Below, in pieces: positions 1-64,000 of a stretch of DNA of 64,000 nt. Under the pieces are notes generated by a model, which ran no database searches, had not been told where the DNA came from, and saw only the letters and a list, made by a program, of their open reading frames with translations. The first letter of the stretch is position 1, and the number at the start of each line of letters is the position of its first letter. The position numbers were made by a program, and so were the translations under genes. Origin of the DNA: Fibrobacter sp. UWR3 (GTDB taxonomy: Bacteria; Fibrobacterota; Fibrobacteria; Fibrobacterales; Fibrobacteraceae); NCBI RefSeq assembly GCF_900143055.1, contig NZ_FRCW01000007.1:1-64000 (forward strand). The letters are read 5' to 3'.

Positions 1-95
1 ATTGCGGCGGTCAGGGTGGTTTTACCGTGGTCAACGTGGCCGATGGTGCCAATGTTGCAGTGCGGCTTGCTTCTGTCAAAATGTTCTTTTGCCAT
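1..95 (-). CDS. tuf: Elongation factor Tu (5' end only)
   Basis: The reverse strand encodes the first 31 residues of EF-Tu, beginning [16 protein letters not shown] and running into the G1 loop GHVDHGKTT, which binds the GTP phosphates. The rest of the gene lies beyond the left edge. EF-Tu delivers aminoacyl-tRNA to the ribosome in the cytoplasm. The start at 95 is supported by the universal EF-Tu N-terminus and by a GAGGA Shine-Dalgarno sequence 6 bases upstream. The leader is about 100 nt if the promoter at 203-232 is used. Confidence 0.97.
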
Positions 96-202
96 TTTAT
101 TCCTCTTCTTCAGCAGAAGGTTTATCGCTTCAAGTCAAGAAGCCTCAAGGACTTCCGTTAATCCGGAAAGCATAGGAAGCGGTACTCTCCGAAATTGAGC
201 CA

Positions 203-232
203 CAAATTTAGTAAATGACATTTTTTTTGCAA
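203..232 (-). promoter_or_regulatory. Putative tuf promoter
   Basis: On the minus strand TAAATTTG (203-210) matches the TAnnTTTG box of the FCB group. TTGCAA lies 22 nt upstream of it (227-232) as a -33/-35 element. Transcription would start near 197 and give a leader of about 100 nt. That leader contains a short CTTCCG/CGGAAA hairpin near 150-169. Confidence 0.55.
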
Positions 233-600
233 GCGTTTTTTTTGTTTTTTTACGAAAAAGGGGAAAAATGCAGGGTTATCCACAATCAAAAAAGCTTCTC
301 GCGGCACGATTTTCGACTGCGCCAGCCCGTTCCTGGCAAAATGCCGTTTTTTGCGCAATTTCAAGGTTTCAATATTTTTAACAAATGGATAGTTCCACTT
401 TATCAACATTTAACTAACATTTATGAACCAAACCGCACGCGGGTTTCCCTTCTCCTCCGTCATTATTGTAATATTTATTTTACAATAGATTTTTTTACAT
501 TCGGTTTACATTTGCGTTTTCACCGTGTGACCGAGAACATAAAAAGAACACAATTAACGAGTTAGCGATTTTTTTACAAGGAATTCGATATCAATTAAAG

Positions 601-608
601 TATCTTTG
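601..608 (+). promoter_or_regulatory. TAnnTTTG promoter box of the GH45 gene
   Basis: TATCTTTG matches the TAnnTTTG consensus. It lies 31 nt before the ATG at 640, leaving a leader of about 25 nt that carries the Shine-Dalgarno GAGGA just before the start. This is one of the few promoters here that has both the box and an SD. Confidence 0.5.
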
Positions 609-639
609 TCTGCGGTGTAATTAGGGTAATGAGGAAATT

Positions 640-2070
640 ATGAAACATGCATTTTTGAAAGCCCTGCTCGCCGCGGGCGCAATCATGATCGCCTGGAACT
701 GTTCCGATGAATCCACGACTGGCCCGAAGGCTCCCGAATATGCAGTAACATCTTCGGCATGGCTTCTTTCCACAGACCAGGACTACATCATCTACCTTGA
801 CGGGCGCGTCACCAACCCCGAAGGCGACATCATCGCCACCATCAAGTTCATCGATGGTTCCTCCGTGGGCGTCATCACCGACCTCGCGGGCAACGTGCTC
901 TACGACGGAGTGGACGTGGCGGGCCTCCCCCTGCTCGAAAAGAACACCACAGTGTACGCCATTACCGGCCCGGCCTTCCACCTGGTGGACGAAACCGGCG
1001 ACTACCTCATCTACCTCGCCGAAGACGGCGGTTCCATCGGCTTCGTGAAGGATTCCAACGCTACGGTCATCGGCTTCTTCAACTTCGAGACCAACACGGT
1101 TGTCGCGCCCGACGGCGTTACCGAACTCACCAAGGTCGAAGACATCCTCGACCTCCCGGTGTTGCAGCCAGGTGACAAGTTCACCAAGGAACCCGACCCG
1201 GTCATCGAATCGAGTTCCAGCGAATTCGTGCCTGGCCCCGAATCCAGTTCGGATATCGGCCCCACCCCCACAAGTTCCGCAACACCCAAGTCCAGCAGCA
1301 GCCAGCCGAAATCCTCGAGCAGCGCGCCGAAGAGCAGTTCTTCTGTCGCTCCGGCAGGCGGATGCCCGAACATCAAGGTGAAGAGCGGTGGCAGAACCGG
1401 TTCCGGCTGGGCAACCCGCTACTGGGACTGCTGTGCACCCCACTGCTCCTGGTCGGAAAATGCCGGCGGCAACACCAGCAAGACCTGCGACTCCAAGGGC
1501 AAGAACGTTGTCGGCGGCGGCGGAAGCATCTGTTCTGGCGGCTACCAGGCGACCTGCTTGAGCCAGATTCCGTTCACCGTCAACGGCTGTACCGATATGG
1601 GCTTCGCCTTCGCGGCAGTCCCGGGTGCTGACGGCGGTACCTGCGGCAAGTGCTACCAGTTGACCTTTACCGGCAAGGGCAAGTACGCAAGCGACAACAA
1701 CCTGAGCGCAATCAAGGGCAAGAAGCTCATCATCATGACCACAAACATCGGCCATGACGTGGAACAGGGTCAGTTCGACATCATGATCCCGGGCGGCGGC
1801 GTGGGCGCATTCAATGGCTGCAGCCAGATGGGCTGGGGCAACCAGGGCAAACAGTACGGTGGCCTCCTCAGCGACTGCGAAGAGGAAAGCAACTACAACT
1901 CGTCCAAGACCCTCACCTGCCTCAAGAACAAGTGCAACAGCGTGTTCAGCAACGACGCGACCGCCAAGCAGGGCTGCATGTTCCTCGCCGAATTCATGCA
2001 CGCGGCAGGCAACCCGCTGCACAACTACGTCGAAGTGGAATGCCCCGACGTGCTGAAGCAGAAATATTAG
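640..2070 (+). CDS. Secreted/lipid-anchored GH45 endoglucanase with polyserine linkers
   Basis: This 476-residue enzyme is predicted to cut internal beta-1,4-glucan bonds by inversion. It has a signal peptide ending in a cysteine (IAWNC, a non-canonical lipobox). Residues about 30-180 form a beta-rich N-terminal region of unknown family with two similar halves, residues 190-245 are polyserine/proline linkers typical of Fibrobacter, and the GH45 domain runs from about 247 to the end. The GH45 signature ATRYWDCCAPHC is complete. D263, D373 and D380 align with the family's Asp10, Asp114 and Asp121, so the catalytic set is intact. The domain has many cysteines, consistent with disulfides. The start has a GAGGA SD at good spacing. 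It is a single-gene unit with a terminator at 2113. The GH45 call is firm; lipid anchoring is inferred. Confidence 0.93.
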   Translation: MKHAFLKALLAAGAIMIAWNCSDESTTGPKAPEYAVTSSAWLLSTDQDYIIYLDGRVTNPEGDIIATIKFIDGSSVGVITDLAGNVLYDGVDVAGLPLLEKNTTVYAITGPAFHLVDETGDYLIYLAEDGGSIGFVKDSNATVIGFFNFETNTVVAPDGVTELTKVEDILDLPVLQPGDKFTKEPDPVIESSSSEFVPGPESSSDIGPTPTSSATPKSSSSQPKSSSSAPKSSSSVAPAGGCPNIKVKSGGRTGSGWATRYWDCCAPHCSWSENAGGNTSKTCDSKGKNVVGGGGSICSGGYQATCLSQIPFTVNGCTDMGFAFAAVPGADGGTCGKCYQLTFTGKGKYASDNNLSAIKGKKLIIMTTNIGHDVEQGQFDIMIPGGGVGAFNGCSQMGWGNQGKQYGGLLSDCEEESNYNSSKTLTCLKNKCNSVFSNDATAKQGCMFLAEFMHAAGNPLHNYVEVECPDVLKQKY

Positions 2071-2112
2071 CAGAAAAAGCCGCAAGTTCGGCGACTCTAC
2101 AAGCAATTTGAT

Positions 2113-2141
2113 AAACGGCCCGCGAATGCGGGTCGTTTTTT
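2113..2141 (+). terminator. Rho-independent terminator after the GH45 gene
   Basis: An 8-bp stem (CGGCCCGC / GCGGGTCG with one G-U pair, loop GAAT) is followed by six T residues. It ends the GH45 transcript 43 nt past the stop codon. Confidence 0.85.
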
Positions 2142-2221
2142 GTTGTATGCGGCACACCGGCGATTTGCAAAACTGCCCGCCCGGCAAGACGGACAGGCGC
2201 TCAGGAATTTATATTATAGGC

Positions 2222-3190
2222 ATGATGTTTGGAAAGAATAGCAAGGCTTTGGCGATTGCTTTGATGGCAGTCGCGGGAATTACATGCGCCGCAAGCGCAC
2301 AGACGCGCGTGGCGTGCGTAGGCAACAGCATCACCGCGGGCTACGGGCTCGGCTGGCAAGAAGACTACCCGTTCCGGCTGCAGGAGATGCTGGGCGATAG
2401 CTACAAGGTGCAGAACTTCGGCGTTTCTTCCATGACATTCGCGAACAAGGGCTCTAGCGACAACATGAGCTACTGGAACACCGACAAGTTCAAGGCGGCC
2501 CTCGAGTTTAACCCCGAGATAGTCGTCATAGAGCTCGGGACAAACGACAGCAAGTTCTTCACGAACAACTGCATCGAGAACGGACAGCCCCAATACAACT
2601 ACAACTACGGACAGTACGAGAAGGAACAGCTGTACAAGGATTACGAAGCGCTGCTCGACACCTTCATGCACCTCGCGACAAGCCCGAGGGTCGTCGCGAC
2701 ACTGCAGCCCTATTCCAACAACTGCGGGTGGGGAATCATGGATACCGCAATTGTGAACCAGATCAACCCCATCATCGAGGAAGTCGCGACCCGGAAGGGC
2801 GTGGAGATTATCGACCTGCATTCGCAATTCAATACGCCCGCATGGTTTTTGGCCGACAGCGTGCACCCGAACGCGACCGGCGCGAAGGAACTCGCGAGGA
2901 TTATAAAGGAAGGCATCTTGAAGGTGCCGGCGGATACTTCGGGAATTACGCCCGCGGACACGGTGCCCGGGGTAAGCGATTCGACCGGGACGGGAGATTC
3001 CACGACGGCAATCCGCAGGAATGCGCAGGGTTTCGCGGGGCAGGATGCGCAGGGTTGGGGGATGCAAGACGCGCAGAGTTTGGGGTCGCAGGATGCGCGC
3101 CGGTTCGACATGCAGGGCCGCACGATGCAAAAGGAATACGGCAGGCGTAGCGCGACTCCGCTCGTGCAGAAAAGGCGCGGGGCCAACTAA
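2222..3190 (+). CDS. Secreted SGNH/GDSL-family esterase
   Basis: This 322-residue exported hydrolase probably removes acyl (acetyl) groups from plant polysaccharides, as inferred from family and habitat. After a signal peptide (residues 1-27) the SGNH blocks are clear: GNSIT with nucleophile S36, the block III ELGTNDS, and DSVHPNATG with catalytic D212 and H215. The C-terminus is Thr/Asp-rich, then three 8-residue repeats (3023-3094), then FDMQGR, a Fibrobacter-type C-terminal tail motif. The start at 2222 is chosen because it gives a clean signal peptide and TATATTAT sits only 4 nt upstream, as at other leaderless genes here; the upstream in-frame ATG at 2108 would span the GH45 terminator. 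The stop overlaps the next start (TAATG), so the two genes are translationally coupled. Confidence 0.88.
   Translation: MMFGKNSKALAIALMAVAGITCAASAQTRVACVGNSITAGYGLGWQEDYPFRLQEMLGDSYKVQNFGVSSMTFANKGSSDNMSYWNTDKFKAALEFNPEIVVIELGTNDSKFFTNNCIENGQPQYNYNYGQYEKEQLYKDYEALLDTFMHLATSPRVVATLQPYSNNCGWGIMDTAIVNQINPIIEEVATRKGVEIIDLHSQFNTPAWFLADSVHPNATGAKELARIIKEGILKVPADTSGITPADTVPGVSDSTGTGDSTTAIRRNAQGFAGQDAQGWGMQDAQSLGSQDARRFDMQGRTMQKEYGRRSATPLVQKRRGAN
3023..3094 (+). repeat. Three tandem 24-bp repeats in the esterase C-terminus
   Basis: Three in-frame 24-bp units at 3023, 3047 and 3071 encode AQGFAGQD, AQGWGMQD and AQSLGSQD, with a partial fourth unit (ARRFDMQG). The similarity is visible at DNA level (gcgcagggttt...gcaggat), so this is recent expansion, not only protein-level selection. 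Confidence 0.85.
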
Positions 3191-3774
3191 TGCCGAAGAT
3201 CCTCTTCGTATGCCACGGCAACATCTGCCGGAGCCCGATGGCCGAATTCGTGATGAAGAAGATGGTCGCGGAACTGCAGGACGGCGCGGGTCTGGAATGT
3301 GCGGACAATGACGCTGCGGGTTCTAGAGGCGCGGACATTGACGACGCGGGTCTGAAATGCGCGGATTTTGAAATCGCGAGCGCCGCTACAAGCACCGAAG
3401 AAATCGGGAACCCGGTGTACCCGCCGGCAAGGCGCATGCTGGAACGCCACGGGATAGATTGCAGGGGCAAGACCGCCCGCCAGATGACCCTGCGGGACTA
3501 CGAATACTACGACTATATCGTCCTGATGGACAGGAACAACCTGCGGAACCTCCGCTGGATACTGCCGCCCGCGATTTACGAGAGGGAAAGTGCCGGCGGA
3601 CGCGCGTCGGACCTGCGCCGACCCCACAAGAAAGTTTCCCTGCTGATGGACTGGACCGGGAATTCGCGCGACGTAGCGGATCCGTGGTATACCGGAGACT
3701 TTGAGGCCACCTGGAACGACGTGAACGAGGGTTGCCGCGCGATGCTTACTTCTTTACGCAACGGACAGGCATAA
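3190..3774 (+). CDS. Low-molecular-weight protein-tyrosine phosphatase
   Basis: This 194-residue cytoplasmic phosphatase removes phosphate from tyrosine, often on exopolysaccharide-related kinases. The P-loop CHGNICRS holds nucleophile C8 and R14, and the general-acid loop DPWYTGDFE holds D164; both are intact. The family is usually about 150-165 residues. The excess is a 30-residue insertion made of three tandem 10-residue repeats (3283-3372) between helix 1 and the conserved IASAATST strand. The start overlaps the esterase stop by one base. The 3' end overlaps the convergent FISUMP gene by 29 bp. Whether the insertion changes activity cannot be told from sequence. Confidence 0.92.
   Translation: MPKILFVCHGNICRSPMAEFVMKKMVAELQDGAGLECADNDAAGSRGADIDDAGLKCADFEIASAATSTEEIGNPVYPPARRMLERHGIDCRGKTARQMTLRDYEYYDYIVLMDRNNLRNLRWILPPAIYERESAGGRASDLRRPHKKVSLLMDWTGNSRDVADPWYTGDFEATWNDVNEGCRAMLTSLRNGQA
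3283..3372 (+). repeat. Three tandem 30-bp repeats inside the phosphatase gene
   Basis: Units start at 3283, 3313 and 3343 and encode GAGLECADND, AAGSRGADID and DAGLKCADFE. The period is exactly 30 bp, so the frame is kept. The insertion lies outside the two catalytic loops. Confidence 0.85.
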
Positions 3775-5182
3775 AGCTCGTCTTGAGTTCGCCTTCGACC
3801 GTCTGGTCGAGATATTCCTCAAAGTGGATCTGGTACGCCTCCGCATAGCCATCTTCCGTATTGTCAGAAAGCCATACCGACGACTTTACCAGGAGCGTTT
3901 CATCGCCATCTTCCTTGTAGGGGTCGTCCACATAGTATAAGCCCGACGGCACAAACGACAGCCCGTACGCATCCGTAATTTCGAGATCGATTTCCTTGCG
4001 CATTTCGAGCGATACCACCTCGAGTACGCTGTGCGTCGCATGCCAGATATCGTAAATTTCCGCCTCGGTCGGGAGCCTCCAGCCATCCGGACACACCTCC
4101 ATCGCGGCTTCCCATGTATAGAGGCGCCCCGTAGACTCGCAATTTTCTTCCAGCCCCTGCGTGCAACGGTTCGCCCCGCGGAGTTCCGGCATCGCGACAG
4201 AATCCGCATAGTTGAGGTTTTCCGCGAGCATCACGAGTCCCGCCACACGCGTCGTCTTGTAACACTGGTTATCGCGCCCGTCAATGAACACCGCATAGTT
4301 GAAATCGGGATTCAGGTGTTCCCATGACTTCTTTGCTACGGAACAGGGATTAAAGGGTTCCGAGCTGCTGGATTCCGGTTCCTCGACGGAGGAAGACGAA
4401 CTGCTTACCGGCCTGAATTTCATTTCCATGAGCAGGGTATCCTTGACGCAGCGGAGCGGAGCGTAGTGCGACTTGCTCTGGTTCGAAAGTTTTACGCCAT
4501 CTTCGCCAAGTATTGCATAATAGGAGTTGACACGCGTAAAGTAGTCCCTGTCCTGAATCAGGCCGTAATCCCTATCGTAATCAACATACCAGTCATCGAC
4601 GGAATCTTCCACCGCCGTGTGGAAGAACGAGTAATCCGGATTATACCTGTAATAATAGATGGAATAGAAGCCCGGCTCCGTGTCCGAGAAACCGTATTTT
4701 CCTAGCGAAGAAAAACCGCCCGCATAGTCCACGAGATAGAGCCATTCGAGAGTATCGGGCACATGCCAACCTTCGGGGCAAATCCCGCGGTGACGCGGTT
4801 TCGAGACCTTCGACGAGGCGTCGCCTATAAGGAGCGACTTGTCCAGATCCATCGCCTGCGTCCAGCTATAAAGGCGACCGTGAGAATCGCAGTTGGATTC
4901 CTTGTCGTCAAGGCACCTGCTGCCATCCACATGGTACTTCAGGTTCCCCGTCATCCACACGAGGGCGCCGATTTCACTCGTTGCATAAACATTAAAGTCG
5001 CGCGTATCGCAGAACTCGCCTGCCGCAAGAGACTCCGGACATTCCGTTCGTGAGGAACTGCTCGGGACTTCCGAAGCCGAACTGTAATCATCGGAAGCGG
5101 AACTGGAGTCATCGCCACAGGCAATCAGGGCGAACGGAACCGCCAGCAAAAAAATCCTTCTTAAAATATTTACTGATTTCAT
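3746..5182 (-). CDS. Lipoprotein with two FISUMP (Fib_succ_major) domains
   Basis: This 478-residue surface lipoprotein has a signal peptide with lipobox LIAC followed by GDDSSS and a serine-rich spacer. It has two copies of the Fibrobacter succinogenes major paralogous domain, separated by another polyserine stretch. Each copy shows the family landmarks: a WMTGNL or MLAENL strand, C-x(7-9)-C near GRLY(S/T)W, CP(E/D)GW(H/R)(V/L)P, and a final RCVK. The family is abundant in Fibrobacter; its role is unknown, with cell-surface binding often suggested. TATATTTC lies 7 nt before the ATG at 5182 and there is no SD, so the mRNA may be leaderless. The 3' end overlaps the convergent phosphatase gene by 29 bp. 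Confidence 0.93.
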   Translation of the reverse strand: MKSVNILRRIFLLAVPFALIACGDDSSSASDDYSSASEVPSSSSRTECPESLAAGEFCDTRDFNVYATSEIGALVWMTGNLKYHVDGSRCLDDKESNCDSHGRLYSWTQAMDLDKSLLIGDASSKVSKPRHRGICPEGWHVPDTLEWLYLVDYAGGFSSLGKYGFSDTEPGFYSIYYYRYNPDYSFFHTAVEDSVDDWYVDYDRDYGLIQDRDYFTRVNSYYAILGEDGVKLSNQSKSHYAPLRCVKDTLLMEMKFRPVSSSSSSVEEPESSSSEPFNPCSVAKKSWEHLNPDFNYAVFIDGRDNQCYKTTRVAGLVMLAENLNYADSVAMPELRGANRCTQGLEENCESTGRLYTWEAAMEVCPDGWRLPTEAEIYDIWHATHSVLEVVSLEMRKEIDLEITDAYGLSFVPSGLYYVDDPYKEDGDETLLVKSSVWLSDNTEDGYAEAYQIHFEEYLDQTVEGELKTSFMPVRCVKK

Positions 5183-5189
5183 GTTCCGA

Positions 5190-5197
5190 GAAATATA
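5190..5197 (-). promoter_or_regulatory. Promoter box of the FISUMP lipoprotein
   Basis: TATATTTC on the minus strand ends 7 nt before the ATG at 5182. With a start point 6-7 nt downstream of the box, the transcript would begin at or next to the start codon. Confidence 0.45.
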
Positions 5198-5284
5198 AAA
5201 AAATTTACTTTGTAGACAATATCATCCGTAAATTTGCGACAGACGGGACATTTCGGGCGATAAAGTGACCTGCGACTTCCAAAA

Positions 5285-6307
5285 CTAGAACTGTTCCAGA
5301 AGCTTGATACGCTCCGGAGTGTCGGGGTGCGTGCAGAACAAGATGTTCGCCTTCGCGACGAGCCCCTTGAGGCCCATATCGTTGTCGAATTCCTCGTCCG
5401 GATGAATCACGTAGAGCTGCGCGATATCGTCGCGTTTTACATCGGCAAGGCCCGGATCTGCAGAAATCTTCCTGAGGGCAGAAGCGAGCGCGAGCGGGTC
5501 GCCACAGAGTTCGGCGCCACCCGCATCGGCGACGTATTCACGCTTGCGCGAGATGGCAAGGCGCGTGAGCGTGCTGAAGAGATACCCGATGGCGGCCCAT
5601 ACCAGCACGGCAAGCAAAATGATGATTATGCCTCCCCCGCCATTCTTGCGGCTACCCCTACTGCGCGACGAGCGCATGGCACTGCTCAGGAGCCGCAGGG
5701 AGACATTCATGAGCATCGAGAATATGCCCACGAAAACGATGCACACCACCATCAGGCGCGTATCGCGGTTCTTGATGTGCGTGAGTTCGTGCCCCACGAC
5801 CGCCGAGAGTTCCGCATCGTCCAGCCTGTCTATGATGCCCGTGGTCAGCGTGACGGTGTAAGACTTTATATCGATACCGCTCGCAAACGCGTTAAGGCTC
5901 GAATCCTCGACGATGTTTATGCGCGGCATCTCGATGCCACCTGCGATGCAGAGGTTTTCTACGATGTTGTAGACGCGCACGTTCTCCTTGCGTTCCAGCG
6001 GACGCGCGTGCGTCGCATGCCGGATAATGAAGGTGTTCGTGAAGTACGCGATAACAAACCACGTTCCCGTCACCGCGAGCGTGTACGGCACCGCATCGAG
6101 GAAATACTGCCAGATGACATCCCAATGGAAGGTACCCGCCTGCAGGCCCTCGGGACAAACGCCGTTCCAGCAGAAGAACCCGAGCCAGTCCAGCAAAACG
6201 ACCGTGCCGAAAACCATCCCCAGGAGGAGCAGCGGGAACATGAAAAGCAGGATAACCGTATTGCGGTTATTCCGCCAAATCTGGGTCTGGATGCCGACGT
6301 ACTTCAT
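5285..6307 (-). CDS. M48-family zinc metalloprotease (HtpX-like, LemA-associated)
   Basis: This 340-residue integral membrane peptidase has hydrophobic segments near residues 18-42, 70-92 and 188-206 and a further pair around 225-250. The zinc site is intact: HELTH with H173, E174 and H177, plus third ligand E257 in REYVAD. A loop of about 25 residues rich in Arg, Ser and Gly separates two membrane segments. HtpX-type enzymes degrade misfolded inner-membrane proteins with the active site on the cytoplasmic side. It lies just downstream of lemA on the same strand. This pairing is common, and the products are thought to act together. Exact substrate unknown. Confidence 0.9.
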   Translation of the reverse strand: MKYVGIQTQIWRNNRNTVILLFMFPLLLLGMVFGTVVLLDWLGFFCWNGVCPEGLQAGTFHWDVIWQYFLDAVPYTLAVTGTWFVIAYFTNTFIIRHATHARPLERKENVRVYNIVENLCIAGGIEMPRINIVEDSSLNAFASGIDIKSYTVTLTTGIIDRLDDAELSAVVGHELTHIKNRDTRLMVVCIVFVGIFSMLMNVSLRLLSSAMRSSRSRGSRKNGGGGIIIILLAVLVWAAIGYLFSTLTRLAISRKREYVADAGGAELCGDPLALASALRKISADPGLADVKRDDIAQLYVIHPDEEFDNDMGLKGLVAKANILFCTHPDTPERIKLLEQF

Positions 6308-6311
6308 AGCT

Positions 6312-6395
6312 TAGACAATAGACGAAAGACAAAGGCTTTTTTACATCGTTCCTTTCGTCTTTAGTCTATAGGACCGTAGGTCCGTTCTTTCGTCT
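6312..6395. repeat. Intergenic palindromic repeat between the LemA and HtpX-like genes
   Basis: The spacer is built from variants of GACGAAAGAC and its complement (6312-6335 against 6351-6370), followed by the perfect small palindrome GGACC-GTA-GGTCC (6371-6383) and another TTTCGTCT reaching the lemA stop codon. It can fold as a long imperfect hairpin. It may end or stabilise the lemA mRNA, or be a dispersed repeat. Confidence 0.6.
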
Positions 6396-6954
6396 AAAAT
6401 TTCACCTCGGGAGCCTTGTTGAGGGTCTCGCGGCCTTCGGACGCCTCGTACATGGGAGCACGCCTGAAGTTGAACATGCCGGCGATGATGTTGCTCGGGA
6501 ATACCTCGCAGGCGTTGTTGAACTCGCGGGTAGCGGAGTTGAAGAAGCGACGTGCGGCAGAAAGCTTGTTCTCGATATCGGAAAGTTCCGTCTGCAGCTG
6601 CAAGAAGTTCTGGTTCGCCTTGAGTTCCGGGTACGCCTCGAGGGAGACGCGGAGCCCGGCGAGCGCACCGGTAAGGGCCTTGTCGGCAGCAACCTTCTCG
6701 TCGACCGTGGTGGCACCCATCGCGGCGGCACGGGCGGATGTCACCTTATCGAGAGTTTCCTTCTCGTGGGTGGCGTAGCCCTTCACGGTATTCACCAGTT
6801 GCGGCACCAGGTCAAAGCGCTGCTTGAGCTGCACGTCGATATTCGCGAAGGCATTTTCGCGGTTGTTGCGGAGCTTCACCAGGCCATTGTACATGGAGAT
6901 GAAACACACGACGAGAATGACCACGACGACGGCGATGACAATTCCGATAGTCAT
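6394..6954 (-). CDS. lemA: LemA family protein
   Basis: This 186-residue protein has one N-terminal transmembrane segment (residues 3-22) followed by the LemA helical domain: YNGLVKLRNN, then IDVQLKQRFDLVPQLVNTVKGYATHE, and the C-terminal block FNNACEVFPSNIIAGMF, all typical of the family. The N-terminus is probably outside and the helical domain may form a membrane-associated scaffold. Molecular function is not established. AAAGGAGT lies just upstream of the ATG as an SD. It is the first gene of a two-gene unit with the HtpX-like protease. Confidence 0.93.
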   Translation of the reverse strand: MTIGIVIAVVVVILVVCFISMYNGLVKLRNNRENAFANIDVQLKQRFDLVPQLVNTVKGYATHEKETLDKVTSARAAAMGATTVDEKVAADKALTGALAGLRVSLEAYPELKANQNFLQLQTELSDIENKLSAARRFFNSATREFNNACEVFPSNIIAGMFNFRRAPMYEASEGRETLNKAPEVKF

Positions 6955-7042
6955 AAGAACTCCTTTGAAAATCGTTTTAAAGGAAAAGTATATAATTTTC
7001 GTGCAAATAGTTTTATATCTTGTAAAAAAAAGGAGTTTTCAA

Positions 7043-7600
7043 ATGCGCAAAGATCTCGGAGTAAAAACCTACCTGTACCCGCAACCCACGCTCGTCATTG
7101 GCACCTACAACGAAGACGGTTCGCCGAACGCGATGGTCGCCGCATGGGGCTCGGTAAGCGACTCGAACCAGGTGGCTATCTACGTGGCCGCATCGCACAA
7201 GACCGTGCCGAACATCAAGGCGCGCAAGGCATTCACCGTGAGCATGGCGACCGCCAAGGACATCAAGGCCATCGACTACCTGGGCATAACCAGCGGGAAC
7301 AAGGTTGCCGACAAGTTCGCCAAGTCGGGACTCACCGCAATCAAGAGTGCTCACGTGGACGCCCCGCTCATCGCGGAACTCCCGCTCGCACTCGAATGCA
7401 GGATGGTGAGCTACGACGACGATTCGGAACTCCTGCTCGGCGAAATCGTGAACGTGACCGCCGACGAATCCGTGCTGGACGCCGACGGCAAGCTTTCCGT
7501 AGAAAAACTCGCGCCGGTGTGCTACGATTCCGCAGGCCACGGCTACTACGTGATGGAACGCCGCATCGGGAACGCCTTCAGCGACGGGAAGACGCTTTAA
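7043..7600 (+). CDS. Flavin reductase family protein (FMN-binding split barrel)
   Basis: This 185-residue cytoplasmic protein resembles flavin reductase-like FMN-binding proteins: YPQPTLVIGTYNEDGSPNAMVAAWGSV is the N-terminal strand pair that holds FMN, and H-K-T-V-P-N-I with ARKAFTVSMA follows. It probably uses NAD(P)H to reduce flavin or a flavin-linked substrate; the substrate cannot be read from sequence. The ATG at 7043 is preceded by AAGGAG, and TATCTTGT lies at 7016-7023, so the promoter is just upstream. The lipoprotein gene follows after 10 nt, and an MBL hydrolase after that, suggesting one operon. Confidence 0.85.
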   Translation: MRKDLGVKTYLYPQPTLVIGTYNEDGSPNAMVAAWGSVSDSNQVAIYVAASHKTVPNIKARKAFTVSMATAKDIKAIDYLGITSGNKVADKFAKSGLTAIKSAHVDAPLIAELPLALECRMVSYDDDSELLLGEIVNVTADESVLDADGKLSVEKLAPVCYDSAGHGYYVMERRIGNAFSDGKTL

Positions 7601-7610
7601 GGAGGCGGGA

Positions 7611-8234
7611 GTGCTTGTGAAGAAGTTTCTGCACGGCATGAACCCTGCCGCTTTTACGGGTTTCGCGCTTGCGGGCTTGCTCGCGGGCACGCTCGCTGCC
7701 TGCGGTGACGACAGTTCCAGCAGTTCTCCCGCTCCGGAAAGTTCCGACGCAGTCATCGAATCGAGCGACGCGCTTTTGCCGGAATCGAGCAGCGCGGCCC
7801 TGCCCGCATCGAGTTCCTCGGCGGAAGCGGTTCCTGGCGATACCGTATGGAACAAGGCAAACCTCACGTGGTACACCTCCTGGCCGGAACCCGGCAGCGA
7901 GGAATGCGAGGACTACAACGGATGTACGTGGGCGGGCTGGTTCGCAGGCCTCGAAGACCAGCAGACAGAGGAATGGGTCAGCGAGCACAACATCATCGCC
8001 ATCCACGAGAAGGACTGGGATACCTACAAACTCAAGACATTCAGGCTGCGCAAGAACGGCTACACCATCGACGCCGTCGTCTACGACATGTGTGCCGACA
8101 GCGACTGTGACGGCTGCTGCACCAAGAACGCGGGCAAGGTCGGGTTCCTCATCGACATCGAGAGCTACACGCGCGCCCGCTTCAACAACTACGGCTCGGG
8201 CACGGTGGAATGGACTTGCCTCGACTGCGAATAG
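7611..8234 (+). CDS. Small secreted lipoprotein with a putative double-psi beta-barrel domain
   Basis: The start is taken as GTG 7611 because AAGGAGG lies 5-6 nt before it. The 207-residue product has a signal peptide with lipobox LAAC, CGDDSSSSS and polyserine, then a compact C-terminal domain. That domain has a VYDMC-A-D-S-D-C-D-G-CC segment, a hydrophobic FLIDIESYTRARF segment, and a final G-x-V-E-W-x-C-L-x-C. The order 'D-x-C, D-type strand, aromatic, G-x-V-x-W' resembles the expansin/RlpA-type double-psi beta-barrel. Fold assignment is inference. If right, it may bind or loosen plant or bacterial wall polysaccharide. Ten nt separate it from the upstream reductase gene. Confidence 0.7.
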   Translation: MLVKKFLHGMNPAAFTGFALAGLLAGTLAACGDDSSSSSPAPESSDAVIESSDALLPESSSAALPASSSSAEAVPGDTVWNKANLTWYTSWPEPGSEECEDYNGCTWAGWFAGLEDQQTEEWVSEHNIIAIHEKDWDTYKLKTFRLRKNGYTIDAVVYDMCADSDCDGCCTKNAGKVGFLIDIESYTRARFNNYGSGTVEWTCLDCE

Positions 8235-8247
8235 GGCGCAAACGGCA

Positions 8248-9087
8248 ATGAAAGTCCAGATCCTCATAGACAACATCGCAGGAACGTGCGGCCCGCGCAA
8301 GCTATTCGGCGAATGGGGACTTTCCGTTTATGTGGAATACGATGGCCACAAGGTGCTGCTCGATACGGGCGCATCGCACCTGTTCGCAAAAAACGCGAAA
8401 GTGATGGGCATCGACCTCTCGCAGGTGGATATCGGCGTGCTGAGCCACGCGCATTACGACCACGCGAACGGCATGGCGAAATTCTTTGCGCTCAATAAGA
8501 CCGCACCCTTCTACCTGCGGAAGGGCGCAGGCGAAAACTGCTACCACACGCACAAGCTTTTCGGGCGATTTAGCTACCACGAATACATCGGCATTCACAA
8601 AGGATGGCTCGAGCGATTCGCGGGCCGCATCCGCTATGCGGAAGGCAATGCCGAAATTGCGCCGGGAATAACGCTCGTGCCGCATTCTACCACAGGGCTT
8701 GAACGCATCGGCGAGATGGCGCACCTGAGCGTGAAAGAGAACGGCAAGTACCGCTACGACAGTTTCGCGCACGAACAGAGCCTGGTTTTCGATACCCCGC
8801 AGGGGCTGTTCGTCATGAACAGTTGCAGCCACGCGGGAGCAGACAACATCGTGAAGGAAATCGGGGATGCCTTCCCCGGGAAAAAGATTTACGCGATTCT
8901 CGGCGGGTTCCATCTTTTCCGTTACCCGGATGCACGCGTGCGCGCCTTCGCCGAAAGGCTACGCGAACTCGACGTGCAGAAGATTTACACAGGGCACTGC
9001 ACCGGCGACCGCGCCTACGGAATACTGCGGGAAGTTCTCGGCGAGCGTGCAGAGCAAATGCACACCGGAATGACAATAGGGATTTAG
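8248..9087 (+). CDS. MBL-fold metallo-hydrolase (COG1237-like)
   Basis: This 279-residue cytoplasmic protein has the metallo-beta-lactamase motif HAHYDH (H67, H69, D71, H72), preceded by LLDTGAS, and the later ligands in NSCSH and LGGFHL, with a YTGHCTG near the C-terminus. The arrangement matches COG1237, the group that includes archaeal enzymes annotated as RFA-P (dihydropterin-ribofuranosylaminobenzene phosphate) synthase. Bacterial members are mostly uncharacterised, so no substrate is assigned. The start lies 13 nt after the lipoprotein stop with no strong SD, and it is probably the last gene of that operon. Confidence 0.85.
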   Translation: MKVQILIDNIAGTCGPRKLFGEWGLSVYVEYDGHKVLLDTGASHLFAKNAKVMGIDLSQVDIGVLSHAHYDHANGMAKFFALNKTAPFYLRKGAGENCYHTHKLFGRFSYHEYIGIHKGWLERFAGRIRYAEGNAEIAPGITLVPHSTTGLERIGEMAHLSVKENGKYRYDSFAHEQSLVFDTPQGLFVMNSCSHAGADNIVKEIGDAFPGKKIYAILGGFHLFRYPDARVRAFAERLRELDVQKIYTGHCTGDRAYGILREVLGERAEQMHTGMTIGI

Positions 9088-9117
9088 GGATTCCAAAAAA
9101 GGAACCCCTAATTTGAT

Positions 9118-10062
9118 TCACTTTTGAAAAAAGCTTGAAGCTGCGTGAATTTCGGATTCCGTCAAGCCCGTAAATTCAGCAATCTCTTCGAGGGACTTGT
9201 TCTTCGCAAGCATCTTGAGTGCTATTTCGCGGGCCTTGTTGCGTTCGCCTTCGGACAGACCTTCAGTCTTGCCTTCGGAAAAACCGATTTCGTGTTCAGC
9301 CTTCAAGTCCGTCATGTTTTTCGCCTCGCAGTTGAAAAGTTCCTCTATAAAGTTAATCAATTTAACGGAATCAAGCAAGTGCCGGAACGTCTCGTTCTGC
9401 ATAATCTTTTCGGGAACGGGTTCCTCCTTGACAATCACCTTGATGGCGCGGAGCCACTGCGCCGCCTCGGAGTTGTCGTTTACGGTGATGCCCGCCTTTT
9501 CGAGCTCGAAGAACTTGTCGATTTCCACGAAAATCTTCTGGATCTTGGGGAAGAACTTCCTCCCGTTGCACATTTCGTCAACGTGATGGATGTACTTCTG
9601 CGGTTCCTCGGGGAAAAGCTCGAAATCCAGGAGCCCGAGGAAGTAGATGCGCGGAAGCTCGTACTTCTCGCTGGTGTGCACCTGGTTCTCGATGACGCGG
9701 GAAATGTAGTATTCCACGCGGTCGCGGAAGAAGTCGTCGCCCTGCTGCTGCACTTCCACCAGCACCTTTTCGCCGGCGTTCGTGGTGCCAATAATGTCCA
9801 GAATGCAGTCCTTCTTGTTGAAAACGCCCGGAAATTCCTGCATTTCGAGGGTGATTTCCTTGATGGCGTCGTCGCCCTGCAGACCCAGCATCGCGTTCAC
9901 GAGCGAGATGAGGAGCGAGTGGTCCTTTTCCTCGGCGAAGACAATCTTGAAGATGCCGTCACTGAGGATATAGGCGTACTTGTAAAGTTCCTGGTACTTG
10001 AGGAGGTTGCTCTTGTCGATTTCCATCGCCTTGAGCAGGGAGTAGTGTTGCGTGCGGTTCAT
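9118..10062 (-). CDS. Rpn/PD-(D/E)XK nuclease family putative transposase
   Basis: This 314-residue protein has the N-terminal block FKIVFAEEKDHSLLISLVNAML and the PD-(D/E)XK core CILDIIGTTNAGEKVLVEVQ followed by R-VEYYISR. This matches the PDDEXK_2/Rpn family, often named recombination-promoting nuclease or putative transposase. The C-terminus is helical and charged (GFSEGKTEGLSEGERNKARE), as in the family. The start at 10062 is chosen over a GTG at 10185 because the family begins near this point. These genes occur in many copies in rumen bacteria and act as single-strand or structure-directed nucleases in E. coli relatives. No terminal repeats are visible. Confidence 0.85.
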   Translation of the reverse strand: MNRTQHYSLLKAMEIDKSNLLKYQELYKYAYILSDGIFKIVFAEEKDHSLLISLVNAMLGLQGDDAIKEITLEMQEFPGVFNKKDCILDIIGTTNAGEKVLVEVQQQGDDFFRDRVEYYISRVIENQVHTSEKYELPRIYFLGLLDFELFPEEPQKYIHHVDEMCNGRKFFPKIQKIFVEIDKFFELEKAGITVNDNSEAAQWLRAIKVIVKEEPVPEKIMQNETFRHLLDSVKLINFIEELFNCEAKNMTDLKAEHEIGFSEGKTEGLSEGERNKAREIALKMLAKNKSLEEIAEFTGLTESEIHAASSFFQK

Positions 10063-10187
10063 GTTTTTTCCGTTTGTTGAAGTTGTGGTTTTGGCTTGCA
10101 AACGGAAATGCCAGGACGTAGAACACCTGCGGCACCAGACGGTTGCCGCTCGCAAACCAGTTGAATGACTGATTTTTACGTCCACCT

Positions 10188-10409
10188 TTACGGCAGACGG
10201 TGCTCTACGTTGATAGCCACAGGGCCGGTTCCCTGCAGGGCAACTGTCGCGATTTGCGAATTGTCAAGTCCGCAAAGGGCAACGACCTCAAGCAGATAGT
10301 TGAACTGCCTCCCCGGTTCGAAAACGCTGTCAGGAGGATTGTCGGAATCTACTGAAATGAATATACAATCTTTTTGGAAGAAAGACAAGTCCCCGAGATG
10401 ATACACCAT
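10188..10409 (-). CDS. Small ORF of unknown function (possible gene remnant)
   Basis: A 73-residue frame starts with ATG at 10409, with TAAGG just upstream as a possible SD. The translation (MVYHLGDLSFFQKDC..., ending NVEHRLP) has normal amino-acid balance and no membrane segment, and I recognise no family. It begins 5 nt after the stop codon of a duplicated fragment of the batD-like 3' end (10415-10438). It may be a real short gene, or the tail of a larger gene lost during that rearrangement. Confidence 0.3.
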   Translation of the reverse strand: MVYHLGDLSFFQKDCIFISVDSDNPPDSVFEPGRQFNYLLEVVALCGLDNSQIATVALQGTGPVAINVEHRLP

Positions 10410-10414
10410 AGCCT

Positions 10415-10531
10415 TACTTGCGCTGGGCGCGAACGGCGGCCTGTGAGCAGCAAATGCTCCGTATTAACGGAGCATGGTTGCGAGAGTGAGCGCTTTCCGG
10501 ATTGCCCTACTTGCGCTGGGCGCGAACGGCG
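10415..10531. repeat. 24-bp direct repeat around a perfect hairpin at the batD 3' end
   Basis: Positions 10415-10438 and 10508-10531 are identical. Both encode the reverse-strand end AVRAQRK followed by a stop. Between them lies ATGCTCCG-TATTAA-CGGAGCAT (10454-10475), a perfect 8-bp stem. This looks like partial duplication of the batD-like gene end, or the scar of an inserted element. On the minus strand the hairpin could also reduce transcription past batD. Confidence 0.75.
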
Positions 10532-11499
10532 TCAACAACGGCTTTGAGTTCTTCCTTCTTTGCCTGTTCCTCTTCCGGCGTAGGCTTCGTGTCTTCGAGA
10601 AGGCGGTCGGCCCATTCGTCCCAGAAGCGGCAGCGTTCGCCCTCGAGCTTCATCTTCGCGAACTTGACCGGCTCGGTTTCGACGGCGAGCGTCACGACCG
10701 ATTCCTTGTAGGCCTGCGGGAGGCCCGCAACATGCGACATACGCTGCTTGAGTTCGGCGACAGTCGCATCCAGGATATCCACGTCGAAACGGCGTTCGAT
10801 GTAACGGCGGGCAATGAACCCGAGCGCCATGAAGTAGTCACCCTGGTTGCCTTCGGCGAGATAGTTCTTCTGCCTGAGTTCCTTGAGAGCGAGTACCGCC
10901 TCCTCGTACGGCGGGAGTCGCGGAGCCTCGCCCTTCTTCGCGAATTTCTTGTGCAGGAACCACCCGAGGAACACGAGCAGCACCACCCCCAGCACGATCA
11001 GCACGATGTAGAGCCACTGCGGCAGGCGCGGGTCATCGAGCGGGTCTTCCGCTTCCAGGATATCCGTCTCCTCGCCCGTAGTGCGCATGGAAACCTTCAC
11101 GGCCACCGGGTCGGTATTCACCTTCACGGTATCGCTACCCACCACGGCGTTCACCTGCTGCGGCGCAATCAAGAAGTCACCGCTCACGAACGTGTTGAGC
11201 GTCGCGAGCCATACGAATTTCGCAGTCCCCTTGGGCATGCCCTCGGTCACCTTCTCGTTCTTCATCTCCTTGACTTCAAAGCTGCCAAGGTTCCCGACAA
11301 AGCTAGGCAAATCCACGATGGCGTTCTCCGGCGCCGTGACCTGGATTTCGTAATTGAACATGTCGCCCACGAAAACCTGGGCGTTATCGACGTTCGCCTT
11401 GACACTCACATCGAAGGCGAAGGCGGGAAGTGCACAAAAAGCAAAAAGGACGGCCAATGCGGCGGGGCGGAAAAGGCTCTTACAAGAAAAAAGTGACAT
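10507..11499 (-). CDS. BatD-like membrane protein
   Basis: This 330-residue protein has a signal peptide (residues 1-28, ending PAFA), a beta-rich periplasmic region beginning DVSVKANVDNAQVFVGDMFNYEIQV as in BatD proteins, one transmembrane segment near residues 183-205 (WLYIVLIVLGVVLLVFLGWFL), and a helical cytoplasmic C-terminus rich in Lys, Glu and Arg. Bat (Bacteroides aerotolerance) proteins normally accompany MoxR and VWA-domain BatA/B genes; none is adjacent here, so this is an orphan. The start at 11499 is chosen for the signal peptide; longer upstream frames add low-complexity sequence overlapping the divergent gene. Role probably in envelope stress; unproven. Confidence 0.75.
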   Translation of the reverse strand: MSLFSCKSLFRPAALAVLFAFCALPAFAFDVSVKANVDNAQVFVGDMFNYEIQVTAPENAIVDLPSFVGNLGSFEVKEMKNEKVTEGMPKGTAKFVWLATLNTFVSGDFLIAPQQVNAVVGSDTVKVNTDPVAVKVSMRTTGEETDILEAEDPLDDPRLPQWLYIVLIVLGVVLLVFLGWFLHKKFAKKGEAPRLPPYEEAVLALKELRQKNYLAEGNQGDYFMALGFIARRYIERRFDVDILDATVAELKQRMSHVAGLPQAYKESVVTLAVETEPVKFAKMKLEGERCRFWDEWADRLLEDTKPTPEEEQAKKEELKAVVDAVRAQRK

Positions 11500-11618
11500 A
11501 AAGACCTCTGTGCCGAAGAATATACAAATTTTACCGCGAAAAAACACAGGATGTAGGCCACAGGTTGCAGCAGCCTTTTCACGAAAAACCATGCGGCAAA
11601 TGCAGACCGGAGAGTTTC

Positions 11619-11626
11619 TATATTGT
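11619..11626 (+). promoter_or_regulatory. Promoter box of the outer-membrane protein gene at 11633
   Basis: TATATTGT ends 6 nt before the ATG and there is no SD. The geometry predicts transcription starting at or beside the start codon. Confidence 0.45.
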
Positions 11627-11632
11627 AACTTT

Positions 11633-12652
11633 ATGTTACCCCCGTCCATTTGCAGAATCGTCCTCGTGCTCACGCTAGCCGGTGCCGTACTTGCAAGTGC
11701 GGGCGAAAAAACGAATGCGGGTGAAAAAGCGGACGCAAGGGCCGACTCGGCGACGCAGGCCATAGCCGACACGACAGAAATCTCGCAGGAGCATATCTTC
11801 AACGTGATAGGGCTCGTGCTCCCCCACAACTCGCTGCGCAATTCCAAGACGCTTCACAACTGGCCGTTCTTCGCCGTGGCCGCACCCGCCTGGGTATCGA
11901 CCATCAGGCTCAAAAGGGATATCAACAGGGCTTTTACCCTCAAGGGGTTCGCCACGTACGACCTGGGGTTCAACGGAATCGGGCTCCGCATAGGCACATC
12001 GCTGGAACTTATCCACCTGCTGGAACTCGGCGTGCAGGTGAACACGGGAACGGCACTCAACTACGGCGAGACTGCGACCTTCATGGGCGTGTACGACCCC
12101 GAAAAGAGGGACTACCGCCAGGACATCATCTTCACGCAGTACGCCTACGGATTCAAGTACAATGCCACGCTGACCATCCCGCTGCTCGCGTTCCTGCCCA
12201 AGAGCAAGTGGACAAAGATTATCCTGAAGGGCACGGCGGAATACGCCTACTCGGGCTACACCGGCGCCGATGACGGCGAAGTGTGGAAGGCGGGCAGCGA
12301 GAACCTGGTGAACGGATTCAAGTACAAGTGCGGCGGCACGCTAATTTATATGCTGCCGTTCAAGCGCGTGAACATGGCCATGGTATCGGCAAACGTGAGC
12401 GGATTCAAGCACGCCTACGATTTCGACAGCGTCTACAAGGACTACAATCCCGGATTCAAGACGGTAAGCATTACCCCGATGGCGTCGGTCAAGATAAGCG
12501 AGAACTGGAACGGCATGCTGATGGCGGTCGTATCGCGCGATCGCGTGTTCGAAAACAGGCGCTACCCGACCACCGAGGAACCCTTGCAGAAACAAGTCGG
12601 GAGCGAATGGGACCTGCGCACCGTGATGTTTATCGCGAGCAGGAAATTCTAG
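11633..12652 (+). CDS. Putative beta-barrel outer-membrane protein
   Basis: This 339-residue protein has a signal peptide (cleavage near ASAGE), a short charged stretch of Ala/Glu/Lys/Asp, then alternating hydrophobic/polar strands through to a terminal FIASRKF. A final aromatic residue and strand pattern fit an outer-membrane barrel. No named family is recognised; it may be Fibrobacter-specific. It is divergent from the batD-like gene (134 bp apart) and 41 bp upstream of a symporter with its own promoter. The start is chosen by promoter geometry and signal peptide; ATGs at 11591 and 11600 are in frame but lie upstream of the box. Confidence 0.65.
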   Translation: MLPPSICRIVLVLTLAGAVLASAGEKTNAGEKADARADSATQAIADTTEISQEHIFNVIGLVLPHNSLRNSKTLHNWPFFAVAAPAWVSTIRLKRDINRAFTLKGFATYDLGFNGIGLRIGTSLELIHLLELGVQVNTGTALNYGETATFMGVYDPEKRDYRQDIIFTQYAYGFKYNATLTIPLLAFLPKSKWTKIILKGTAEYAYSGYTGADDGEVWKAGSENLVNGFKYKCGGTLIYMLPFKRVNMAMVSANVSGFKHAYDFDSVYKDYNPGFKTVSITPMASVKISENWNGMLMAVVSRDRVFENRRYPTTEEPLQKQVGSEWDLRTVMFIASRKF

Positions 12653-12678
12653 GGCCGCCAGGGCTTTTTCGCATATTC

Positions 12679-12686
12679 TATCTTTG
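12679..12686 (+). promoter_or_regulatory. TAnnTTTG promoter box of the symporter gene
   Basis: TATCTTTG is a perfect TAnnTTTG match ending 7 nt before ATG 12694. No SD can fit between them, so a leaderless mRNA is predicted. Confidence 0.6.
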
Positions 12687-12693
12687 CGGTGAC

Positions 12694-14082
12694 ATGACAG
12701 CCGCCCTCACCATATACCTCATAGTCCTCGTGCTTATTGCAATCCGCAGCGCACGCAAGGTCAAGGACATTCCCGACTTCTTTGTAGCGCGGAAGGGCGC
12801 TTCGGCGCGTATGGTGGCGGGGAGCCTGGTGGCGACAATTCTCGGCGGGTCGGCCGTTATCGGCGCGATCGATTCCGGAATGAAAATCGGCGGGGCCGCC
12901 AGCTGGTTCATGCTTACGGGCGCCCTCGGGCTATTCGCCCTCATCCCATTTGCGGGTCGCGCATACAGCCACGGGAAATACACGCTCCCCGACCTGGTAG
13001 AGAACCTGTACGGCAAAGGCCCGCGGTTCGTTGCGTCGCTCGTGATACCGGTCGCGTGGACGGGTATCGTGGCGGCGCAGATTATAGCGGCGGCGAAACT
13101 CCTGATGACGTTCACCCCGATGGAATACACCACGGCCGCCGTCGTGTCGGCGGCGGTGTTCACGGGCTATACGCTCGCGGGCGGCCAGCTTTCGATTTTG
13201 CGCACGGACTTTTTGCAAGCATGCCTGATTATCGCAGGCCTGCTACTCATCGCGGGCTTCGCGCTGATTAACGGCGCGGGCGACGCGGGCGTGCTTCCGG
13301 GCAAAGAGCTTCCCTTCCCGTTCAACGCGGGCTTCTCGCCTTTCGACCTCTTCCTGCTCATCCTTACCTACGGCACAACGTACACCGCGGGCCCCGACAT
13401 CTTCAGCCGCGTGTTCTGCGCGAAGGATATCGCCACCGCAAAAAAGGGAATCGCGATTGCCGCCTGCGTGCTCATCCCGGTCGCGTTCGTCATCGGGATT
13501 CTCGCGCTGTTCGGCACGAGCCTCGGTGACGTGCAGGGGGCCCGAATCACGGCCATTGCAAATGCAGTACTCCCGCCGGCGCTCGTCCCGCTGGTGGCGC
13601 TCGCGCTCCTGAGCGTCGTCCTCAGCAGCGCCGACACCACATTGCTGAGCAGCTCCGTGATACTCTGCGGGCTGTTCCGCACCGGCGCAAGCCCCAAGGA
13701 GGCTTGCGACCCGCATACCGCCGCAGGGCTCGCAAACAAAACGCTTCTCAAGGCGCGCGTCGTCATATTCCTGAACGGCATCGTGGCACTCCTGCTCGCG
13801 CTCGTATTCACCGACATCATCGGCACGCTCCTCCTCGCGCTCGCCGTCTATGCCGGCGCCTTCACCGTGCCTATCCTGTGGGGCCTCACGGGGCTCCGTT
13901 CCAGGCCGGCAAGCGTCGCCGCGGGCATAATTCTCGGCGGTGCGCTCGCCCTCGCGGGCAAGCTCTGCCCTCCCCTTCCGGGAGCTATCGGGAGCCATAC
14001 CGGCGACATCCTCACCATTGCAGCCTTCATCGTGAACGGGATTTGCCTTGCCGCCGGCCGTTTAAGGCGCAAAAGCGCGTAG
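12694..14082 (+). CDS. Sodium:solute symporter family transporter
   Basis: This 462-residue inner-membrane protein has about 12-13 hydrophobic segments along its whole length. Family landmarks are DFFVARKGASARMVAGSLVATILGG near the N-terminus, GGQLSILRTDFLQ in the middle, TAGPDIFSRVF, and LSSADTTLLSSS towards the C-terminus, close to the conserved sodium-binding serine pair of SSS transporters. It likely imports a small solute with Na+; the solute cannot be predicted. There is no partner gene next to it. The start follows TATCTTTG by 7 nt. Confidence 0.88.
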   Translation: MTAALTIYLIVLVLIAIRSARKVKDIPDFFVARKGASARMVAGSLVATILGGSAVIGAIDSGMKIGGAASWFMLTGALGLFALIPFAGRAYSHGKYTLPDLVENLYGKGPRFVASLVIPVAWTGIVAAQIIAAAKLLMTFTPMEYTTAAVVSAAVFTGYTLAGGQLSILRTDFLQACLIIAGLLLIAGFALINGAGDAGVLPGKELPFPFNAGFSPFDLFLLILTYGTTYTAGPDIFSRVFCAKDIATAKKGIAIAACVLIPVAFVIGILALFGTSLGDVQGARITAIANAVLPPALVPLVALALLSVVLSSADTTLLSSSVILCGLFRTGASPKEACDPHTAAGLANKTLLKARVVIFLNGIVALLLALVFTDIIGTLLLALAVYAGAFTVPILWGLTGLRSRPASVAAGIILGGALALAGKLCPPLPGAIGSHTGDILTIAAFIVNGICLAAGRLRRKSA

Positions 14083-14122
14083 TCTCCGGGAATGCAGGGC
14101 CGACAGGTTCCCCGTAATATCA

Positions 14123-14130
14123 TATCTTTT
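14123..14130 (+). promoter_or_regulatory. Promoter box of the lipoprotein gene at 14135
   Basis: TATCTTTT ends 4 nt before ATG 14135. An in-frame TTG at 14129 lies inside the box and is therefore unlikely to be the start. Confidence 0.45.
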
Positions 14131-14134
14131 GGAT

Positions 14135-14962
14135 ATGGGTGTAAGTTTCTCCGGACATGCGGTTCACCGCCTGCTCGCCTGCATACTCGCAGTTTCGCTC
14201 GCAGGCTTGCTCACCTCGTGCGCCTCCACCAAGATGGAGTACGCCAAAGAAGTCGAGATGGACGCCTATCCCGGGCCAAATATCCAGGGCATCAACCGCC
14301 ACCTCAAGGAAAATACCGTGGGCTCGCGCCTGCACGGCGGGTTCATCGTGAGCAAACTCGAACATCTCGGTGTCGACGGCGTAGAAAACAAGGACGAGTG
14401 GGATTCCGTCGACGTGGATTCGAAATACAGGATCACCTACCTGCCCGTCTACGGTTCCATCGACAAGTTCGCGAAAGGCGACCTGTTCATGATGAACATC
14501 GGGTTCGGCATCTACCACGGCATATACGCCTCCACCTCGGTCGGTATCAACACCAGGCACTTCGAGCTCGGGCTTTCCACGTTCCAGCGCTTCACCTACC
14601 AGATTATCAACTACCTCGGCTACGAAAGGGACGACGAGGGCAACCTCAACAAGCTCGAGAACTTCGACAACGAGAACAGGCTCGTGTTCCAGTACGGCGC
14701 AGGCGCCTACGCAAGCCTATTCCTCGGGCCCGTGACGCTTTCGTACAACGGCAACATCTACAGACCGAACAAGTCCGTCATTATCGACAAGCCGATTCCG
14801 CAATTCAAGTTCGCAACCCCGTACCTGTTCACGAACAACTTCCTGGTTTCGTACTGGTACAACCCCACCACGGAATTCCAGCTGGGCGTAACGAACATCC
14901 TCGTCGACTTTAACGGCGGTCACTGGTCGCTGAACGCAGGCATTTCGCTCTGGTCGTTCTAA
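14135..14962 (+). CDS. Envelope lipoprotein with beta-barrel-like body, unknown family
   Basis: This 275-residue protein has a lipoprotein signal (LAGLLTSC, then ASTK). The remainder is rich in amphipathic beta-strands with many Tyr, Phe and Asn residues, ending ISLWSF with a terminal phenylalanine as in outer-membrane barrels. I recognise no named family. A lipid-anchored N-terminus with a barrel-like C-terminus also appears at 27616-28737. The gene stands alone between a symporter and convergent genes. Its function is unknown; an outer-membrane location is inferred. Confidence 0.65.
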   Translation: MGVSFSGHAVHRLLACILAVSLAGLLTSCASTKMEYAKEVEMDAYPGPNIQGINRHLKENTVGSRLHGGFIVSKLEHLGVDGVENKDEWDSVDVDSKYRITYLPVYGSIDKFAKGDLFMMNIGFGIYHGIYASTSVGINTRHFELGLSTFQRFTYQIINYLGYERDDEGNLNKLENFDNENRLVFQYGAGAYASLFLGPVTLSYNGNIYRPNKSVIIDKPIPQFKFATPYLFTNNFLVSYWYNPTTEFQLGVTNILVDFNGGHWSLNAGISLWSF

Positions 14963-15047
14963 CCGTATAGATCCTCGCCTTGCTTCGACAATGCTCACTT
15001 CGACATAGCTCAGTGCAGGCAGCACAGGCCGCAAGGATGACCCATTC

Positions 15048-15626
15048 TTATTTGGTCGCCGTATTTACAATTGGCTTGTTCAGTATCCGCTTGCTCCGGA
15101 GAGCAACCGTCGGGTGCTCGCGGTAAATAAGCGAGAAGAGAACCGTATGCGGGTATTCGCAGCGGGCCAGTTCCTGCAGGGCATTTTTCGCAATCTTCCT
15201 GTCGGTCTTTTCCAGCGCGTAGCGGTCGCATTCATATTCCTGGTTCCAGCAGTAGAAATGGAAGAACGTGCGGAACGGGATGGCGGCCAGGTGCAGCCAC
15301 AGGACCGATTCCACAATGGAGCATTCCCACCGCACCATCAGTGCGGCCATGAACCATATGGCACAGAGCGCGAAGGCGACCTTCACCAGGTTGCGCAGGA
15401 TGGCGTGGTGCAACTTCGCGTGCGCCTGCTCGTGCATTTCCACGAACTTGCCCACCGTAGGCTGCTCGCGGTTTTCGGGAAGCGGCACAAGGTCGTTCAC
15501 CAGCGGCAAAATCCGCATCACGGTAAAGGCGCTGAACCTGCACTGCACCGCGCGACATTCCCGGATTTCGAGAACCACCCGCGCGGCAAGTTCAACACAA
15601 AGTAATGTGACCAGCAGGAGAGACAA
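15048..15626 (-). CDS. Small membrane metalloprotease-like protein (M48/M56-type zinc motif)
   Basis: This 192-residue protein carries HEQAH (H65, E66, H69) and a second motif EYECD (E130-D134), the same spacing pattern as HELTH...EYVAD in M48 peptidases. Hydrophobic segments lie near residues 1-20, 83-97 and 107-126. It is much shorter than usual M48 members (about 290-400 residues), so it is a minimal or diverged form. The start is read as TTG 15626, 4 nt after the stop of the upstream DUF4954 gene, giving a hydrophobic N-terminus; a later ATG would remove that segment. Probably co-transcribed with the DUF4954 gene. Confidence 0.65.
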   Translation of the reverse strand: MSLLLVTLLCVELAARVVLEIRECRAVQCRFSAFTVMRILPLVNDLVPLPENREQPTVGKFVEMHEQAHAKLHHAILRNLVKVAFALCAIWFMAALMVRWECSIVESVLWLHLAAIPFRTFFHFYCWNQEYECDRYALEKTDRKIAKNALQELARCEYPHTVLFSLIYREHPTVALRSKRILNKPIVNTATK

Positions 15627-15630
15627 TTTT

Positions 15631-17502
15631 CTACCCGAGCGACTTGAGTACGTTCGCGAGGCGCTTCACGGATTCCTCGAAGCGGGCGCGTTCCCATTCC
15701 ACGAAGGCGCTGTCTACGGGGTGCGCGCTATCGTAGTCGTCGAATATCTCGCGACCGCGCTGGTTATCCTTGTCGAGCCCGTGGAACACCGACTCGAACC
15801 AGCCCTTCTCGAGCACGCGGAAGCGTTTCACCAGCTCGTCGAGCGTCTCGGGGAGCTGCACCGCACGCGCAATCTCGCGGGGCATGTCGGCAGGCAAAAG
15901 CTTGCGGAGTTCGCGCGGGGTCTGCGACAGGAGCGAGGTATCGTTTTCGACAAGCGAGATGATGCTTTCGAGCACGTAACGTTCCAGGTACTCGCCGTAT
16001 GCGTGCAGTGCATTCTGGCGCACGCGCTCGCGCATAAAGTTCTCGCCGAGCCCGTCGATATGCTCGCGGGTGTAAACATCGCGCACCTGTTCCACCTGTA
16101 GGCGCATCCACGCATCGTACACATAACGCACGATGTCGGGGCTGAACAGGCTACAGAACGAGGTGCTCACGACTCCCTTGCCCCGCTGGGAATACTTGTA
16201 GAAGTTGCGGTCGAGCGCGTAGGCGTTGCGCATGTAGTTCCATGCAGGGACAATCTCGTTCAGGCGCGCAGGCACGCCCATCAGCTGCGGGTCACCCGGG
16301 CGGATGAGCGAAAACGGGAACTTGAGCCTCTGCGGGAGGGTCGTGATACCGCTTGCGACAATCGTGAACGGGGATTCACGGAAATTCGCGGGGAACTTGA
16401 CGTTCACGCCGAGCCCGAAGAACATCCCGCGACCGGGCATCACCTCCTGGTCGGGCATGCGGCCCGTGTGGTTGCTACCGACATTCGCGCCGTAACCCAG
16501 GTTGCCACAGCCCTCGGGCCATAACGCCGCAATCAGGAGCGAATGATGGTGCATCTGCGTCATGGGGCCCATGTACGAGCTGTTCACCTCGCCCTCTTCG
16601 ATATGGCAGCACGGGGCAATAATGGAAGATTTGACGATGGCCTTGCTCCCGACCTTCACGCGGCCCATAAGCACGCTCCCCTGCACCTCGGCGCCGGTAT
16701 GTACCTTCACGCCCATCTGCAGGTTGGAATTCTCGACAATCACGGAATCGTACACGTGCGTCGATTCCTCGAGCGAACTCAGGATTACCGTATTGCGGAT
16801 CTTGGAGGCACCCTCTATGCGGGCATGCGCGCCAATCCAGCTGTTGCGGACAATGTTCGTGTTGCTCACCACGGCACCCTTGCCCACCACTCCGAACGGG
16901 AGTGCCATCTCGGCGCGGAACTGCTGCAACTGCTCGTCGAACGACGCCTCCACATCGGGTTCGGCCTTGTGGAAAAGCTGCACATCGACAAGGTCCGGGG
17001 TAATGTCAGGGAACACGCGCACGCTGCGCCCGCCCATCTCGTTACCCACGGTGATGGACGTCCCTATCATGTAGTTTATCTTGCCGCTGCTCACCAGCGA
17101 GCCGACATTCTCGACAACGGCACTGCTGCGCACGAGCACGTTGCAGAGCATCGCCACCTTGTACACGAGCGCGTTCTCGATTATGCTGTTGCACACGAGG
17201 CTATCGTACACGCCCGTCGGGAACGACACGTCGCCCGGCAAAAGGAGCGTCCCGTAAAAGCCCGCGAGCTTCACGTCGCCCATGAACACCGAATTCCTGA
17301 CACGGGCAGGGTCGAAATTCGCCTCGACCTGCACGCGGTTCCAGTCCTCGCACCGGTTGCCGTTACCCTCGAGGGAGGCAATCTCTTCGGGAGTGAGCGA
17401 ACGGAACTTTCCGCCAGAGGCCTTAGCGGCCTTGACACCTTCGGCCAAAGTCGCCAAAACACTGTTCTTCAGCACTTTTTTCAATTTGAGCAGTCGTTGC
17501 AT
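15631..17502 (-). CDS. DUF4954 protein with left-handed beta-helix repeats
   Basis: This 623-residue cytoplasmic protein begins with a basic helix, then FRSLTPEEIASLEGNGNRCEDWNRV, the typical entry to DUF4954. Residues about 80-380 contain hexapeptide-like [LIV]-G-x-x-x-x turns with alternating small residues (VRNSVFMGDVKL, NSWIGAHARI, GAEVQGSVLMGRVKVGS), indicating a left-handed beta-helix as in acyl- and nucleotidyl-transferases. The C-terminal third is helical. No activity is known; it may be a sugar-nucleotide or acyl transferase. The start at 17502 is only 30 bp from the divergent gene at 17533. A small metalloprotease gene follows after 4 nt. Confidence 0.82.
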   Translation of the reverse strand: MQRLLKLKKVLKNSVLATLAEGVKAAKASGGKFRSLTPEEIASLEGNGNRCEDWNRVQVEANFDPARVRNSVFMGDVKLAGFYGTLLLPGDVSFPTGVYDSLVCNSIIENALVYKVAMLCNVLVRSSAVVENVGSLVSSGKINYMIGTSITVGNEMGGRSVRVFPDITPDLVDVQLFHKAEPDVEASFDEQLQQFRAEMALPFGVVGKGAVVSNTNIVRNSWIGAHARIEGASKIRNTVILSSLEESTHVYDSVIVENSNLQMGVKVHTGAEVQGSVLMGRVKVGSKAIVKSSIIAPCCHIEEGEVNSSYMGPMTQMHHHSLLIAALWPEGCGNLGYGANVGSNHTGRMPDQEVMPGRGMFFGLGVNVKFPANFRESPFTIVASGITTLPQRLKFPFSLIRPGDPQLMGVPARLNEIVPAWNYMRNAYALDRNFYKYSQRGKGVVSTSFCSLFSPDIVRYVYDAWMRLQVEQVRDVYTREHIDGLGENFMRERVRQNALHAYGEYLERYVLESIISLVENDTSLLSQTPRELRKLLPADMPREIARAVQLPETLDELVKRFRVLEKGWFESVFHGLDKDNQRGREIFDDYDSAHPVDSAFVEWERARFEESVKRLANVLKSLG

Positions 17503-17505
17503 GTA

Positions 17506-17525
17506 CAAAAAATAGACTAATTTTG
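17506..17525. promoter_or_regulatory. Overlapping divergent promoters within 30 bp
   Basis: On the plus strand TAATTTTG (17518-17525, perfect TAnnTTTG) ends 7 nt before ATG 17533. On the minus strand TATTTTTTG (17506-17514) ends 3 nt before ATG 17502. Only 30 bp separate the two start codons, so neither gene has room for a normal leader. Confidence 0.55.
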
Positions 17526-17532
17526 TGGTGCG

Positions 17533-18039
17533 ATGAAGCAAGAACTCTTCAAATTGATTAGAAAGCACCACCTAAACATTTCCATCTACACGGCGGAAAT
17601 ATTCGAAAGGCGGTGCCAGGAAGAAATTATCCGTAGCGACGAGGACCAGAGTTCCTTCGTCTACCTGGAATTCGAGTTCGACGAAATCAAGAAAATCGCG
17701 CAGAACGACGAGGACGCCCTGAAGTTCTGGGAAGTCATGCTCGTGGCCCTCAACAGGAACAACCGCGGGAGCGACATCCTCGGGTTCCTCGAGAACGATA
17801 CCGGGCTAGGCATGCTGCTCCTCGACTCGAAAATCGAAGGCTGGATACGCGTACGCGGGCGCATACTGCAGCACGCGAACAGCGAAGGGTTCAAGAAGGC
17901 GGCAAGCATCCTGACCGCCGTCGTGAAGCCCATCGTGTACCCCACCTGCATTGCCGACGCGCAGGACCTGAAGGCAATCGAGGCCGTATCGCAGGAACTC
18001 GCCGCCCCGGTCGAAAGCACGGAATCCGCACCCGCGTAA
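17533..18039 (+). CDS. Hypothetical cytoplasmic protein upstream of a glycosyltransferase
   Basis: This 168-residue acidic soluble protein (MKQELFKLIRKHHLNISIYTAEIF...) ends in a Glu/Ser/Ala/Pro-rich tail. It has no signal peptide, membrane segment or motif I can name. The predicted secondary structure is mixed, with a hydrophobic LGMLLLDSKIEGWIRVRGRIL segment. The GT4 gene starts 2 bp after its stop, so the two are almost certainly co-transcribed. Its promoter box TAATTTTG is 7 nt from the ATG. It may regulate or assist the glycosyltransferase; there is no direct evidence. Confidence 0.7.
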   Translation: MKQELFKLIRKHHLNISIYTAEIFERRCQEEIIRSDEDQSSFVYLEFEFDEIKKIAQNDEDALKFWEVMLVALNRNNRGSDILGFLENDTGLGMLLLDSKIEGWIRVRGRILQHANSEGFKKAASILTAVVKPIVYPTCIADAQDLKAIEAVSQELAAPVESTESAPA

Positions 18040-18040
18040 C

Positions 18041-19252
18041 ATGAAAGTCCTCGTAATAGGCTCCGTCTACCCCAGGTTCCACGAAGACGCCGAAGTCCCG
18101 TGGCTGCGCACCTCCATAGCCCACCTGAAGCAGGCCGGAGTCGAGATACAGGTACTCGCGCCCGCATACAAGGGCCTCAAGAGCCACGAAATCGACGGCG
18201 TGAAGGTGAACCGCTTCCGCTACGCGCCCGCGGGCTTCGAATTCCTCACGCACGAAGAAGGCGCGCCCAGCAAGATGGCAAGCAAGCCCTGGCTGCAACT
18301 GCTCGCCATACCCTACATCATCAGCGGGTTCTTCAAGTGCATCGCGATATGCCGCAAGTTCAAGCCCGACGTGATACACGCCCACTGGCCGTTCCCGCAC
18401 GCCTACATCGCGCTCGGCGCCGCAAAGCTTTTCCGCATCCCGCTGGTACTCAACTTCCACGGCGCGGAGCTCCTGCTCATCCGCAAAAAAAAGTGGGTGA
18501 AGCCGCTCCTGAAATTCGCCATCGGGCAGGCGCAGGCCGTGTTCGCGAACTCGAGCTTTACCGCCGGCAAAATCAAGGCCCTCCGGAACGTGGACGTGGA
18601 ATGGAGCCCGTACGGAACGACGCTTGAATCGGGAGAGATTTCTGCCGAACCAACCCAAGCGCCGCACCCGGTAAACGGCAAGTTCAAGATACTTTTCGTG
18701 GGCCGCCACATCGAGCGCAAGGGAATCTGCTACCTGATAGAAGCCGCAAAATACCTGCCGCGCGACCAGTTCGAAATCCGCATCGTGGGCGTGGGTGACC
18801 TTACAGACAAACTAAAGACACAGGCCGCAGAAGTTTCCACGACACCGGACGCTGCGAACATCATCTTCACCGGAAAGCTCTCTCCCGAAGCGCTCGCGAA
18901 CGAGTACAGGACGGCAAACGTATTCACGCTACCCGCCATCGTCGACAGCAAGGGCGATACCGAAGGCCTCGGCGTCGTGCTTATCGAGGCCATGGAACTC
19001 GGGCTACCCGTAGTCGCGAGCAACGTGGGAGGCATCCCCGACGTGGTCGTGGACGGCGTCTCGGGCATACTCGTCCCCGAAAAGGACCCGCAGGCACTCG
19101 CAAACGCCTACAAGCGCCTCGCCGCAGAACCCGAACTGCAAAAACAGCTGCTCGAGGGCGCACGGAAACGCATTGACGAATGCTTCAACTGGAGCAAGAT
19201 TGTAGAACGGCAAATCGCGGTATACGAAAAAATCAAGAGCAAGAAGAAATAG
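18041..19252 (+). CDS. GT4-family glycosyltransferase
   Basis: This 403-residue GT-B retaining glycosyltransferase is predicted to move a sugar from a nucleotide donor to a glycan or lipid acceptor. The N-domain starts MKVLVIGSVYPRF and contains DVIHAHWPFP. The C-domain has FKILFVGRHIERKG, the donor-binding region, and the EX7E motif in EGLGVVLIEAMELG with GGIPDVV after it. It lies 2 bp downstream of a hypothetical gene. The acceptor is unknown; surface polysaccharide is likely. Confidence 0.9.
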   Translation: MKVLVIGSVYPRFHEDAEVPWLRTSIAHLKQAGVEIQVLAPAYKGLKSHEIDGVKVNRFRYAPAGFEFLTHEEGAPSKMASKPWLQLLAIPYIISGFFKCIAICRKFKPDVIHAHWPFPHAYIALGAAKLFRIPLVLNFHGAELLLIRKKKWVKPLLKFAIGQAQAVFANSSFTAGKIKALRNVDVEWSPYGTTLESGEISAEPTQAPHPVNGKFKILFVGRHIERKGICYLIEAAKYLPRDQFEIRIVGVGDLTDKLKTQAAEVSTTPDAANIIFTGKLSPEALANEYRTANVFTLPAIVDSKGDTEGLGVVLIEAMELGLPVVASNVGGIPDVVVDGVSGILVPEKDPQALANAYKRLAAEPELQKQLLEGARKRIDECFNWSKIVERQIAVYEKIKSKKK

Positions 19253-19267
19253 TTCTTGTAATTTTTG

Positions 19268-19275
19268 TATATTAT
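19268..19275 (+). promoter_or_regulatory. Promoter box of a short leader RNA
   Basis: TATATTAT, preceded by TAATTTTTG at 19259-19267, lies just after the GT4 stop. A transcript from about 19281 would reach the hairpin terminator at 19304-19339 after some 60 nt. Confidence 0.4.
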
Positions 19276-19303
19276 AACCAACACCAGAAAGGGTGCTATT
19301 AGA

Positions 19304-19339
19304 AGATCGCTATCCGCGCAAGCGGGGCGGTCTTTTTTG
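19304..19339 (+). terminator. Hairpin terminator/attenuator upstream of the RhuM-family gene
   Basis: An imperfect stem (AGATCGC...CCGC / GCGG...GCGGTCT, loop GCAA) is followed by TTTTTT. An upstream mini-hairpin CACC-AGAAA-GGGTG (19282-19295) lies in the same leader. It either ends the GT4 transcript or attenuates transcription into the gene at 19360. Confidence 0.65.
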
Positions 19340-19359
19340 TTTTTGAAAATGAGGTAAAA

Positions 19360-20316
19360 ATGGTGAAAAAAGAAGAAAAAGGCGAAATCGTACTTTATCA
19401 GCCAGAGGGAGAAGTTCGGTTGGAGGTACGAGTCGAAAACGAAACGGTGTGGCTCACGCAAGCGCAGATGGCAGTATTGTTTAATACAGACAGAACTTCC
19501 ATTACAAAACACATTCGCAATATCTACCAAACCGGGGAATTAGAAGAAATCTCAACTTGTGCAAAAATTGCACAGGTTCGAATAGAAGGCGAAAGAGAAA
19601 TCGCTCGAAAAATGCCCTTTTACAACCTAGACATGATAATTTCGGTTGGATACAGGGTGAATTCAATATCCGGCATAAGATTCCGTCGCTGGGCGAACCA
19701 GGTCCTGAAAGACTACATACTCAAGGGCTATGCCATACGGCAACGCAAAATTGCGACCGACTTGCAGATTGTAGACCGTTTGCAAGAGCAAAGGCAACTC
19801 ATCAAGAATCAACAAACAGAAATCACAGAATTCAAGGACGAAACGGAAAAACGGCTTTCCGCCGTCGAACAACACATCGACTTCTTTGTCAAGGCCTCCC
19901 AAACGCCAACCAGCGGCATCCTTACGACCGGGACCCGTTTCGACGGGTTTGTTCTTATCGCTGACCTAGTGAAATCGGCAAAACATTCTATCGTGTTCAT
20001 TGATCCATACGCCACGATTGAGGTGCTGAAGTTTGCCGCGATGCGAGCGAAGGGGGTGCAGGCGATTGTTTATTCCGCGCGTATTACTCCAGATTTCAAG
20101 GAAGCCGTTGCACTGCACAACAAGCAGTACCCAGGCTTGGAACCGAAGACGATGCGCACAATTCACGACAGGTTCCTGCTAGTGGACGATACCGTCTATC
20201 ACTTCGGGGCAAGTTTCAAGGACATGGGCAACGAGATGACCGCATTCAGCATACTGGATTTCATAACCCCGACAGAAGTTATCGAAAAAATCCAGGAAAG
20301 TATGAAAGGAAAATGA
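19360..20316 (+). CDS. RhuM-family protein with C-terminal phospholipase-D-like domain
   Basis: The 318-residue protein has an N-terminal RhuM/virulence-type domain (residues about 10-120): VWLTQAQMAVLFNTDRTSITKHIRNI is the helix-turn-helix-like core and YRVNSISGIRFRRWANQVL is the family hallmark. A coiled segment (125-165) follows. The C-terminal half has HDRFLLVDDTVYHFGASFKDMGNE, a variant of the PLD HxK(x4)D motif with Arg in place of Lys. RhuM proteins are common in mobile and conflict loci. Composition is less GC-rich than neighbours, suggesting transfer. The SD is GAGGT. The catalytic status of the PLD part is uncertain. Confidence 0.82.
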   Translation: MVKKEEKGEIVLYQPEGEVRLEVRVENETVWLTQAQMAVLFNTDRTSITKHIRNIYQTGELEEISTCAKIAQVRIEGEREIARKMPFYNLDMIISVGYRVNSISGIRFRRWANQVLKDYILKGYAIRQRKIATDLQIVDRLQEQRQLIKNQQTEITEFKDETEKRLSAVEQHIDFFVKASQTPTSGILTTGTRFDGFVLIADLVKSAKHSIVFIDPYATIEVLKFAAMRAKGVQAIVYSARITPDFKEAVALHNKQYPGLEPKTMRTIHDRFLLVDDTVYHFGASFKDMGNEMTAFSILDFITPTEVIEKIQESMKGK

Positions 20317-20336
20317 GCCTGGGCGTTGCAACACAA

Positions 20337-21317
20337 CTAGTAGTTAATGGCAATGTAGAGGCTGCCTGCACCGAAGCGGCGGCCAAAATCGCTGAAGCCG
20401 TCCCACAGGGCATCCCACGTGGCACCGAGTTCCAGCTGCATCGCGGAATTGCGGAAGAACACTATGCCCGCCTCGACTCCGCCGGCAATACCCAGCGCGA
20501 AATATTCGCTAAACTCCGCGTAGTGGTTATCCAACTGCGCGCCAAGTCCGATTCCGGCACCAAAGTACGGAGAAACCGCCCCCGACTGGATGTAGTAACG
20601 ACCACCGATAAGGAATGTCTCGTGAATCTGCCAGCCCTTGCCAAACACCATATTCGTGTTGTTCAGCATGGTAATGGCGGCATGGTTCGACACCTCGAAA
20701 ATCCTCGCGTAGTGGACCACGAATGACGTCGACCAGTCGCGGTCCACGTCCTTGTCGTCCTCGTTATCGGGGTCGGCAGAGTAGTCGTAGTTGTGCCACA
20801 GGGCAACGCCCAGGCCAAAACCGTTGTAGTTGCGCGTGGGGCGCTTCTTCTCGAGCGTATCCGGTGCGGGCTTTTCCTCGTACTCTACGGTAACGACAGA
20901 CGTGTTCACCGGGAGCGGTTCTTTCTTCGCCTCGGCCGTACTCTCGGCAGGAGCCTGGTCGATAAGGTTTTCCTGGGGGCCCAGGAGCGCCTCCACGGTC
21001 GCCTTCTCGATAGATACATCCAGGTCGTCAACGCTCGCAGACTTCTGCTTGCTCGAAACCACAACGGCGCCACCCTTGAGCTGTTCGCAGATCACCAGGA
21101 TGTAACCGCCCATGGTCATGATGCTCGTGCGGAGCTGGATTTCGGAAGAATCCTCGACGGGCGTATTGCCCGACTTGCTTACCGCCGCGCGGAGCAGGGA
21201 CTTTACCACCGTCGGGGCATCATCCGAAAAGTCGGCACCCGTCGGCTCGAGTATCTGGACGTTCGCGGCGAACGAAACCACCGCGAGGGAGAAAAGCGCT
21301 GCGATAAACTTTTTCAT
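20337..21317 (-). CDS. Exported protein with C-terminal porin-like domain (paralogue of 27616-28737)
   Basis: This 326-residue protein has a signal peptide (ending SFAA), an N-terminal domain beginning VQILEPTGADFSDDAPTVVKSLLRAA that resembles a CsgG-like small-molecule or peptidoglycan-interacting fold only loosely, a Glu/Ala/Pro-rich hinge, and a C-terminal beta-barrel-like region from about residue 165 ending LYIAINY. That C-terminal region is clearly related to the product of 27616-28737 (shared G-x-G-ALW-N-D-rich start, FGAGIGLGAQLDNHYAEFSEYFA, Y-x-A-x-NY end). The start at 21317 is favoured because TATCTTTA (21323-21330) ends 5 nt upstream. Confidence 0.65.
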   Translation of the reverse strand: MKKFIAALFSLAVVSFAANVQILEPTGADFSDDAPTVVKSLLRAAVSKSGNTPVEDSSEIQLRTSIMTMGGYILVICEQLKGGAVVVSSKQKSASVDDLDVSIEKATVEALLGPQENLIDQAPAESTAEAKKEPLPVNTSVVTVEYEEKPAPDTLEKKRPTRNYNGFGLGVALWHNYDYSADPDNEDDKDVDRDWSTSFVVHYARIFEVSNHAAITMLNNTNMVFGKGWQIHETFLIGGRYYIQSGAVSPYFGAGIGLGAQLDNHYAEFSEYFALGIAGGVEAGIVFFRNSAMQLELGATWDALWDGFSDFGRRFGAGSLYIAINY

Positions 21318-21396
21318 ATTCATAAAGATATAAAAAAGTGCCAAAAGTGGGCAAACCGTGCATACAACTTTCTATTTTTTTAATAAATACAGGACT

Positions 21397-21510
21397 AGAT
21401 CCTTCGACTTCGGGCTTCGCCCTCCGCTCAGGATGACAATCCTAATGACTATTGCCCAATAACTAATGACCAATGACTATTGACTAATAACTAATGACCA
21501 ATAACTAACC
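21397..21510. repeat. Palindromic intergenic repeat plus degenerate tandem repeats before murJ
   Basis: Positions 21397-21440 form a hairpin-type element beginning AGATCC and ending AGGATGACA, with an inner GGCTTCGCC stem. Positions 21441-21510 are degenerate direct copies of ATAACTAATGACCAAT and ATGACTATTG running up to the murJ start. No SD or TAnnTTTG box is visible in the last 70 bp. A related AGATCC...ATGACA element occurs at 35457-35513. Confidence 0.7.
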
Positions 21511-21511
21511 T

Positions 21512-23104
21512 ATGAATAAAGCCGCCATCATCGTCGCCGTATCCATGCTCCTGAGCCGTGTCCTCGGGATTTTCCGCGAAATGTTGCTCGCCCATGCCGC
21601 AGGCGTATCGCTCGAAAAGAACGCTCTCGACCTCGCCTTCATGATTCCGGACATCCTCAACCATGTGGTGAGTACGGGCTTCCTCTCGATTATCTTCATC
21701 CCGATTTTCACGGGCTACAAGGTCGCGGGCGACGAGAAGGGCGGCTGGAAGTTCTTCAGCAACGTGCTGAACACCTTCGGGATTGCACTCCTGGTTCTCG
21801 TAGTTCCCGCCTTCATCTGGATGCAGGAACTTTTGCAGCTCTTGACCGTAGACGGAGCCACGCCGGAACTTATCGAGCGCGCCACGTACTATGGCCGCAT
21901 CATCTTGCCCGGCCAGGTGTTCATCTTCGTGGGGAGCATCCTCGTGGCCGTGCAGCACACCCGCAAGCAGTTCCTTATTCCCTCCTTGACGGGCCTCATC
22001 TACAACGTGGCGATTGTCGGTGGCGGTGCCCTCGGGCTCGCGCTCGGTAAGTACACCGGCACGGATTACGGCCTGGAAGGTTTCGCCTGGGGCGTGCCGG
22101 TGGGCGCCTTCATCGGGTTCTTCGCGCTCCAGATTCTCGGCGCCCGGCGTGGCGGCGTGCACTACGAACTCCTGATACAGCCGACACACCCGGATATCGT
22201 GCGCTACTTCAAGATGATGCTCCCGATGTCGCTCGGCGTGGGTTCCATGTTCGGGCTCGAATTCATTATCCGTAGCTTCGGCGCGAACTTCGGCACGGGA
22301 GGCATCTCTAGCCTCAACTACGCCTACCGCGTCATGTACACGCTGGTAGCGGTCTTCGGGTTCTCCGTATCCGTCACGAGTTATCCCGACATGGCGCGCC
22401 TCGTGAAGGAGGGCGACTTCGGGCAACTCAACCGCAAAATCTGGAAGAGCCTTTCGCGCATGTTCTGCATCCTCATCCCGGCAGTCGTCGCCGTGTGGGC
22501 GCTCAGCTTCCCGGCGGTGCGCATCCTCTTCGAGCGCGGCGCCTTCCAGCGCGAAACGACCGAAGCCATTTCCGAAATCCTCCGCTGGTACCTGCCCGTA
22601 AGCCTCGGGCTCTGCCTGCAGGCGGTTCTCGTCCGCAGTTTCTATGCCTATGAGCGCATGTGGGTGCCGACCCTCCTCAACACCGGCATCTTCGCGGCGA
22701 CCATTCCCGCGTACATCGTGCTCGGCGCTCCCGAAGCGGGGCTCGGCATCAAGAGCGTGCCCATTGTCGGCGCCACGGGCGCCATACTGCAAGTTATCTC
22801 GATGATTTTCATGTGGGCCAAGAAGAACGGCACCGACGGCATGAGGGATGCCCTCCTCAACATGCTCCGCGCGCTTATCGCCTTCGGCATCATGATTGCG
22901 GCCGCCATCGGGCTCGACCACGTCTCCGGTGAATTTGTACGTAACACAAGCCTTATCGTCCTCGTCATATATGCCTGCGCAGCGGGCATTGGGCTCTTCA
23001 CGCTCACGCTCATCGTGCAGCGCTACCTGGGCAGCAAGGACGCAAAGGATATATTGAACGAACTGCTCGGCAAGGTGCTCCGCAAGCTGCACCTCGCAAG
23101 GTAG
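21512..23104 (+). CDS. murJ: Lipid II flippase MurJ
   Basis: This 530-residue MOP-superfamily membrane protein has about 14 hydrophobic segments. N-terminal AAIIVAVSMLLSRVLGIFREMLLA and the later GLEFIIRSFGANFGTGGISSLNYAYRV and RILFERGAFQ are hallmark MurJ/MviN segments. It flips undecaprenyl-linked peptidoglycan precursor across the inner membrane. Length is normal. The start at 21512 has no SD; the sequence before it is tandem-repeat material. Downstream nadA has its own promoter. Confidence 0.93.
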   Translation: MNKAAIIVAVSMLLSRVLGIFREMLLAHAAGVSLEKNALDLAFMIPDILNHVVSTGFLSIIFIPIFTGYKVAGDEKGGWKFFSNVLNTFGIALLVLVVPAFIWMQELLQLLTVDGATPELIERATYYGRIILPGQVFIFVGSILVAVQHTRKQFLIPSLTGLIYNVAIVGGGALGLALGKYTGTDYGLEGFAWGVPVGAFIGFFALQILGARRGGVHYELLIQPTHPDIVRYFKMMLPMSLGVGSMFGLEFIIRSFGANFGTGGISSLNYAYRVMYTLVAVFGFSVSVTSYPDMARLVKEGDFGQLNRKIWKSLSRMFCILIPAVVAVWALSFPAVRILFERGAFQRETTEAISEILRWYLPVSLGLCLQAVLVRSFYAYERMWVPTLLNTGIFAATIPAYIVLGAPEAGLGIKSVPIVGATGAILQVISMIFMWAKKNGTDGMRDALLNMLRALIAFGIMIAAAIGLDHVSGEFVRNTSLIVLVIYACAAGIGLFTLTLIVQRYLGSKDAKDILNELLGKVLRKLHLAR

Positions 23105-23134
23105 GCGCAGGGCGATTCCGCCCGTACCTTTTTC

Positions 23135-23142
23135 TATATTTG
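23135..23142 (+). promoter_or_regulatory. TAnnTTTG promoter box of nadA
   Basis: TATATTTG, a perfect match to TAnnTTTG, ends 5 nt before ATG 23148 with no SD between. This is one of the clearest leaderless-promoter cases in the window. Confidence 0.6.
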
Positions 23143-23147
23143 TAAAC

Positions 23148-24164
23148 ATGACCGCAGACGAACTTTTCAACAGACTGAACAAAATCCAGCCGGGCGCCGT
23201 GCTTTGCCACTACACCCGTGAAAAAGTCGAACAGATGCTCCCGCTGATCAACGAGATCAACGAACGCAAAAAGGACCAGGATACCGTCATCCTCGCGCAC
23301 AGCTACTGCGCACCCGAAATCGTGCTCGGCGTCGCCGACTACACGGGCGACAGCTACAAGCTGAGCGAAGACGCCACCAAGGTCCCGCAGAACACCATCC
23401 TGTTCTCCGCGGTGCGGTTCATGGGCGAAACGGCCAAGATCCTGAGCCCGCAAAAGGACGTGCTTATCCCGGGAACGCTCACGGGCTGCAGCCTCGCCGA
23501 CTCCATCACGGGCAAGGACGTGCAGGCACTGCGCGAAAAGTACCCGGACCACGCCTTCATCTGCTACATCAACACCACCGCCGACGTGAAGGCGGCCTGC
23601 GACGTGTGCGTCACGAGCGGCAACGTGATGAAGATTGTGGAAGCCTACCCGAACGACAAGATTTGCTTTGTGCCCGACAAGCTCATGGGCCAGAACATCA
23701 TCACCGAGATGAAGAGCCGCGGCGTCAAGAAAGACATCGTGCTCTACACGGGCAGCTGCTACGTGCACGAGACATACGACGCAGAACTCATCCAGTTCTT
23801 CCGCAGCCAGAATCCGGGCCTCAAGGTGGTGAGCCACCCCGAATGCAACCCGTCCGCGGCGTTCTACAGCGACTTCGTGGGCAGTACCGGCCAGATGGTC
23901 AAGTACATCGACGGGCTGCCGCCCAAGAGCAAGGTGCTGCTCCTTACGGAATGCGGGCTCAACGCACGCATGCACTACGAGCACCCCGACATGGAATTCA
24001 TCGGGAGCTGCAGCATGTGCAAGTACATGAAGTCTAACTCGCTCGAGAACATCCTCGAGACGCTCCGCCATCCCGAAAAGGCGAACCGCGTGGAACTCGA
24101 CGAAGACACGCGCGTGAAGGCGAAGAAATGCATCGACGCGATGTTCCACTACGCGAACCTCTAG
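23148..24164 (+). CDS. nadA: Quinolinate synthase
   Basis: This 338-residue cytoplasmic Fe-S enzyme condenses iminoaspartate with dihydroxyacetone phosphate to quinolinate for NAD synthesis. Conserved segments are ILAHSYCAPEI near residue 50, FMGETAKILSP, GCSLADSI (C113), TGSCYVHE (C204) and GSCSMCKYMK (C288, C291); three of these cysteines would bind the [4Fe-4S] cluster. NadB and NadC are not adjacent. The promoter box lies 5 nt upstream, suggesting a leaderless mRNA. Confidence 0.96.
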   Translation: MTADELFNRLNKIQPGAVLCHYTREKVEQMLPLINEINERKKDQDTVILAHSYCAPEIVLGVADYTGDSYKLSEDATKVPQNTILFSAVRFMGETAKILSPQKDVLIPGTLTGCSLADSITGKDVQALREKYPDHAFICYINTTADVKAACDVCVTSGNVMKIVEAYPNDKICFVPDKLMGQNIITEMKSRGVKKDIVLYTGSCYVHETYDAELIQFFRSQNPGLKVVSHPECNPSAAFYSDFVGSTGQMVKYIDGLPPKSKVLLLTECGLNARMHYEHPDMEFIGSCSMCKYMKSNSLENILETLRHPEKANRVELDEDTRVKAKKCIDAMFHYANL

Positions 24165-24201
24165 CGCACAACTACACAGCAACAAACAAGCAGGCACGCG
24201 C

Positions 24202-25293
24202 ATGGCAAAGAAGGTAGCAGTCGGACTTTCCGGCGGAGTGGATTCCGCCCTCGCCGCTTTCCTACTAAAACAGCAGGGTTACGAGGTCATCGGCATGACG
24301 ATGGCCACATGGGACGGTTCCATCGACATGCCGCACGTGGAAGGCCGCGAGGGCTGCTTCGGCCCGGGCGAGGATGCGAGCATCGCCGAGGCGAAGACGG
24401 TCGCCGACCGGCTCGGTATCCCGCACCACGTGGTACGCATCTCCGAAGACTACAAGCGTGAAGTTCTCGACTACTTCCGTGCCGAATACCGCGCCGGACG
24501 CACGCCGAACCCGTGCGTGCGCTGCAACCAGTTCATCAAGTTCGGCGCGCTCCAGACGGCGGCCCGCCGCATGGGAATCGCGTTCGACTACTTCGCCACC
24601 GGGCACTACGCCCGACTCGATTTCAAGAACCCCGACGTTCCCTTCCTGTACGCGGCGCTCGACCACGGCAAGGACCAGACGTACTTCCTCTCGCGCCTCA
24701 CCGCAGAGCAGCTCTCGACGGTCATGTTCCCGCTGGGCGGCATGACGAAGGTCCAGGTGAAGGAACTCGCAAAGGATATCGGCTGGATAGATTTCGCCAC
24801 CAAGAAAGAGAGCATGGACTTCCTCGAGTGCGGGGACTATTCCGTACTGTTCGACGAGTCCGACAACGTGCCCGGCGACTTCGTGGACCTGCAGGGCAAG
24901 GTGCTGGGCAGGCACAGGGGAATCATCCACTACACCATCGGGCAGCGCAAGGGCCTCAACATTGGCGGGCAGCCCGAGCCGCTCTTCGTGGTGGCGATAG
25001 ACGTGAAGAAGAACCAGGTGGTTCTCGGGCCCCGCAGCACGCTCGACTGCACGGCGGTCGAGGGCACGGAACTCAACCTGATGGTATCGGAATCCTCCCC
25101 GCTCCTGAAGGGCGAACTCACCGCGCATATCCGTCTCGGGCACAAGGGCACCCCCGCCCGCATCGAGGCGCTCGACACGCAGAAGGGGTTCATCCGCGTG
25201 CGGTTCGACGAACCGCAGTTCGCCTCCGCACCCGGCCAGATTCTCGTGCTGTACGCCGACTCGGGCGTGGTCGCCTCCGCCATCATCGCCTAG
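24202..25293 (+). CDS. mnmA: tRNA-specific 2-thiouridylase MnmA
   Basis: This 363-residue enzyme inserts sulfur at U34 of tRNA-Lys/Glu/Gln using ATP and a persulfide relay. The PP-loop GLSGGVDS (residues 8-15) is intact. The first catalytic cysteine lies in NPCVRCN (C105 or C108). The second is in ESMDFLECGDY (C210), shifted compared with the E. coli-type ICFI motif; this variant is seen in an MnmA subgroup. GIIHYTIGQRKGL and the C-terminal beta-barrel are typical. It starts 37 bp after nadA and may be co-transcribed. Confidence 0.95.
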   Translation: MAKKVAVGLSGGVDSALAAFLLKQQGYEVIGMTMATWDGSIDMPHVEGREGCFGPGEDASIAEAKTVADRLGIPHHVVRISEDYKREVLDYFRAEYRAGRTPNPCVRCNQFIKFGALQTAARRMGIAFDYFATGHYARLDFKNPDVPFLYAALDHGKDQTYFLSRLTAEQLSTVMFPLGGMTKVQVKELAKDIGWIDFATKKESMDFLECGDYSVLFDESDNVPGDFVDLQGKVLGRHRGIIHYTIGQRKGLNIGGQPEPLFVVAIDVKKNQVVLGPRSTLDCTAVEGTELNLMVSESSPLLKGELTAHIRLGHKGTPARIEALDTQKGFIRVRFDEPQFASAPGQILVLYADSGVVASAIIA

Positions 25294-25415
25294 GCCGCCC
25301 GCGACCCACCCGCACAATTCGCCCTCTTTTCTAAAAAATTACGTGCCGTAGGCCAAAAATCATAATAGATTTTACATGTAGATTTTCCCGGACCTAGGTT
25401 CCCGAGGTTTATTCG

Positions 25416-27551
25416 ATGAAACTGTTATCGATACTGAAATCAAAGGACTTGCACTATGCCGTGGCGCTTATCACCATCGCGTTCCTCGTCAACATAATCC
25501 CCTCCAAGATAGCGATTGCGCTCGGAATCCCCGTCTTCATCGATTCCATCGGCACAATCCTCGCCGGTATGCTCGGCGGCACGCTCCCCGCGGTTATCGT
25601 GGGCTTCTGCTCCAACGCGTTCAACAGCATATCCGACCTCCCCACGCTCTACTACGGCATCATCAGCATCCTCATCGGCGCGATGGCCGCCATATTCCAG
25701 CAGAAGGGCTACTTCAGGACACTCCCCAAGATAATCGTCACGGTGCTCATGTTCGCCATCCTCGGCGGCGTACTCGGGTCCGTCCTCACCTATTTCCTCT
25801 ACGGCTACGATTTCGGCGAAGGCGTCTCGGCCCCGTTCGCCATCGGCATCCACGAGCACCTCGGGCTTTCCAAGTTCACCTCGCAGCTCGTCGCCGACTT
25901 CATCATTGATGTCATCGACAAGATATTCGTCGTCGCCACGGTCATCATCACCTACCACAAGATTCCGCTGCACATAAAGACGCACTGCAGCAGGGTTTTC
26001 CTCTTCGACCCGAACCCCGTCGCCCAACTCGAAGCGGACGGCACGCGCGCCATCAAGCATTCTCTCCTGCGCAGGGTGGTCGTCATTGTCATAACGGCAG
26101 AAATCCTACTCGGTGTGCTGGCGAGTATCACGGGTTTTGTCCTCTACCGGCAGCAGTCCATCGAGAAATTCACCGACATCGCGCACGGCCTTACCGAGGC
26201 GGCATCCGTCGCCGTCGATACTTAGCGGATAGACGAGTTCATCGAGAAGGGCCGCAAAGCGGAGGGCTACATCGACATAGAACAGAAACTCTACAAGATG
26301 AGGGACGGGTTCCCGCAGGCGCTTTACCTGTACGTCTACCGCATACAGCCGGACGGCTGCCACGTGGTGTTCGATCTCGACACCAAGGACGGCGAGAAGG
26401 CGAGCCAGCCTGGCGACCTCATCGACTTCGACCCGAGTTTCGAGCCGTTCCTGCCGCAACTGCTCAAGGGCGAACCCATCGAGCCAATCATCTCCGACGA
26501 CCAGTACGGCTGGCTCCTCACGGTCTACAAGCCGCTCAAGAACTCTTCCGGAAAGACGGTCGCCTACATCGCCGCCGACATTTCCATGGGCGAAATCATC
26601 ACCGACCAGGCGGAATTCTTCATCAAGCTCCTTTCGATGTTCTTCGGCGTATCCATCCTCATCATGAGCATCATGCTCGAGTTCGTGAACAGGAGAATCG
26701 TGCACCCGGTGAACCGCATGGCATCGGCCGCGATTCACTTCGCCTACAACATGGAACAGGACCGTGCAAACGACATGCGCGAAATCAAGAGTCTCAACAT
26801 CCACACCTCCGACGAAATCGAACACCTCTACAAGGCGTTCACCAAGACGTGCATGGATTCCATCGGGTTCATCAACAGGCTCGAGGCCGCCGCCGAACGC
26901 ATCCAGCACATGCAGGACGAAATTATTATCAACTTCGCCGAAATGGTGGAGGCGCGCGACACGAGCACCGGCAACCACATCAAAAAAACCGCGTTCTACG
27001 TGGAAGCCATCGCGCGCGAACTCCTCAAGGAAGGCAAGTACAGCGACGTGCTCGACGAGAAGTACATCGAGAAGCTCAAGCGTTCCGCGCCTCTGCACGA
27101 CATCGGCAAGATTGCCGTTTCCGACCTGATTCTGAACAAGCCGGGCAAGCTTACCGACGACGAATTCGCCATCATGAAGAGCCACACCACCGAGGGTACA
27201 AACATCCTCGCGAAAATCGAGGCGAACACCAACGACACGATGGACTACAACTACCTGAAGGAATCCATGGAGATGGCGCACTACCACCACGAAAAGTGGG
27301 ACGGCACCGGATACCCCACGGGAATCAAGGGCGAGGAAATCCCGCTGTCGGCGCGCATCATGGCGGTCGCGGACGTGTTCGACGCCCTCGTGGCCGAGCG
27401 TGTGTACAAGAAGCCGTTCACCTACGAGAAGGCGATGGCAATCATCACGGAAGGCGCAGGCAAGCACTTCGACCCCACGGTGGTGGAAGCATTCACGAAG
27501 ATCTCGCAGAAACTCTACGACGAACGCACTACGCTGAACAACAAGGTGTAG
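25416..27551 (+). pseudogene. HD-GYP membrane phosphodiesterase gene interrupted by an in-frame amber codon
   Basis: Two open frames (25416-26225 and 26298-27551) are in the same reading frame, split only by TAG at 26223-26225. Translation continues smoothly after it (RIDEFIEKGRKAEGY). The whole would be about 710 residues: six or so N-terminal membrane segments (residues 10-180), another segment near 225-245, a periplasmic sensor loop, a membrane segment near 405-425, a HAMP-like linker, and a C-terminal HD-GYP domain with HDIGK (about residue 562) and HHEKWDGTGYP (about 627). HD-GYP enzymes hydrolyse cyclic-di-GMP. CAG-to-TAG is a likely single change. It could be a pseudogene, a readthrough case or a sequencing error; the C-terminal part could start at 26298. 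Confidence 0.8.
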
Positions 27552-27615
27552 TGCCAAGGCCCGGTAACAGCCCCCCGAAAGAACAATGCAGTAATCCTGC
27601 AGGACTACGCGAAGG

Positions 27616-28737
27616 CTAGTAGTTCACTGCCGCGTAGAAGTTGAACGCACCGAACACCTGGTCGTTGAAGAACCCGTCCTCGACGGCATCGTACGATGCG
27701 CCCAGTTCAACCTGGTACTTGCAGTAACGGCAAATCACGAGGCCCGCATCAACATCGCCCGCGAGGTTTATCGCGAACTTGTCCGCAAACTTGCTGTAAT
27801 GGTCGTCGTACTGCATGCCAAGCCCTATATGGGCGCCAATGAACGGAGACACGAACGCGCTGAACATGTAGATGCGGAAACCGAACATGGTCATGTAGCG
27901 CCAGCCCCAGTTGTGCCAGGCGTCACCGTAGTTGAATCCTAATAGATTCGAGTAGTTGAAAGCGAGCGTTCCGCCAAAGTCAATGATACCACCCCGACGG
28001 ATGAGCAGCGCCTTGCTAAAATCGCGGTCAGGATTCGCATCCTCGTCCTCCCAGTTGTACCAGATGGACATGCCCACGCCGTAGCTCTTCAGCACGCGGG
28101 TCGCATGCTTCTCGTAATCGCTCAGTTCCGCGTTGTCTATCATGGAAAGCGTCCGCGTACCGAGTTCCTCGGCGTTCACGTCCTTAGGGGCAACCACACC
28201 CGAAATCACCCAGTTGCCTTTTTCGGTCACGATAACGAAGGTGCACTTGTTCTTGATGCTGTCGCTCATGCAAACGTGCCCGCGGTTCGCGGTGCGCACG
28301 ACGCCCCCAATCGTAGCTGCCGCAGACGAATCGCCCGCAGGGGCCTTGAAATCCAGCATTTCCTTTTCGAGCATCTTCCAGAGTTTCACGGAATCCGGGT
28401 CGGCAGGGTCGTAGTCCTTTACGCCATCGGTCCTGAGTTTCTGCGGGGTAGTCGCCGAAACCGAGACGCTCACGCGGCCCGAGTCGCGGTAGAACGTCAC
28501 CACCTTCGAATCGGCGTCCTCGTACAGTTCAAGCGCGCTCCATCCGGTATCGGCAAGCGCAATCTTCATGGGCTCGGGCGAACGAATCATGTAGTTGCCG
28601 AACACGCGCGTGAACGTCATGTTCATGGCAGGCGCCGCATCTTCTTTAGGCGTGAACCGGAATAAACCCGCACAGCCTTCGAGCACAGTCGAAAGCACAA
28701 GTAAAAATGCAAGCAAGGGCATGGTCAGTCTATTCAT
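27616..28737 (-). CDS. Lipoprotein with C-terminal porin-like domain (paralogue of 20337-21317)
   Basis: This 373-residue protein has a lipoprotein signal ending VLEGC. Residues about 35-215 form a soluble domain (YMIRSPEPMKIALADTGWSALELYED...). The C-terminal part from about 220 is barrel-like, ending FNFYAAVNY, and matches the C-terminus of the protein at 20337-21317. The start at 28737 overlaps the upstream stop by 8 bp (GATGAATAG), indicating translational coupling. It is the third gene of a FecR, DUF4328-like, porin-like operon. Function unknown. Confidence 0.7.
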   Translation of the reverse strand: MNRLTMPLLAFLLVLSTVLEGCAGLFRFTPKEDAAPAMNMTFTRVFGNYMIRSPEPMKIALADTGWSALELYEDADSKVVTFYRDSGRVSVSVSATTPQKLRTDGVKDYDPADPDSVKLWKMLEKEMLDFKAPAGDSSAAATIGGVVRTANRGHVCMSDSIKNKCTFVIVTEKGNWVISGVVAPKDVNAEELGTRTLSMIDNAELSDYEKHATRVLKSYGVGMSIWYNWEDEDANPDRDFSKALLIRRGGIIDFGGTLAFNYSNLLGFNYGDAWHNWGWRYMTMFGFRIYMFSAFVSPFIGAHIGLGMQYDDHYSKFADKFAINLAGDVDAGLVICRYCKYQVELGASYDAVEDGFFNDQVFGAFNFYAAVNY

Positions 28738-29473
28738 CGAATTTCGCCTCCTGGATTTCGCGCGCCGCCTTCTCGATTTCGCGCTCGCGCAAGACCTCGT
28801 CCACCTTCGCGCGCAGGACATCTTCCTCGTGAAGTTTGTAGAGCATGTTTCCCTGCTCCACGCAGGGGCGCAACACGCGCAAGTAGCTCACCATAAGCCC
28901 GACCATCGCGGCACATGCCGCAAAACAGCCAGACCAGGAATCTGCAATCTCGGCGAATGCCACCACGATGCCGACAAGAATGAAGGCAAGGAAAATAACG
29001 AGGTCGCGCCCGGTCACGGGCGTGTATTGAATACCGCGCCCGTCAAGCAGCTTCTGTTGCCGCCGTGCGATATCGCGCAAGATGAACACATCGAAAATAT
29101 GCCCGATGTAGGGGAGGAGCACCGAACAAACAACCGCAACGTTCGGAGAGAAGGTCGTCGTCGTGAGGCAGCGCAAGTTCCTTATGGCACGGTAAAGCCA
29201 CAATATCCAGTAGACGAAAAAAAGCCAGAACACGACAAAGCATACGGCCATAGTTCCAATCATCGGAACCAAGGCTGCCAAGAACAGATAGTAGAGATGC
29301 CGGGCGGTATCCGCATCCGTCACGGCCCCGCTCGCCATATAGCCCGTAACCTGGATGACGGTATTGCACAGCACCAGGAATACGACGATAATGATATACA
29401 AGAATTTCAGGAAGAACATGGCGCGTGCGCCGCGCCGGGAATTATCTTCCAGACGCACGCTACCTGAACTCAT
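28730..29473 (-). CDS. DUF4328-like multi-pass membrane protein
   Basis: This 247-residue protein has about five hydrophobic segments (residues 20-45, 65-92, 110-130, 158-175, 182-198). The middle block WLYRAIRNLRCLTTTTFSPNVAVVCSVLLPYIGHIFD resembles DUF4328 (W-x-x-R-A-x-x-N-L...SP...V...P). The C-terminus is a charged helix, probably a coiled coil. Its start overlaps the FecR gene stop by 14 bp and its own stop overlaps the next start by 8 bp, so the three genes form a tightly coupled operon. Function unknown. Confidence 0.75.
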   Translation of the reverse strand: MSSGSVRLEDNSRRGARAMFFLKFLYIIIVVFLVLCNTVIQVTGYMASGAVTDADTARHLYYLFLAALVPMIGTMAVCFVVFWLFFVYWILWLYRAIRNLRCLTTTTFSPNVAVVCSVLLPYIGHIFDVFILRDIARRQQKLLDGRGIQYTPVTGRDLVIFLAFILVGIVVAFAEIADSWSGCFAACAAMVGLMVSYLRVLRPCVEQGNMLYKLHEEDVLRAKVDEVLREREIEKAAREIQEAKFDE

Positions 29474-30971
29474 ACACCTTGGTCGCGAGCACGGTCTCGC
29501 CGCTAAGCATGCTGACCTTGATCTTCACTGTGGTCATCTTACCGCGCTGAATCTGCACCGTGGCGCTGTAGCCGATACCCGTTTCGGAGGGCACGTACTT
29601 CGTCTCGTACGTCTTGCCGCCAACACTGACCTCGACCGACTTGATCTGTGCGGGGTCGTTGTTCACGATGTGCTCCACGTCGAACAGGAGCTCGGGGTAG
29701 AGCGAGGCTCCCTGCGAAACCTTCTTCTTGAAGACTTCCTTCGCACCGCCGCGCACCTTCACCTTCACGCCCGTCTTGGGGAAGCAAGCGAACTCGCGCT
29801 CGATGCTGGCATCGACACCTTCCACGTTCTCGGGCACGAACTTGTACTTGAACGTACCCGGCAACAGCTTGAAAGTTGCCGCGCAGTCCCTATCCAGCGT
29901 GACTTCCTTGAGGAGGCTGTCGTGCGCAAAGATAGAGAGCTTGCCCTCGTTGTCCCTGAACCCGGACGTGGTGTAGAGCACCTCGCACTTGGTCACGTCG
30001 GACTTGATAACCTTCACGCTGCGGTCGAACCTGTAGACAAACGAAATGTTGCCACATACAAACGAATTGTGTTCGGCAGTGCATATCGCCTCGAACTTCT
30101 TCGGACCAAGCGCGGCACGGCTCCAGGTGGGCACAAAGCGCATGCGCTTGCCGTCGGAGGTGTAGCGTTCGGGGCCAATCGCCACCTGCATGCCTTCGGT
30201 ACAGGTCGCAAAGATTTCGATGCTGTCGGCGTTCACCAGCGTGGGAACGGGCTCGAACCGGCATTCGTACTTGGACCGCAGGTCCTCATTGCGCTTCTCG
30301 ATAGTCTCGTCGATTTCCTTCGCCTGCTTCTGGATATCCTCGACGGACTTCGTCGTATCGTCCACGGCCTCGCTTATCTTCTTCGCGAAGTCCGGATCGC
30401 CCGCATTCTTCGCCTCGACAACCACGGGCGGCTTGCCCTTGCGGAAGGCGACAAACTGCTGCGCGTGAACCGCGACTTCCTGGCCGTCCTGTTCCATCAC
30501 CATCTCGCCCGAGTTGAGCGAACCGAACGACTGCCCGCCGTTGGTCACGCCGATGGTGCCGTCCGTACCGCGAATCGATGCGGTCATGGTCCCGGTCTTG
30601 AACTTGAACTGGCTCTTCTTGCCGGTCTGCTTCTGCGCGTTGAAGCGCAATAGGCCCTTCTTGATATTGACTTCGGAAATCTGCGAATCCTTGATGAACA
30701 GCACCTGCGTAAACTCGACAAGCGCGTTCTCCTCGATGGAAATCGTGCTGCCCTCGGGCATCGAGATGAGCACGCCGGATTCCACATCCGTCTGGATGAG
30801 GTCCTTGTCCTGGACCTTTGCGCCTACGCGCAAGCTAGCCCAGTCGCCATTACCCTTCTTCTTGAACGAGACGTCGCCAAGAACAGAACGTACCTTGGCG
30901 CTCTGCGGGGCAGCCATCGTGAAGGTGACCGCCAAAACCACCCAAACCGTTAAGCTCCTGAATATAGACAT
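29460..30971 (-). CDS. FecR-domain exported protein
   Basis: This 503-residue protein has a signal peptide (ending TMAA), then a FecR domain: VRSVLGDVSFKKKG, DKDLIQTDVESGVLISMPEGSTISIEENALVEF and FKTGTMTASIRGTDG are typical. FecR domains sense periplasmic signals or bind wall glycans. A short coiled coil (about residues 205-235) and a C-terminal half with Ig-like beta repeats follow. The start at 30971 is chosen for AGAGG as SD and the signal peptide. It is first in a three-gene operon on the minus strand. Confidence 0.82.
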   Translation of the reverse strand: MSIFRSLTVWVVLAVTFTMAAPQSAKVRSVLGDVSFKKKGNGDWASLRVGAKVQDKDLIQTDVESGVLISMPEGSTISIEENALVEFTQVLFIKDSQISEVNIKKGLLRFNAQKQTGKKSQFKFKTGTMTASIRGTDGTIGVTNGGQSFGSLNSGEMVMEQDGQEVAVHAQQFVAFRKGKPPVVVEAKNAGDPDFAKKISEAVDDTTKSVEDIQKQAKEIDETIEKRNEDLRSKYECRFEPVPTLVNADSIEIFATCTEGMQVAIGPERYTSDGKRMRFVPTWSRAALGPKKFEAICTAEHNSFVCGNISFVYRFDRSVKVIKSDVTKCEVLYTTSGFRDNEGKLSIFAHDSLLKEVTLDRDCAATFKLLPGTFKYKFVPENVEGVDASIEREFACFPKTGVKVKVRGGAKEVFKKKVSQGASLYPELLFDVEHIVNNDPAQIKSVEVSVGGKTYETKYVPSETGIGYSATVQIQRGKMTTVKIKVSMLSGETVLATKVYEFR

Positions 30972-31441
30972 AGGACCTCTCGGAAACAAAAAACACTACG
31001 CCACAGGGCGCAACACAAACATAAATATAGACTATAATTTTCAAAAAAGCACGCGCCGCTTTATTCCAAAGCGGTATAATCAAGCCTATCACGGCGACAA
31101 TGCAATTCCGCGTGACGCGAACGACTACTTTTTTCCAGCAGTCGATTGCGGAATTGTCAAGTCATCCTGGCTCCGGGAAGGTCATATTTTCAACATGGCA
31201 TCCGTATACGTAACGTTAATTCAATGTTAATATTATGTTGATTTATGATTTGCGATAGTAATTCGTAATTTCCAAACCGCACAAGTTATCCACATGAGCA
31301 ACCCGCGTTTCACGTGAAACATCCCAAAAATTGAAATCAATCCAAAATTTATTCACGAATATAAAAGTCAACTTCTGCGCTTCCATGCATTTTGTTAATA
31401 GAATGTTTACAATATAATTAACAGAGCAAGGGCTTCTTACA
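30972..31441. other. Origin-side intergenic region with a DnaA box and a parS site
   Basis: No gene is supported. The region carries the FecR operon promoter (A/T-rich, TATATTTA near 31024-31031 on the minus strand), a perfect DnaA-box word TTATCCACA at 31286-31294, a parS palindrome at 31306-31321, and AT-rich sequence. Open frames here lack start signals. Confidence 0.55.
31306..31321. promoter_or_regulatory. parS site 1
   Basis: CGTTTCACGTGAAACA matches the parS consensus TGTTTCACGTGAAACA at 15 of 16 positions. ParB dimers load here. It is the most distal of five sites, about 5.7 kb from parB. Confidence 0.85.
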
Positions 31442-31446
31442 ATATA

Positions 31447-31478
31447 AAATGCCCCGACGATGAGGTCGTCGAGGCAAA
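31447..31478 (-). terminator. Terminator of the PNPOx-family gene
   Basis: GCC-CCGACGA-TGAG-GTCGTCG-AGGC (31451-31475) is a strong hairpin. On the minus strand it is followed by TTTTATATT, some 85 nt after the stop at 31561. On the plus strand AAATTTTT follows, so it may act in both directions. Confidence 0.75.
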
Positions 31479-31560
31479 TTTTTCTGCCAGCCGCGCCGTC
31501 CAAAAGATTTCGGGTCAAACCCGGAAGACGCGTGGAAGGTCTTTCTTGTAAAACAGGCGC

Positions 31561-31959
31561 CTAGAACTTCACGGTGCGGGGAGCCGCCGTAAAGCTGTAG
31601 AACGTAGCGGTCGCATCCTTGAAGTAGAGCGTCTCGGTGTTGTCGTCGTCGGGCGAGTACATCGACTTGAGCTCGGGGTAGTGCTCCAGCATGTCGACCT
31701 TCGGTTCGCGGCGGTCGTCGCGGACCAGGGTACCGGCAATGCGGACCCACTCGTTACCGGCCTTGTTCATGGCACAGATTTCGACCTTGCCGTTCTTCTG
31801 GATCTGCTTGGAGCAGTCCTTGGACTTGCCGGTCTGGATATAGAGCTTGCCCTCGAAAATGTTGGCAGTACCGAACGGGCGGACGCGCGGCTGGTCGCCG
31901 TCGGCCGTCGCGAGGAAATACGCACCGCATGCCTTGAGAAATTTTACGACTTCTTCCAT
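31561..31959 (-). CDS. Pyridoxamine 5'-phosphate oxidase family protein
   Basis: This 132-residue single-domain split-barrel protein has the family pattern: YFLATADGDQPRVRPFGTANIFEGKLYIQTGKSKDCSKQI, then EICAMNKAGNEWVRIAGTLVRDD. Small members of this family bind FMN or heme and reduce varied substrates; true PdxH function is unlikely at this length. The SD is AAAAGGAAAAG before the ATG. It is a single-gene unit with a terminator at 31447-31478. Confidence 0.88.
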   Translation of the reverse strand: MEEVVKFLKACGAYFLATADGDQPRVRPFGTANIFEGKLYIQTGKSKDCSKQIQKNGKVEICAMNKAGNEWVRIAGTLVRDDRREPKVDMLEHYPELKSMYSPDDDNTETLYFKDATATFYSFTAAPRTVKF

Positions 31960-32044
31960 TTTATTCTTTTCCTTTTAACGTTATATATATAATATACAAA
32001 AAGAAGATGTTTTCTTCGGTGTTTATTTCTTTAACATAACAAAA

Positions 32045-32428
32045 CTATTTCTTTATACAGAAATCCTTGCCGCATCTTTTCACAAAAAAATACTCTTCTT
32101 TGGACCCATAAGAAATTATGCAAGCCCCTTCCTCAGTCAATCTCAGATTACCCTTTTCCTTTTTGCACTTACCAGAGAATTTCGGTTCAATCGAAATAAA
32201 AACATCTTTAAACACAGTCGACGTATCGGTACCACATACATAAGTATCGATTCTATGCTGCACCATTTTGTACGAACATAAAGAATTTTCACACTTTCCC
32301 GCAGAAAAGGATGTGTCTATAATATTTTTTAGTATCCTTTTATTAGGGCAATCAAATTCTTTCCAAAACCCGTTTTCTGCACAAGCTATAGATGAAATAA
32401 TCAAAACGAATACGACAAGCCTATTCAT
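32045..32428 (-). CDS. Small exported cysteine-rich hypothetical protein
   Basis: This 127-residue product has a signal peptide (MNRLVVFVLIISSIACAENG) and seven cysteines in the mature part, suggesting disulfides in the periplasm. No family is recognised. The start at 32428 is preferred over ATG 32470 because it gives a signal peptide and has AGAGGG upstream. It follows the macro-domain gene on the same strand. AT-rich codon use suggests acquired DNA. Confidence 0.6.
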   Translation of the reverse strand: MNRLVVFVLIISSIACAENGFWKEFDCPNKRILKNIIDTSFSAGKCENSLCSYKMVQHRIDTYVCGTDTSTVFKDVFISIEPKFSGKCKKEKGNLRLTEEGACIISYGSKEEYFFVKRCGKDFCIKK

Positions 32429-32470
32429 CTGCAGCGCCCTCTGTAGTTTCTCTTTGAAGATATCATTCAC

Positions 32471-32971
32471 CTATTTCCGGTACGCGTCCCGATAAATTTT
32501 CAACATCTGTTCACCGAAACAGCAGAAGACCACCTTCTTGAGGCATTTTGCAGGGTACTTATCAACAGTTCGGATTGCAATCTCGGTAGCGGCCTCCCAG
32601 GGGTAGCCATAAACTCCACAAGAAATAGCAGGGAAGGCGACCGTCTCGCAGCCGTTCTCCTCGGCCAAATCGAGGCAACTTTTGTAGCAGGATTCCAGCA
32701 GTTCGGGTTCGCCGTGCAGGCCATCCCGGTAGATGGGGCCCGGAGTATGGATGACGAACTTTGCCGGAAGCCTGAACCCGGGGGTGATTTTCGCCTTGCC
32801 CGTCTCGCAACCGTTCAGGGGGATGCACGCCTGCAACAGTTCCGGACCTGCCGCCCGGTGGATTGCGCCGTCCACACCACCGCCACCCAGCAGGGAACAG
32901 TTCGCCGCATTCACGATGGCATCCACCGCAAGTTTAGTGATGTCGCCCTGGATAATCTCGATTTCTACCAT
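32471..32971 (-). CDS. Macro-domain protein (MacroD-type ADP-ribose deacylase)
   Basis: This 166-residue protein has the macro fold and catalytic features of O-acetyl-ADP-ribose deacetylases: [30 protein letters not shown] and the ISCGVYGYP loop. It likely hydrolyses O-acetyl-ADP-ribose or mono-ADP-ribosyl esters. The start at 32971 is chosen by the SD GGAGG; the ATG five codons upstream lies within or before that SD. An ADP-ribosylglycohydrolase is encoded at 51625-52440, so the window holds two ADP-ribose-processing enzymes. Confidence 0.92.
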
Positions 32972-33144
32972 ATAGGCCTCCGGCATAAATATACTATTTA
33001 TACCACATGATAAGCAGAACCGTTATGAAAATTGCCGCGATGAGGGAACACATGGGAACCTCCCTGGAATGGTCCTGCCGGCAATATATAAACATTTGAT
33101 GACAAAGAATGTCAATAATAAAAAAATATCTCAAATAAACGAAT

Positions 33145-33171
33145 TTTTCGCGAAAACTGAATATATATTTG
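33145..33171 (+). promoter_or_regulatory. Promoter with palindromic operator before the secreted protein gene
   Basis: TATATTTG (33164-33171) is a perfect TAnnTTTG box. A perfect 12-bp palindrome TTTTCGCGAAAA lies 7 nt upstream, in the spacer/-35 region, where a repressor or activator could act. Confidence 0.5.
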
Positions 33172-33208
33172 GGTATCAGGGATTAAGCCCTCCTTAAAAG
33201 GAGAAAAT

Positions 33209-34135
33209 ATGGATAGGAGAATGATTTTCATGGCGCTCGCCTGCGCCGCTACAACTGCACTTGCGGCAAATACCGCCAGCCCGACATTTTTGTGGCTCGC
33301 CTCGACCGACACCATAGGCCGAGTCGAAACCGGGTCACCCGACTCTACGTCCGGCTGGTGGTTCGATTACACCGATGCAGCTGATAGCGGAAATTCCACT
33401 ATCACGTTCCCTTCTGATATCAAACCGAACGCATACGGCAATTTCTATGGTCCGCTCATTGAAAACTACAACGGTATCCAGGCCAGTGTAAAAATGGGCG
33501 ATGGCTACGAGTTCCCCTATGCCGGAATCGGTTTCAATGTCTGGAACGAGCAAAAGGAAGGCGCAGACATTTCCGCCTGGGGAGGCTTTTGCCTCGAGTA
33601 CCAGTCCACAATCGGTTTCAGCATCGAACTCGTTCCCGAAAATGAAGAGGACGTGACCGCATTCAACAACTACAAGGCAACTGTCGCGAAGGCGGCATCC
33701 ATGAATACCACGAATTTTCGATGGGATAAATTCAGGCAGGAGACCGGATGGGGCAAGGAAGCCAACCTGGATTCCGTACTTGCAAAGACGGCCTCCGTCA
33801 AGCTGGCATTTAATGAACGGGCGGGAACTGAGGGGGATTTCCTGATTTATATGGTCGGTTCCTTCGGCATGTGTTCATGTTGCGGTCCAATGCCCGACAG
33901 AATCGGGAGCGACCCCACCACGATTCCCGTCAAGGCGACCCTTTCGGGCCGCATACTGCAACTTACCGGAGCGGCAGCCCTCGGGAAGGCAACCGTCGTC
34001 GATCTCCAGGGGAATGTCGTGATGTCGGCACCAGCTACCGGCATAATGAATCTGTCCGCACTCAGGGCCGGCATGTACATGCTCCGCATCGAGGGTCCGG
34101 GAGTCAACCACACGCAGAAGATTCTCCTGAAGTAA
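33209..34135 (+). CDS. Secreted protein with C-terminal sorting-like domain
   Basis: This 308-residue protein has a signal peptide (ending TALAA) and a beta-rich domain (residues about 25-215) that resembles carbohydrate-binding jelly-roll domains of the CBM11/CIA30 type: WWFDYTDAADSGNSTITFP, YAGIGFNVW and SVKLAFNE. A short disulfide-rich hinge (MCSCCGP) leads to the C-terminal tail ATVVDLQGNVV...LSALRAGMYMLRIE...QKILLK, which has the form of a T9SS type A sorting domain. The SD is AAAAGGAG. Upstream, TATATTTG (33164-33171) and the palindrome TTTTCGCGAAAA (33145-33156) mark a regulated promoter. Confidence 0.7.
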   Translation: MDRRMIFMALACAATTALAANTASPTFLWLASTDTIGRVETGSPDSTSGWWFDYTDAADSGNSTITFPSDIKPNAYGNFYGPLIENYNGIQASVKMGDGYEFPYAGIGFNVWNEQKEGADISAWGGFCLEYQSTIGFSIELVPENEEDVTAFNNYKATVAKAASMNTTNFRWDKFRQETGWGKEANLDSVLAKTASVKLAFNERAGTEGDFLIYMVGSFGMCSCCGPMPDRIGSDPTTIPVKATLSGRILQLTGAAALGKATVVDLQGNVVMSAPATGIMNLSALRAGMYMLRIEGPGVNHTQKILLK

Positions 34136-34147
34136 GACAACAGGGGT

Positions 34148-34163
34148 GGTTTCACGTGAAACA
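34148..34163. promoter_or_regulatory. parS site 2, overlapping a start codon
   Basis: GGTTTCACGTGAAACA matches parS at 15 of 16 positions. The GTG at 34156-34158, inside the palindrome, is the most likely start codon of the next gene. Confidence 0.85.
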
Positions 34164-34485
34164 CTATATATTCGTCATATTGCTCGTAATGATTGCCGGC
34201 GGGATATCGTTCGCCCAGCTACTGCCACAAAAGCAGGCAGAGGACTTGCCGAAAATCGACCGCGCCATGATATTCAAGGTGGACTATAGCGACGAGGTAG
34301 AGATACCCGCCGATACTTCCAGGACCATCAATCAGCCGGTACGAAGCGCAGAAAAGAGCGAACTTGCAAACAATACGCTGTTTATAAATACGCTCTGCGC
34401 GACAGGGGCGGTGCTCGGGGCAGTCCTTGGCGGGAACGGAACCGCCGGTTGCTTCGTGATACCCAGCAGCAAACTGAAGTTCTGA
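34156..34485 (+). CDS. Small exported hypothetical protein starting inside parS
   Basis: This 109-residue product starts at GTG 34156, with AGGGGTGG just upstream as SD, and has an N-terminal hydrophobic segment (YIFVILLVMIAGGISFAQ) that fits a signal peptide. The mature part is polar, then has a small hydrophobic GAVLGAVLGG stretch. No family is recognised. Both ends abut parS sites: the start codon lies within parS 2 and parS 3 begins at the first base after the stop. Existence as a gene rests on SD and signal peptide. Confidence 0.5.
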   Translation: MKHYIFVILLVMIAGGISFAQLLPQKQAEDLPKIDRAMIFKVDYSDEVEIPADTSRTINQPVRSAEKSELANNTLFINTLCATGAVLGAVLGGNGTAGCFVIPSSKLKF

Positions 34486-34501
34486 TGTTCCACGTGAAAC
34501 A
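34486..34501. promoter_or_regulatory. parS site 3
   Basis: TGTTCCACGTGAAACA is a perfect match to the form TGTTNCACGTGAAACA. It follows the stop codon at 34483-34485 without a gap and lies 30 bp before the next start. Confidence 0.9.
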
Positions 34502-34518
34502 TTCTGTATTGATTTATA

Positions 34519-34526
34519 TATATTAG
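34519..34526 (+). promoter_or_regulatory. Promoter box of the gene at 34531
   Basis: TATATTAG ends 4 nt before ATG 34531. parS 3 lies 17 bp upstream of the box, so ParB spreading could affect this promoter. Confidence 0.4.
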
Positions 34527-34530
34527 CGAT

Positions 34531-35301
34531 ATGAGGAGAATATTAGCCATACTCGCACTTCTAGCCTTGAGCGCATATGCGGTCGACTGCATCCGCGCCA
34601 AGTTCGACATCTTTGTCGCACAGTACGAGGCACTCAACGATAATTACACAGGACTGGTCATCGACAGCACAAGTTCCGAATATACCCAGGAAAAATATAC
34701 CTTTTCAAACGACCATACCTACCTATGGACCTGGTACACACGCATGAGTCCGGATGGCGAATTCAAGAAATATGAACATCAACAGATGAGTTACAAAGCG
34801 GAAATCTCCCAAGAAGGAGACTTCAAGATATATGACCGTGGCCCCCTAGTGTACAGGGTATTCCACACGGAAGATTCCATTTACGTCGAGAAGTTATCAA
34901 ACGAACGCTCCGATACGACTATAATAATTTGGCACATCCGGAACGACACCCTCTACGAAAACTCCTCATTCATAGTTACATACGATCCCGGATTCGAAAA
35001 CAGGTGCTTCCAGACCAAGACGAATGACAGTTCCTATAAGGAACTGTACGAATACGAAACCAAGGGGGATACCCTCGTGGAATATGATGGTGCACTCCTA
35101 GGGAATGTGGGCTATCCTTCGGGACACAGCAAAGCTACCGACAGCGTTTGGACCAAAACCTTCTACGTACCATTCAACACCGAACAGCCTCTGGAGATTT
35201 TCCAGACACCACGCCCGACTAACATCTCTAAAAAGGCAAGACACTTCGACCTCCTCGGACGCCCTGCAAGAGGAAAGTACACCGTGAAGTTTTCAAGGTA
35301 A
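34531..35301 (+). CDS. Exported hypothetical protein with FDLLGR-type C-terminal tail
   Basis: This 256-residue protein has a signal peptide (MRRILAILALLALSAYA), a beta-rich soluble body with many Tyr, Thr and Asp residues, and the C-terminal tail FDLLGRPARGKYTVKFSR, which resembles the sorting-like end (F-D-x-x-G-R) seen on other exported Fibrobacter proteins. No enzymatic motif is visible. The transcript may be leaderless. A terminator follows at 35356. Confidence 0.65.
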   Translation: MRRILAILALLALSAYAVDCIRAKFDIFVAQYEALNDNYTGLVIDSTSSEYTQEKYTFSNDHTYLWTWYTRMSPDGEFKKYEHQQMSYKAEISQEGDFKIYDRGPLVYRVFHTEDSIYVEKLSNERSDTTIIIWHIRNDTLYENSSFIVTYDPGFENRCFQTKTNDSSYKELYEYETKGDTLVEYDGALLGNVGYPSGHSKATDSVWTKTFYVPFNTEQPLEIFQTPRPTNISKKARHFDLLGRPARGKYTVKFSR

Positions 35302-35355
35302 GTTCACACTATTTCAACATTTATCAAAAAGTTATTAACGGATATTTTAAAAAAG

Positions 35356-35389
35356 TGAAAGGGCGCCGATGTCGGCGTTCTCTTTTTTT
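35356..35389 (+). terminator. Rho-independent terminator
   Basis: AGGGCGCCGA-TG-TCGGCGTTCT forms a stem with G-U pairs, followed by TTTTTTT. It separates the gene at 34531 from the rsmG-parAB operon. Confidence 0.85.
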
Positions 35390-35406
35390 CATAAGATATA
35401 CTAAAT

Positions 35407-35422
35407 TGTTCCACGTGAAACC
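35407..35422. promoter_or_regulatory. parS site 4
   Basis: TGTTCCACGTGAAACC matches TGTTNCACGTGAAACA at 15 of 16 positions. It lies in the leader region of the rsmG-parA-parB operon. Confidence 0.85.
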
Positions 35423-35429
35423 ATACAAT

Positions 35430-35445
35430 GGTTCCACGTGGAACA
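35430..35445. promoter_or_regulatory. parS site 5
   Basis: GGTTCCACGTGGAACA has a fully palindromic core GTTCCACGTGGAAC and lies 23 bp after site 4. The paired sites suggest ParB autoregulation of the operon. Confidence 0.8.
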
Positions 35446-35456
35446 TTGTTTATCGA

Positions 35457-35513
35457 AGATCCCCGTGATTCTATCGCCCCTATGGGGCTCCAGAATGACA
35501 GCGGGGATGACGT
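35457..35513. repeat. Long imperfect intergenic palindrome before rsmG
   Basis: Nested arms CCCCG / CGGGG, ATTCT / AGAAT and CCCC / GGGG form a long hairpin between 35461 and 35506. It begins AGATCC and carries ATGACA near its end, like the element at 21397-21440, suggesting a dispersed family. Confidence 0.65.
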
Positions 35514-35522
35514 TAGGAAAAA

Positions 35523-36212
35523 TTGAGTTACAGAACAAACATAGAGCAGCAGAATCTCCTGAACCAGTTCCTGAAGGAACATATTCTCTCTGAGTTGTCC
35601 AAAGAGCAAATGGACAAGCTCTATGACTTTGCCGATCTGGTGGTGGAAACCAAGCAATTCGGCAACTTGATTTCAGCGAAGGATTCCGAGAAGTTTCTCA
35701 GCAGGCACATCGCCGACTCGCTGATGCCATATTTTCACTGTTGTCAAGCTAGCTTTATAGAAGATGTAAAGCCTCTTCCCAGCACCTTCAAGACACCGCA
35801 TATCAATGACCGTTGGGCTGATATGGGTGCTGGTGCAGGCTGTCCGGTTTTCCCGCTCGCCATCGCGATGCCCGAGGTGCAGTTCTATGCGGTGGAGCCC
35901 CGCCACATGCGCGTGGAGTTCATGAACTACGCGAAGGAAAAACTCGGACTCAAGAACCTGACCGTAGTGGGCAAGCGCTTCGAGACTTCGGGCCTTGCCG
36001 ACCTGGACTTTATCAGCTGCCGCGCCCTCTCGACTTTCGAAAACGACTGGGAAAGTGCACAGCCCGCCCTCAAGAAGGGTGGACTCTTCCTCACATTAAA
36101 AAGTTTCAATAGCATTTCACACCTGGAAAACGACCCGGCAGTCAACATCTGGAAATACAAGCTGCCGAACGAAGAACAGGATTACGCCTTAGTCACTCGA
36201 GGTAATAAATGA
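35523..36212 (+). CDS. rsmG: 16S rRNA 7-methylguanosine methyltransferase RsmG
   Basis: This 229-residue SAM-dependent methyltransferase modifies G527 of 16S rRNA. The SAM-binding motif I appears as WADMGAGAGCPVFPLAIAMPEV. VEPRHMRVEFMNYAKEKLGLKNL and ISCRALS follow as in RsmG. The start is read as TTG 35523 with TAGGA as SD; no in-frame ATG would keep the N-terminal helix. The stop overlaps parA by 4 bp. rsmG-parA-parB is the common origin-proximal order. Confidence 0.92.
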   Translation: MSYRTNIEQQNLLNQFLKEHILSELSKEQMDKLYDFADLVVETKQFGNLISAKDSEKFLSRHIADSLMPYFHCCQASFIEDVKPLPSTFKTPHINDRWADMGAGAGCPVFPLAIAMPEVQFYAVEPRHMRVEFMNYAKEKLGLKNLTVVGKRFETSGLADLDFISCRALSTFENDWESAQPALKKGGLFLTLKSFNSISHLENDPAVNIWKYKLPNEEQDYALVTRGNK

Positions 36213-36994
36213 GTAAAGTGATAGCAGTATGCAACCAGAAGGGCGGCGTGGGCAAGACCACGACAGCCGTCAACCTGGCTGCAAGTTTTGCCGCTCTCGA
36301 AAAGAAGACTCTCCTTATCGACATGGACCCGCAGGGGAACGCGTCGCAGGGTCTCGGCTTCAACGAATCCCAGGAAGTGGATATCCACGAGGTTTTGGAC
36401 CTGGCGGAAAACCCGGACAACATGACGCTCGAGAACATCGCGCCCGCCGTCATGGACACGAGCCTCGACTACCTGAAGGTCATTACCTCTGGCCCGGACC
36501 TCGCCGTCATGGAAATCGAACTGGTGAACGCGATGAGCCGCGAACACAGGCTCGAACGAATCATCAACGTGCTCAAGAACGAATACGAGTTCATCATCAT
36601 CGACGCACCACCGAGCCTGAACCTGCTCACTCTGAACGTGCTCACCGCCGCGACGAGCGTGCTTATCCCTATCCAGTGCGAATACTACGCCCTGCAGGGT
36701 ATGACCGAACTTTTCAAGACCATCCGTGAAGTGCAGAAGAACCTGAACGCGAACCTCAAGATCGAGGGTGCGCTCCTCACGATGTACTCCGCAAACCTGA
36801 GCCTCTCGAAGCAGGTCGCCGCCGAAGTCCGCGAAAACCTTTCCGACACGGTATTCCAGACGATGATTCCGAGAAACGTCCGCCTGAGCGAAGCCCCCAG
36901 CCACGGAAAGCCGGTCATTTTGTACGACGTGCAGAGCACCGGCTCGCAGGCATACATGAAACTCGCCGAGGAAATTCTGAACAAGGGTAAGTAA
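36209..36994 (+). CDS. parA: Chromosome partitioning ATPase ParA/Soj
   Basis: This 261-residue protein has the deviant Walker A QKGGVGKTT (residues 10-18), DMDPQGNASQGLG and IIDAPPSLNLLTLNVL, all typical of chromosomal ParA. It binds DNA nonspecifically in its ATP form and moves ParB-parS complexes. Overlaps on both sides (4 bp with rsmG, 1 bp with parB) show tight coupling. Confidence 0.97.
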   Translation: MSKVIAVCNQKGGVGKTTTAVNLAASFAALEKKTLLIDMDPQGNASQGLGFNESQEVDIHEVLDLAENPDNMTLENIAPAVMDTSLDYLKVITSGPDLAVMEIELVNAMSREHRLERIINVLKNEYEFIIIDAPPSLNLLTLNVLTAATSVLIPIQCEYYALQGMTELFKTIREVQKNLNANLKIEGALLTMYSANLSLSKQVAAEVRENLSDTVFQTMIPRNVRLSEAPSHGKPVILYDVQSTGSQAYMKLAEEILNKGK

Positions 36995-37977
36995 TGGGAA
37001 AGAAATCTTTTGCACTGGGTCGCGGCCTCGCCGCCATCATGAAGGACCACGACATCAATTTTAAAGGTGAACAGGCGAACACTATCAACAATCCTGCCGA
37101 AACTTCCGAAAAATTCGAGAAGATTGTTGAAATCTCGATTGACCTTATCGACCCGAACCCCTTCCAGCCGCGCAAGGCGTTCGACGACGAGGAACTTTCC
37201 GAACTTGCCGACTCCATCAAGCAGCAGGGTCTTATCCAGCCGATCGCTCTGCGCAAGGTGGGCGACCGTTACCAGATTATCAGCGGCGAACGCCGTACCC
37301 GCGCGACCAGGATTGCAGGTCTCCCGACAATCAAGGCGCAAGTCTTCGAGAACCTCGACGACAAGGCGATGGCGGAATGGGCGCTCATCGAGAATATCCA
37401 GCGCGTCGACCTGAACCCGGTCGAAATTGCACGTTCCTATCAACAACTTATCGATAAGCACGGCTACAAGCACGAAGACCTGGCCAAGATTGTGAGTAAG
37501 TCGCGCTCCGCGATTACCAACAGCCTGCGCCTCCTCAAGCTCCCGGAACAGGTGCTCGTTTGGATAGAGGAAGGAAAGTTGAACAGCGGTGCCGCCCGCG
37601 CACTCTGCAGCGACAAGATCGGCGACCCCGAATCGCTTGCGGAACGCATTATCGAGGAAGGCCTGAACGTTCGCCAGATCGAGGCGATTATCCGCGGCGA
37701 CGACGATGGTTCGACTAATTCGACAGGCTCATCAACCGGCTCACCAACCGAAAACGTCAAGGTCCCTGAGCCTGCCGAAGGGCCCGAGACGCCCGCGAAG
37801 CCCAAGCCGGAACTGAGCGCCGACATGAAACAGTTCGAGACAAGGCTCGAGACGTTCTTCGGCACGAAGGTGCAGCTCAACCCGAGCAGCTCCGGCAAGC
37901 CGGAAGGCACCATCGTCATCAAGTACTACAGCATGGACGACCTGACCCGCATCCAGGAAATCATGGAAAACCGCTAG
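36994..37977 (+). CDS. parB: Chromosome partitioning protein ParB/Spo0J
   Basis: This 327-residue CTPase and parS-binding protein has an N-terminal IDPNPFQPRKAFDDEELSELADSIKQQGLIQPI box, the GERRTRATRIAGL CTP-binding motif, ENIQRVDLNPVEIARSYQ, and the HTH SKSRSAITNSLRLLKLP. A linker of Ser, Thr, Gly and Pro (about residues 238-272) leads to the C-terminal dimer domain. Part of the linker is encoded by an inverted-repeat element (37719-37779). Five parS sites lie 1.5-5.7 kb upstream. Confidence 0.96.
   Translation: MGKKSFALGRGLAAIMKDHDINFKGEQANTINNPAETSEKFEKIVEISIDLIDPNPFQPRKAFDDEELSELADSIKQQGLIQPIALRKVGDRYQIISGERRTRATRIAGLPTIKAQVFENLDDKAMAEWALIENIQRVDLNPVEIARSYQQLIDKHGYKHEDLAKIVSKSRSAITNSLRLLKLPEQVLVWIEEGKLNSGAARALCSDKIGDPESLAERIIEEGLNVRQIEAIIRGDDDGSTNSTGSSTGSPTENVKVPEPAEGPETPAKPKPELSADMKQFETRLETFFGTKVQLNPSSSGKPEGTIVIKYYSMDDLTRIQEIMENR
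37719..37779. repeat. Inverted-repeat element inserted in the parB linker
   Basis: TTCGACAGGCTCA (37719-37731) and TGAGCCTGCCGAA (37767-37779) are inverted copies, 12 of 13 bases pairing. The right arm sits in GGTCCCTGAGCC...GAAGGGCC, the form of widespread intergenic palindromic repeats. Here the element is in frame and encodes part of the Ser/Pro/Glu-rich linker. Confidence 0.75.
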
Positions 37978-37984
37978 GCAGCTC

Positions 37985-38782
37985 ATGAAAAAGAAGTACT
38001 ACACAGTACAGATTATCCCGGAAGACTCGCACGAAATCAAAAAGTTCAAGGTTTCGACGAGGTGGTTCCTTTTCGGGAAGATTTTTCTGGTAATTTTCAT
38101 AATTGTTCTCGGTGCTTTCTGCTACAATCTGGCAAAAATCAACCGGATTGTCGCAAGTTACGAGAAAATCCGCGTGGTCAATGCCCAACTTATCAAGAAA
38201 GACAAGAACTACGAGGAAATGTTCGAGCGCCTTGACTCTCTCTGGATACTGGAACAGCGTATCCAGAACATATTCGAGACGTTTATCGAGAACGACTCCA
38301 ACAAAATCAACAGTATTATAGACAGGAACAGGTTCGCACACTCGCCTTCCGAGAAAAACGAAATCGATTTCGAAGGACACGGGTGGAAAACCCTCGAGGA
38401 AAAGTTAAAAATCGAGAAAATTCCGGATATCGTACCTGTCGTGGGTATCGTGAGCAAGAAATTCAGCGGGGAAAGCGGCCATCTCGGTACGGACTTCTCG
38501 GCTAACCCGGGTAACCCGGTCTTCGCTACCGGAACGGGAACCGTGGAATTCGCAGGCAAGAAGGGCGAACTCGGGAACACCATCGAAATCAACCACGGGA
38601 ACGGCTACGTCACTACCTACTCGCACTTGATGAACATCAAGACGAGAAAGGGGAGCCCCGTTCACAAGGGCGACATCATCGGATCGGTAGGTGCCACGGG
38701 TACCACGAACGGACCGCACCTGCATTATACTATTATTAAAGACGGGGTCCCGCAGGACCCGGAAACCTATATCAACTACTAA
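37985..38782 (+). CDS. M23-family (LytM) peptidoglycan endopeptidase, membrane-anchored
   Basis: This 265-residue protein has a cytoplasmic N-terminus, one membrane segment (about residues 29-50), a coiled region, and a LytM domain (residues 150-260). Zinc ligands are in HLGTDFSA and the HLH of GPHLHYTI; GNGYVTTYSHL lies between them. It cuts peptide cross-links in the periplasm. It starts 8 bp after parB, and the bactofilin gene follows after 10 bp. M23-bactofilin pairs act in localised wall remodelling and shape. Confidence 0.92.
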   Translation: MKKKYYTVQIIPEDSHEIKKFKVSTRWFLFGKIFLVIFIIVLGAFCYNLAKINRIVASYEKIRVVNAQLIKKDKNYEEMFERLDSLWILEQRIQNIFETFIENDSNKINSIIDRNRFAHSPSEKNEIDFEGHGWKTLEEKLKIEKIPDIVPVVGIVSKKFSGESGHLGTDFSANPGNPVFATGTGTVEFAGKKGELGNTIEINHGNGYVTTYSHLMNIKTRKGSPVHKGDIIGSVGATGTTNGPHLHYTIIKDGVPQDPETYINY

Positions 38783-38792
38783 GAGGTTAAAA

Positions 38793-39167
38793 ATGGCTAC
38801 AAAAGGCGAACAGGAAATTACCCAGATTGGCGGAAGCATCACCATCAAGGGTGACATCAGCGGCAAGAGCGACGTGCGTGTTGCCGGCAACGTGAACGGC
38901 AGCATCAACATCGAAGGCGAGCTCATCATCGAGCGCAGCGGCTACATCGAAGGCGAAATCAAGGCCACCAACGCCGTTGTCGCCGGTAGCGTGAAGGGCA
39001 ATATCGACGTGTCCGAAAAGCTCATCCTCGAGAGCTCCTCCAAGTTCGTGGGCAACATCAAGACCAAGCAGCTCATTATCCAGGAAGGCGCAATGTTCCA
39101 GGGCAACTGCCAGATGGGCATGCCGGCACAGGCTGCAACACCTGCCAAGAAAGAGGAAAAGGCCTAA
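38793..39167 (+). CDS. Bactofilin
   Basis: This 124-residue polymer-forming cytoskeletal protein has a short N-terminus, then a right-handed beta-helix of repeating strands: GGSITIKGDISGKSDVRVAGNVNGSINIEGELIIERSGYIEGEI and onward, then an Ala/Pro/Lys-rich tail. Bactofilins assemble into filaments without nucleotide. The SD is AAGAGG. The location straight after parAB and the M23 peptidase recalls Myxococcus, where bactofilins organise ParAB-parS. Confidence 0.95.
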   Translation: MATKGEQEITQIGGSITIKGDISGKSDVRVAGNVNGSINIEGELIIERSGYIEGEIKATNAVVAGSVKGNIDVSEKLILESSSKFVGNIKTKQLIIQEGAMFQGNCQMGMPAQAATPAKKEEKA

Positions 39168-39518
39168 TCCACCACCATATCATAGTTATCTATTTATTTA
39201 TATATATAGTAATAACTATGATGCTGTTTATAGTGGATAAGTTTTCCGGCTATTTTGCATAAGGCGATGATGGTCAATAGGTTATGAAGAAATGTTGAAG
39301 GTTGAGAAATGTTGAAAAGTTTATAGTCTCTCAACTTTTTTCAATGTTTACAAGTGTTGAACCTTACTTTTCAATGGCTGTGAACAACTATTCACCACCC
39401 CCTTATTGAAGAATCCGGGAACCTGCAGGTCTGTGAATATGCGAAATATCACACTCAGTGCAGATAAATTCTTTTTTCTTGTATAAACGGCAGTTAATAT
39501 TTTATATTAAAGGCACTA
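39168..39518. other. AT-rich gene-free region with DnaA-box-like words (candidate oriC)
   Basis: No gene is supported in these 351 bp. It begins with an AT tract (ATTTATTTATATATATAG) and contains AGTGGATAA (39232-39240, reverse of TTATCCACT, 8/9 to the DnaA box), TGTGAACAA near 39381-39389 (reverse TTGTTCACA), and several copies of ATGTTGAA and TTCAACA-like words. Position next to rsmG-parAB-parS favours an origin-related role; the DnaA boxes are few, so this is a weak call. Confidence 0.35.
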
Positions 39519-40250
39519 ATGTCGTCTAAAGTATTGAAGATAGGTCAGATAACGGATATCCATATCGGTGAGGATGAAAACCTTGTCCAAGGGATCGATG
39601 TTCGCAAGAACTTCCTTACCGCGTTGAATTCCGAATCCATGAAGGATATTGACCTTCTCGTGCTTTCGGGCGACCTCGCGAACGAGAACGCCGAGCCGGG
39701 CGCCTACCGCTATATCGCGGAACAGCTCAAGGGGGTCAAGTGCCCCGTGTGCATTATCCCCGGCAACCACGACAGCCTCGACGTGATGGTGAAGTTCTTC
39801 GACATGCCGGTGAAGAACGGCAAGTGCTATTTCCGCTACGACCTCGAAGGCAGGTCCATGTTCTTCCTGGACAGTGCAATCGGTGAGGTTTCCCGCGACC
39901 AGCTCGACTGGCTCGAGGAAGAAGTCCCGAAGGTCGACGGCGAAGTTATACTGTTCATGCACCACCCGCCCTGCTTTTGCGGGCACAAGTTCATGGACCT
40001 GCACTACCACCTGAGGAACATGGTGGAGGTGCAGCAGGTTCTCTCGAAGTTCAAGAACCTGAAACACGTTTTCTGCGGGCACTACCACAGCGAGCACCAG
40101 ATGAAGTTCTCGCACATCCACGTGCATGCCGCTCCGCCGACGCAGATGCAGATTGACGCCGACAGGCCGTACTTCAAGTTGAAGAGCACCGAGCCCGGTT
40201 GGCAGGTTATTTACTGGGGCGATTCCGTCAAAACCGAGGTACATTACTAG
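39519..40250 (+). CDS. Calcineurin-like metallophosphoesterase (CpdA-like)
   Basis: This 243-residue cytoplasmic enzyme has all five metal-binding blocks: TDIHIG (D-x-H), LSGDLANE, PGNHDS, MHHPP and CGHYHSE. These match class III cyclic nucleotide phosphodiesterase-like metallophosphoesterases. The substrate (cAMP or another phosphoester) cannot be fixed by sequence. AAAGG lies upstream of the ATG as SD. Single gene before tRNA-Met. Confidence 0.92.
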   Translation: MSSKVLKIGQITDIHIGEDENLVQGIDVRKNFLTALNSESMKDIDLLVLSGDLANENAEPGAYRYIAEQLKGVKCPVCIIPGNHDSLDVMVKFFDMPVKNGKCYFRYDLEGRSMFFLDSAIGEVSRDQLDWLEEEVPKVDGEVILFMHHPPCFCGHKFMDLHYHLRNMVEVQQVLSKFKNLKHVFCGHYHSEHQMKFSHIHVHAAPPTQMQIDADRPYFKLKSTEPGWQVIYWGDSVKTEVHY

Positions 40251-40268
40251 TTTTTTTCGGGAAATCCC

Positions 40269-40299
40269 TTGAAATTGCTCGACTACTATGCTATATTTG
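40269..40299 (+). promoter_or_regulatory. tRNA-Met promoter
   Basis: TTGAAA (40269-40274) and TATATTTG (40292-40299) are 17 bp apart. The box ends 9 nt before the tRNA. Because this gene has no ribosome-binding site to confuse matters, it confirms TATATTTG as the -10 element in this genome. Confidence 0.7.
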
Positions 40300-40308
40300 C
40301 CCCTACGT

Positions 40309-40380
40309 GGCGGTTTAGCTCAGTGGTAGAGCACTGGAATCATAATCCATTGGTCCGGGGTTCAAATCCCTGAACCGCTA
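40309..40380 (+). tRNA. tRNA-Met (CAU)
   Basis: A 72-nt cloverleaf: acceptor GGCGGTT/AACCGCT, D arm GCTC/GAGC, anticodon loop ATCATAA with CAU, T arm CGGGG-TTCAAAT-CCCTG, discriminator A. G1 pairs with U72 as a wobble and 27-43 is a C-U mismatch. The lack of a C1-A72 mismatch argues against the initiator; an Ile2 tRNA (lysidine-modified CAU) cannot be excluded by sequence alone. CCA is not encoded. Confidence 0.88.
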
Positions 40381-40398
40381 TTAAAAAAAGAGGCGCAT

Positions 40399-40824
40399 AT
40401 GTCGAAACGAATTCTTGCAATTTCAATTCTGGCTATCGCCTCTTTTTTTGTTGCCTGTGAAAACGACGATGGCGACCAGCCGCAGATGCAGCAGGTGCAG
40501 GCGAACCTCCCGAAATCCGTACCCATAGTGAACGTCGACCCGTTCACCGCCCCTGCAGAACCCATAGTGACGCAGGACCAGGCGAACAAGTACGTGAAGG
40601 CGAGCGCCGCACTCGTGGAACTCGGCGTGAGCTGGTCCAAGAAAATCGAGGAAGCGAAGGAAGGCGAGAAGGTCCAGATTCTCGACGCCTACAACGTGGC
40701 CCGCGACCAGCTGTGCGCACGCATTGGCCTCAAGGGCATCGCCGAATACAACTGGATTACCGAGGTGGCGCTCCCCAACCCGCGCAACATCCCGTTCTTC
40801 GAGGCGGCAGGCCTCAAGAAGTAG
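40399..40824 (+). CDS. Small lipoprotein, unknown function
   Basis: This 141-residue lipoprotein has signal MSKRILAISILAIASFFVAC followed by ENDDGDQ. The mature part is helical and charged, with no recognised domain; GIAEYNWITEVALPNP lies near the end. Small helical lipoproteins of this kind are common in Fibrobacter. AAGAGG lies 6 nt before the ATG. It starts 18 nt after the tRNA and could share its transcript. The terminator is at 40857. Confidence 0.8.
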   Translation: MSKRILAISILAIASFFVACENDDGDQPQMQQVQANLPKSVPIVNVDPFTAPAEPIVTQDQANKYVKASAALVELGVSWSKKIEEAKEGEKVQILDAYNVARDQLCARIGLKGIAEYNWITEVALPNPRNIPFFEAAGLKK

Positions 40825-40856
40825 CGAAAGCCCGCAAGAAAAAATTTGCAGAAGAC

Positions 40857-40879
40857 CGCCCGCTGGGGCGTTTTTTTTT
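40857..40879 (+). terminator. Rho-independent terminator
   Basis: CGCCC-GCTG-GGGCG followed by nine T residues ends the lipoprotein gene. Confidence 0.85.
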
Positions 40880-40917
40880 ATAGATATATGTTGTCAACCT
40901 TTATGCCGGAGATCTAG

Positions 40918-42690
40918 ATGCCGATTCGTATTACTATCAACCCGAATTCAGAATCCAGCGCGGAGTGGGCCATTTTCCATATGGCAGAAACACTCGGACC
41001 CGCGTGGGACGTGTGGATGAACCGCCACCTTGTTTTCAACAGCCGTGCGTGTGGCGCCATGAACAGGGAGGTTGACTGCATTCTGTACCACCGTGAGTAC
41101 GGCATGCTTATTGTGGAATGCAAGGGCGGCAAGATTTGGACAAGGTATAACGAGAAATCAAAGGCCACGGAATGGTTCAGTGGCAATAACCCGCTGGTGC
41201 CGCCGCCGAGCGAGCAAGTGGGTTCGCTTATTTCTCCCCTGCACGAATACATGAAGGAAATCCTCGAGCCCGCACGCGAAGGGAAGATGCGCAAGGTGCG
41301 CGTGCAGTGGGCGGTATGCTTTAGCGACATGGACAGCATGGAAGGGATTCCCGGTTCGGAAATCCCGAGGAAGCGCGCGCTGCTGCGGCCAGACGTTCTC
41401 AACGCGAAACGTTTCGAGAAGCGAATCATCGAGATTCTCGAAACTCCTGTACAGGCGAACGGCAACATGCCGTTCATGAACGAGTACCTCGACGAGGATT
41501 CGCTCTTTAGGCTCAGGAACTTCCTTGACGGCCAGGGCGAAAAACCCGATGCGGCAGAAATCATTAAGAGCAGTTACGAGAACTGCTTCCAGGAGGCGAC
41601 CGAGATGCAGCAGATGATGATGGAATCCATCTCGCGCAACCCGCGCATGCGCATCGAGGGAGTGGCCGGTTCTGGGAAGTCGCACATGGTAGTGTGGGAT
41701 GCGCTTCGCCTTTCGCGCATAGGCAAGAACGTGGCGATAGCCTGCTATAACGACTTGCTGGCAACAGAACTCAAGCACGATGTAGACAAGGTAATAAGCA
41801 AGGACCGCATAGGTGTCGAAAAGAAGTATGCGCAGGACGGCGGCGTGAGTTACGGGCGCGTAGATGTGCTTGCCTATTCCGAATGGTGCGAGAAATATGT
41901 ACGCGCCGCGAAGGTGAAGGTAGCGAAGAGTGGCGACAGGTCGCTGTATTTTGACAAGGAACTCCCCCAGGCATTCGTGAAGGCGCAGAAGATTCTGGCG
42001 AAAGACAAGAAAACGCGCGAGAAGTTCTTTTACGATGCGGTAATCATCGACGAAGGGCAGGACTTCGCGAGCGAATGGGTAGACTCATTCCTCGGGCTAT
42101 TGCACAACGAGGAACACGGCACCGTGAGGTTCTTCTACGATCCGGCGCAACGCCTGTATGCAAGCCGCAACGGTATCGACAACGCGCAGGTCGAGGCGAT
42201 GCCCGTGATGGTGCTGAACCGCGGATTCCGCAGCACGAAGCGCATTCTCGAATGGGTGCGCAGGAATACCGGGTTCAGGCTACAGGCTTTCGACAACATA
42301 GTGCTTGGTGAAGCTGTCAAGGAAATGCAGTACAGGGACGGTGCAGAGCAGGCGCAGATGCTGCGCGCGCGTATCGACGAACTCATAAAGAAGAAGCACC
42401 TTTCCGTTTCGGATATCCTCGTGGTATCGATGAAGAGCGACAAGAGTTCTGCGCTCAAGGGTATTTCTGATGACCGCATCGTATGGAATGCGGGGGGCGA
42501 CAAGTCCCTGATTAAGGACAAGGTAAATATCGTGAGCGTCTACCGTATCAAGGGTCTTGATTCTACGGCGGTAATACTTACCGACATCGAGGAACCCGCC
42601 GAGGCGAGCAGGCACGAAGACTGGAAACGCTGCCTGCTCGTAGGCGCCACCCGCGCGAAATCGCTCCTTACAGTTTTCAGGAAGAAGTAG
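40918..42690 (+). CDS. NERD-domain SF1 helicase
   Basis: This 590-residue protein has an N-terminal NERD nuclease-related domain (residues about 15-120; REVDCILYHREYGMLIVECKGG gives the D...ExK metal site) and a C-terminal UvrD/Rep-like superfamily 1 helicase: Walker A EGVAGSGKSHM (about 245), Walker B VIIDEGQD, DPAQRLY, NRGFRST, the VSVYRIKGLD motif, and LLVGATRAKS. It is likely a DNA-processing or defence enzyme. GGAG lies upstream of the ATG. A four-codon upstream frame (ATGCCGGAGATCTAG, 40903) contains the SD and its stop abuts the start. Confidence 0.9.
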   Translation: MPIRITINPNSESSAEWAIFHMAETLGPAWDVWMNRHLVFNSRACGAMNREVDCILYHREYGMLIVECKGGKIWTRYNEKSKATEWFSGNNPLVPPPSEQVGSLISPLHEYMKEILEPAREGKMRKVRVQWAVCFSDMDSMEGIPGSEIPRKRALLRPDVLNAKRFEKRIIEILETPVQANGNMPFMNEYLDEDSLFRLRNFLDGQGEKPDAAEIIKSSYENCFQEATEMQQMMMESISRNPRMRIEGVAGSGKSHMVVWDALRLSRIGKNVAIACYNDLLATELKHDVDKVISKDRIGVEKKYAQDGGVSYGRVDVLAYSEWCEKYVRAAKVKVAKSGDRSLYFDKELPQAFVKAQKILAKDKKTREKFFYDAVIIDEGQDFASEWVDSFLGLLHNEEHGTVRFFYDPAQRLYASRNGIDNAQVEAMPVMVLNRGFRSTKRILEWVRRNTGFRLQAFDNIVLGEAVKEMQYRDGAEQAQMLRARIDELIKKKHLSVSDILVVSMKSDKSSALKGISDDRIVWNAGGDKSLIKDKVNIVSVYRIKGLDSTAVILTDIEEPAEASRHEDWKRCLLVGATRAKSLLTVFRKK

Positions 42691-42717
42691 CGAGCGCCTT
42701 GCCGCGCGGGCTATAAG

Positions 42718-44463
42718 CTACCACGCGAAATCGACTACGATACGCCAGTAGTTGTCGGTATCGAACCTGTGCGAGTGCCCGCTGCCGCCTACGCCGAAGT
42801 TGAACTGGTATTCGGCGGAGAAGTGGCGCGTAATCTGCAGGCCAATCCCGAGCCACACGGAGAACGTGAGGTCCTTCACTCCGTTGAAGCGCGTCTCGAT
42901 ATCGTCGAGGAACCCGAGCCCGAGCTGGTCCTTCGCCGCATCCTTGACTTCTTCTTCCTTGCTCAGTTCCTTCTCGGATTCCGGAGCCTCCACCTTGTAT
43001 ATCTCGAAGATGGGCTTGTGGAAGTTGAAGGTCTGGCTTATGAACGGCTTGAATATGGGAATGTAGGGCACGCCTAGCCTGAACGATATCGGGATATCGA
43101 GCCCGATGTTGTGATAGTATATATCTACTTTGTCTGTAAGAGCGAGGGTATCTTCGAGGGTGAATTTCTTGTAGTGGTAGAACGTGCCCATGCCTATGCT
43201 GAACGCGCCGCCGTCGTAGAAGTACCAGCGCAGGTAATAGGTGAGCCCGCCCTCGTATCCGGTTTCGTCGTCAAGGTTGCGGATGCGTCCGTAGCCCTTC
43301 TGGTAGTAGCTGTGCTCGCCGAAGTTGCCGTACGTGAATTCCATGACCTTGTAGAAAATGCGGTCCTTCTTCTTTGTGGAATCGGCAGGGGCAGATTCGG
43401 CGGCTTGCGGGCAGGCCGCGGGCGCGGGCTGCGCGGCCGTGGTGTCGGCAGGTGCGCTTGCGGGCGCCTGCTCTACTGCGGGCGCCTGCTCTACTGCGGG
43501 TGCCGCCTTCGCGGTATCCGCGGGTGCTGCGACCGCTACCGGCTTGGGTTCTTCGGTCGGGTGCATCTCGAGGATGGCGAATTCAGCGCTCGTGAACGTG
43601 ACGGTATAACTGCACTTGCCTTCCACGTTGCAATGCGCCTGCACGGAATCCGCGATGGCGCGGGCCATCTCTTCGCGCAGGAGCTTTGTACGGAACTTGA
43701 GGAGGCTGTCGGCGTATGCTGTCTTTTCGGCAATCTCCTTGTCGATGGCGATGATGTCGCGGGTGTTCTGCTCGTGCGCCTTGCACTGGCACGAGGATTC
43801 CGCAAGCTGGCAGAACGCCTTGAGTTCGGCTTCGGCCTTCGCGGCGGAATCGGCGCGGGCGATAGAATCTGCGTGTGCCTTCGCGAGCGCCGCGGAATCG
43901 GGCGGCGTTGCAATTTCTGGTTCTTGCTCAATGAGAATCACGTCGCCTGCGGGCTGTGCAGCGAGCGCGCAAGTGTTGCAGCGGTCGGTGCATTCCTGCG
44001 ACATCGGCGCGATGGGCAGCAGGCTACGGCGCCTCTGGAGCGAATCGACCGTAGCGTTTGCGGCGCGGATAGCCTGGGGCTGCATCTTGAGGGCGCGTTC
44101 GCTTGCGTCGGACGTACCCGAGAGCAGCTGGAACTTCGTGAGCGTGGTGCGGCCCTTGTCCATCGACTTGTAGTATCCGTTCTCGAACGTGATGCTGCGG
44201 GCACATGCGGCCTTGTCGCAGCCTGCGAGAATCGCCTCGGTGAGCTTGCGCTTGCCGAGTTCCACGCCCATGTTCTTGGATTTCGCGCTGTCGATGACGA
44301 ACGGGCAGTTGCAGGTGGATTCTATCTTGTCGCAGTTCTCGGCGCGTGTTTCGCCGTGGCACGATACGCACAGGTCATAGCACATCGAGTCGGCGAGGGC
44401 GCCAGTCGCGAGGAAGCAGGCGAGGAATGCAATTGCAGGAAAAATCTTGAAAATGTTTCGCAT
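42718..44463 (-). CDS. Cysteine-rich exported protein with C-terminal outer-membrane barrel
   Basis: This 581-residue protein has a signal peptide (ending GALA), then three cysteine-rich patches (CYDLCVSCHGE, CTDRCNTC, CQLAESSCQC) that recall but do not match the CxxCH heme motif (CVSCH does fit, once). A helical and Ala/Pro/Glu-rich middle (residues about 310-370, with the repeated unit APAVEQ) leads to a barrel-like C-terminal part (about 375-581), ending VVDFAW with a terminal aromatic. It is 9 bp downstream of a small membrane protein gene on the same strand. Function unknown. Confidence 0.7.
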   Translation of the reverse strand: MRNIFKIFPAIAFLACFLATGALADSMCYDLCVSCHGETRAENCDKIESTCNCPFVIDSAKSKNMGVELGKRKLTEAILAGCDKAACARSITFENGYYKSMDKGRTTLTKFQLLSGTSDASERALKMQPQAIRAANATVDSLQRRRSLLPIAPMSQECTDRCNTCALAAQPAGDVILIEQEPEIATPPDSAALAKAHADSIARADSAAKAEAELKAFCQLAESSCQCKAHEQNTRDIIAIDKEIAEKTAYADSLLKFRTKLLREEMARAIADSVQAHCNVEGKCSYTVTFTSAEFAILEMHPTEEPKPVAVAAPADTAKAAPAVEQAPAVEQAPASAPADTTAAQPAPAACPQAAESAPADSTKKKDRIFYKVMEFTYGNFGEHSYYQKGYGRIRNLDDETGYEGGLTYYLRWYFYDGGAFSIGMGTFYHYKKFTLEDTLALTDKVDIYYHNIGLDIPISFRLGVPYIPIFKPFISQTFNFHKPIFEIYKVEAPESEKELSKEEEVKDAAKDQLGLGFLDDIETRFNGVKDLTFSVWLGIGLQITRHFSAEYQFNFGVGGSGHSHRFDTDNYWRIVVDFAW

Positions 44464-44472
44464 GGTAGCCCC

Positions 44473-44793
44473 CTAGAAGATGATGGCGAGGACGATGAAG
44501 GCGACTGTACCGATGGCCGACATTACGATGGGGAATATCGGGATGCTGCTTTCCGGCTTGGCGGTATTGTCGCATTCGGGGTTGGACTGCGCAGGTGCGG
44601 CTTCTTCTTTTGCAGGGGCGGCGCTCTCGGCCCCTTCGGCCTTTGCCTCGGGTGCCTTCGCGTTGTCTTCGTCGATGAGTGCGGCATCGTTCTTGTCGGT
44701 GCGGCCGGAAGCGGGTGCGGCCACGGAATAGCATGCCAACAAGCCCACGAGCAGGGCGATGGCGGAAAGAGTCGAAAATCTAGACGTATTCAT
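44473..44793 (-). CDS. Small envelope protein with C-terminal membrane anchor
   Basis: This 106-residue product has a signal peptide (ending YSVAA), a Glu/Ala/Pro/Lys-rich disordered region, and a C-terminal hydrophobic segment (FPIVMSAIGTVAFIVLAIIF). The topology is a tethered linker. It is first in a two-gene unit with the cysteine-rich barrel protein (9-bp gap), so they probably work together. No family is recognised. Confidence 0.65.
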   Translation of the reverse strand: MNTSRFSTLSAIALLVGLLACYSVAAPASGRTDKNDAALIDEDNAKAPEAKAEGAESAAPAKEEAAPAQSNPECDNTAKPESSIPIFPIVMSAIGTVAFIVLAIIF

Positions 44794-44957
44794 GCGCAGA
44801 ATCCTCTGTACCTATATAACATAATTTAACACCTTTTGCGCGCTAGCGTACCGGGTAATTCGCGTTTTTCCCTATTACTCGGCTTTTTTTTGACAAAATT
44901 TCGGTATAAAACGATAAAATAATGCATTCGTCGGGAATTTTTCGGCCAATTTCCAAA

Positions 44958-44992
44958 GCGACATTATTTGTCGCAGTTGGGTGCTATATTAT
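44958..44992 (+). promoter_or_regulatory. Shared palindrome-promoter element, copy 1 (MoxR-VWA operon)
   Basis: The perfect inverted repeat GCGACA-TTATT-TGTCGC (44958-44974) lies exactly 10 nt before TATATTAT (44985-44992). The same geometry occurs at 52468-52502 (minus), 58157-58191 and 58811-58849. The palindrome replaces a normal -35 element. Confidence 0.7.
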
Positions 44993-45007
44993 GCACAGGA
45001 CGCTATT

Positions 45008-45718
45008 ATGGTTAATAAGAACAAGGACCGTTCTTTTGAACGGATTGCGTACAGGTATTGGGAAAAGCTGGTTGGCGGGATTCTTGTCCCCGGTGAGCGG
45101 GGGTATGTGCCTTCCGAAGGGGAGGTGCTTTGCGCTTATAACGAGCTGAAGGAACGGCACCTTGAATGTGATTGCATTGTACTTAGGACTGGTACACATT
45201 CGGGGGAATTCTACCAGCAAGGCGATAAAATCGCTGGTGTCAGAATTGTCCGGCAGCTTGATTCGGTCGGTACTATCGAATTCCGTTTGTCGACCGATTT
45301 CCATGTGCGCCTCGATATCGAAGGGCTTTCACCATTATCCCGGACGGAAGCGAATTGCGATCTGACGCAGACAATAAGCAACTTTGAAAATTTCATCGAC
45401 AATTTCCCGCGGTACATGGAAGGGCTCGAACGAAAGAAACTTGAATTCGAGAAAAATAAGAAGCTGGAGGAGATGGCGAAGGGCAGTATCCGGACGACCG
45501 TATCGCAGATTCTTCCGCCGCTGGGGTACCGTTGGGACCTGGTAGAACGGGGCAGGGATTACCTGCTCAAGGTTGGAGGGCATGGAACCTGGATGGAGTT
45601 TACGCTCAACCGCAGGAACTTTTCCAAGCGTCTGGCGGAGTTGCCCGATGTGCTCAGGCAGATAGAAACCCTGAGCAAGAACATGACCTTTCCGATGAAA
45701 ATAGAGATAATAAAGTAG
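45008..45718 (+). CDS. MoxR-VWA operon protein A (unknown family)
   Basis: This 236-residue soluble protein has no motif I can name. Its C-terminal 90 residues (from KKLEEMAKGSIRTTVSQILPPLGYRW to the end) match the C-terminus of the gene at 48213 (HKLAEMASQSIETIVPQIMSQSGYEW), including ...E-F/I-T-L-N-x-x-N-F. A charged helical hinge lies before this. The start at 45008 is preferred for the AGGA SD; a GTG at 44981 lies within the promoter. The MoxR gene follows after 13 bp. It may be an adaptor or substrate of the ATPase. Confidence 0.72.
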   Translation: MVNKNKDRSFERIAYRYWEKLVGGILVPGERGYVPSEGEVLCAYNELKERHLECDCIVLRTGTHSGEFYQQGDKIAGVRIVRQLDSVGTIEFRLSTDFHVRLDIEGLSPLSRTEANCDLTQTISNFENFIDNFPRYMEGLERKKLEFEKNKKLEEMAKGSIRTTVSQILPPLGYRWDLVERGRDYLLKVGGHGTWMEFTLNRRNFSKRLAELPDVLRQIETLSKNMTFPMKIEIIK

Positions 45719-45731
45719 GCAAGAGGAATAT

Positions 45732-46802
45732 ATGGCGGTAAGAATAAACGCGAATGAATTGGAAAAGCTGCTGGCGGCGACACCCGCATCGCAGAACATA
45801 ATGCTCACGGGCAAGCACGGGATTGGCAAGTCGCAGATCCTGGAGAGGTTCTTCACGTCGCGTGGCGAGCGCGTGGTGATTCTGTTCCTCGGGCAGATGA
45901 GCGATCCGGGCGATTTGATAGGCCTCCCGCGGCTCGACGAGTTGAGCGGCAAGACGCATTTTATGCCGCCGTACTGGTTCCCGACGGACGGCAAGCCCGT
46001 GGTACTTTTTTTGGACGAACTGAACCGCGCCCGCCCGGAAGTTTTGCAGACCATCATGGACCTGACGCTCAACCGGACTCTTGCGGGCCGCAAATTGCCC
46101 GAGGGCTCCCGCGTGATTAGCGCGGTGAACGACGGCGAGGAATACCAGCTCACGGATTTGGACCCGGCACTCGTGAGCCGCTTCAACATCTACGAATTCA
46201 AGCCCACCGCGCAGGAATGGCTCCTGTGGGCGGCAAAGGCGGGGCTCGATTCCCGCGTCATCGACTTCATCTCGGAAAACCCGGATATGCTCGACGGTGC
46301 CGCCTTTACCCGCGAGGACCAGGGGCTCGAAAAGTCGCCCGATAGGCGCGGGTGGGAACGCGTCTCGAAGGTGTTACAGACAAACGAAGTGACGGCGCTC
46401 TTAAAGACCGTAATTGCGGGCATCATCGGGATGCCTGCCGCATCGAAGTTCTTCGCGACTATCAACCAGAAAAAGCTCCCGAGCGCGAAGAATATTTTGC
46501 TCGGCGATTTCGCGAAGCAGAAGGCGGCAATCAAGAAATGCACCACGCCGGAACTTGCCTCCGTGAACGAGTCCGTGTTCCGCTTTATCGAGACGAAGGG
46601 CTACGACGCGAAGGACGAGGCGAAGGTGATAGAGAACTTCGCCGCATACTTTGAATTCCTTTCGGGCGAAAAGTTCCGCGAGGCGCAGGCGCATTTCGCG
46701 AACCTGTATTCCTCCTCGATGTACCCGGCCGCCATGACGCTTGTCATCATGAAGTGCCCCGAGCTGTACAAGAAAATCACGCAGTTTGTCCAGTCAATTT
46801 AA
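45732..46802 (+). CDS. MoxR-type AAA+ ATPase
   Basis: This 356-residue ATPase has Walker A GKHGIGKS (residues 27-34), Walker B VVLFLDELNRA with a following sensor (ISAVNDGEEY), and the arginine-finger region DPALVSRFNIYEF. This is a MoxR/RavA-type AAA+ protein, a chaperone-like motor acting on VWA partners. The partner VWA gene starts 7 bp after its stop. The SD is AAGAGGA. It is the core of a five-gene operon (45008-49639). Confidence 0.9.
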   Translation: MAVRINANELEKLLAATPASQNIMLTGKHGIGKSQILERFFTSRGERVVILFLGQMSDPGDLIGLPRLDELSGKTHFMPPYWFPTDGKPVVLFLDELNRARPEVLQTIMDLTLNRTLAGRKLPEGSRVISAVNDGEEYQLTDLDPALVSRFNIYEFKPTAQEWLLWAAKAGLDSRVIDFISENPDMLDGAAFTREDQGLEKSPDRRGWERVSKVLQTNEVTALLKTVIAGIIGMPAASKFFATINQKKLPSAKNILLGDFAKQKAAIKKCTTPELASVNESVFRFIETKGYDAKDEAKVIENFAAYFEFLSGEKFREAQAHFANLYSSSMYPAAMTLVIMKCPELYKKITQFVQSI

Positions 46803-46809
46803 GGTCGGC

Positions 46810-48216
46810 ATGAACGCCTTGGACAGAATAAAGAAAATCAGCGAGCGGTGGTTCCTGACGGAGCCGCTGCTGTTTGCGGTTTACTGCAGTCACGAATTCG
46901 TGGAGAACAGTGCGATTGAAGTACCGATGAGAACCGGCAACATGAAGATTGAATTCGCTCCAAAAATTCTGGACAAGATTGCAGACGATGTGCTGGTGGA
47001 ATACCTGAAAATCGAGATGTTTCGCATATTGCTCAAGCACCCCTACCAGCGACAGCCCTCTTTCGCCGCGAAGGCCCTGCTGACCATGGCGAGCAATATA
47101 ACGATTGCGGACGTGTACGATGTATCGCGCGAGGTGAAGAAGCAGATGAGCGGTACGGAGCAGAAACTCCCCGGCGGGCTGTGTTTCGAGGAATACTACA
47201 ATCTGCTCCTGCAAAATACGACCCCGAATTCGGGAAAGTCTGGCGGCGAGCCGCAGAAAACGGATAGTGGCCCCGGTCAGGGCGACAAGTCTGGGCAGGG
47301 TGGCGATGACTCCGGCAACGGCAATCAGGAAGGCGGCGAATCCGGACAACAGGGTGGTGACGGGAGCGGCGCAGATTCTGGCGACGCTTCCGGTGACTCG
47401 CGCGGCAATGGCAGCGGTTCGAAAGGCAATTCGCGCGGGAGTTCTGGCCGAGACGGCGGCGGCTCCGGTGGCAAGGGTTCGGGCGCTTCGGGTAATTCCG
47501 GCGCCGGCAATTCGCAGGAACATCGCGACTCGCAAATCTCGGAACTCTGGGAAGATAACGAGGAGGCCTGCTGCAACATAAACGAGTTTATCGAAGTCGC
47601 CACCGCGAGCAACAACTGGGGCACCGTCGCGGGCAAGTTGCAGGGGCTCATCAAGGCAAGCCTGAAAGTTGACATGGACTACCGCAAGATGCTCAGTTTG
47701 TTCAAAACCTCGGTCATCTCGAGCAGGCGCCGCCTCACGCGCATGCGGCCCAACCGCCGCTCCGGTTTCGACGCGATGGGTAGCCGCTACGAACTTTCGA
47801 CGAACTTGCTTATCGCTGTTGACGTGAGCGGGTCCGTTACCGACAAGAGCCTGCAATTTTTCTTCTCGGTCATTAACCGCCTTTTCAAATACGGAGTCGA
47901 GAAACTGGACGTATTGCAGTTCGACGCCCAAATTCAGGGCGAAATCGAGCCGCTCAAGAAGGCGCGCAAGACCGTGAAGATTATGGGCCGCGGCGGTACG
48001 AGTTTCCAGCCCGCTGCCGACTATTACTGCGAACACCCCGAATACGACGGGCTTATCTACTTTACCGACGGTTACGCCCCGCCTCCTGTATTCAACACCA
48101 AGCGCCCCATCGATGTGCTGTGGGTCATTTGCAGCAGGCAGTGCTACGCGGAGAATGCCGAGTGGATCCGCAAGATGAAACGCAATCGCGTCACCTTTAT
48201 TCCGAGGAGTGAATGA
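46810..48216 (+). CDS. VWA-domain partner of the MoxR ATPase (DUF2201-like)
   Basis: This 468-residue protein has an N-terminal helical domain (1-140) similar to the DUF2201 metallopeptidase-like region. Where that family has HExxH, this one reads IEMFRILLKHPYQR, so zinc binding is probably lost. A Gly/Ser/Asp-rich linker (about 145-240) follows, then a C-terminal VWA domain (about 330-468) with MIDAS motif DVSGS (338-342), and later FDAQI and GGTSF. The start at 46810 has AAGG upstream; a TTG at 46786 overlaps the MoxR gene and is less likely. Its stop overlaps the next gene by 4 bp. Confidence 0.85.
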   Translation: MNALDRIKKISERWFLTEPLLFAVYCSHEFVENSAIEVPMRTGNMKIEFAPKILDKIADDVLVEYLKIEMFRILLKHPYQRQPSFAAKALLTMASNITIADVYDVSREVKKQMSGTEQKLPGGLCFEEYYNLLLQNTTPNSGKSGGEPQKTDSGPGQGDKSGQGGDDSGNGNQEGGESGQQGGDGSGADSGDASGDSRGNGSGSKGNSRGSSGRDGGGSGGKGSGASGNSGAGNSQEHRDSQISELWEDNEEACCNINEFIEVATASNNWGTVAGKLQGLIKASLKVDMDYRKMLSLFKTSVISSRRRLTRMRPNRRSGFDAMGSRYELSTNLLIAVDVSGSVTDKSLQFFFSVINRLFKYGVEKLDVLQFDAQIQGEIEPLKKARKTVKIMGRGGTSFQPAADYYCEHPEYDGLIYFTDGYAPPPVFNTKRPIDVLWVICSRQCYAENAEWIRKMKRNRVTFIPRSE

Positions 48217-49034
48217 TGAAAAAAAAGAAACTTCTAGAGACCTCGTGCCATTTCTTGATGGCTGAGTTCTGGCGCGGGCTCACCCTGGGGCTCGGCAGGT
48301 CGCGCGAAGACGGGAAGGACCCCTACTGCAGGGATTACAAGATGGCGGCCTTCAAAATGACCGTCTTTGCGAATGGTGTCAAGGGTTATTTTAACGATGT
48401 GACCAGGCGCCTCAAGGACTCGTGTGTTGGAATTGAGTTCAGGCCTAAGGCATGGAGGGACCGCTCGAAAATGTGCATTGCACTTTCCGTCAATTTTGTG
48501 ACGGGAATAGGGCATGTGTTTTTCCAAAGCAAGATCGGCCTGCTCAAGGGCGATCACGTGCACCTGATGTCGGAAGAAATCCGGGACGTGGATATCCTTG
48601 CCTCGCTGGAAGACATACGCGCATTTCTTGAGAAGTATCCGGAATACGAGAAGGCGGCCGAGGCGATTGCAGAGGAGAAGAGGACCGAGGAGATAAAGCA
48701 GCATAAGCTTGCCGAGATGGCGTCTCAGAGTATCGAGACGATTGTGCCGCAGATTATGTCGCAGTCGGGTTACGAGTGGATTCTGGAAAGTGTGTACAAG
48801 GGGTGGGGCCGCGGTGGAATTCCGGAGAGCTACATTCTGCGCGTCAAGACGAAAAAGCACAAGATGATAGAAATCACCCTGAACAAGAACAATTTCGCGG
48901 AGAAGATTCCCGAAATCCTGAATGTGGTCAAGCAGATCGAGCAACTGCTGGAACAGACACCCTTCGCCGTAAACATCGTCAATTACGGCCCGGGTACCCG
49001 CTGGATCAAGGGCACGGAAAACGTGAAGGAGTAA
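48213..49034 (+). CDS. MoxR-VWA operon protein A' (paralogue of 45008)
   Basis: This 273-residue soluble protein overlaps the VWA gene by 4 bp. The C-terminal part from about residue 165 is clearly related to the product of 45008 (LAEMASQSIETIVPQI...GYEWIL...IEITLNKNNF). The N-terminal part is not obviously shared. The middle has a charged helix (EKAAEAIAEEKRTEEIK). Having paralogues at both sides of a MoxR-VWA pair suggests a matched two-subunit partner. No family is recognised. Confidence 0.72.
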   Translation: MMKKKKLLETSCHFLMAEFWRGLTLGLGRSREDGKDPYCRDYKMAAFKMTVFANGVKGYFNDVTRRLKDSCVGIEFRPKAWRDRSKMCIALSVNFVTGIGHVFFQSKIGLLKGDHVHLMSEEIRDVDILASLEDIRAFLEKYPEYEKAAEAIAEEKRTEEIKQHKLAEMASQSIETIVPQIMSQSGYEWILESVYKGWGRGGIPESYILRVKTKKHKMIEITLNKNNFAEKIPEILNVVKQIEQLLEQTPFAVNIVNYGPGTRWIKGTENVKE

Positions 49035-49036
49035 GC

Positions 49037-49639
49037 ATGAAAAAAGCAGAACAAACAAAAAGTATTTTCATCCTAGAGGTTTACGAGTTCGCACCCTGCG
49101 AAAGGCGTGCTTACCAGGTCTACAAAGAAAGATGGAGCCGCTGTACCGGTCCCTGCGCCCTCACCTGGAAAAGAGGAGTCGGGTATTTCGAGACATTGCG
49201 TGATGCCGAAAAGTGCATCAAGAAAATTGTTCGTCGCAAGCGCGATGACGTCTATGGGTTTGTCATCAAGGAAATGCCGCGGGATTGCGTTGTTAACGTG
49301 TATATGCCCCTTTCGATTCGGCGCTATCTAAAAGACGGTTCACTATGGTGCACGGGCAGCGACAAGACTGCAAAATTCAAGGAAGGCGACCTCGTCGAGA
49401 TAGCCTATGACGACTATGTTGAACTTGGGATTGTTCAAGGCTTTGACAATGCTGACTGCTCCTATACCGTGGTCACCTATAACCTGGACGAAAACGCTCC
49501 CTCCGAATTTTGCGGCCGTTTTGGCAATACGGCTTATGTACTCCCGCCCTCGTTCCCTGTCCAGAAAAAGTACGCCGCGGCACTCCGTCGCGGGCTCAAG
49601 CAGGCGGAGAAGGAATCTATAGACGATCTTCCGTTTTAG
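49037..49639 (+). CDS. MoxR-VWA operon protein B (unknown family)
   Basis: This 200-residue cytoplasmic protein starts 2 bp after the previous stop with AAGGAG as SD. It is rich in Arg, Lys and Tyr, with a few cysteines in no clear metal pattern. The middle segment FKEGDLVEIAYDDYVELGIVQGF looks like an SH3-like or KOW-like beta-barrel. I recognise no family. Last gene of the operon; convergent with hipA (23 bp between stops). Confidence 0.65.
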   Translation: MKKAEQTKSIFILEVYEFAPCERRAYQVYKERWSRCTGPCALTWKRGVGYFETLRDAEKCIKKIVRRKRDDVYGFVIKEMPRDCVVNVYMPLSIRRYLKDGSLWCTGSDKTAKFKEGDLVEIAYDDYVELGIVQGFDNADCSYTVVTYNLDENAPSEFCGRFGNTAYVLPPSFPVQKKYAAALRRGLKQAEKESIDDLPF

Positions 49640-49662
49640 GGAATGGTATTTGCCGCGATTGT

Positions 49663-50976
49663 CTAGCGAAGCATGAATTCGTGAACGCCTGCGATTGCGC
49701 GGATGACGCTTGCGGGGACGCCGTTCTTTTTGGCGAGTTTCGGCCAGCGTTTTACCGCGCTTTCGACTTCGGCGAGAATTTTCTTGTAGCGGCCCTGCCT
49801 TAGTCCTGCGAACTTCGCGACCGCATGGAAATCGTCCAGCGTAAATTTTTCGCGCTTGCCGTTGAACGTCATCTGGTGCGTGCCGGTCCATGTGCCCTGC
49901 GGGTTGTAGGCGTACGTCATGTCGAAAGCGGGCGCGAGGCTCCACACTCCGCGCTTGTCCATCAGGAATCCGATGTTTTTCGCGTGGTCGTCCTGGTTGC
50001 GTGCGCAGATGTTGAATGCCGCCCTGCGGAACATTTCTTCGAGAGCGTCGTAGCCGAGGCCGAGCCGCCTGACAATATCGAGCGCCTGCTCGTAGCTGTA
50101 TGCGCCCGGCATGTTGAAGTCGTAGTGGGCGAGCGCGCAGAGCGACTGGTAGTGCAGTTTCTTGCCGCCCGCGAGGCGGTCGAAACGCCGCGTCATAAAA
50201 TGCCTGTGACCCGCGCATTCGTAAAGCCTGCATTCCGTCATGTCGATGCCCGCGAGTTTAGCCATTTGCGAGTACGTGTACTCGATGGCTCCGTACCCGA
50301 ACAGGTCGGCGCCTTCCTTGTCGCTGTTATTTTGTACGTCGTCAAGTTTTAGGAGCCAGTAACCGAACCGCGGGTCTGTCGCCACCTGCCCCGAGCGCAT
50401 TTCGCCGGTGGCTTCGTCGTATGCCACGAGAATCTTTGCACGCGCGCCGCCCGCCGACGTGCCCACCCGAAGGATTTCCTCGAAGGCCTTGCCGTTCTTC
50501 TTGGAGAGTGGCCTGCCCTTGATGTTCCTTACCGAAAAGCGCTTGCGCTGGTTCAGCACCTCGGCGGCAAATTTTCGCAGGTTTTCTACGTCCAGCGAGT
50601 CGTCGCCTGCGGAGTCGGGCCCCTGCAACGGCAGGAACTCCAGCGCGCCCATGCCGCGGTTTCCCGTGTAGCACAGGCGTTCGAGCGCGGTGAAGCTTTC
50701 GGGCGTGCGGCCCTGTTGCAGGAGCCACGCATCGATTACCCTGTTGCCGAACTTGTCGGGAAGGCTATCTGCAAAAAGCCCGGGCAGCCCGTGGAACGTT
50801 CCGGAAAGCTGCGGGAAGGTGTAGATGCGGTTGGAAACGGGCATCGCGATGGGCGCAGGCTCGACGCCCGCGCCGATTAATTCAGGTGCGTACTCGAAAC
50901 GCGCGACCGATTCGCCCTCGAGCATGGAGAGCGCCCCGATGGTCGTACCCCAGAGTTTTACCTCTACCGCGATCAT
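49663..50976 (-). CDS. hipA: HipA-family Ser/Thr kinase toxin
   Basis: This 437-residue protein has the HipA N-terminal domain (LWGTTIGALSMLEGESVARFEYAPE) and kinase-like C-terminal domain: VGTSAGGARAKILVA in the ATP-binding loop region, FNICARNQDDHAKNIGFL with the catalytic D of the N-x-D-D-H-xKN motif, and SLAPAFDMTY with the metal-binding D. HipA phosphorylates a translation factor (GltX in E. coli) to induce dormancy. hipB lies 9 bp upstream. All key residues are present, so it appears functional. Confidence 0.92.
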   Translation of the reverse strand: MIAVEVKLWGTTIGALSMLEGESVARFEYAPELIGAGVEPAPIAMPVSNRIYTFPQLSGTFHGLPGLFADSLPDKFGNRVIDAWLLQQGRTPESFTALERLCYTGNRGMGALEFLPLQGPDSAGDDSLDVENLRKFAAEVLNQRKRFSVRNIKGRPLSKKNGKAFEEILRVGTSAGGARAKILVAYDEATGEMRSGQVATDPRFGYWLLKLDDVQNNSDKEGADLFGYGAIEYTYSQMAKLAGIDMTECRLYECAGHRHFMTRRFDRLAGGKKLHYQSLCALAHYDFNMPGAYSYEQALDIVRRLGLGYDALEEMFRRAAFNICARNQDDHAKNIGFLMDKRGVWSLAPAFDMTYAYNPQGTWTGTHQMTFNGKREKFTLDDFHAVAKFAGLRQGRYKKILAEVESAVKRWPKLAKKNGVPASVIRAIAGVHEFMLR

Positions 50977-50985
50977 GGCGAGCCC

Positions 50986-51477
50986 CTACTTGTCTTCGCC
51001 CCAGACCCAGGGCGTTTTGCGTTTAGTTTTTGCGGCAGATGTTTTGCCTTTCGTGCTAGACGCTACGCCGCCTGCAACATAATCCGCGGAATTTTCGGCG
51101 ACTGAATTCGCGCTGGCGCTTGTTGCGCCGGTATTGCGCGGGGCGTTTGTGCCCAGCGAGTTATTTGCGCTGCGCGGGGTGCGGACGCGCTTGCGCGCCT
51201 TGACCTCGCCCATCCGCAGGATTTGCATGGGCGACGGCGAGTCGTCGGGGAATATGGCGAGGAACGCTTCGAGCATGCCGCATACCCGCAGGACCTTGAT
51301 GAGGTTCAGCACCTGCACGGAATCGCCCCGCTCGATGTGCTCGACGGTGCCCTTGCTCACGCCCGCCTGTTCGGCGAGCTGGGCCTGCGTCCAGTTGCGG
51401 CGGATACGGAATGCCGCCATGCGCCTGCCGAGCAGGGCAAGCGCGGATTTGTCGGTCTGTGCGGAATATGTAGCCAT
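50986..51477 (-). CDS. hipB: HipB-like antitoxin with XRE helix-turn-helix
   Basis: This 163-residue protein has an XRE-type HTH (residues 16-75; WTQAQLAEQAGVSKGTVEHIERGD), followed by a long Ala/Ser/Asn/Lys-rich tail that is probably disordered. It neutralises HipA and represses the operon. The length exceeds E. coli HipB (88 aa) because of the tail. SD GGGAGGG lies upstream. Operator-like repeats lie at 51550-51597. Confidence 0.88.
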   Translation of the reverse strand: MATYSAQTDKSALALLGRRMAAFRIRRNWTQAQLAEQAGVSKGTVEHIERGDSVQVLNLIKVLRVCGMLEAFLAIFPDDSPSPMQILRMGEVKARKRVRTPRSANNSLGTNAPRNTGATSASANSVAENSADYVAGGVASSTKGKTSAAKTKRKTPWVWGEDK

Positions 51478-51549
51478 GAACCCTCCCGGTACCTGTATTG
51501 AATATAGTAAAAAGTCCCGGAAAAGTCAAATATTATTTCATAAAATTTA

Positions 51550-51597
51550 GTGAATTGTAGCGTGAATTGCGTGATAATTCACAAGATAATGTGAATT
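51550..51597. promoter_or_regulatory. hipBA operator array
   Basis: GTGAATT occurs at 51550-51556, 51562-51568 and 51591-51597, and its inverted form AATTCAC at 51576-51582. The pair 51562/51582 forms an inverted repeat GTGAATT-N7-AATTCAC. The hipB promoter TATATTCA lies at 51499-51506 on the minus strand with TTGACT 23 nt upstream, so the array lies at the upstream edge of the promoter. Confidence 0.6.
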
Positions 51598-51624
51598 AAA
51601 TTTTGCCAATATTCAAGCCAAAAT

Positions 51625-52440
51625 CTAAATCACCCTGTTGCCATATTTCTTCTCGAATTCGACGAGCAGCTTTTGCAACTTCGGGAAAAGGGCCTTGAGG
51701 ATGTTCACTTCGTGCTTGTACATCGCCTGCGAGACACCGAACAGGGGTTCCGCGATGCTCCCCGCAATGCACGCGAGCGTATCGCTGTCGCCGCCGAGCG
51801 AGATTGCGTTCCGGATGGCGTCCTCGAAATCCGTAGCCTCCAGCACGCAGCGGATTGCCTGCGGAACGGTCCCCTGGCATTGCTCCGCCCCGTAATAATC
51901 CCATCCGTATATGGGTCGTAGTTCGTCGAGGGTAAAGTCAAGACCATAGCCGAACTCGCTTTCCACGAATTTCTTGATGTCGGCTTTGTCGGCGCCTTTG
52001 CGGGCTAGCAGGATTGATGCGGCGGTCGCTTGTGCTCCCTTGATTCCTTCGGGATGGTTGTGTGAACATTCCGCAGATACCTTCGCCCATTCGAGAACCT
52101 CGTCCATGGTATCGAACGCCCAGCCGACAGGCCCCACCCGCATTGCGGAACCGTTTCCGCAGCTGTTGTAGGGTTGCGATTTTTTGCCCCTGCGCGCGTT
52201 CGCGACGAACTGCAAGAACCCGGAGCCGTACTCGCCCATGGGGTTGTCGTATTCGGTAGCGAAATCGCAGTAGTGCCGCCACGCCTCGCCACCGTGCAAA
52301 AGCCAGTTTGCCGTTGCGAAGGTCAGCACGCTGTCGTCGGTCGGCTCGATGCCCTCGCCCCAGAAATCGAAATCCTTGGTCTTGATGTTGTCGAATTCGT
52401 AAATCGACCCGATGGTATCGCCGATAATCGCACCTATCAT
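51625..52440 (-). CDS. ADP-ribosylglycohydrolase family protein
   Basis: This 271-residue DraG-like hydrolase removes ADP-ribose from target molecules. The metal-binding motifs are intact: GDTIGSIYEF (N-terminal), PTDDSVLT, NGSAMRVGPVG, and GGDSDTLACIAGSIAE near the C-terminus. GGAGG lies before the ATG. The promoter carries the shared palindrome element (52468-52502). It lies between hipBA and the DUF2779-mcrBC defence genes, so it may counteract ADP-ribosylating toxins; this is inference. Confidence 0.92.
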   Translation of the reverse strand: MIGAIIGDTIGSIYEFDNIKTKDFDFWGEGIEPTDDSVLTFATANWLLHGGEAWRHYCDFATEYDNPMGEYGSGFLQFVANARRGKKSQPYNSCGNGSAMRVGPVGWAFDTMDEVLEWAKVSAECSHNHPEGIKGAQATAASILLARKGADKADIKKFVESEFGYGLDFTLDELRPIYGWDYYGAEQCQGTVPQAIRCVLEATDFEDAIRNAISLGGDSDTLACIAGSIAEPLFGVSQAMYKHEVNILKALFPKLQKLLVEFEKKYGNRVI

Positions 52441-52467
52441 TTTTCCTCCATTTTGGCCTTTTTTCGG

Positions 52468-52502
52468 TAAATATAGCCCCGCAGCGCGACAAATGTAGCC
52501 GC
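52468..52502 (-). promoter_or_regulatory. Shared palindrome-promoter element, copy 2 (ADP-ribosylglycohydrolase)
   Basis: On the minus strand GCGGCT-ACATT-TGTCGC (52502-52486) lies exactly 10 nt before TATATTTA (52475-52468). The right half-site TGTCGC is identical to the other three copies; the left half is less conserved. Confidence 0.6.
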
Positions 52503-52572
52503 ATGAAAAAAATGTTTTCTCGGGCCGTTTTTTTTGAAAATTTCAGTATATATTCTTTTACGAGGATACAAA

Positions 52573-54768
52573 ATGCCCGAGATGCCAGAAGTTCTTTTTA
52601 CCAAATCCGCGTTCAAGATTGCAACCCACTGCCCGATGCAGGCTTATTATTACCGTAATTCCAAGGGCAAAAATTTGGAATACGAGAACCAGTCCGCTAT
52701 GGACGAGTTCCTGAAATCCATGGCCGAGGGCGGTTTTCAGGTTGGTGAACTGGCAAAAATCTATGGCGAGGTTCCACCAGAGAATGACTTGGAAGGTTGC
52801 TATGGCTATGACGAGCCCCTTAAGCGCACTCGTGAACTCTTTGAACAGGAAAACGTGAACATCGCAGAAGCGGCGTTCCGTTTCGGTGATTGCTTTGTCC
52901 GTGCCGATGTGGTGAAAAAGCAGGGCAATTTTATTGACCTGATAGAGGTGAAGGCTAAAAGTTGGGACCCGAAAGATGCTTTCGTGAATACGCCGACTAG
53001 GGGCGCCAATGCGGGAAAGCGTGTCGTGAATTCAGGCATTCGTGACTACCTTTACGATGTTGCGTTCCAGAAGTGGGTTGTCGAGAACGCTCTGAAGAAT
53101 GACTACCCAGGCAAGACATTTACAGTGCGCGCTTACTTGATGATGGCGGACAAGAGCAAGGTGAATTCCATCCCGCGATTGAACAGCCTTTTCCGTGTCA
53201 AGAAGAGCGTGGGGAGCGACGGCGAAAAACGTGCCTATGCCGAAGTTGCGCCTGAGGCTATTGAGGTGTTGAAGAATCCGCATGAGCATGTTCTGACTCC
53301 GTTCTATGTTGATGATGAATGCAAACAGATTATCGAAGGCAAGACGGCCGAACAGGCGGACGTGCTAGGCATGCCGTTTGTCTCGTTCATTGAAGAGAAA
53401 TCAAAGTGGTTCGTGAACAACGAGAAACGTTATTGCCTTCTAGGCAGCAAGTGTTTTAAGTGCCCCTTCCAGCTTTCGGAAGAAGGCAAGGCCAAGGGCT
53501 TGAAAAGCGGTTACGAGGAATGTTGGCGCAAAGTAGCCGGCTTCAAGGACGAAGATTTCGAAAAACCGTTGCTTAAGGAATTGAGCGGGACCGGTATAAA
53601 GAGAGATGACTGGATTCGTAGCGGGATTTATTTTATAAAGGATATTACGGAAGCGGTGTATCCCCGCAAAAATGACGGAACGGGGGCAGGCTGGACTATC
53701 AATGAACGCAAGTGGGTCCAGATTGACAGAACGAATAGCGGTTGCAAGGACCCCGTTATCCTGAAGGACGAACTTCGCGCCGAGATGGCAACGTGGAAGT
53801 TTCCGCTCCACATGATCGATTTCGAGACGACGAACTCCGCATTGCCCTACTTTGAAAAACAACGTCCTTATGAACAGGTTGCTTTCCAGTTCTCGCACCA
53901 CGTTATTTATGAAAATGGTCGCATAGAGCATAAGGGACAGTTCCTGGAAACTCGCCCGGGATATTTCCCGAACTTTAAATTTGTTCGTGAACTCAAAGAA
54001 CAATTAGGTGCAAAAGGCTCGGTATTCCGCTATGCCACCCACGAAAACACCATCTTGAATGCGATTCGCGTGCAACTCATGGAATCAAAGGTAAAAGACA
54101 AGGATGAACTGATCGAATTTATCGAAAGCATTACGCATAGGGGCAAGAAGAAAAAGGACGGTCATTACGAACACGAAGGCGAACGCGACATGATTGACCT
54201 CTGCGAAGTCGTCAAGCGGTTCTACTGGCACCCGATTATGAAGGGCTCCAATTCCATCAAGCAGGTACTGCCCGCCGTACTTAACAGCGGAATGTACTTG
54301 CAGGAAAAATACGGCAAGCCCATTTACGGAAGTGAAATCAAGAGCTGCAATTACACGCCAGAAGAGCCATTCGCCTTGATTACCAGGGACGAGGCCGGTG
54401 GCGTGAAGAACCCGTACAAGATTCTGCCGCAGCTTAAGGAAATTGAGGACAAGCTCATTGACGAGATTGCGGGCCAGGGAATGGATAAGGATGAACTTGC
54501 CCAATATGTGCAGAATACAAGCGATGCGGAGATGGATTCCGATGGTGATACGCAAATCAACAACGGCGGCTTGCCACTAGTGCTGTTCCGCAGCTTCCAG
54601 GCGCTTGATCCGAAGGTAGACTGGGAAAAGGAACTGACCGCAGCCAATCTAACACCCGACGCGCTGAAGTACAAGGCAATCCGCGAAGGCTTGCTCAAGT
54701 ACTGCGAACTCGACACCATGGCGATGGTGCTCGTGTGGGAATATTTTAACAATGCATGCAAGGAGTAA
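52573..54768 (+). CDS. Cas4/RecB-like Fe-S nuclease fused to a DEDD exonuclease (DUF2779)
   Basis: This 731-residue protein has an N-terminal PD-(D/E)XK nuclease with RADVV (D about 112) and LIEVKAK (E125, K127). C20 plus C-x5-C-x2-C (residues about 288-297, CLLGSKCFKC) are placed as in Cas4/AddB, suggesting a [4Fe-4S] cluster. The C-terminal DUF2779 part begins HMIDFETTNS (D416, E418), a DEDD/DnaQ-like 3'-5' exonuclease motif I, with later YATHENTIL and CELDTMAMV as further motifs. The start at 52573 has GAGGA upstream. mcrB starts 6 bp downstream, so it is probably part of the same defence operon. Confidence 0.85.
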   Translation: MPEMPEVLFTKSAFKIATHCPMQAYYYRNSKGKNLEYENQSAMDEFLKSMAEGGFQVGELAKIYGEVPPENDLEGCYGYDEPLKRTRELFEQENVNIAEAAFRFGDCFVRADVVKKQGNFIDLIEVKAKSWDPKDAFVNTPTRGANAGKRVVNSGIRDYLYDVAFQKWVVENALKNDYPGKTFTVRAYLMMADKSKVNSIPRLNSLFRVKKSVGSDGEKRAYAEVAPEAIEVLKNPHEHVLTPFYVDDECKQIIEGKTAEQADVLGMPFVSFIEEKSKWFVNNEKRYCLLGSKCFKCPFQLSEEGKAKGLKSGYEECWRKVAGFKDEDFEKPLLKELSGTGIKRDDWIRSGIYFIKDITEAVYPRKNDGTGAGWTINERKWVQIDRTNSGCKDPVILKDELRAEMATWKFPLHMIDFETTNSALPYFEKQRPYEQVAFQFSHHVIYENGRIEHKGQFLETRPGYFPNFKFVRELKEQLGAKGSVFRYATHENTILNAIRVQLMESKVKDKDELIEFIESITHRGKKKKDGHYEHEGERDMIDLCEVVKRFYWHPIMKGSNSIKQVLPAVLNSGMYLQEKYGKPIYGSEIKSCNYTPEEPFALITRDEAGGVKNPYKILPQLKEIEDKLIDEIAGQGMDKDELAQYVQNTSDAEMDSDGDTQINNGGLPLVLFRSFQALDPKVDWEKELTAANLTPDALKYKAIREGLLKYCELDTMAMVLVWEYFNNACKE

Positions 54769-54774
54769 GGATAG

Positions 54775-56646
54775 ATGACAAATGAAGAATTTAAAAAAAT
54801 TGTAGAAGACTGGATTAAGGAAAAAAATCAAAATAAAAATGATGATGAAAAATGGGAAAAAAGACCTTCCGTAAAAGTGGATGATCGTATTCTTCTGAAT
54901 AAGGGTTGGATTAATAAAAAATCGAATTGGGTCAATACGATTGCCTATACCTTATTAAATTGTGATGGAAAACCGAGGAATGGTACTTCAATAAGGATTT
55001 CTCTTGATTATAGAAAAGATCTAAATAAACTAAGTAAATCTAATAAATTGCAAGTTTTGAATAATTTACAAGAGAAACTTAAAATTGTGTTTTCAGAAAA
55101 ATATGAGATTTGTAATTCTGGTGGAACGGAAGCGCCTACCCAAAGTGGAATCTATCTTATTTTTGGTCAACCCGAAGAGGGGAAAACATGGGACAAGGAT
55201 TCCCTGAATGAAGCACTTGAAAAAATGCATTCGTTTAGCGAAAATAACATAAATGAATATCGAAGCATTGTTGAGCAATGCGAAAATGATTTTTTAACAA
55301 AAATTGATGGAGATGACCAAATGCCTGAAAAAGAATCCAACATAGAAGACGTAACTAGGCTCCTACTTGACAACTACAACATCATTCTTCATGGTGCGCC
55401 GGGAACAGGGAAAACTTACCTAGCGCAACAGATTGCCAAAAAAATGATATTTGGGGATTCTTTTGATACGAAAAGAGATTTGACAAAGGAAGAGCAAGAG
55501 CAGTTTGATGAGCAATATGTACTTGTCCAGTTTCATCAATCCTATGACTATACGGACTTTGTTGAGGGATTGCGTCCAAAAAATGACGTTGATGGAAAAA
55601 TTGGCTTTGCGCGAAAAGATGGCGTGTTTAAGGAATTTTGTTCAAAGGCGATTGGTGCCCATTTTTCAAATTTTGAGTCTGCCTATAAAAATTTTGTAGA
55701 TGTATTGAACAAGAATAAAGAAATGAAACTGCAGACCATAAAACAAAAGAAAACATTTAGCGTTCGCGTGAATAGCAATGGCAACTTGTATGCGACTCCT
55801 AATACGAAAGCTGCTACAGATATGCCCATAACAAAGGAATTGCTAAAAACATACATAGAAACGGGTGAGATAAAAGATTGGAAACCTTATGTTACTGCAA
55901 TCGGAGAGTATTTAAAAGAAAATTATTTTTTGGGTGATTTGTCAGTTGATGATTCTCAAAAAAACAAAAAATACATCATTGTTATAGACGAAATTAATCG
56001 TGGTGAAATGTCAAAAATTTTTGGTGAATTGTTTTTCTCTATTGATCCAGGATATCGAGGAATAAAAGGAAAAATTAGAACTCAATATCAGAATTTGATT
56101 GAAGAAAAGAATGTGTTCACAGATGGCTTTTATGTCCCCGAAAATGTATATATCATTGGCACGATGAATGATATTGACCGCAGTGTCGAAAGCATGGACT
56201 TCGCTATGCGTCGTAGATTCGCGTTTAAGGAAATTACTGCCAAAGATACCCAGAAGTCGATGTTTGGGGATGGAACCGAATGGAAAAATGGTAATGATGA
56301 GAAAATAGATGTTTCATCCTGCCTTGGCGACATAAAGCGTCGAATGAACGATCTGAACAATGCCATTCTGAATAAAGAGCTTAATTTAGGTCAGGCATAT
56401 CAGATTGGTGGAGCTTATTTCTTAAAATTTGCCAATTACTGTAAAATAGACGAAAATAAAAAGGCTTATAAATCTCAAGATGAAGCGTACGGATCTCTTT
56501 GGGAAAACCATCTTGAATGCGTGCTGCGTGAATATCTCCGCGGTATGGATCCCGATAATGATAAGTTGAGAACTCTCGCACGTGCATATGGTTTTTCAGA
56601 AGAAGAAACACTCAAGATGTATCCGAAAAATGAAGAGAAAGCATAA
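54775..56646 (+). CDS. mcrB: McrB-type AAA+ restriction motor
   Basis: This 623-residue protein has a 180-residue N-terminal domain of unknown type, likely for target recognition, and a McrB AAA+ motor: Walker A GAPGTGKT (207-214), QFHQSYDYTDFVEGLRP, Walker B IIVIDEINRGEMSKIFGEL, the McrB-specific GTMNDIDRS (about 461-469) and AMRRRF. McrBC is a GTP-driven restriction system that cuts modified DNA. The gene is clearly more AT-rich than the chromosome (many Lys AAA and Asn AAT codons), indicating transfer. Its stop overlaps mcrC by 1 bp. Confidence 0.93.
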   Translation: MTNEEFKKIVEDWIKEKNQNKNDDEKWEKRPSVKVDDRILLNKGWINKKSNWVNTIAYTLLNCDGKPRNGTSIRISLDYRKDLNKLSKSNKLQVLNNLQEKLKIVFSEKYEICNSGGTEAPTQSGIYLIFGQPEEGKTWDKDSLNEALEKMHSFSENNINEYRSIVEQCENDFLTKIDGDDQMPEKESNIEDVTRLLLDNYNIILHGAPGTGKTYLAQQIAKKMIFGDSFDTKRDLTKEEQEQFDEQYVLVQFHQSYDYTDFVEGLRPKNDVDGKIGFARKDGVFKEFCSKAIGAHFSNFESAYKNFVDVLNKNKEMKLQTIKQKKTFSVRVNSNGNLYATPNTKAATDMPITKELLKTYIETGEIKDWKPYVTAIGEYLKENYFLGDLSVDDSQKNKKYIIVIDEINRGEMSKIFGELFFSIDPGYRGIKGKIRTQYQNLIEEKNVFTDGFYVPENVYIIGTMNDIDRSVESMDFAMRRRFAFKEITAKDTQKSMFGDGTEWKNGNDEKIDVSSCLGDIKRRMNDLNNAILNKELNLGQAYQIGGAYFLKFANYCKIDENKKAYKSQDEAYGSLWENHLECVLREYLRGMDPDNDKLRTLARAYGFSEEETLKMYPKNEEKA

Positions 56647-58148
56647 TGCGGATTTCTCTTGCAGACAATCAGTACAAGGCAAAGTCTTGGAACGAGGTTT
56701 CCAATGGCGTTTCTTGGAATAAAGATTTTAAAGAGTCACTAGAAGAAATAAGCGGGAAATCCCTTCAAGATTTACGGAAGAACAAGAAATTCCTCTTTTT
56801 CCCATCCGATGAGGCTAAGGCAGATTTAGACAACCGTAATAACTTTGTCTATAAACTTTCGTGGAAACAAAACGAACCTCCGTCCTTTCAGACGGGGAAT
56901 GTCATGGGATTCTTGGGCGTTGACGATGATTTGCAAATGCAAATTATATCCCGATTTGATCAGCCAGATTCGAAGGATGGTACACAATGTCATAAAAATT
57001 TCTTTTTACATTATATGCTTCAGAGGGTGTGTAATGTTGCCTTCGCCCCGCAAACCAATTCTGCCGAAGATGATTTTTTTGAATTCCTATATTACTTGTT
57101 TCCTAGTTATTTAAGAAAAGCGTGTGCTCAGGGTATTTTTCGTGCGTATGTGACTCGGGAATATAACGACGCCAATGTTCGTGGACCAATTGATGTTTCG
57201 CGTCATATTCGTTATAATATTCCTTTCAATGGGAAAATTGCCTACCACACCCGCGAATACACGACCGATAACAAGGTGACTCAACTAATTCGGCACACTA
57301 TTGAATATATCCGTAGTTTGAGCGTGGGTAGTTCTATTCTTGATGCAGATATAGATACGCGCAATGATGTGAATGCGATTGTCGCAGCAACCACAACCTA
57401 CTCTCGAAATGCGAGAATGCAGGTAATTGCTAAAAATTTGCATCCCGTAACACATCCTTATTATACTGAATATGAGGAACTGCGGAAAATTTGCATAGCC
57501 ATATTGCAACATAAGAAATTGAGTTATGGCGATAGCGATAAACCAATTGCGGGAATTCTGTTTGATGGGGCAAGCCTTTGGGAAGAATATCTGGCGAAGG
57601 TGTTTGAAGATAATGGAGTGAATTTAATTCATTCTAATAATAGAACTAGGGATGACGGAATTCCGTTGCTGAAAGAAGGCCGAAAGAATCATTATCCAGA
57701 TTTTTATCGTAAAAAGTCTGATGATAAGGAGAGCATTGTTTTGGATGCCAAGTACAAGAAGTTGTGCATTGGTAAAGAAGATGGTGATATTGATAAAGAA
57801 GATGGCGAAATAGATGACAAAGATAATTCTATAGATGGCAAGCCCAAAATCTATCTACGGGGTCGCGATGTAATGCAGATGCTTGCTTATATGCATGCAC
57901 TGGAAGCGAAAAAAGCTGTTTTGATTTCGCCATATGTGTTTAATGCTGAAAACAAAGAAAAATATGATATTTTAGAAAGGTCTTGGTCTACTGCGGGATA
58001 TGGCAGTAGTATTTCTGTGATTGGCGTTCCTATTCCAGCTTATGATGAAAAAACTAGATGGGAAGAATTTAAAGAAATGATGCATCAAATCGAAAAGCAA
58101 TTTATTATAAAGATTCAAGACATATTGAAAAAAACTGGAAATACATAA
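56646..58148 (+). CDS. mcrC: McrC-type PD-(D/E)XK nuclease subunit
   Basis: This 500-residue partner of McrB has the McrC N-terminal domain (VMGFLGVDDDLQMQIISRFD), LFDGASLWEEYLAKVF, and the nuclease motif HYPDF (D about 350)...IVLDAKYKKL (D367, K369). An acidic insert GDIDKEDGEIDDKD lies after the active site. The start overlaps the mcrB stop (TAATG). AT-rich like mcrB. Together they form a complete McrBC system. Confidence 0.93.
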   Translation: MRISLADNQYKAKSWNEVSNGVSWNKDFKESLEEISGKSLQDLRKNKKFLFFPSDEAKADLDNRNNFVYKLSWKQNEPPSFQTGNVMGFLGVDDDLQMQIISRFDQPDSKDGTQCHKNFFLHYMLQRVCNVAFAPQTNSAEDDFFEFLYYLFPSYLRKACAQGIFRAYVTREYNDANVRGPIDVSRHIRYNIPFNGKIAYHTREYTTDNKVTQLIRHTIEYIRSLSVGSSILDADIDTRNDVNAIVAATTTYSRNARMQVIAKNLHPVTHPYYTEYEELRKICIAILQHKKLSYGDSDKPIAGILFDGASLWEEYLAKVFEDNGVNLIHSNNRTRDDGIPLLKEGRKNHYPDFYRKKSDDKESIVLDAKYKKLCIGKEDGDIDKEDGEIDDKDNSIDGKPKIYLRGRDVMQMLAYMHALEAKKAVLISPYVFNAENKEKYDILERSWSTAGYGSSISVIGVPIPAYDEKTRWEEFKEMMHQIEKQFIIKIQDILKKTGNT

Positions 58149-58156
58149 TATTTTTC

Positions 58157-58191
58157 ACGTCATCATTTGTCGCATACAAAATCTATATTGT
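58157..58191 (+). promoter_or_regulatory. Shared palindrome-promoter element, copy 3 (zinc-ribbon gene)
   Basis: ACGTCA-TCATT-TGTCGC (58157-58173) lies exactly 10 nt before TATATTGT (58184-58191). TCATCAnTTGTCGCAT is shared with copy 4 at 58811. Confidence 0.65.
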
Positions 58192-58223
58192 AGTCATACA
58201 AACGCAAGCAAAGGAGTTGTACT

Positions 58224-58769
58224 ATGTCTAGCGATAGAATTTGGTTCTTTTCTGAAGATGTCAATGTCTCGTGTTGCGAATGCGGGAAGGAGACTACTCT
58301 CAATCCGGATTTCGACGAGGTTGCGGGCGACTTGCGCCTGAATTTTGTCAAGGTTCGCTCCACGATTCCAGACAGCGGTACCTGCCCGCAGTGCGGCAAC
58401 GAGATGGAAGTGGTTGTCACGTACTGGCGGCGCGAATTCTACTGCAAGAACAAGGACGGCAAGGAAGTCTGCCGGTATTTCAATCTTTGGCTCAAGGACG
58501 ATTCGTCTGGGTGTTCCGTCGAGGGGCTGGAATCTCTGTACGAGACCTCTGCCTTGGACCATCCCGACGACCTCGCACTTGATAGCGATAGCGCTCGGGA
58601 ACTTGTCGACCTGCTCTACAAAACGACCCGCGACGAGGCGTTGCTCGCTGTCGGAGAATCGCTGAAGAACGGGAACTCCGTGGAATCCGTGATTCCCGAA
58701 CTCAAGCGGATTATCGACTCGCACGATGACGTGCTGAAAGATAAATACCTGTCGCAGTACCCGCTGTAA
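58224..58769 (+). CDS. Zinc-ribbon-like protein, unknown function
   Basis: This 181-residue cytoplasmic protein has CCECGKE (residues about 17-23) and CPQCGNE (about 54-60), two CxxC pairs consistent with one zinc ribbon. The rest is acidic and mostly helical. I recognise no family. AAAGGAG lies upstream of the ATG. Its promoter shares the palindrome element with the next gene, the MoxR-VWA operon and the ADP-ribosylglycohydrolase. Confidence 0.7.
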   Translation: MSSDRIWFFSEDVNVSCCECGKETTLNPDFDEVAGDLRLNFVKVRSTIPDSGTCPQCGNEMEVVVTYWRREFYCKNKDGKEVCRYFNLWLKDDSSGCSVEGLESLYETSALDHPDDLALDSDSARELVDLLYKTTRDEALLAVGESLKNGNSVESVIPELKRIIDSHDDVLKDKYLSQYPL

Positions 58770-58810
58770 ATAGCGCTAGATTAAGAGAAATCTTTAGCTG
58801 ACCATATAAT

Positions 58811-58849
58811 CCATGCGTCATCAGTTGTCGCATGGTGTTTGTATATTTA
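58811..58849 (+). promoter_or_regulatory. Shared palindrome-promoter element, copy 4 (DnaB-like ATPase)
   Basis: The longest copy: a 25-bp palindrome (58811-58835) with outer arms CCATGCG / CGCATGG and inner CA / TG. The right half TGTCGC ends exactly 10 nt before TATATTTA (58842-58849). ATG 58871 follows with GGAGG. Confidence 0.72.
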
Positions 58850-58870
58850 TCCACAAAAACGGAGGTTTTT

Positions 58871-59761
58871 ATGAGCGAAGAGAAGATGATGCCTATTGCG
58901 GATTTTGTGGAAGAGATGGTCGCGAAGGCGGACTGCACGAAGCGCCAGGATTGCCAGGGCTTTACTGGCTTTCGGGACATTGACAACTTGACAAACGGGA
59001 TGAAGAAGGGGGGCTTGATCCTGCTGGCGGCGCGCCCCGGCGTTGGGAAATCTACGCTCGCGTCCAATATTGCGGGGAACATGGCGATTGATTGCCATAG
59101 GCGTGTCGCGTTCTTCTGCATGGAAATGGGCAATGAGCTTTTTGCGCAGAGCATAGTTTGTTCTCGTGCGCATGTGAAGGGCTCGGCCTTGCGGAACAAC
59201 AAGATGACCTCCGCCGAGAAGGACCGGATCGCAGCAATCGCCCGAATTGTCAAGGACGCTCCGCTGTTTATCGACGAGCGCCGCGACTGGAATGTTGCGG
59301 AACTTGTAGATACGGTGCGCGAGATGAACAAGGAAAAGAAACTCGATCTCGTCATTGTCGACTATCTGCAGCTGGTGATATCGGACAAGGGAGAATCTCG
59401 CGAAGAAAAACTGGAGAATGTCGCTCGTGAGCTGAAGGTCCTTGCCAACGAGCTCCGCATCCCCATCATCGTCACCGCGATGCTCAGCCGCCACAACGAG
59501 AAGGGTGCCGGCCACCTGAAGCCGGAAGAACTGCGCGAGATCGGCCTTGCCGTGCAGCAGGCGGATTCTGTCTGGATTCTGGACCGGCGCTATATGCGGA
59601 CGCACCGGGACGAAGACAAACGCCTGGCCGAACTCTATGTGGATAAAAAGATAATCCTTCTAAAATTTTTTTCCGAGTATTTGGAATTCTGCGACATGAA
59701 CGAGGAAGAAAAGTCGGGATATTTCTATAGAGAGCCGGAAGACAAGAGCGACATGGGCTAA
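58871..59761 (+). CDS. DnaB-type (superfamily 4) ATPase domain without N-terminal DnaB domain
   Basis: This 296-residue protein has the RecA-like core of DnaB helicases: a leader GFTGFRDIDNLTNGMKKGGLILLAARPGVGKS (Walker A about 53-60), FFCMEMGNE, LVIVDYLQLV (Walker B about 160-169), RELKVLANELRIPIIVTAMLSR, and a final IILLKFFSE in place of the DnaB end. The N-terminal DnaB domain (about 170 aa) is missing, so it is not a replicative helicase. It may be a regulatory or defence ATPase. GGAGG lies before the ATG. The next gene starts 1 bp after its stop. Confidence 0.88.
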   Translation: MSEEKMMPIADFVEEMVAKADCTKRQDCQGFTGFRDIDNLTNGMKKGGLILLAARPGVGKSTLASNIAGNMAIDCHRRVAFFCMEMGNELFAQSIVCSRAHVKGSALRNNKMTSAEKDRIAAIARIVKDAPLFIDERRDWNVAELVDTVREMNKEKKLDLVIVDYLQLVISDKGESREEKLENVARELKVLANELRIPIIVTAMLSRHNEKGAGHLKPEELREIGLAVQQADSVWILDRRYMRTHRDEDKRLAELYVDKKIILLKFFSEYLEFCDMNEEEKSGYFYREPEDKSDMG

Positions 59762-59762
59762 A

Positions 59763-60881
59763 ATGCACACGCTTCCGCAAATCAGGGGTTGCATCGAGTC
59801 CGTTCGCAAGGAACTGGTCGTTTTCGAAAGCAAGCGTGCGATGCTGCGCAAGATTCATCTAGAACTAGTTTCATTTTGCTGGTTTGACGGAATGGAGATT
59901 GATCATGATGCGGTGCCGACGGACTGTCCGAACCTTGACAACATTGATAACGAAATCAATGCAACAATAATTGCGATCGACCTATATAGCCGAACAGTTG
60001 CCGCTATAGAAAGGTTGCGCGACTTAATTTCCGATGATTACGGAAAGATGTTTGCTGACACGGAAGATGAATTTGTATTCTTTGCAAAAAAAGAAAATGA
60101 CCCTGATGAAAAGAACCGGGAGATACTGAATGGATTCCGGAAAATCAGAAATTTTTTCCCGCCAGTCGGCGGTGAGTGTGCCTTGTGGAAACGCTTTTGT
60201 GCCAGTGATAAAGAGATGCTGCACGATCTATTGTCGAAAGCGGATGAAGCGATTGCTCAAGGCAAAGGTCAGAAACTCCGGTGCATCCTGACCGAAATAT
60301 TTAGCAGGCAGGCATCTGTGCTAAAAAGTCAAATCGTGGAACACCTATGTTTCCTGAAAACTGAACGTAACCGATTGATCCGCGAGTTGCCGAATATGAG
60401 CGGACGGGAATCTGCTGAAAAATGCGGCAAACCCTATTGGGTGGAGGTGGGCGGTTCTGAAAATTTGTTTGTAAAAAACAACGCTTTCCCCGTACCGATC
60501 CTTTGTGCGAAGGATTTTGTAGCTCAAGAAATAACTGAAATCGACGAAGACATATTTCATTACAAGCGACTTCTCGACGATACGAGCGAATCTCCCTCAA
60601 TGAGAATTTTCGGATTCAGTTCTGAGGAAGAATTTGAAGGCATCGTGAAGCAATGGGATGTCTCCAACAAGCATTGCGACGAAATAGAGTGGGCAAGGTG
60701 GATTATATCGAAAATAGACGATTACATCCATTATGGTTTTTCCAACGAATTGCTCCCGCAGTGGAAAGAGGTCCTTGACAAGGCGGTTGACATCCTTGAA
60801 GAAAAGGACGAAAAGGCTCAGGATCTTCAAAAGGGTAAACGCCTGCTCGAATTGCCCGTTTTGGAACTGAGAAAAGTTTGA
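59763..60881 (+). CDS. Large helical protein, partner of the DnaB-like ATPase (unknown)
   Basis: This 372-residue cytoplasmic protein is mainly helical, with many Glu, Lys, Arg and Leu residues; likely coiled-coil stretches lie near 10-40, 95-130 and 185-215. I recognise no domain. The start lies 1 bp after the ATPase stop, so the two are coupled and probably form one complex. Base composition is lower in GC than the ATPase gene. Function unknown. Confidence 0.65.
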   Translation: MHTLPQIRGCIESVRKELVVFESKRAMLRKIHLELVSFCWFDGMEIDHDAVPTDCPNLDNIDNEINATIIAIDLYSRTVAAIERLRDLISDDYGKMFADTEDEFVFFAKKENDPDEKNREILNGFRKIRNFFPPVGGECALWKRFCASDKEMLHDLLSKADEAIAQGKGQKLRCILTEIFSRQASVLKSQIVEHLCFLKTERNRLIRELPNMSGRESAEKCGKPYWVEVGGSENLFVKNNAFPVPILCAKDFVAQEITEIDEDIFHYKRLLDDTSESPSMRIFGFSSEEEFEGIVKQWDVSNKHCDEIEWARWIISKIDDYIHYGFSNELLPQWKEVLDKAVDILEEKDEKAQDLQKGKRLLELPVLELRKV

Positions 60882-60960
60882 TTTTTTAAACAAATAACAC
60901 ATTTCCCCAAAAAAATTTGACAAACGCTTTACATTTTCTCCTTGTTTTTCGATAATGATT

Positions 60961-60984
60961 ATGCGTATATTAGCATATATGCAT
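60961..60984. promoter_or_regulatory. Palindromic operator over the promoter of the gene at 61025
   Basis: Arms ATGCGTATAT and ATATATGCAT (9 of 10 pairing) surround TAGC. The promoter box TATATTAG (60966-60973) lies inside the left arm, so a bound dimer would block transcription. It differs from the TGTCGC element. Confidence 0.6.
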
Positions 60985-61024
60985 AAATAGGCGATAACAC
61001 AATGCCATCGACAGGAGGTCTTTT

Positions 61025-61810
61025 ATGGCGACAATTCACATCGACGACTCGAAACCTTTCCCGTGTTTCCCGGCGGAGCCGAACAACAAGCGCGAAACCT
61101 TTGCGGATTTCTGCAAGCGGCAGGAGACGGGACTCAACATCGTCAGCGACGAGATGGAACAGGAGAAAAGGGAGCAGGCGGAAATGCAGGAGCTCATGAA
61201 AAAGAGCTGCGAACGCAAGAAGGCGCTGTTCTACGACAACCTGGACTTGATTCTGCGGCATCGTGACGAAATCCGTGGAACCCCGCGGTACGCGAATATC
61301 GATGTGCAATACGCAATCAAGGGTGGCGGGCTTTATGTGGGACACCTGTCCGCTGTAAGGCATTTTAACTTCGCCGGCACCCTCGTCAGCATCGGCCTCA
61401 AGCTTTCCTCGCTCCTCGAAATCTGGGACAACGAACAGTTCAAGGTGGAATGCAAGTGCGGCGACACGGCGGTCATCCGCTCGTTTTCGGGTTCGCCCCT
61501 TTCGGGAGGATCGATGGCGACTGCGGTTTGCCCCAAGTGCAAGAAGGAAATTCACGTCAAGAACCGTAGCTTTGGCGGTTACTGTGGCCTGATGCATACA
61601 GGGCACGACAGGGATATCGAAAAGGTCGTGAAGAGTATTATCGCCAAGTGGACCCTCGCCGAGGTCGCATACGGAAAGAATGCCGCCGAAGGGAAAGACG
61701 CGAAATGGCGAAAAGCGGGTCGCGAATTGCATGACGACGGTGAACCCTGCAACCTTGAAACCATGATCAACGAACTGAAGCTGAAGGAATTCCAGCTTGC
61801 TTCACGATGA
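61025..61810 (+). CDS. Zinc-ribbon-like protein with N-terminal coiled region, unknown
   Basis: This 261-residue protein has a charged helical N-terminus (about 20-75) and a C-terminal half containing CKCGDT and CPKCKK (residues about 145-180), a CxC/CxxC pair set consistent with a zinc ribbon. KWTLAEVAYGKNAAEGKDAKWRKAG lies near the end. No family recognised. AGGAGG lies before the ATG. Its stop is 20 bp before the next start; both are under a palindromic promoter. Confidence 0.68.
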   Translation: MATIHIDDSKPFPCFPAEPNNKRETFADFCKRQETGLNIVSDEMEQEKREQAEMQELMKKSCERKKALFYDNLDLILRHRDEIRGTPRYANIDVQYAIKGGGLYVGHLSAVRHFNFAGTLVSIGLKLSSLLEIWDNEQFKVECKCGDTAVIRSFSGSPLSGGSMATAVCPKCKKEIHVKNRSFGGYCGLMHTGHDRDIEKVVKSIIAKWTLAEVAYGKNAAEGKDAKWRKAGRELHDDGEPCNLETMINELKLKEFQLASR

Positions 61811-61830
61811 TGAAATATAAGGAGGATAAA

Positions 61831-62940
61831 ATGGAACAATGCAAAATCAAACCGTGGAATATCCGCAAATTGCACTTTGCAATCGACCAGTTGCAGGGTG
61901 CCGGGAAACGCAGGGACCGGAGGGAGATGCACCACGAGCTGGATGCCATGACGCACCTGCTCTGTGAATCGCACAAGATGACCTTGCCCGACTATGGCCA
62001 GGCGGGCGGAGCGCCTGTTTCGGGCAACGGGATGAACATGGCGATGTTTACCGTCAAGAAGGGAAAGTTCCCGCAAGAGATTGAAATGCAGGAGAATTTC
62101 TTCCCGTGCAGGCTTGTCGAAGGTGAACACGGCGATTGCCTTGTTTGTATTGTCGCCTCGGCGGAAATCGCCAAGACGTTGGCAGCGAGATTGGAGGTGG
62201 ATGGCTACATCTTCATGGAACGCGCGGCCGCCCGTTCGCCTGAATTCTCGCAGTATTCCAAGACGACGGATGACACCGGCTATTACTATCTAGTCCAGGT
62301 GAATTCGAGCCTTCCGCTTCAGGAACCGTCGGCGGTATTCGATGCCATCGCCCAGATCGATGCGCTTGTGGATGGGCTGGACGAAAAAACGCGGAAAATG
62401 CTTTCTGAAGAGAACGTGGATGAATTTTTGGAATTCCGGAAACGTGCGTACTATATGCACAATGGCCTCGGAAAAAACGAAACCTACGAGGCAGCACTTG
62501 AGTGGCTCAAGGTACAGCAGTTCGCGTTGGTGGAGTTGCCTGAATCGGAAAAGAAGCTTACCCCGATGTTCAACCTTACCCGTTTTGAACTCTGCATGAA
62601 CCATCTGGGGTACGCCGTAAAGAAGATTGCGGGGGATTGCCGTTACGTTGTATTCAATACGCCTAATTCGGCGACCTTCGAGCAGAACATGCAAACGGTT
62701 GCGGAACGCATGCACGCCGTAAAAATCCAGATGTCGCCGGAAGAAAGTCTGCCTTCGATTGCGGAAAGCCTCCGCGACGAGGTCCTCTGCTACGACAAGG
62801 AAAAATACTACAGCGTAGAAGCCCTGAACGAGAAGGAGTATTTCCCTATAAATGCGAGCGCTCCGAAGCGGTTGGGGAGCTTTATGCGGGCCGTGTACTA
62901 TTGGGGCGCTGCCCTCAGCCCTGTCCTGGACTTGAAATGA
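61831..62940 (+). CDS. Unknown cytoplasmic protein, downstream partner of the 61025 gene
   Basis: This 369-residue soluble protein starts at ATG 61831, preceded by AAGGAGG; the ATG at 61807 overlaps the previous stop and is not used. It begins with a conserved-looking WNIRKLHFAIDQLQGAGKRRDRREMHHELDAMTHLLCE helical block. No motif, membrane segment or signal is seen. It belongs to the same unit as the zinc-ribbon-like gene. Function unknown. Confidence 0.65.
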   Translation: MEQCKIKPWNIRKLHFAIDQLQGAGKRRDRREMHHELDAMTHLLCESHKMTLPDYGQAGGAPVSGNGMNMAMFTVKKGKFPQEIEMQENFFPCRLVEGEHGDCLVCIVASAEIAKTLAARLEVDGYIFMERAAARSPEFSQYSKTTDDTGYYYLVQVNSSLPLQEPSAVFDAIAQIDALVDGLDEKTRKMLSEENVDEFLEFRKRAYYMHNGLGKNETYEAALEWLKVQQFALVELPESEKKLTPMFNLTRFELCMNHLGYAVKKIAGDCRYVVFNTPNSATFEQNMQTVAERMHAVKIQMSPEESLPSIAESLRDEVLCYDKEKYYSVEALNEKEYFPINASAPKRLGSFMRAVYYWGAALSPVLDLK

Positions 62941-63132
62941 TTTTTTTGCGGCAATTAAAGAAAAACCGCAAAATATGCAAAAATAATTCCTAGAAGGATG
63001 TGAACGGTATTTTGCGCCGGCCTTCTATGACGAAAATGGAATTTTAACCATGAACGTCATTGATTTCTTGATGGAACCGAAGATTTGACTAAAATTGACG
63101 AAATTTGCATAAAATCAGCAATTTTACACTTT
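62941..63132. other. Intergenic stretch before the AAA ATPase gene
   Basis: TTTTGCGG (62944-62951) and CCGCAAAA (62966-62973) form an 8-bp hairpin right after the previous stop, a likely transcript end without a clear T run. The rest is AT-rich with no gene signal. Confidence 0.5.
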
Positions 63133-63231
63133 TTCGGTGGGGAAAGTGCGCTTTTATTGCACTAATTCGGTTGAAAAAGTGCGTCAAAGTGTTGACAATT
63201 CGGTCGGAAAAGTGTAGTTTTTGGACATGTT
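63133..63231 (+). repeat. Three 33-bp iterons over the AAA_14 ATPase promoter
   Basis: Units begin at 63133, 63166 and 63199, each opening with TTCGGT followed by three variable bases and AAAGTG (with one extra A in unit 3). The period is exactly 33 bp. TTGACA (63192-63197) and a TAGTTTTT box (63215-63222), 17 bp apart, lie across units 2 and 3, and the ATG is at 63227, inside unit 3. A protein binding each unit could control the gene. Confidence 0.75.
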
Positions 63232-64000
63232 CAAGAGAAAAATCCTTAAAGAATTTGAAAATTGGAAGATCTCGGGGGGCAAAAAGAAGGCCCTGGTTGT
63301 CAAGGGAATGCGTCAAATCGGCAAGACATCCAGCGTCCTGGAATTCGCCCGCAGCAACTACGAGAGCGTCGTCTATATCAACTTTAAGGAAAATGAAAAT
63401 GCGAAGAAGGTCTTCGACAACGACCTGAACGTGAGCAGGATTACCATAGACCTGTCAGCACTCTTTCCCAACGCTCATTTTGTCGAAAACAAGACTGTCA
63501 TCATCTTCGATGAAATTCAGGAATGTGCAAACGCCCGCGCAAGCATCAAGCCTTTTATGGAAGACGGTCGCTACGATGTCATCTGTACTGGATCCCTGCT
63601 TGGTATTAAGGGGTACAACCGTAAAAAGGGAAAAGGCGTCCCGACTGGCTTTGAAAGAATAATTTATATGAAACCCATGGACTTCGAGGAATTTCTGTGG
63701 GCAAAGGGCATAGGCGAAAACGTCATCGCATACCTGAAGGACTGCTACGAGAAAAAAGAACCCGTAAGCGAGGCGACGCATAACGCCATGCTCCGCTATT
63801 TCAAGGAATACCTTTGCGTGGGTGGCCTCCCTTATGTCGTTTCTCGATTTGTCGAGACGAACGACATGAACGTTGTTTGGCAGGAACAGCAGGACATTCT
63901 TGAAGAATATAAGGACGATTTCGGCAAACACCTTGACGAGAATGAAAACGAGGAAATTGACCGCACGCTTCTTGGCCGCATCAATCGCGTCTTTGATTCA
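63227..64000 (+). CDS. AAA_14/DUF4143-type ATPase (3' end beyond the window)
   Basis: The first 258 residues of an ATP-binding protein: Walker A VKGMRQIGKTSSV (about 26-36), Walker B TVIIFDEIQE, then the sensor segment ICTGSLLGI and the family hallmark MKPMDFEEFLWAKG. This is the AAA_14 ATPase usually followed by DUF4143. Members are frequent in accessory regions and some are suspected to act in conflict systems; role unknown. The start at 63227 lies 4 nt after the promoter box, suggesting a leaderless mRNA. The gene runs off the right edge. Confidence 0.88.
   Translation, partial: MFKRKILKEFENWKISGGKKKALVVKGMRQIGKTSSVLEFARSNYESVVYINFKENENAKKVFDNDLNVSRITIDLSALFPNAHFVENKTVIIFDEIQECANARASIKPFMEDGRYDVICTGSLLGIKGYNRKKGKGVPTGFERIIYMKPMDFEEFLWAKGIGENVIAYLKDCYEKKEPVSEATHNAMLRYFKEYLCVGGLPYVVSRFVETNDMNVVWQEQQDILEEYKDDFGKHLDENENEEIDRTLLGRINRVFDS

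Follow-up and report, generated by a model that had tools for sequence, protein, structure and literature searches.

A candidate ternary MoxR-VWA system with a multicopy partner family in Fibrobacter and other anaerobic bacteria

Most known pairs of a MoxR-type AAA+ ATPase and a VWA protein either serve one enzyme as chaperones or form the centre of conflict systems found in multicellular bacteria. In NorQ-NorD, RavA-ViaA and CbbQ-CbbO, a MoxR motor and a VWA adaptor remodel a specific target, which is a single defined enzyme, and a multicopy, diversifying partner is absent. In the MoxR-vWA ternary conflict systems, a conserved MoxR and vWA are combined with a variable third component, and four types have been distinguished: VMAP, iSTAND, FtsH and beta-propeller (Kaur et al., 2020; PMC7159879). 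Jumbo phages, too, encode MoxR together with a vWA that has a peptidase domain; a function in virion assembly has been proposed for this pair (PMC7824862). Here, an operon from Fibrobacter sp. UWR3 is described, located in a window (the whole stretch of DNA that was analysed) of 64,000 nucleotides on contig NZ_FRCW01000007.1. Its MoxR-VWA subfamily is frequent among anaerobes of the rumen and the mouth, from which few descriptions of such systems exist.

The operon shares with all four types (PMC7159879) the conserved MoxR and vWA and the variable third component, and with the VMAP type also the position of the third gene, which precedes MoxR and vWA, as does the gene termed A here. However, this third component belongs to a new family (the A family) instead of being a VMAP, iSTAND, FtsH or propeller protein; the VWA protein is a DUF2201-type one that carries a pseudo-peptidase domain N-terminally and lacks a C-terminal effector, and thus differs from the described vWA architectures; and the partner is often multicopy, with Fibrobacter, Treponema and Bacteroidales as hosts. 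By Pfam and NCBIfam, the operon has neither a VMAP-C third component nor vWA C-terminal effectors. The iSTAND type has an inactive STAND NTPase as its third component, whereas the predicted structure of A shows no P-loop NTPase-like architecture, and the vWA of that type is CoxE-like instead of DUF2201. No gene with two FtsH-type AAA+ domains is found in the operon; a double-AAA ATPase (cluster c8) occurs near some loci as an inconstant neighbour. The beta-propeller type is distinguished by its P-loop (GxxxTAKS, versus GKHGIGKS here), by the bpMoxR profile (17.1 bits versus a cut-off of 27) and by a C-terminal propeller on its vWA, which is missing here. What the operon does contain is a MoxR-type AAA+ protein with intact Walker A and B motifs adjoining a vWA with a MIDAS. 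The literature search, with supplements outside its scope, found no paper on DUF2201 proteins with MoxR and A-type partners; as far as searched, the system is undescribed, ternary by layout and covered by the definition of none of the four types.

The jumbo-phage pair (PMC7824862; PHROGs 1297/1314) likewise joins MoxR to a vWA with an N-terminal metallopeptidase domain, and the window proteins match these PHROGs at 6.5e-54 and 1.5e-41. In contrast to the phage pair, the peptidase site is degenerate here, phage MoxR is only about 24% identical, and the A family has not been reported with that pair. A scan of viral contigs with MoxR gave no close viral homologues. Phage and plasmid MoxR matches stay below 60% identity, the best phage ones at 24%. 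E. coli K-12 has the WGR genes yehF and yehI ahead of its MoxR (yehL) and VWA (yehP) genes (yehI-yehL-yehM-yehP-yehQ), which recalls the fusion of some Bacteroidota A proteins to WGR domains. However, in a search of seven proteins, YehL and YehP match the MoxR and VWA profiles at 0.008 and 0.034 only, YehP is CoxE-type and not DUF2201, and the A profile finds no match in the yeh region: the yeh proteins are distant analogues only.

The operon comprises five co-directional ORFs in the order A - MoxR - VWA - A' - B, as initially annotated, separated by few-base gaps or joined by 4-base overlaps (Table 1). The VWA ORF reaches back to a TTG at 46786, and the ATG at 46810 was preferred because most relatives start near that ATG.

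Table 1. Features of the operon and of the surrounding island (window coordinates).
Feature	Position	Strand	Basis or remark
A	45008..45718	+	ORF; 236 aa; upstream member of new family
MoxR-type AAA+ ATPase, putative motor	45732..46802	+	356 aa; AAA_5 match
VWA protein (DUF2201 VWA domain and DUF2201_N pseudo-metallopeptidase)	46810..48216	+	Pfam, motif census
A'	48213..49034	+	273 aa; downstream paralogue of A
B, uncharacterised island protein	49037..49639 (start approximate)	+	preferred start ATG 49037, behind AGGAG
Variable island holding the operon	44981..61024	.	flank comparison, Pfam
HipBA	49663-51477		in island
ADP-ribosylglycohydrolase	51625-52440		in island
DUF2779 protein	52534-54768		in island
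McrB-like/McrC pair	54775-58148		in island
NERD-UvrD type helicase gene	40918-42690		left island edge

The MoxR protein is assigned by Pfam to AAA_5 (1.9e-10), and its Walker A (GKHGIGKS) and Walker B (LFLDELNR) motifs as well as R150 are invariant across 17 relatives. The VWA protein matches DUF2201 (6.8e-12) and DUF2201_N (5.4e-11), and sequence relatives in the PDB were not found. The initial annotation had noted that the DUF2201-like N-terminal domain has lost its HExxH, and this is borne out far beyond the window, where the site reads IEMFR: xExxR is found in 82/82 aligned VWAs of the subfamily, which lacks the zinc site that defines DUF2201_N metallopeptidases. HExxH is retained in 5/5 outgroup MoxR-VWA pairs, and the histidine downstream of the site is still present in the subfamily. 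The MIDAS is kept in the window (DVSGS/T/D); its aspartates and threonine are intact across the subfamily, and the DxSxS motif varies in some members. The vWA ends at the DUF2201 domain, and an effector domain was recognised nowhere in the system.

The MoxR-VWA pair is indeed bracketed by paralogues, since A' is recovered with A as the query (8e-12, residues 113-231). The initial annotation had confined this similarity to a C-terminal domain of about 90 residues; the paralogy stands, and the likeness extends over the whole predicted topology. In the AlphaFold models (pLDDT 88.5 for A and 80.4 for A'), both proteins have the identical element order H-H-E-E-E-E-E-H-E-E-E-H over their full length: N-terminal helices and five strands are followed by a long helix, three strands and a helix, giving a two-lobed alpha/beta architecture. 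By these models, A and A' form one family over their full length and not in the C-terminal part alone. A, A' and B have zero Pfam, NCBIfam or PADLOC matches, and a known housekeeping domain, which had been considered at the outset, is not found in A or A' (zero Pfam, NCBIfam or PDB family matches); the partner set that could not be named thus remains without a name in every library searched. For A, a PDB search gave no sequence match and no convincing fold match, and a toxin fold or family was not recognised. Matches to dsRBD, CapZ-like and HPF-like proteins were too weak for an assignment (for the dsRBD and CapZ-like folds, best Foldseek E 0.02, VIA Z of at most 8). A match to an endornavirus polyprotein at 4.1e-4, the sole viral-library match below 0.001, has a TM-score of 0.19 and was taken as chance. 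Within Fibrobacter, upstream A and downstream A' fall into separate tree groups (support 91/97 and 81/92), which indicates that both positions are old.

With A as the only query, 201 genomes yielded 16 close homologues (window included), from Fibrobacter and one related genus, and 15 of them stand immediately before MoxR-VWA. Nine of the loci also contain A'. Presence within Fibrobacter is patchy (about 17 genomes of the genus). The five genes do form a tight operon in the window and the order A-MoxR-VWA is kept in relatives, but the five-gene unit originally proposed is not conserved as a whole: the core of the system is A-MoxR-VWA, A' is optional, and B is co-transcribed with the operon here and lies outside the conserved system. 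B was rejected as a member because it occurs in G010, G026, G052 and G060, all without MoxR-VWA; in other Fibrobacter genomes it is mostly found away from the pair. The one exception among the 16 homologues is L068, in which A sits directly before recCBD without MoxR-VWA. Since this A is nested in the tree with those of L070 and L071, both of which still have A-MoxR-VWA near recC, L068 has apparently lost the pair. Altogether, recCBD adjoins A-MoxR-VWA (or A alone, in L068) in five Fibrobacter genomes (L067-L071), and the same distance of 64 bases to recC is measured from A in L068 and from VWA in L071.

Across GTDB species genomes, tblastn confirmed 344 stretches of the MoxR subfamily, and the 80 best belong to Fibrobacter, Treponema and other spirochaetes, Bacteroidales, Elusimicrobia and one Ruminococcus MAG; relatives of the arrangement span at least four bacterial phyla. 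With an iterated A profile, A-family genes were detected at 35/72 loci outside the close Fibrobacter set, and in Treponema, Bacteroidales and Elusimicrobia the pair is accompanied by tandem A-family genes, of which often two to four precede MoxR and one to three follow VWA. In 16 whole genomes, 44/51 A-family matches lie within 15 kb of a subfamily MoxR, a figure that is biased upward and partly circular, since MoxR-centred loci had served to build the A4 profile. Among 24 genomes with an A-less MoxR-VWA locus, A is found elsewhere in 17 and is absent in 7. In two Bacteroidota (G222, G223), A matches number 9 to 17 and are dispersed in the genome; the proteins that carry them measure about 250-830 aa, many contain two A units, and at least 15 have a WGR domain at the N terminus (Pfam, to 1.8e-19).

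The A family diverges rapidly: compared across one set of 15 loci, A has a mean dN of 0.398, VWA of 0.182 and MoxR of 0.073, so that A exceeds MoxR about fivefold. Pairwise dN/dS for A stays below 1 and gives no sign of positive selection. A constant C-terminal combined with a hypervariable N-terminal part of A is not supported within Fibrobacter, where both halves average 50% identity. Between the window and L073, MoxR is 94% identical and A 47%, with synonymous sites saturated in A, a pattern that probably also reflects an exchange of A alleles.

The variability of the site is evident from its flanks: the left flank (37985-44793) recurs in G029, G033, G054 and G059, followed there by other cargo, and the right flank at 61025 is common to the window and L066. 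The NERD-UvrD helicase at the left edge resembles RT-associated NERD helicases (PADLOC, 3e-36); its gene is missing from the left flank of G059. WYL regulators occur at 11/17 core loci, which are partly non-independent as some share an insertion site, and at 12/72 distant loci, as compared to 0/16 control regions and 0/12 other MoxR-VWA loci (there are only three WYL genes in the whole genome); they are also frequent in islands with orphan A genes. None of the five operon proteins matches PADLOC up to E = 1. A general PADLOC enrichment near the loci was rejected (73 families versus 135 in the control, 98 proteins), WYL alone standing out.

The preferred reading, held with about even confidence, is that the operon represents an undescribed MoxR-VWA system in which A-family proteins are dedicated clients or adaptors, most likely with a role in conflict. 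A is likely a client or adaptor of MoxR-VWA, and a conflict role against phages or other invaders is plausible. Linkage, domain content, the motif loss, the full-length likeness of A and A', the rapid divergence and the island setting are observed facts, from which physical interaction, direction of action, target and defence are inferred. The MoxR ring would act as an ATP-driven motor, and the VWA protein, with its peptidase-like domain devoid of the zinc site, as an adaptor that could dock clients via its MIDAS. The A proteins would be the variable third component, supplied as paralogues beside the motor, as unlinked genes or as WGR fusions; the motor might remodel or release them once they meet their target, most likely during conflict with phages or mobile DNA. 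The client and conflict reading draws on the position of A upstream of MoxR, the tandem A genes and their linkage to MoxR, as well as on the dN contrast, the WYL counts, the island with McrBC and HipBA, and the WGR fusions. Several observations argue against it: the partly circular linkage figure, the seven genomes with an A-less locus and no A at all, dN/dS below 1, the equal divergence of the two halves of A, the lack of PADLOC enrichment, the A-less loci at a fixed position next to Lon and often Asp-tRNA ligase genes (see below), orphan A genes and the lack of a recognised effector. A bolder and tentative version would see a fifth class of MoxR-vWA ternary immune systems in host-associated anaerobes from at least four phyla: one conserved motor-adaptor pair would serve diversified A-family sensors that in some genomes are dispersed, a dozen or so in number, and WGR-fused, by analogy to a single chaperone with many receptors.

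A physiological role is possible, albeit doubtful: MoxR-VWA might be a maturation chaperone that loads or assembles A complexes or inserts a cofactor, which is how NorQ-NorD and CbbQ-CbbO act on their targets. MoxR-VWA pairs of known function belong to this kind (PMC9976466; PMC13036017), and the purifying selection on A and the fixed, A-less chromosomal position in some Bacteroidales are consistent with it, but a cofactor enzyme is not linked, and multicopy, fast-diverging A genes and patchy presence are unlike the maturation factor of one enzyme. The WGR domains, the trio or lone A beside recCBD and the WGR genes next to E. coli's own MoxR-VWA pair bring to mind a stress or DNA-damage module, in which WGR-bearing or recCBD-linked A acts at DNA ends and is removed by MoxR-VWA. 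This is unlikely, as most A proteins lack WGR, the recCBD loci may descend from one ancestral insertion, and no E. coli protein is matched by the A profile. Very improbable is a toxin-antitoxin-like set, with A and A' as toxin and neutraliser, or as phage-inhibited guards, kept apart by the motor: the position-stable paralogue pairs in Fibrobacter and the HipBA neighbour would fit, but A' is missing from many loci with A, orphan A persists alone, and A resembles no known toxin. If A proteins are clients of MoxR-VWA, the system would be a small, testable example of a single remodelling motor that serves many clients, and would account for a large set of hypothetical genes unnamed in any library.

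Several other arrangements were observed. The orphan A-family genes (L084-L091) are about 29% identical to A, without adjoining MoxR-VWA, and lie in islands of a common kind, which a P-type ATPase gene often borders on one side; those of L090 and L091 are shorter and more remote. At six loci (L140, L146, L149, L152, L159, L160), a subfamily MoxR-VWA pair with a degenerate MIDAS motif occupies a largely fixed Bacteroidales position without A nearby, most of them preceded by Lon and two membrane-protein genes and four followed by Asp-tRNA ligase; these may be a housekeeping branch. A different MoxR-VWA pair (L093, L095-L097, L101, L102) has a conserved position in Fibrobacter, with constant neighbours (clusters c14-c20, c26) and HExxH kept where checked. 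At L179, a MAG named Ruminococcus flavefaciens contains a copy close to a Bacteroidales one, possibly through misbinning or transfer. A YgjP-like HExxH peptidase is encoded as a separate gene in six distant loci, between MoxR and VWA in L114 (4273-4779) and L182 (6405-6818). In Treponema (L125, L127, L128, L130, L131), a stand-alone gene for the FlhA cytosolic (FHIPEP) domain directly follows VWA and adjoins A-family or WYL genes.
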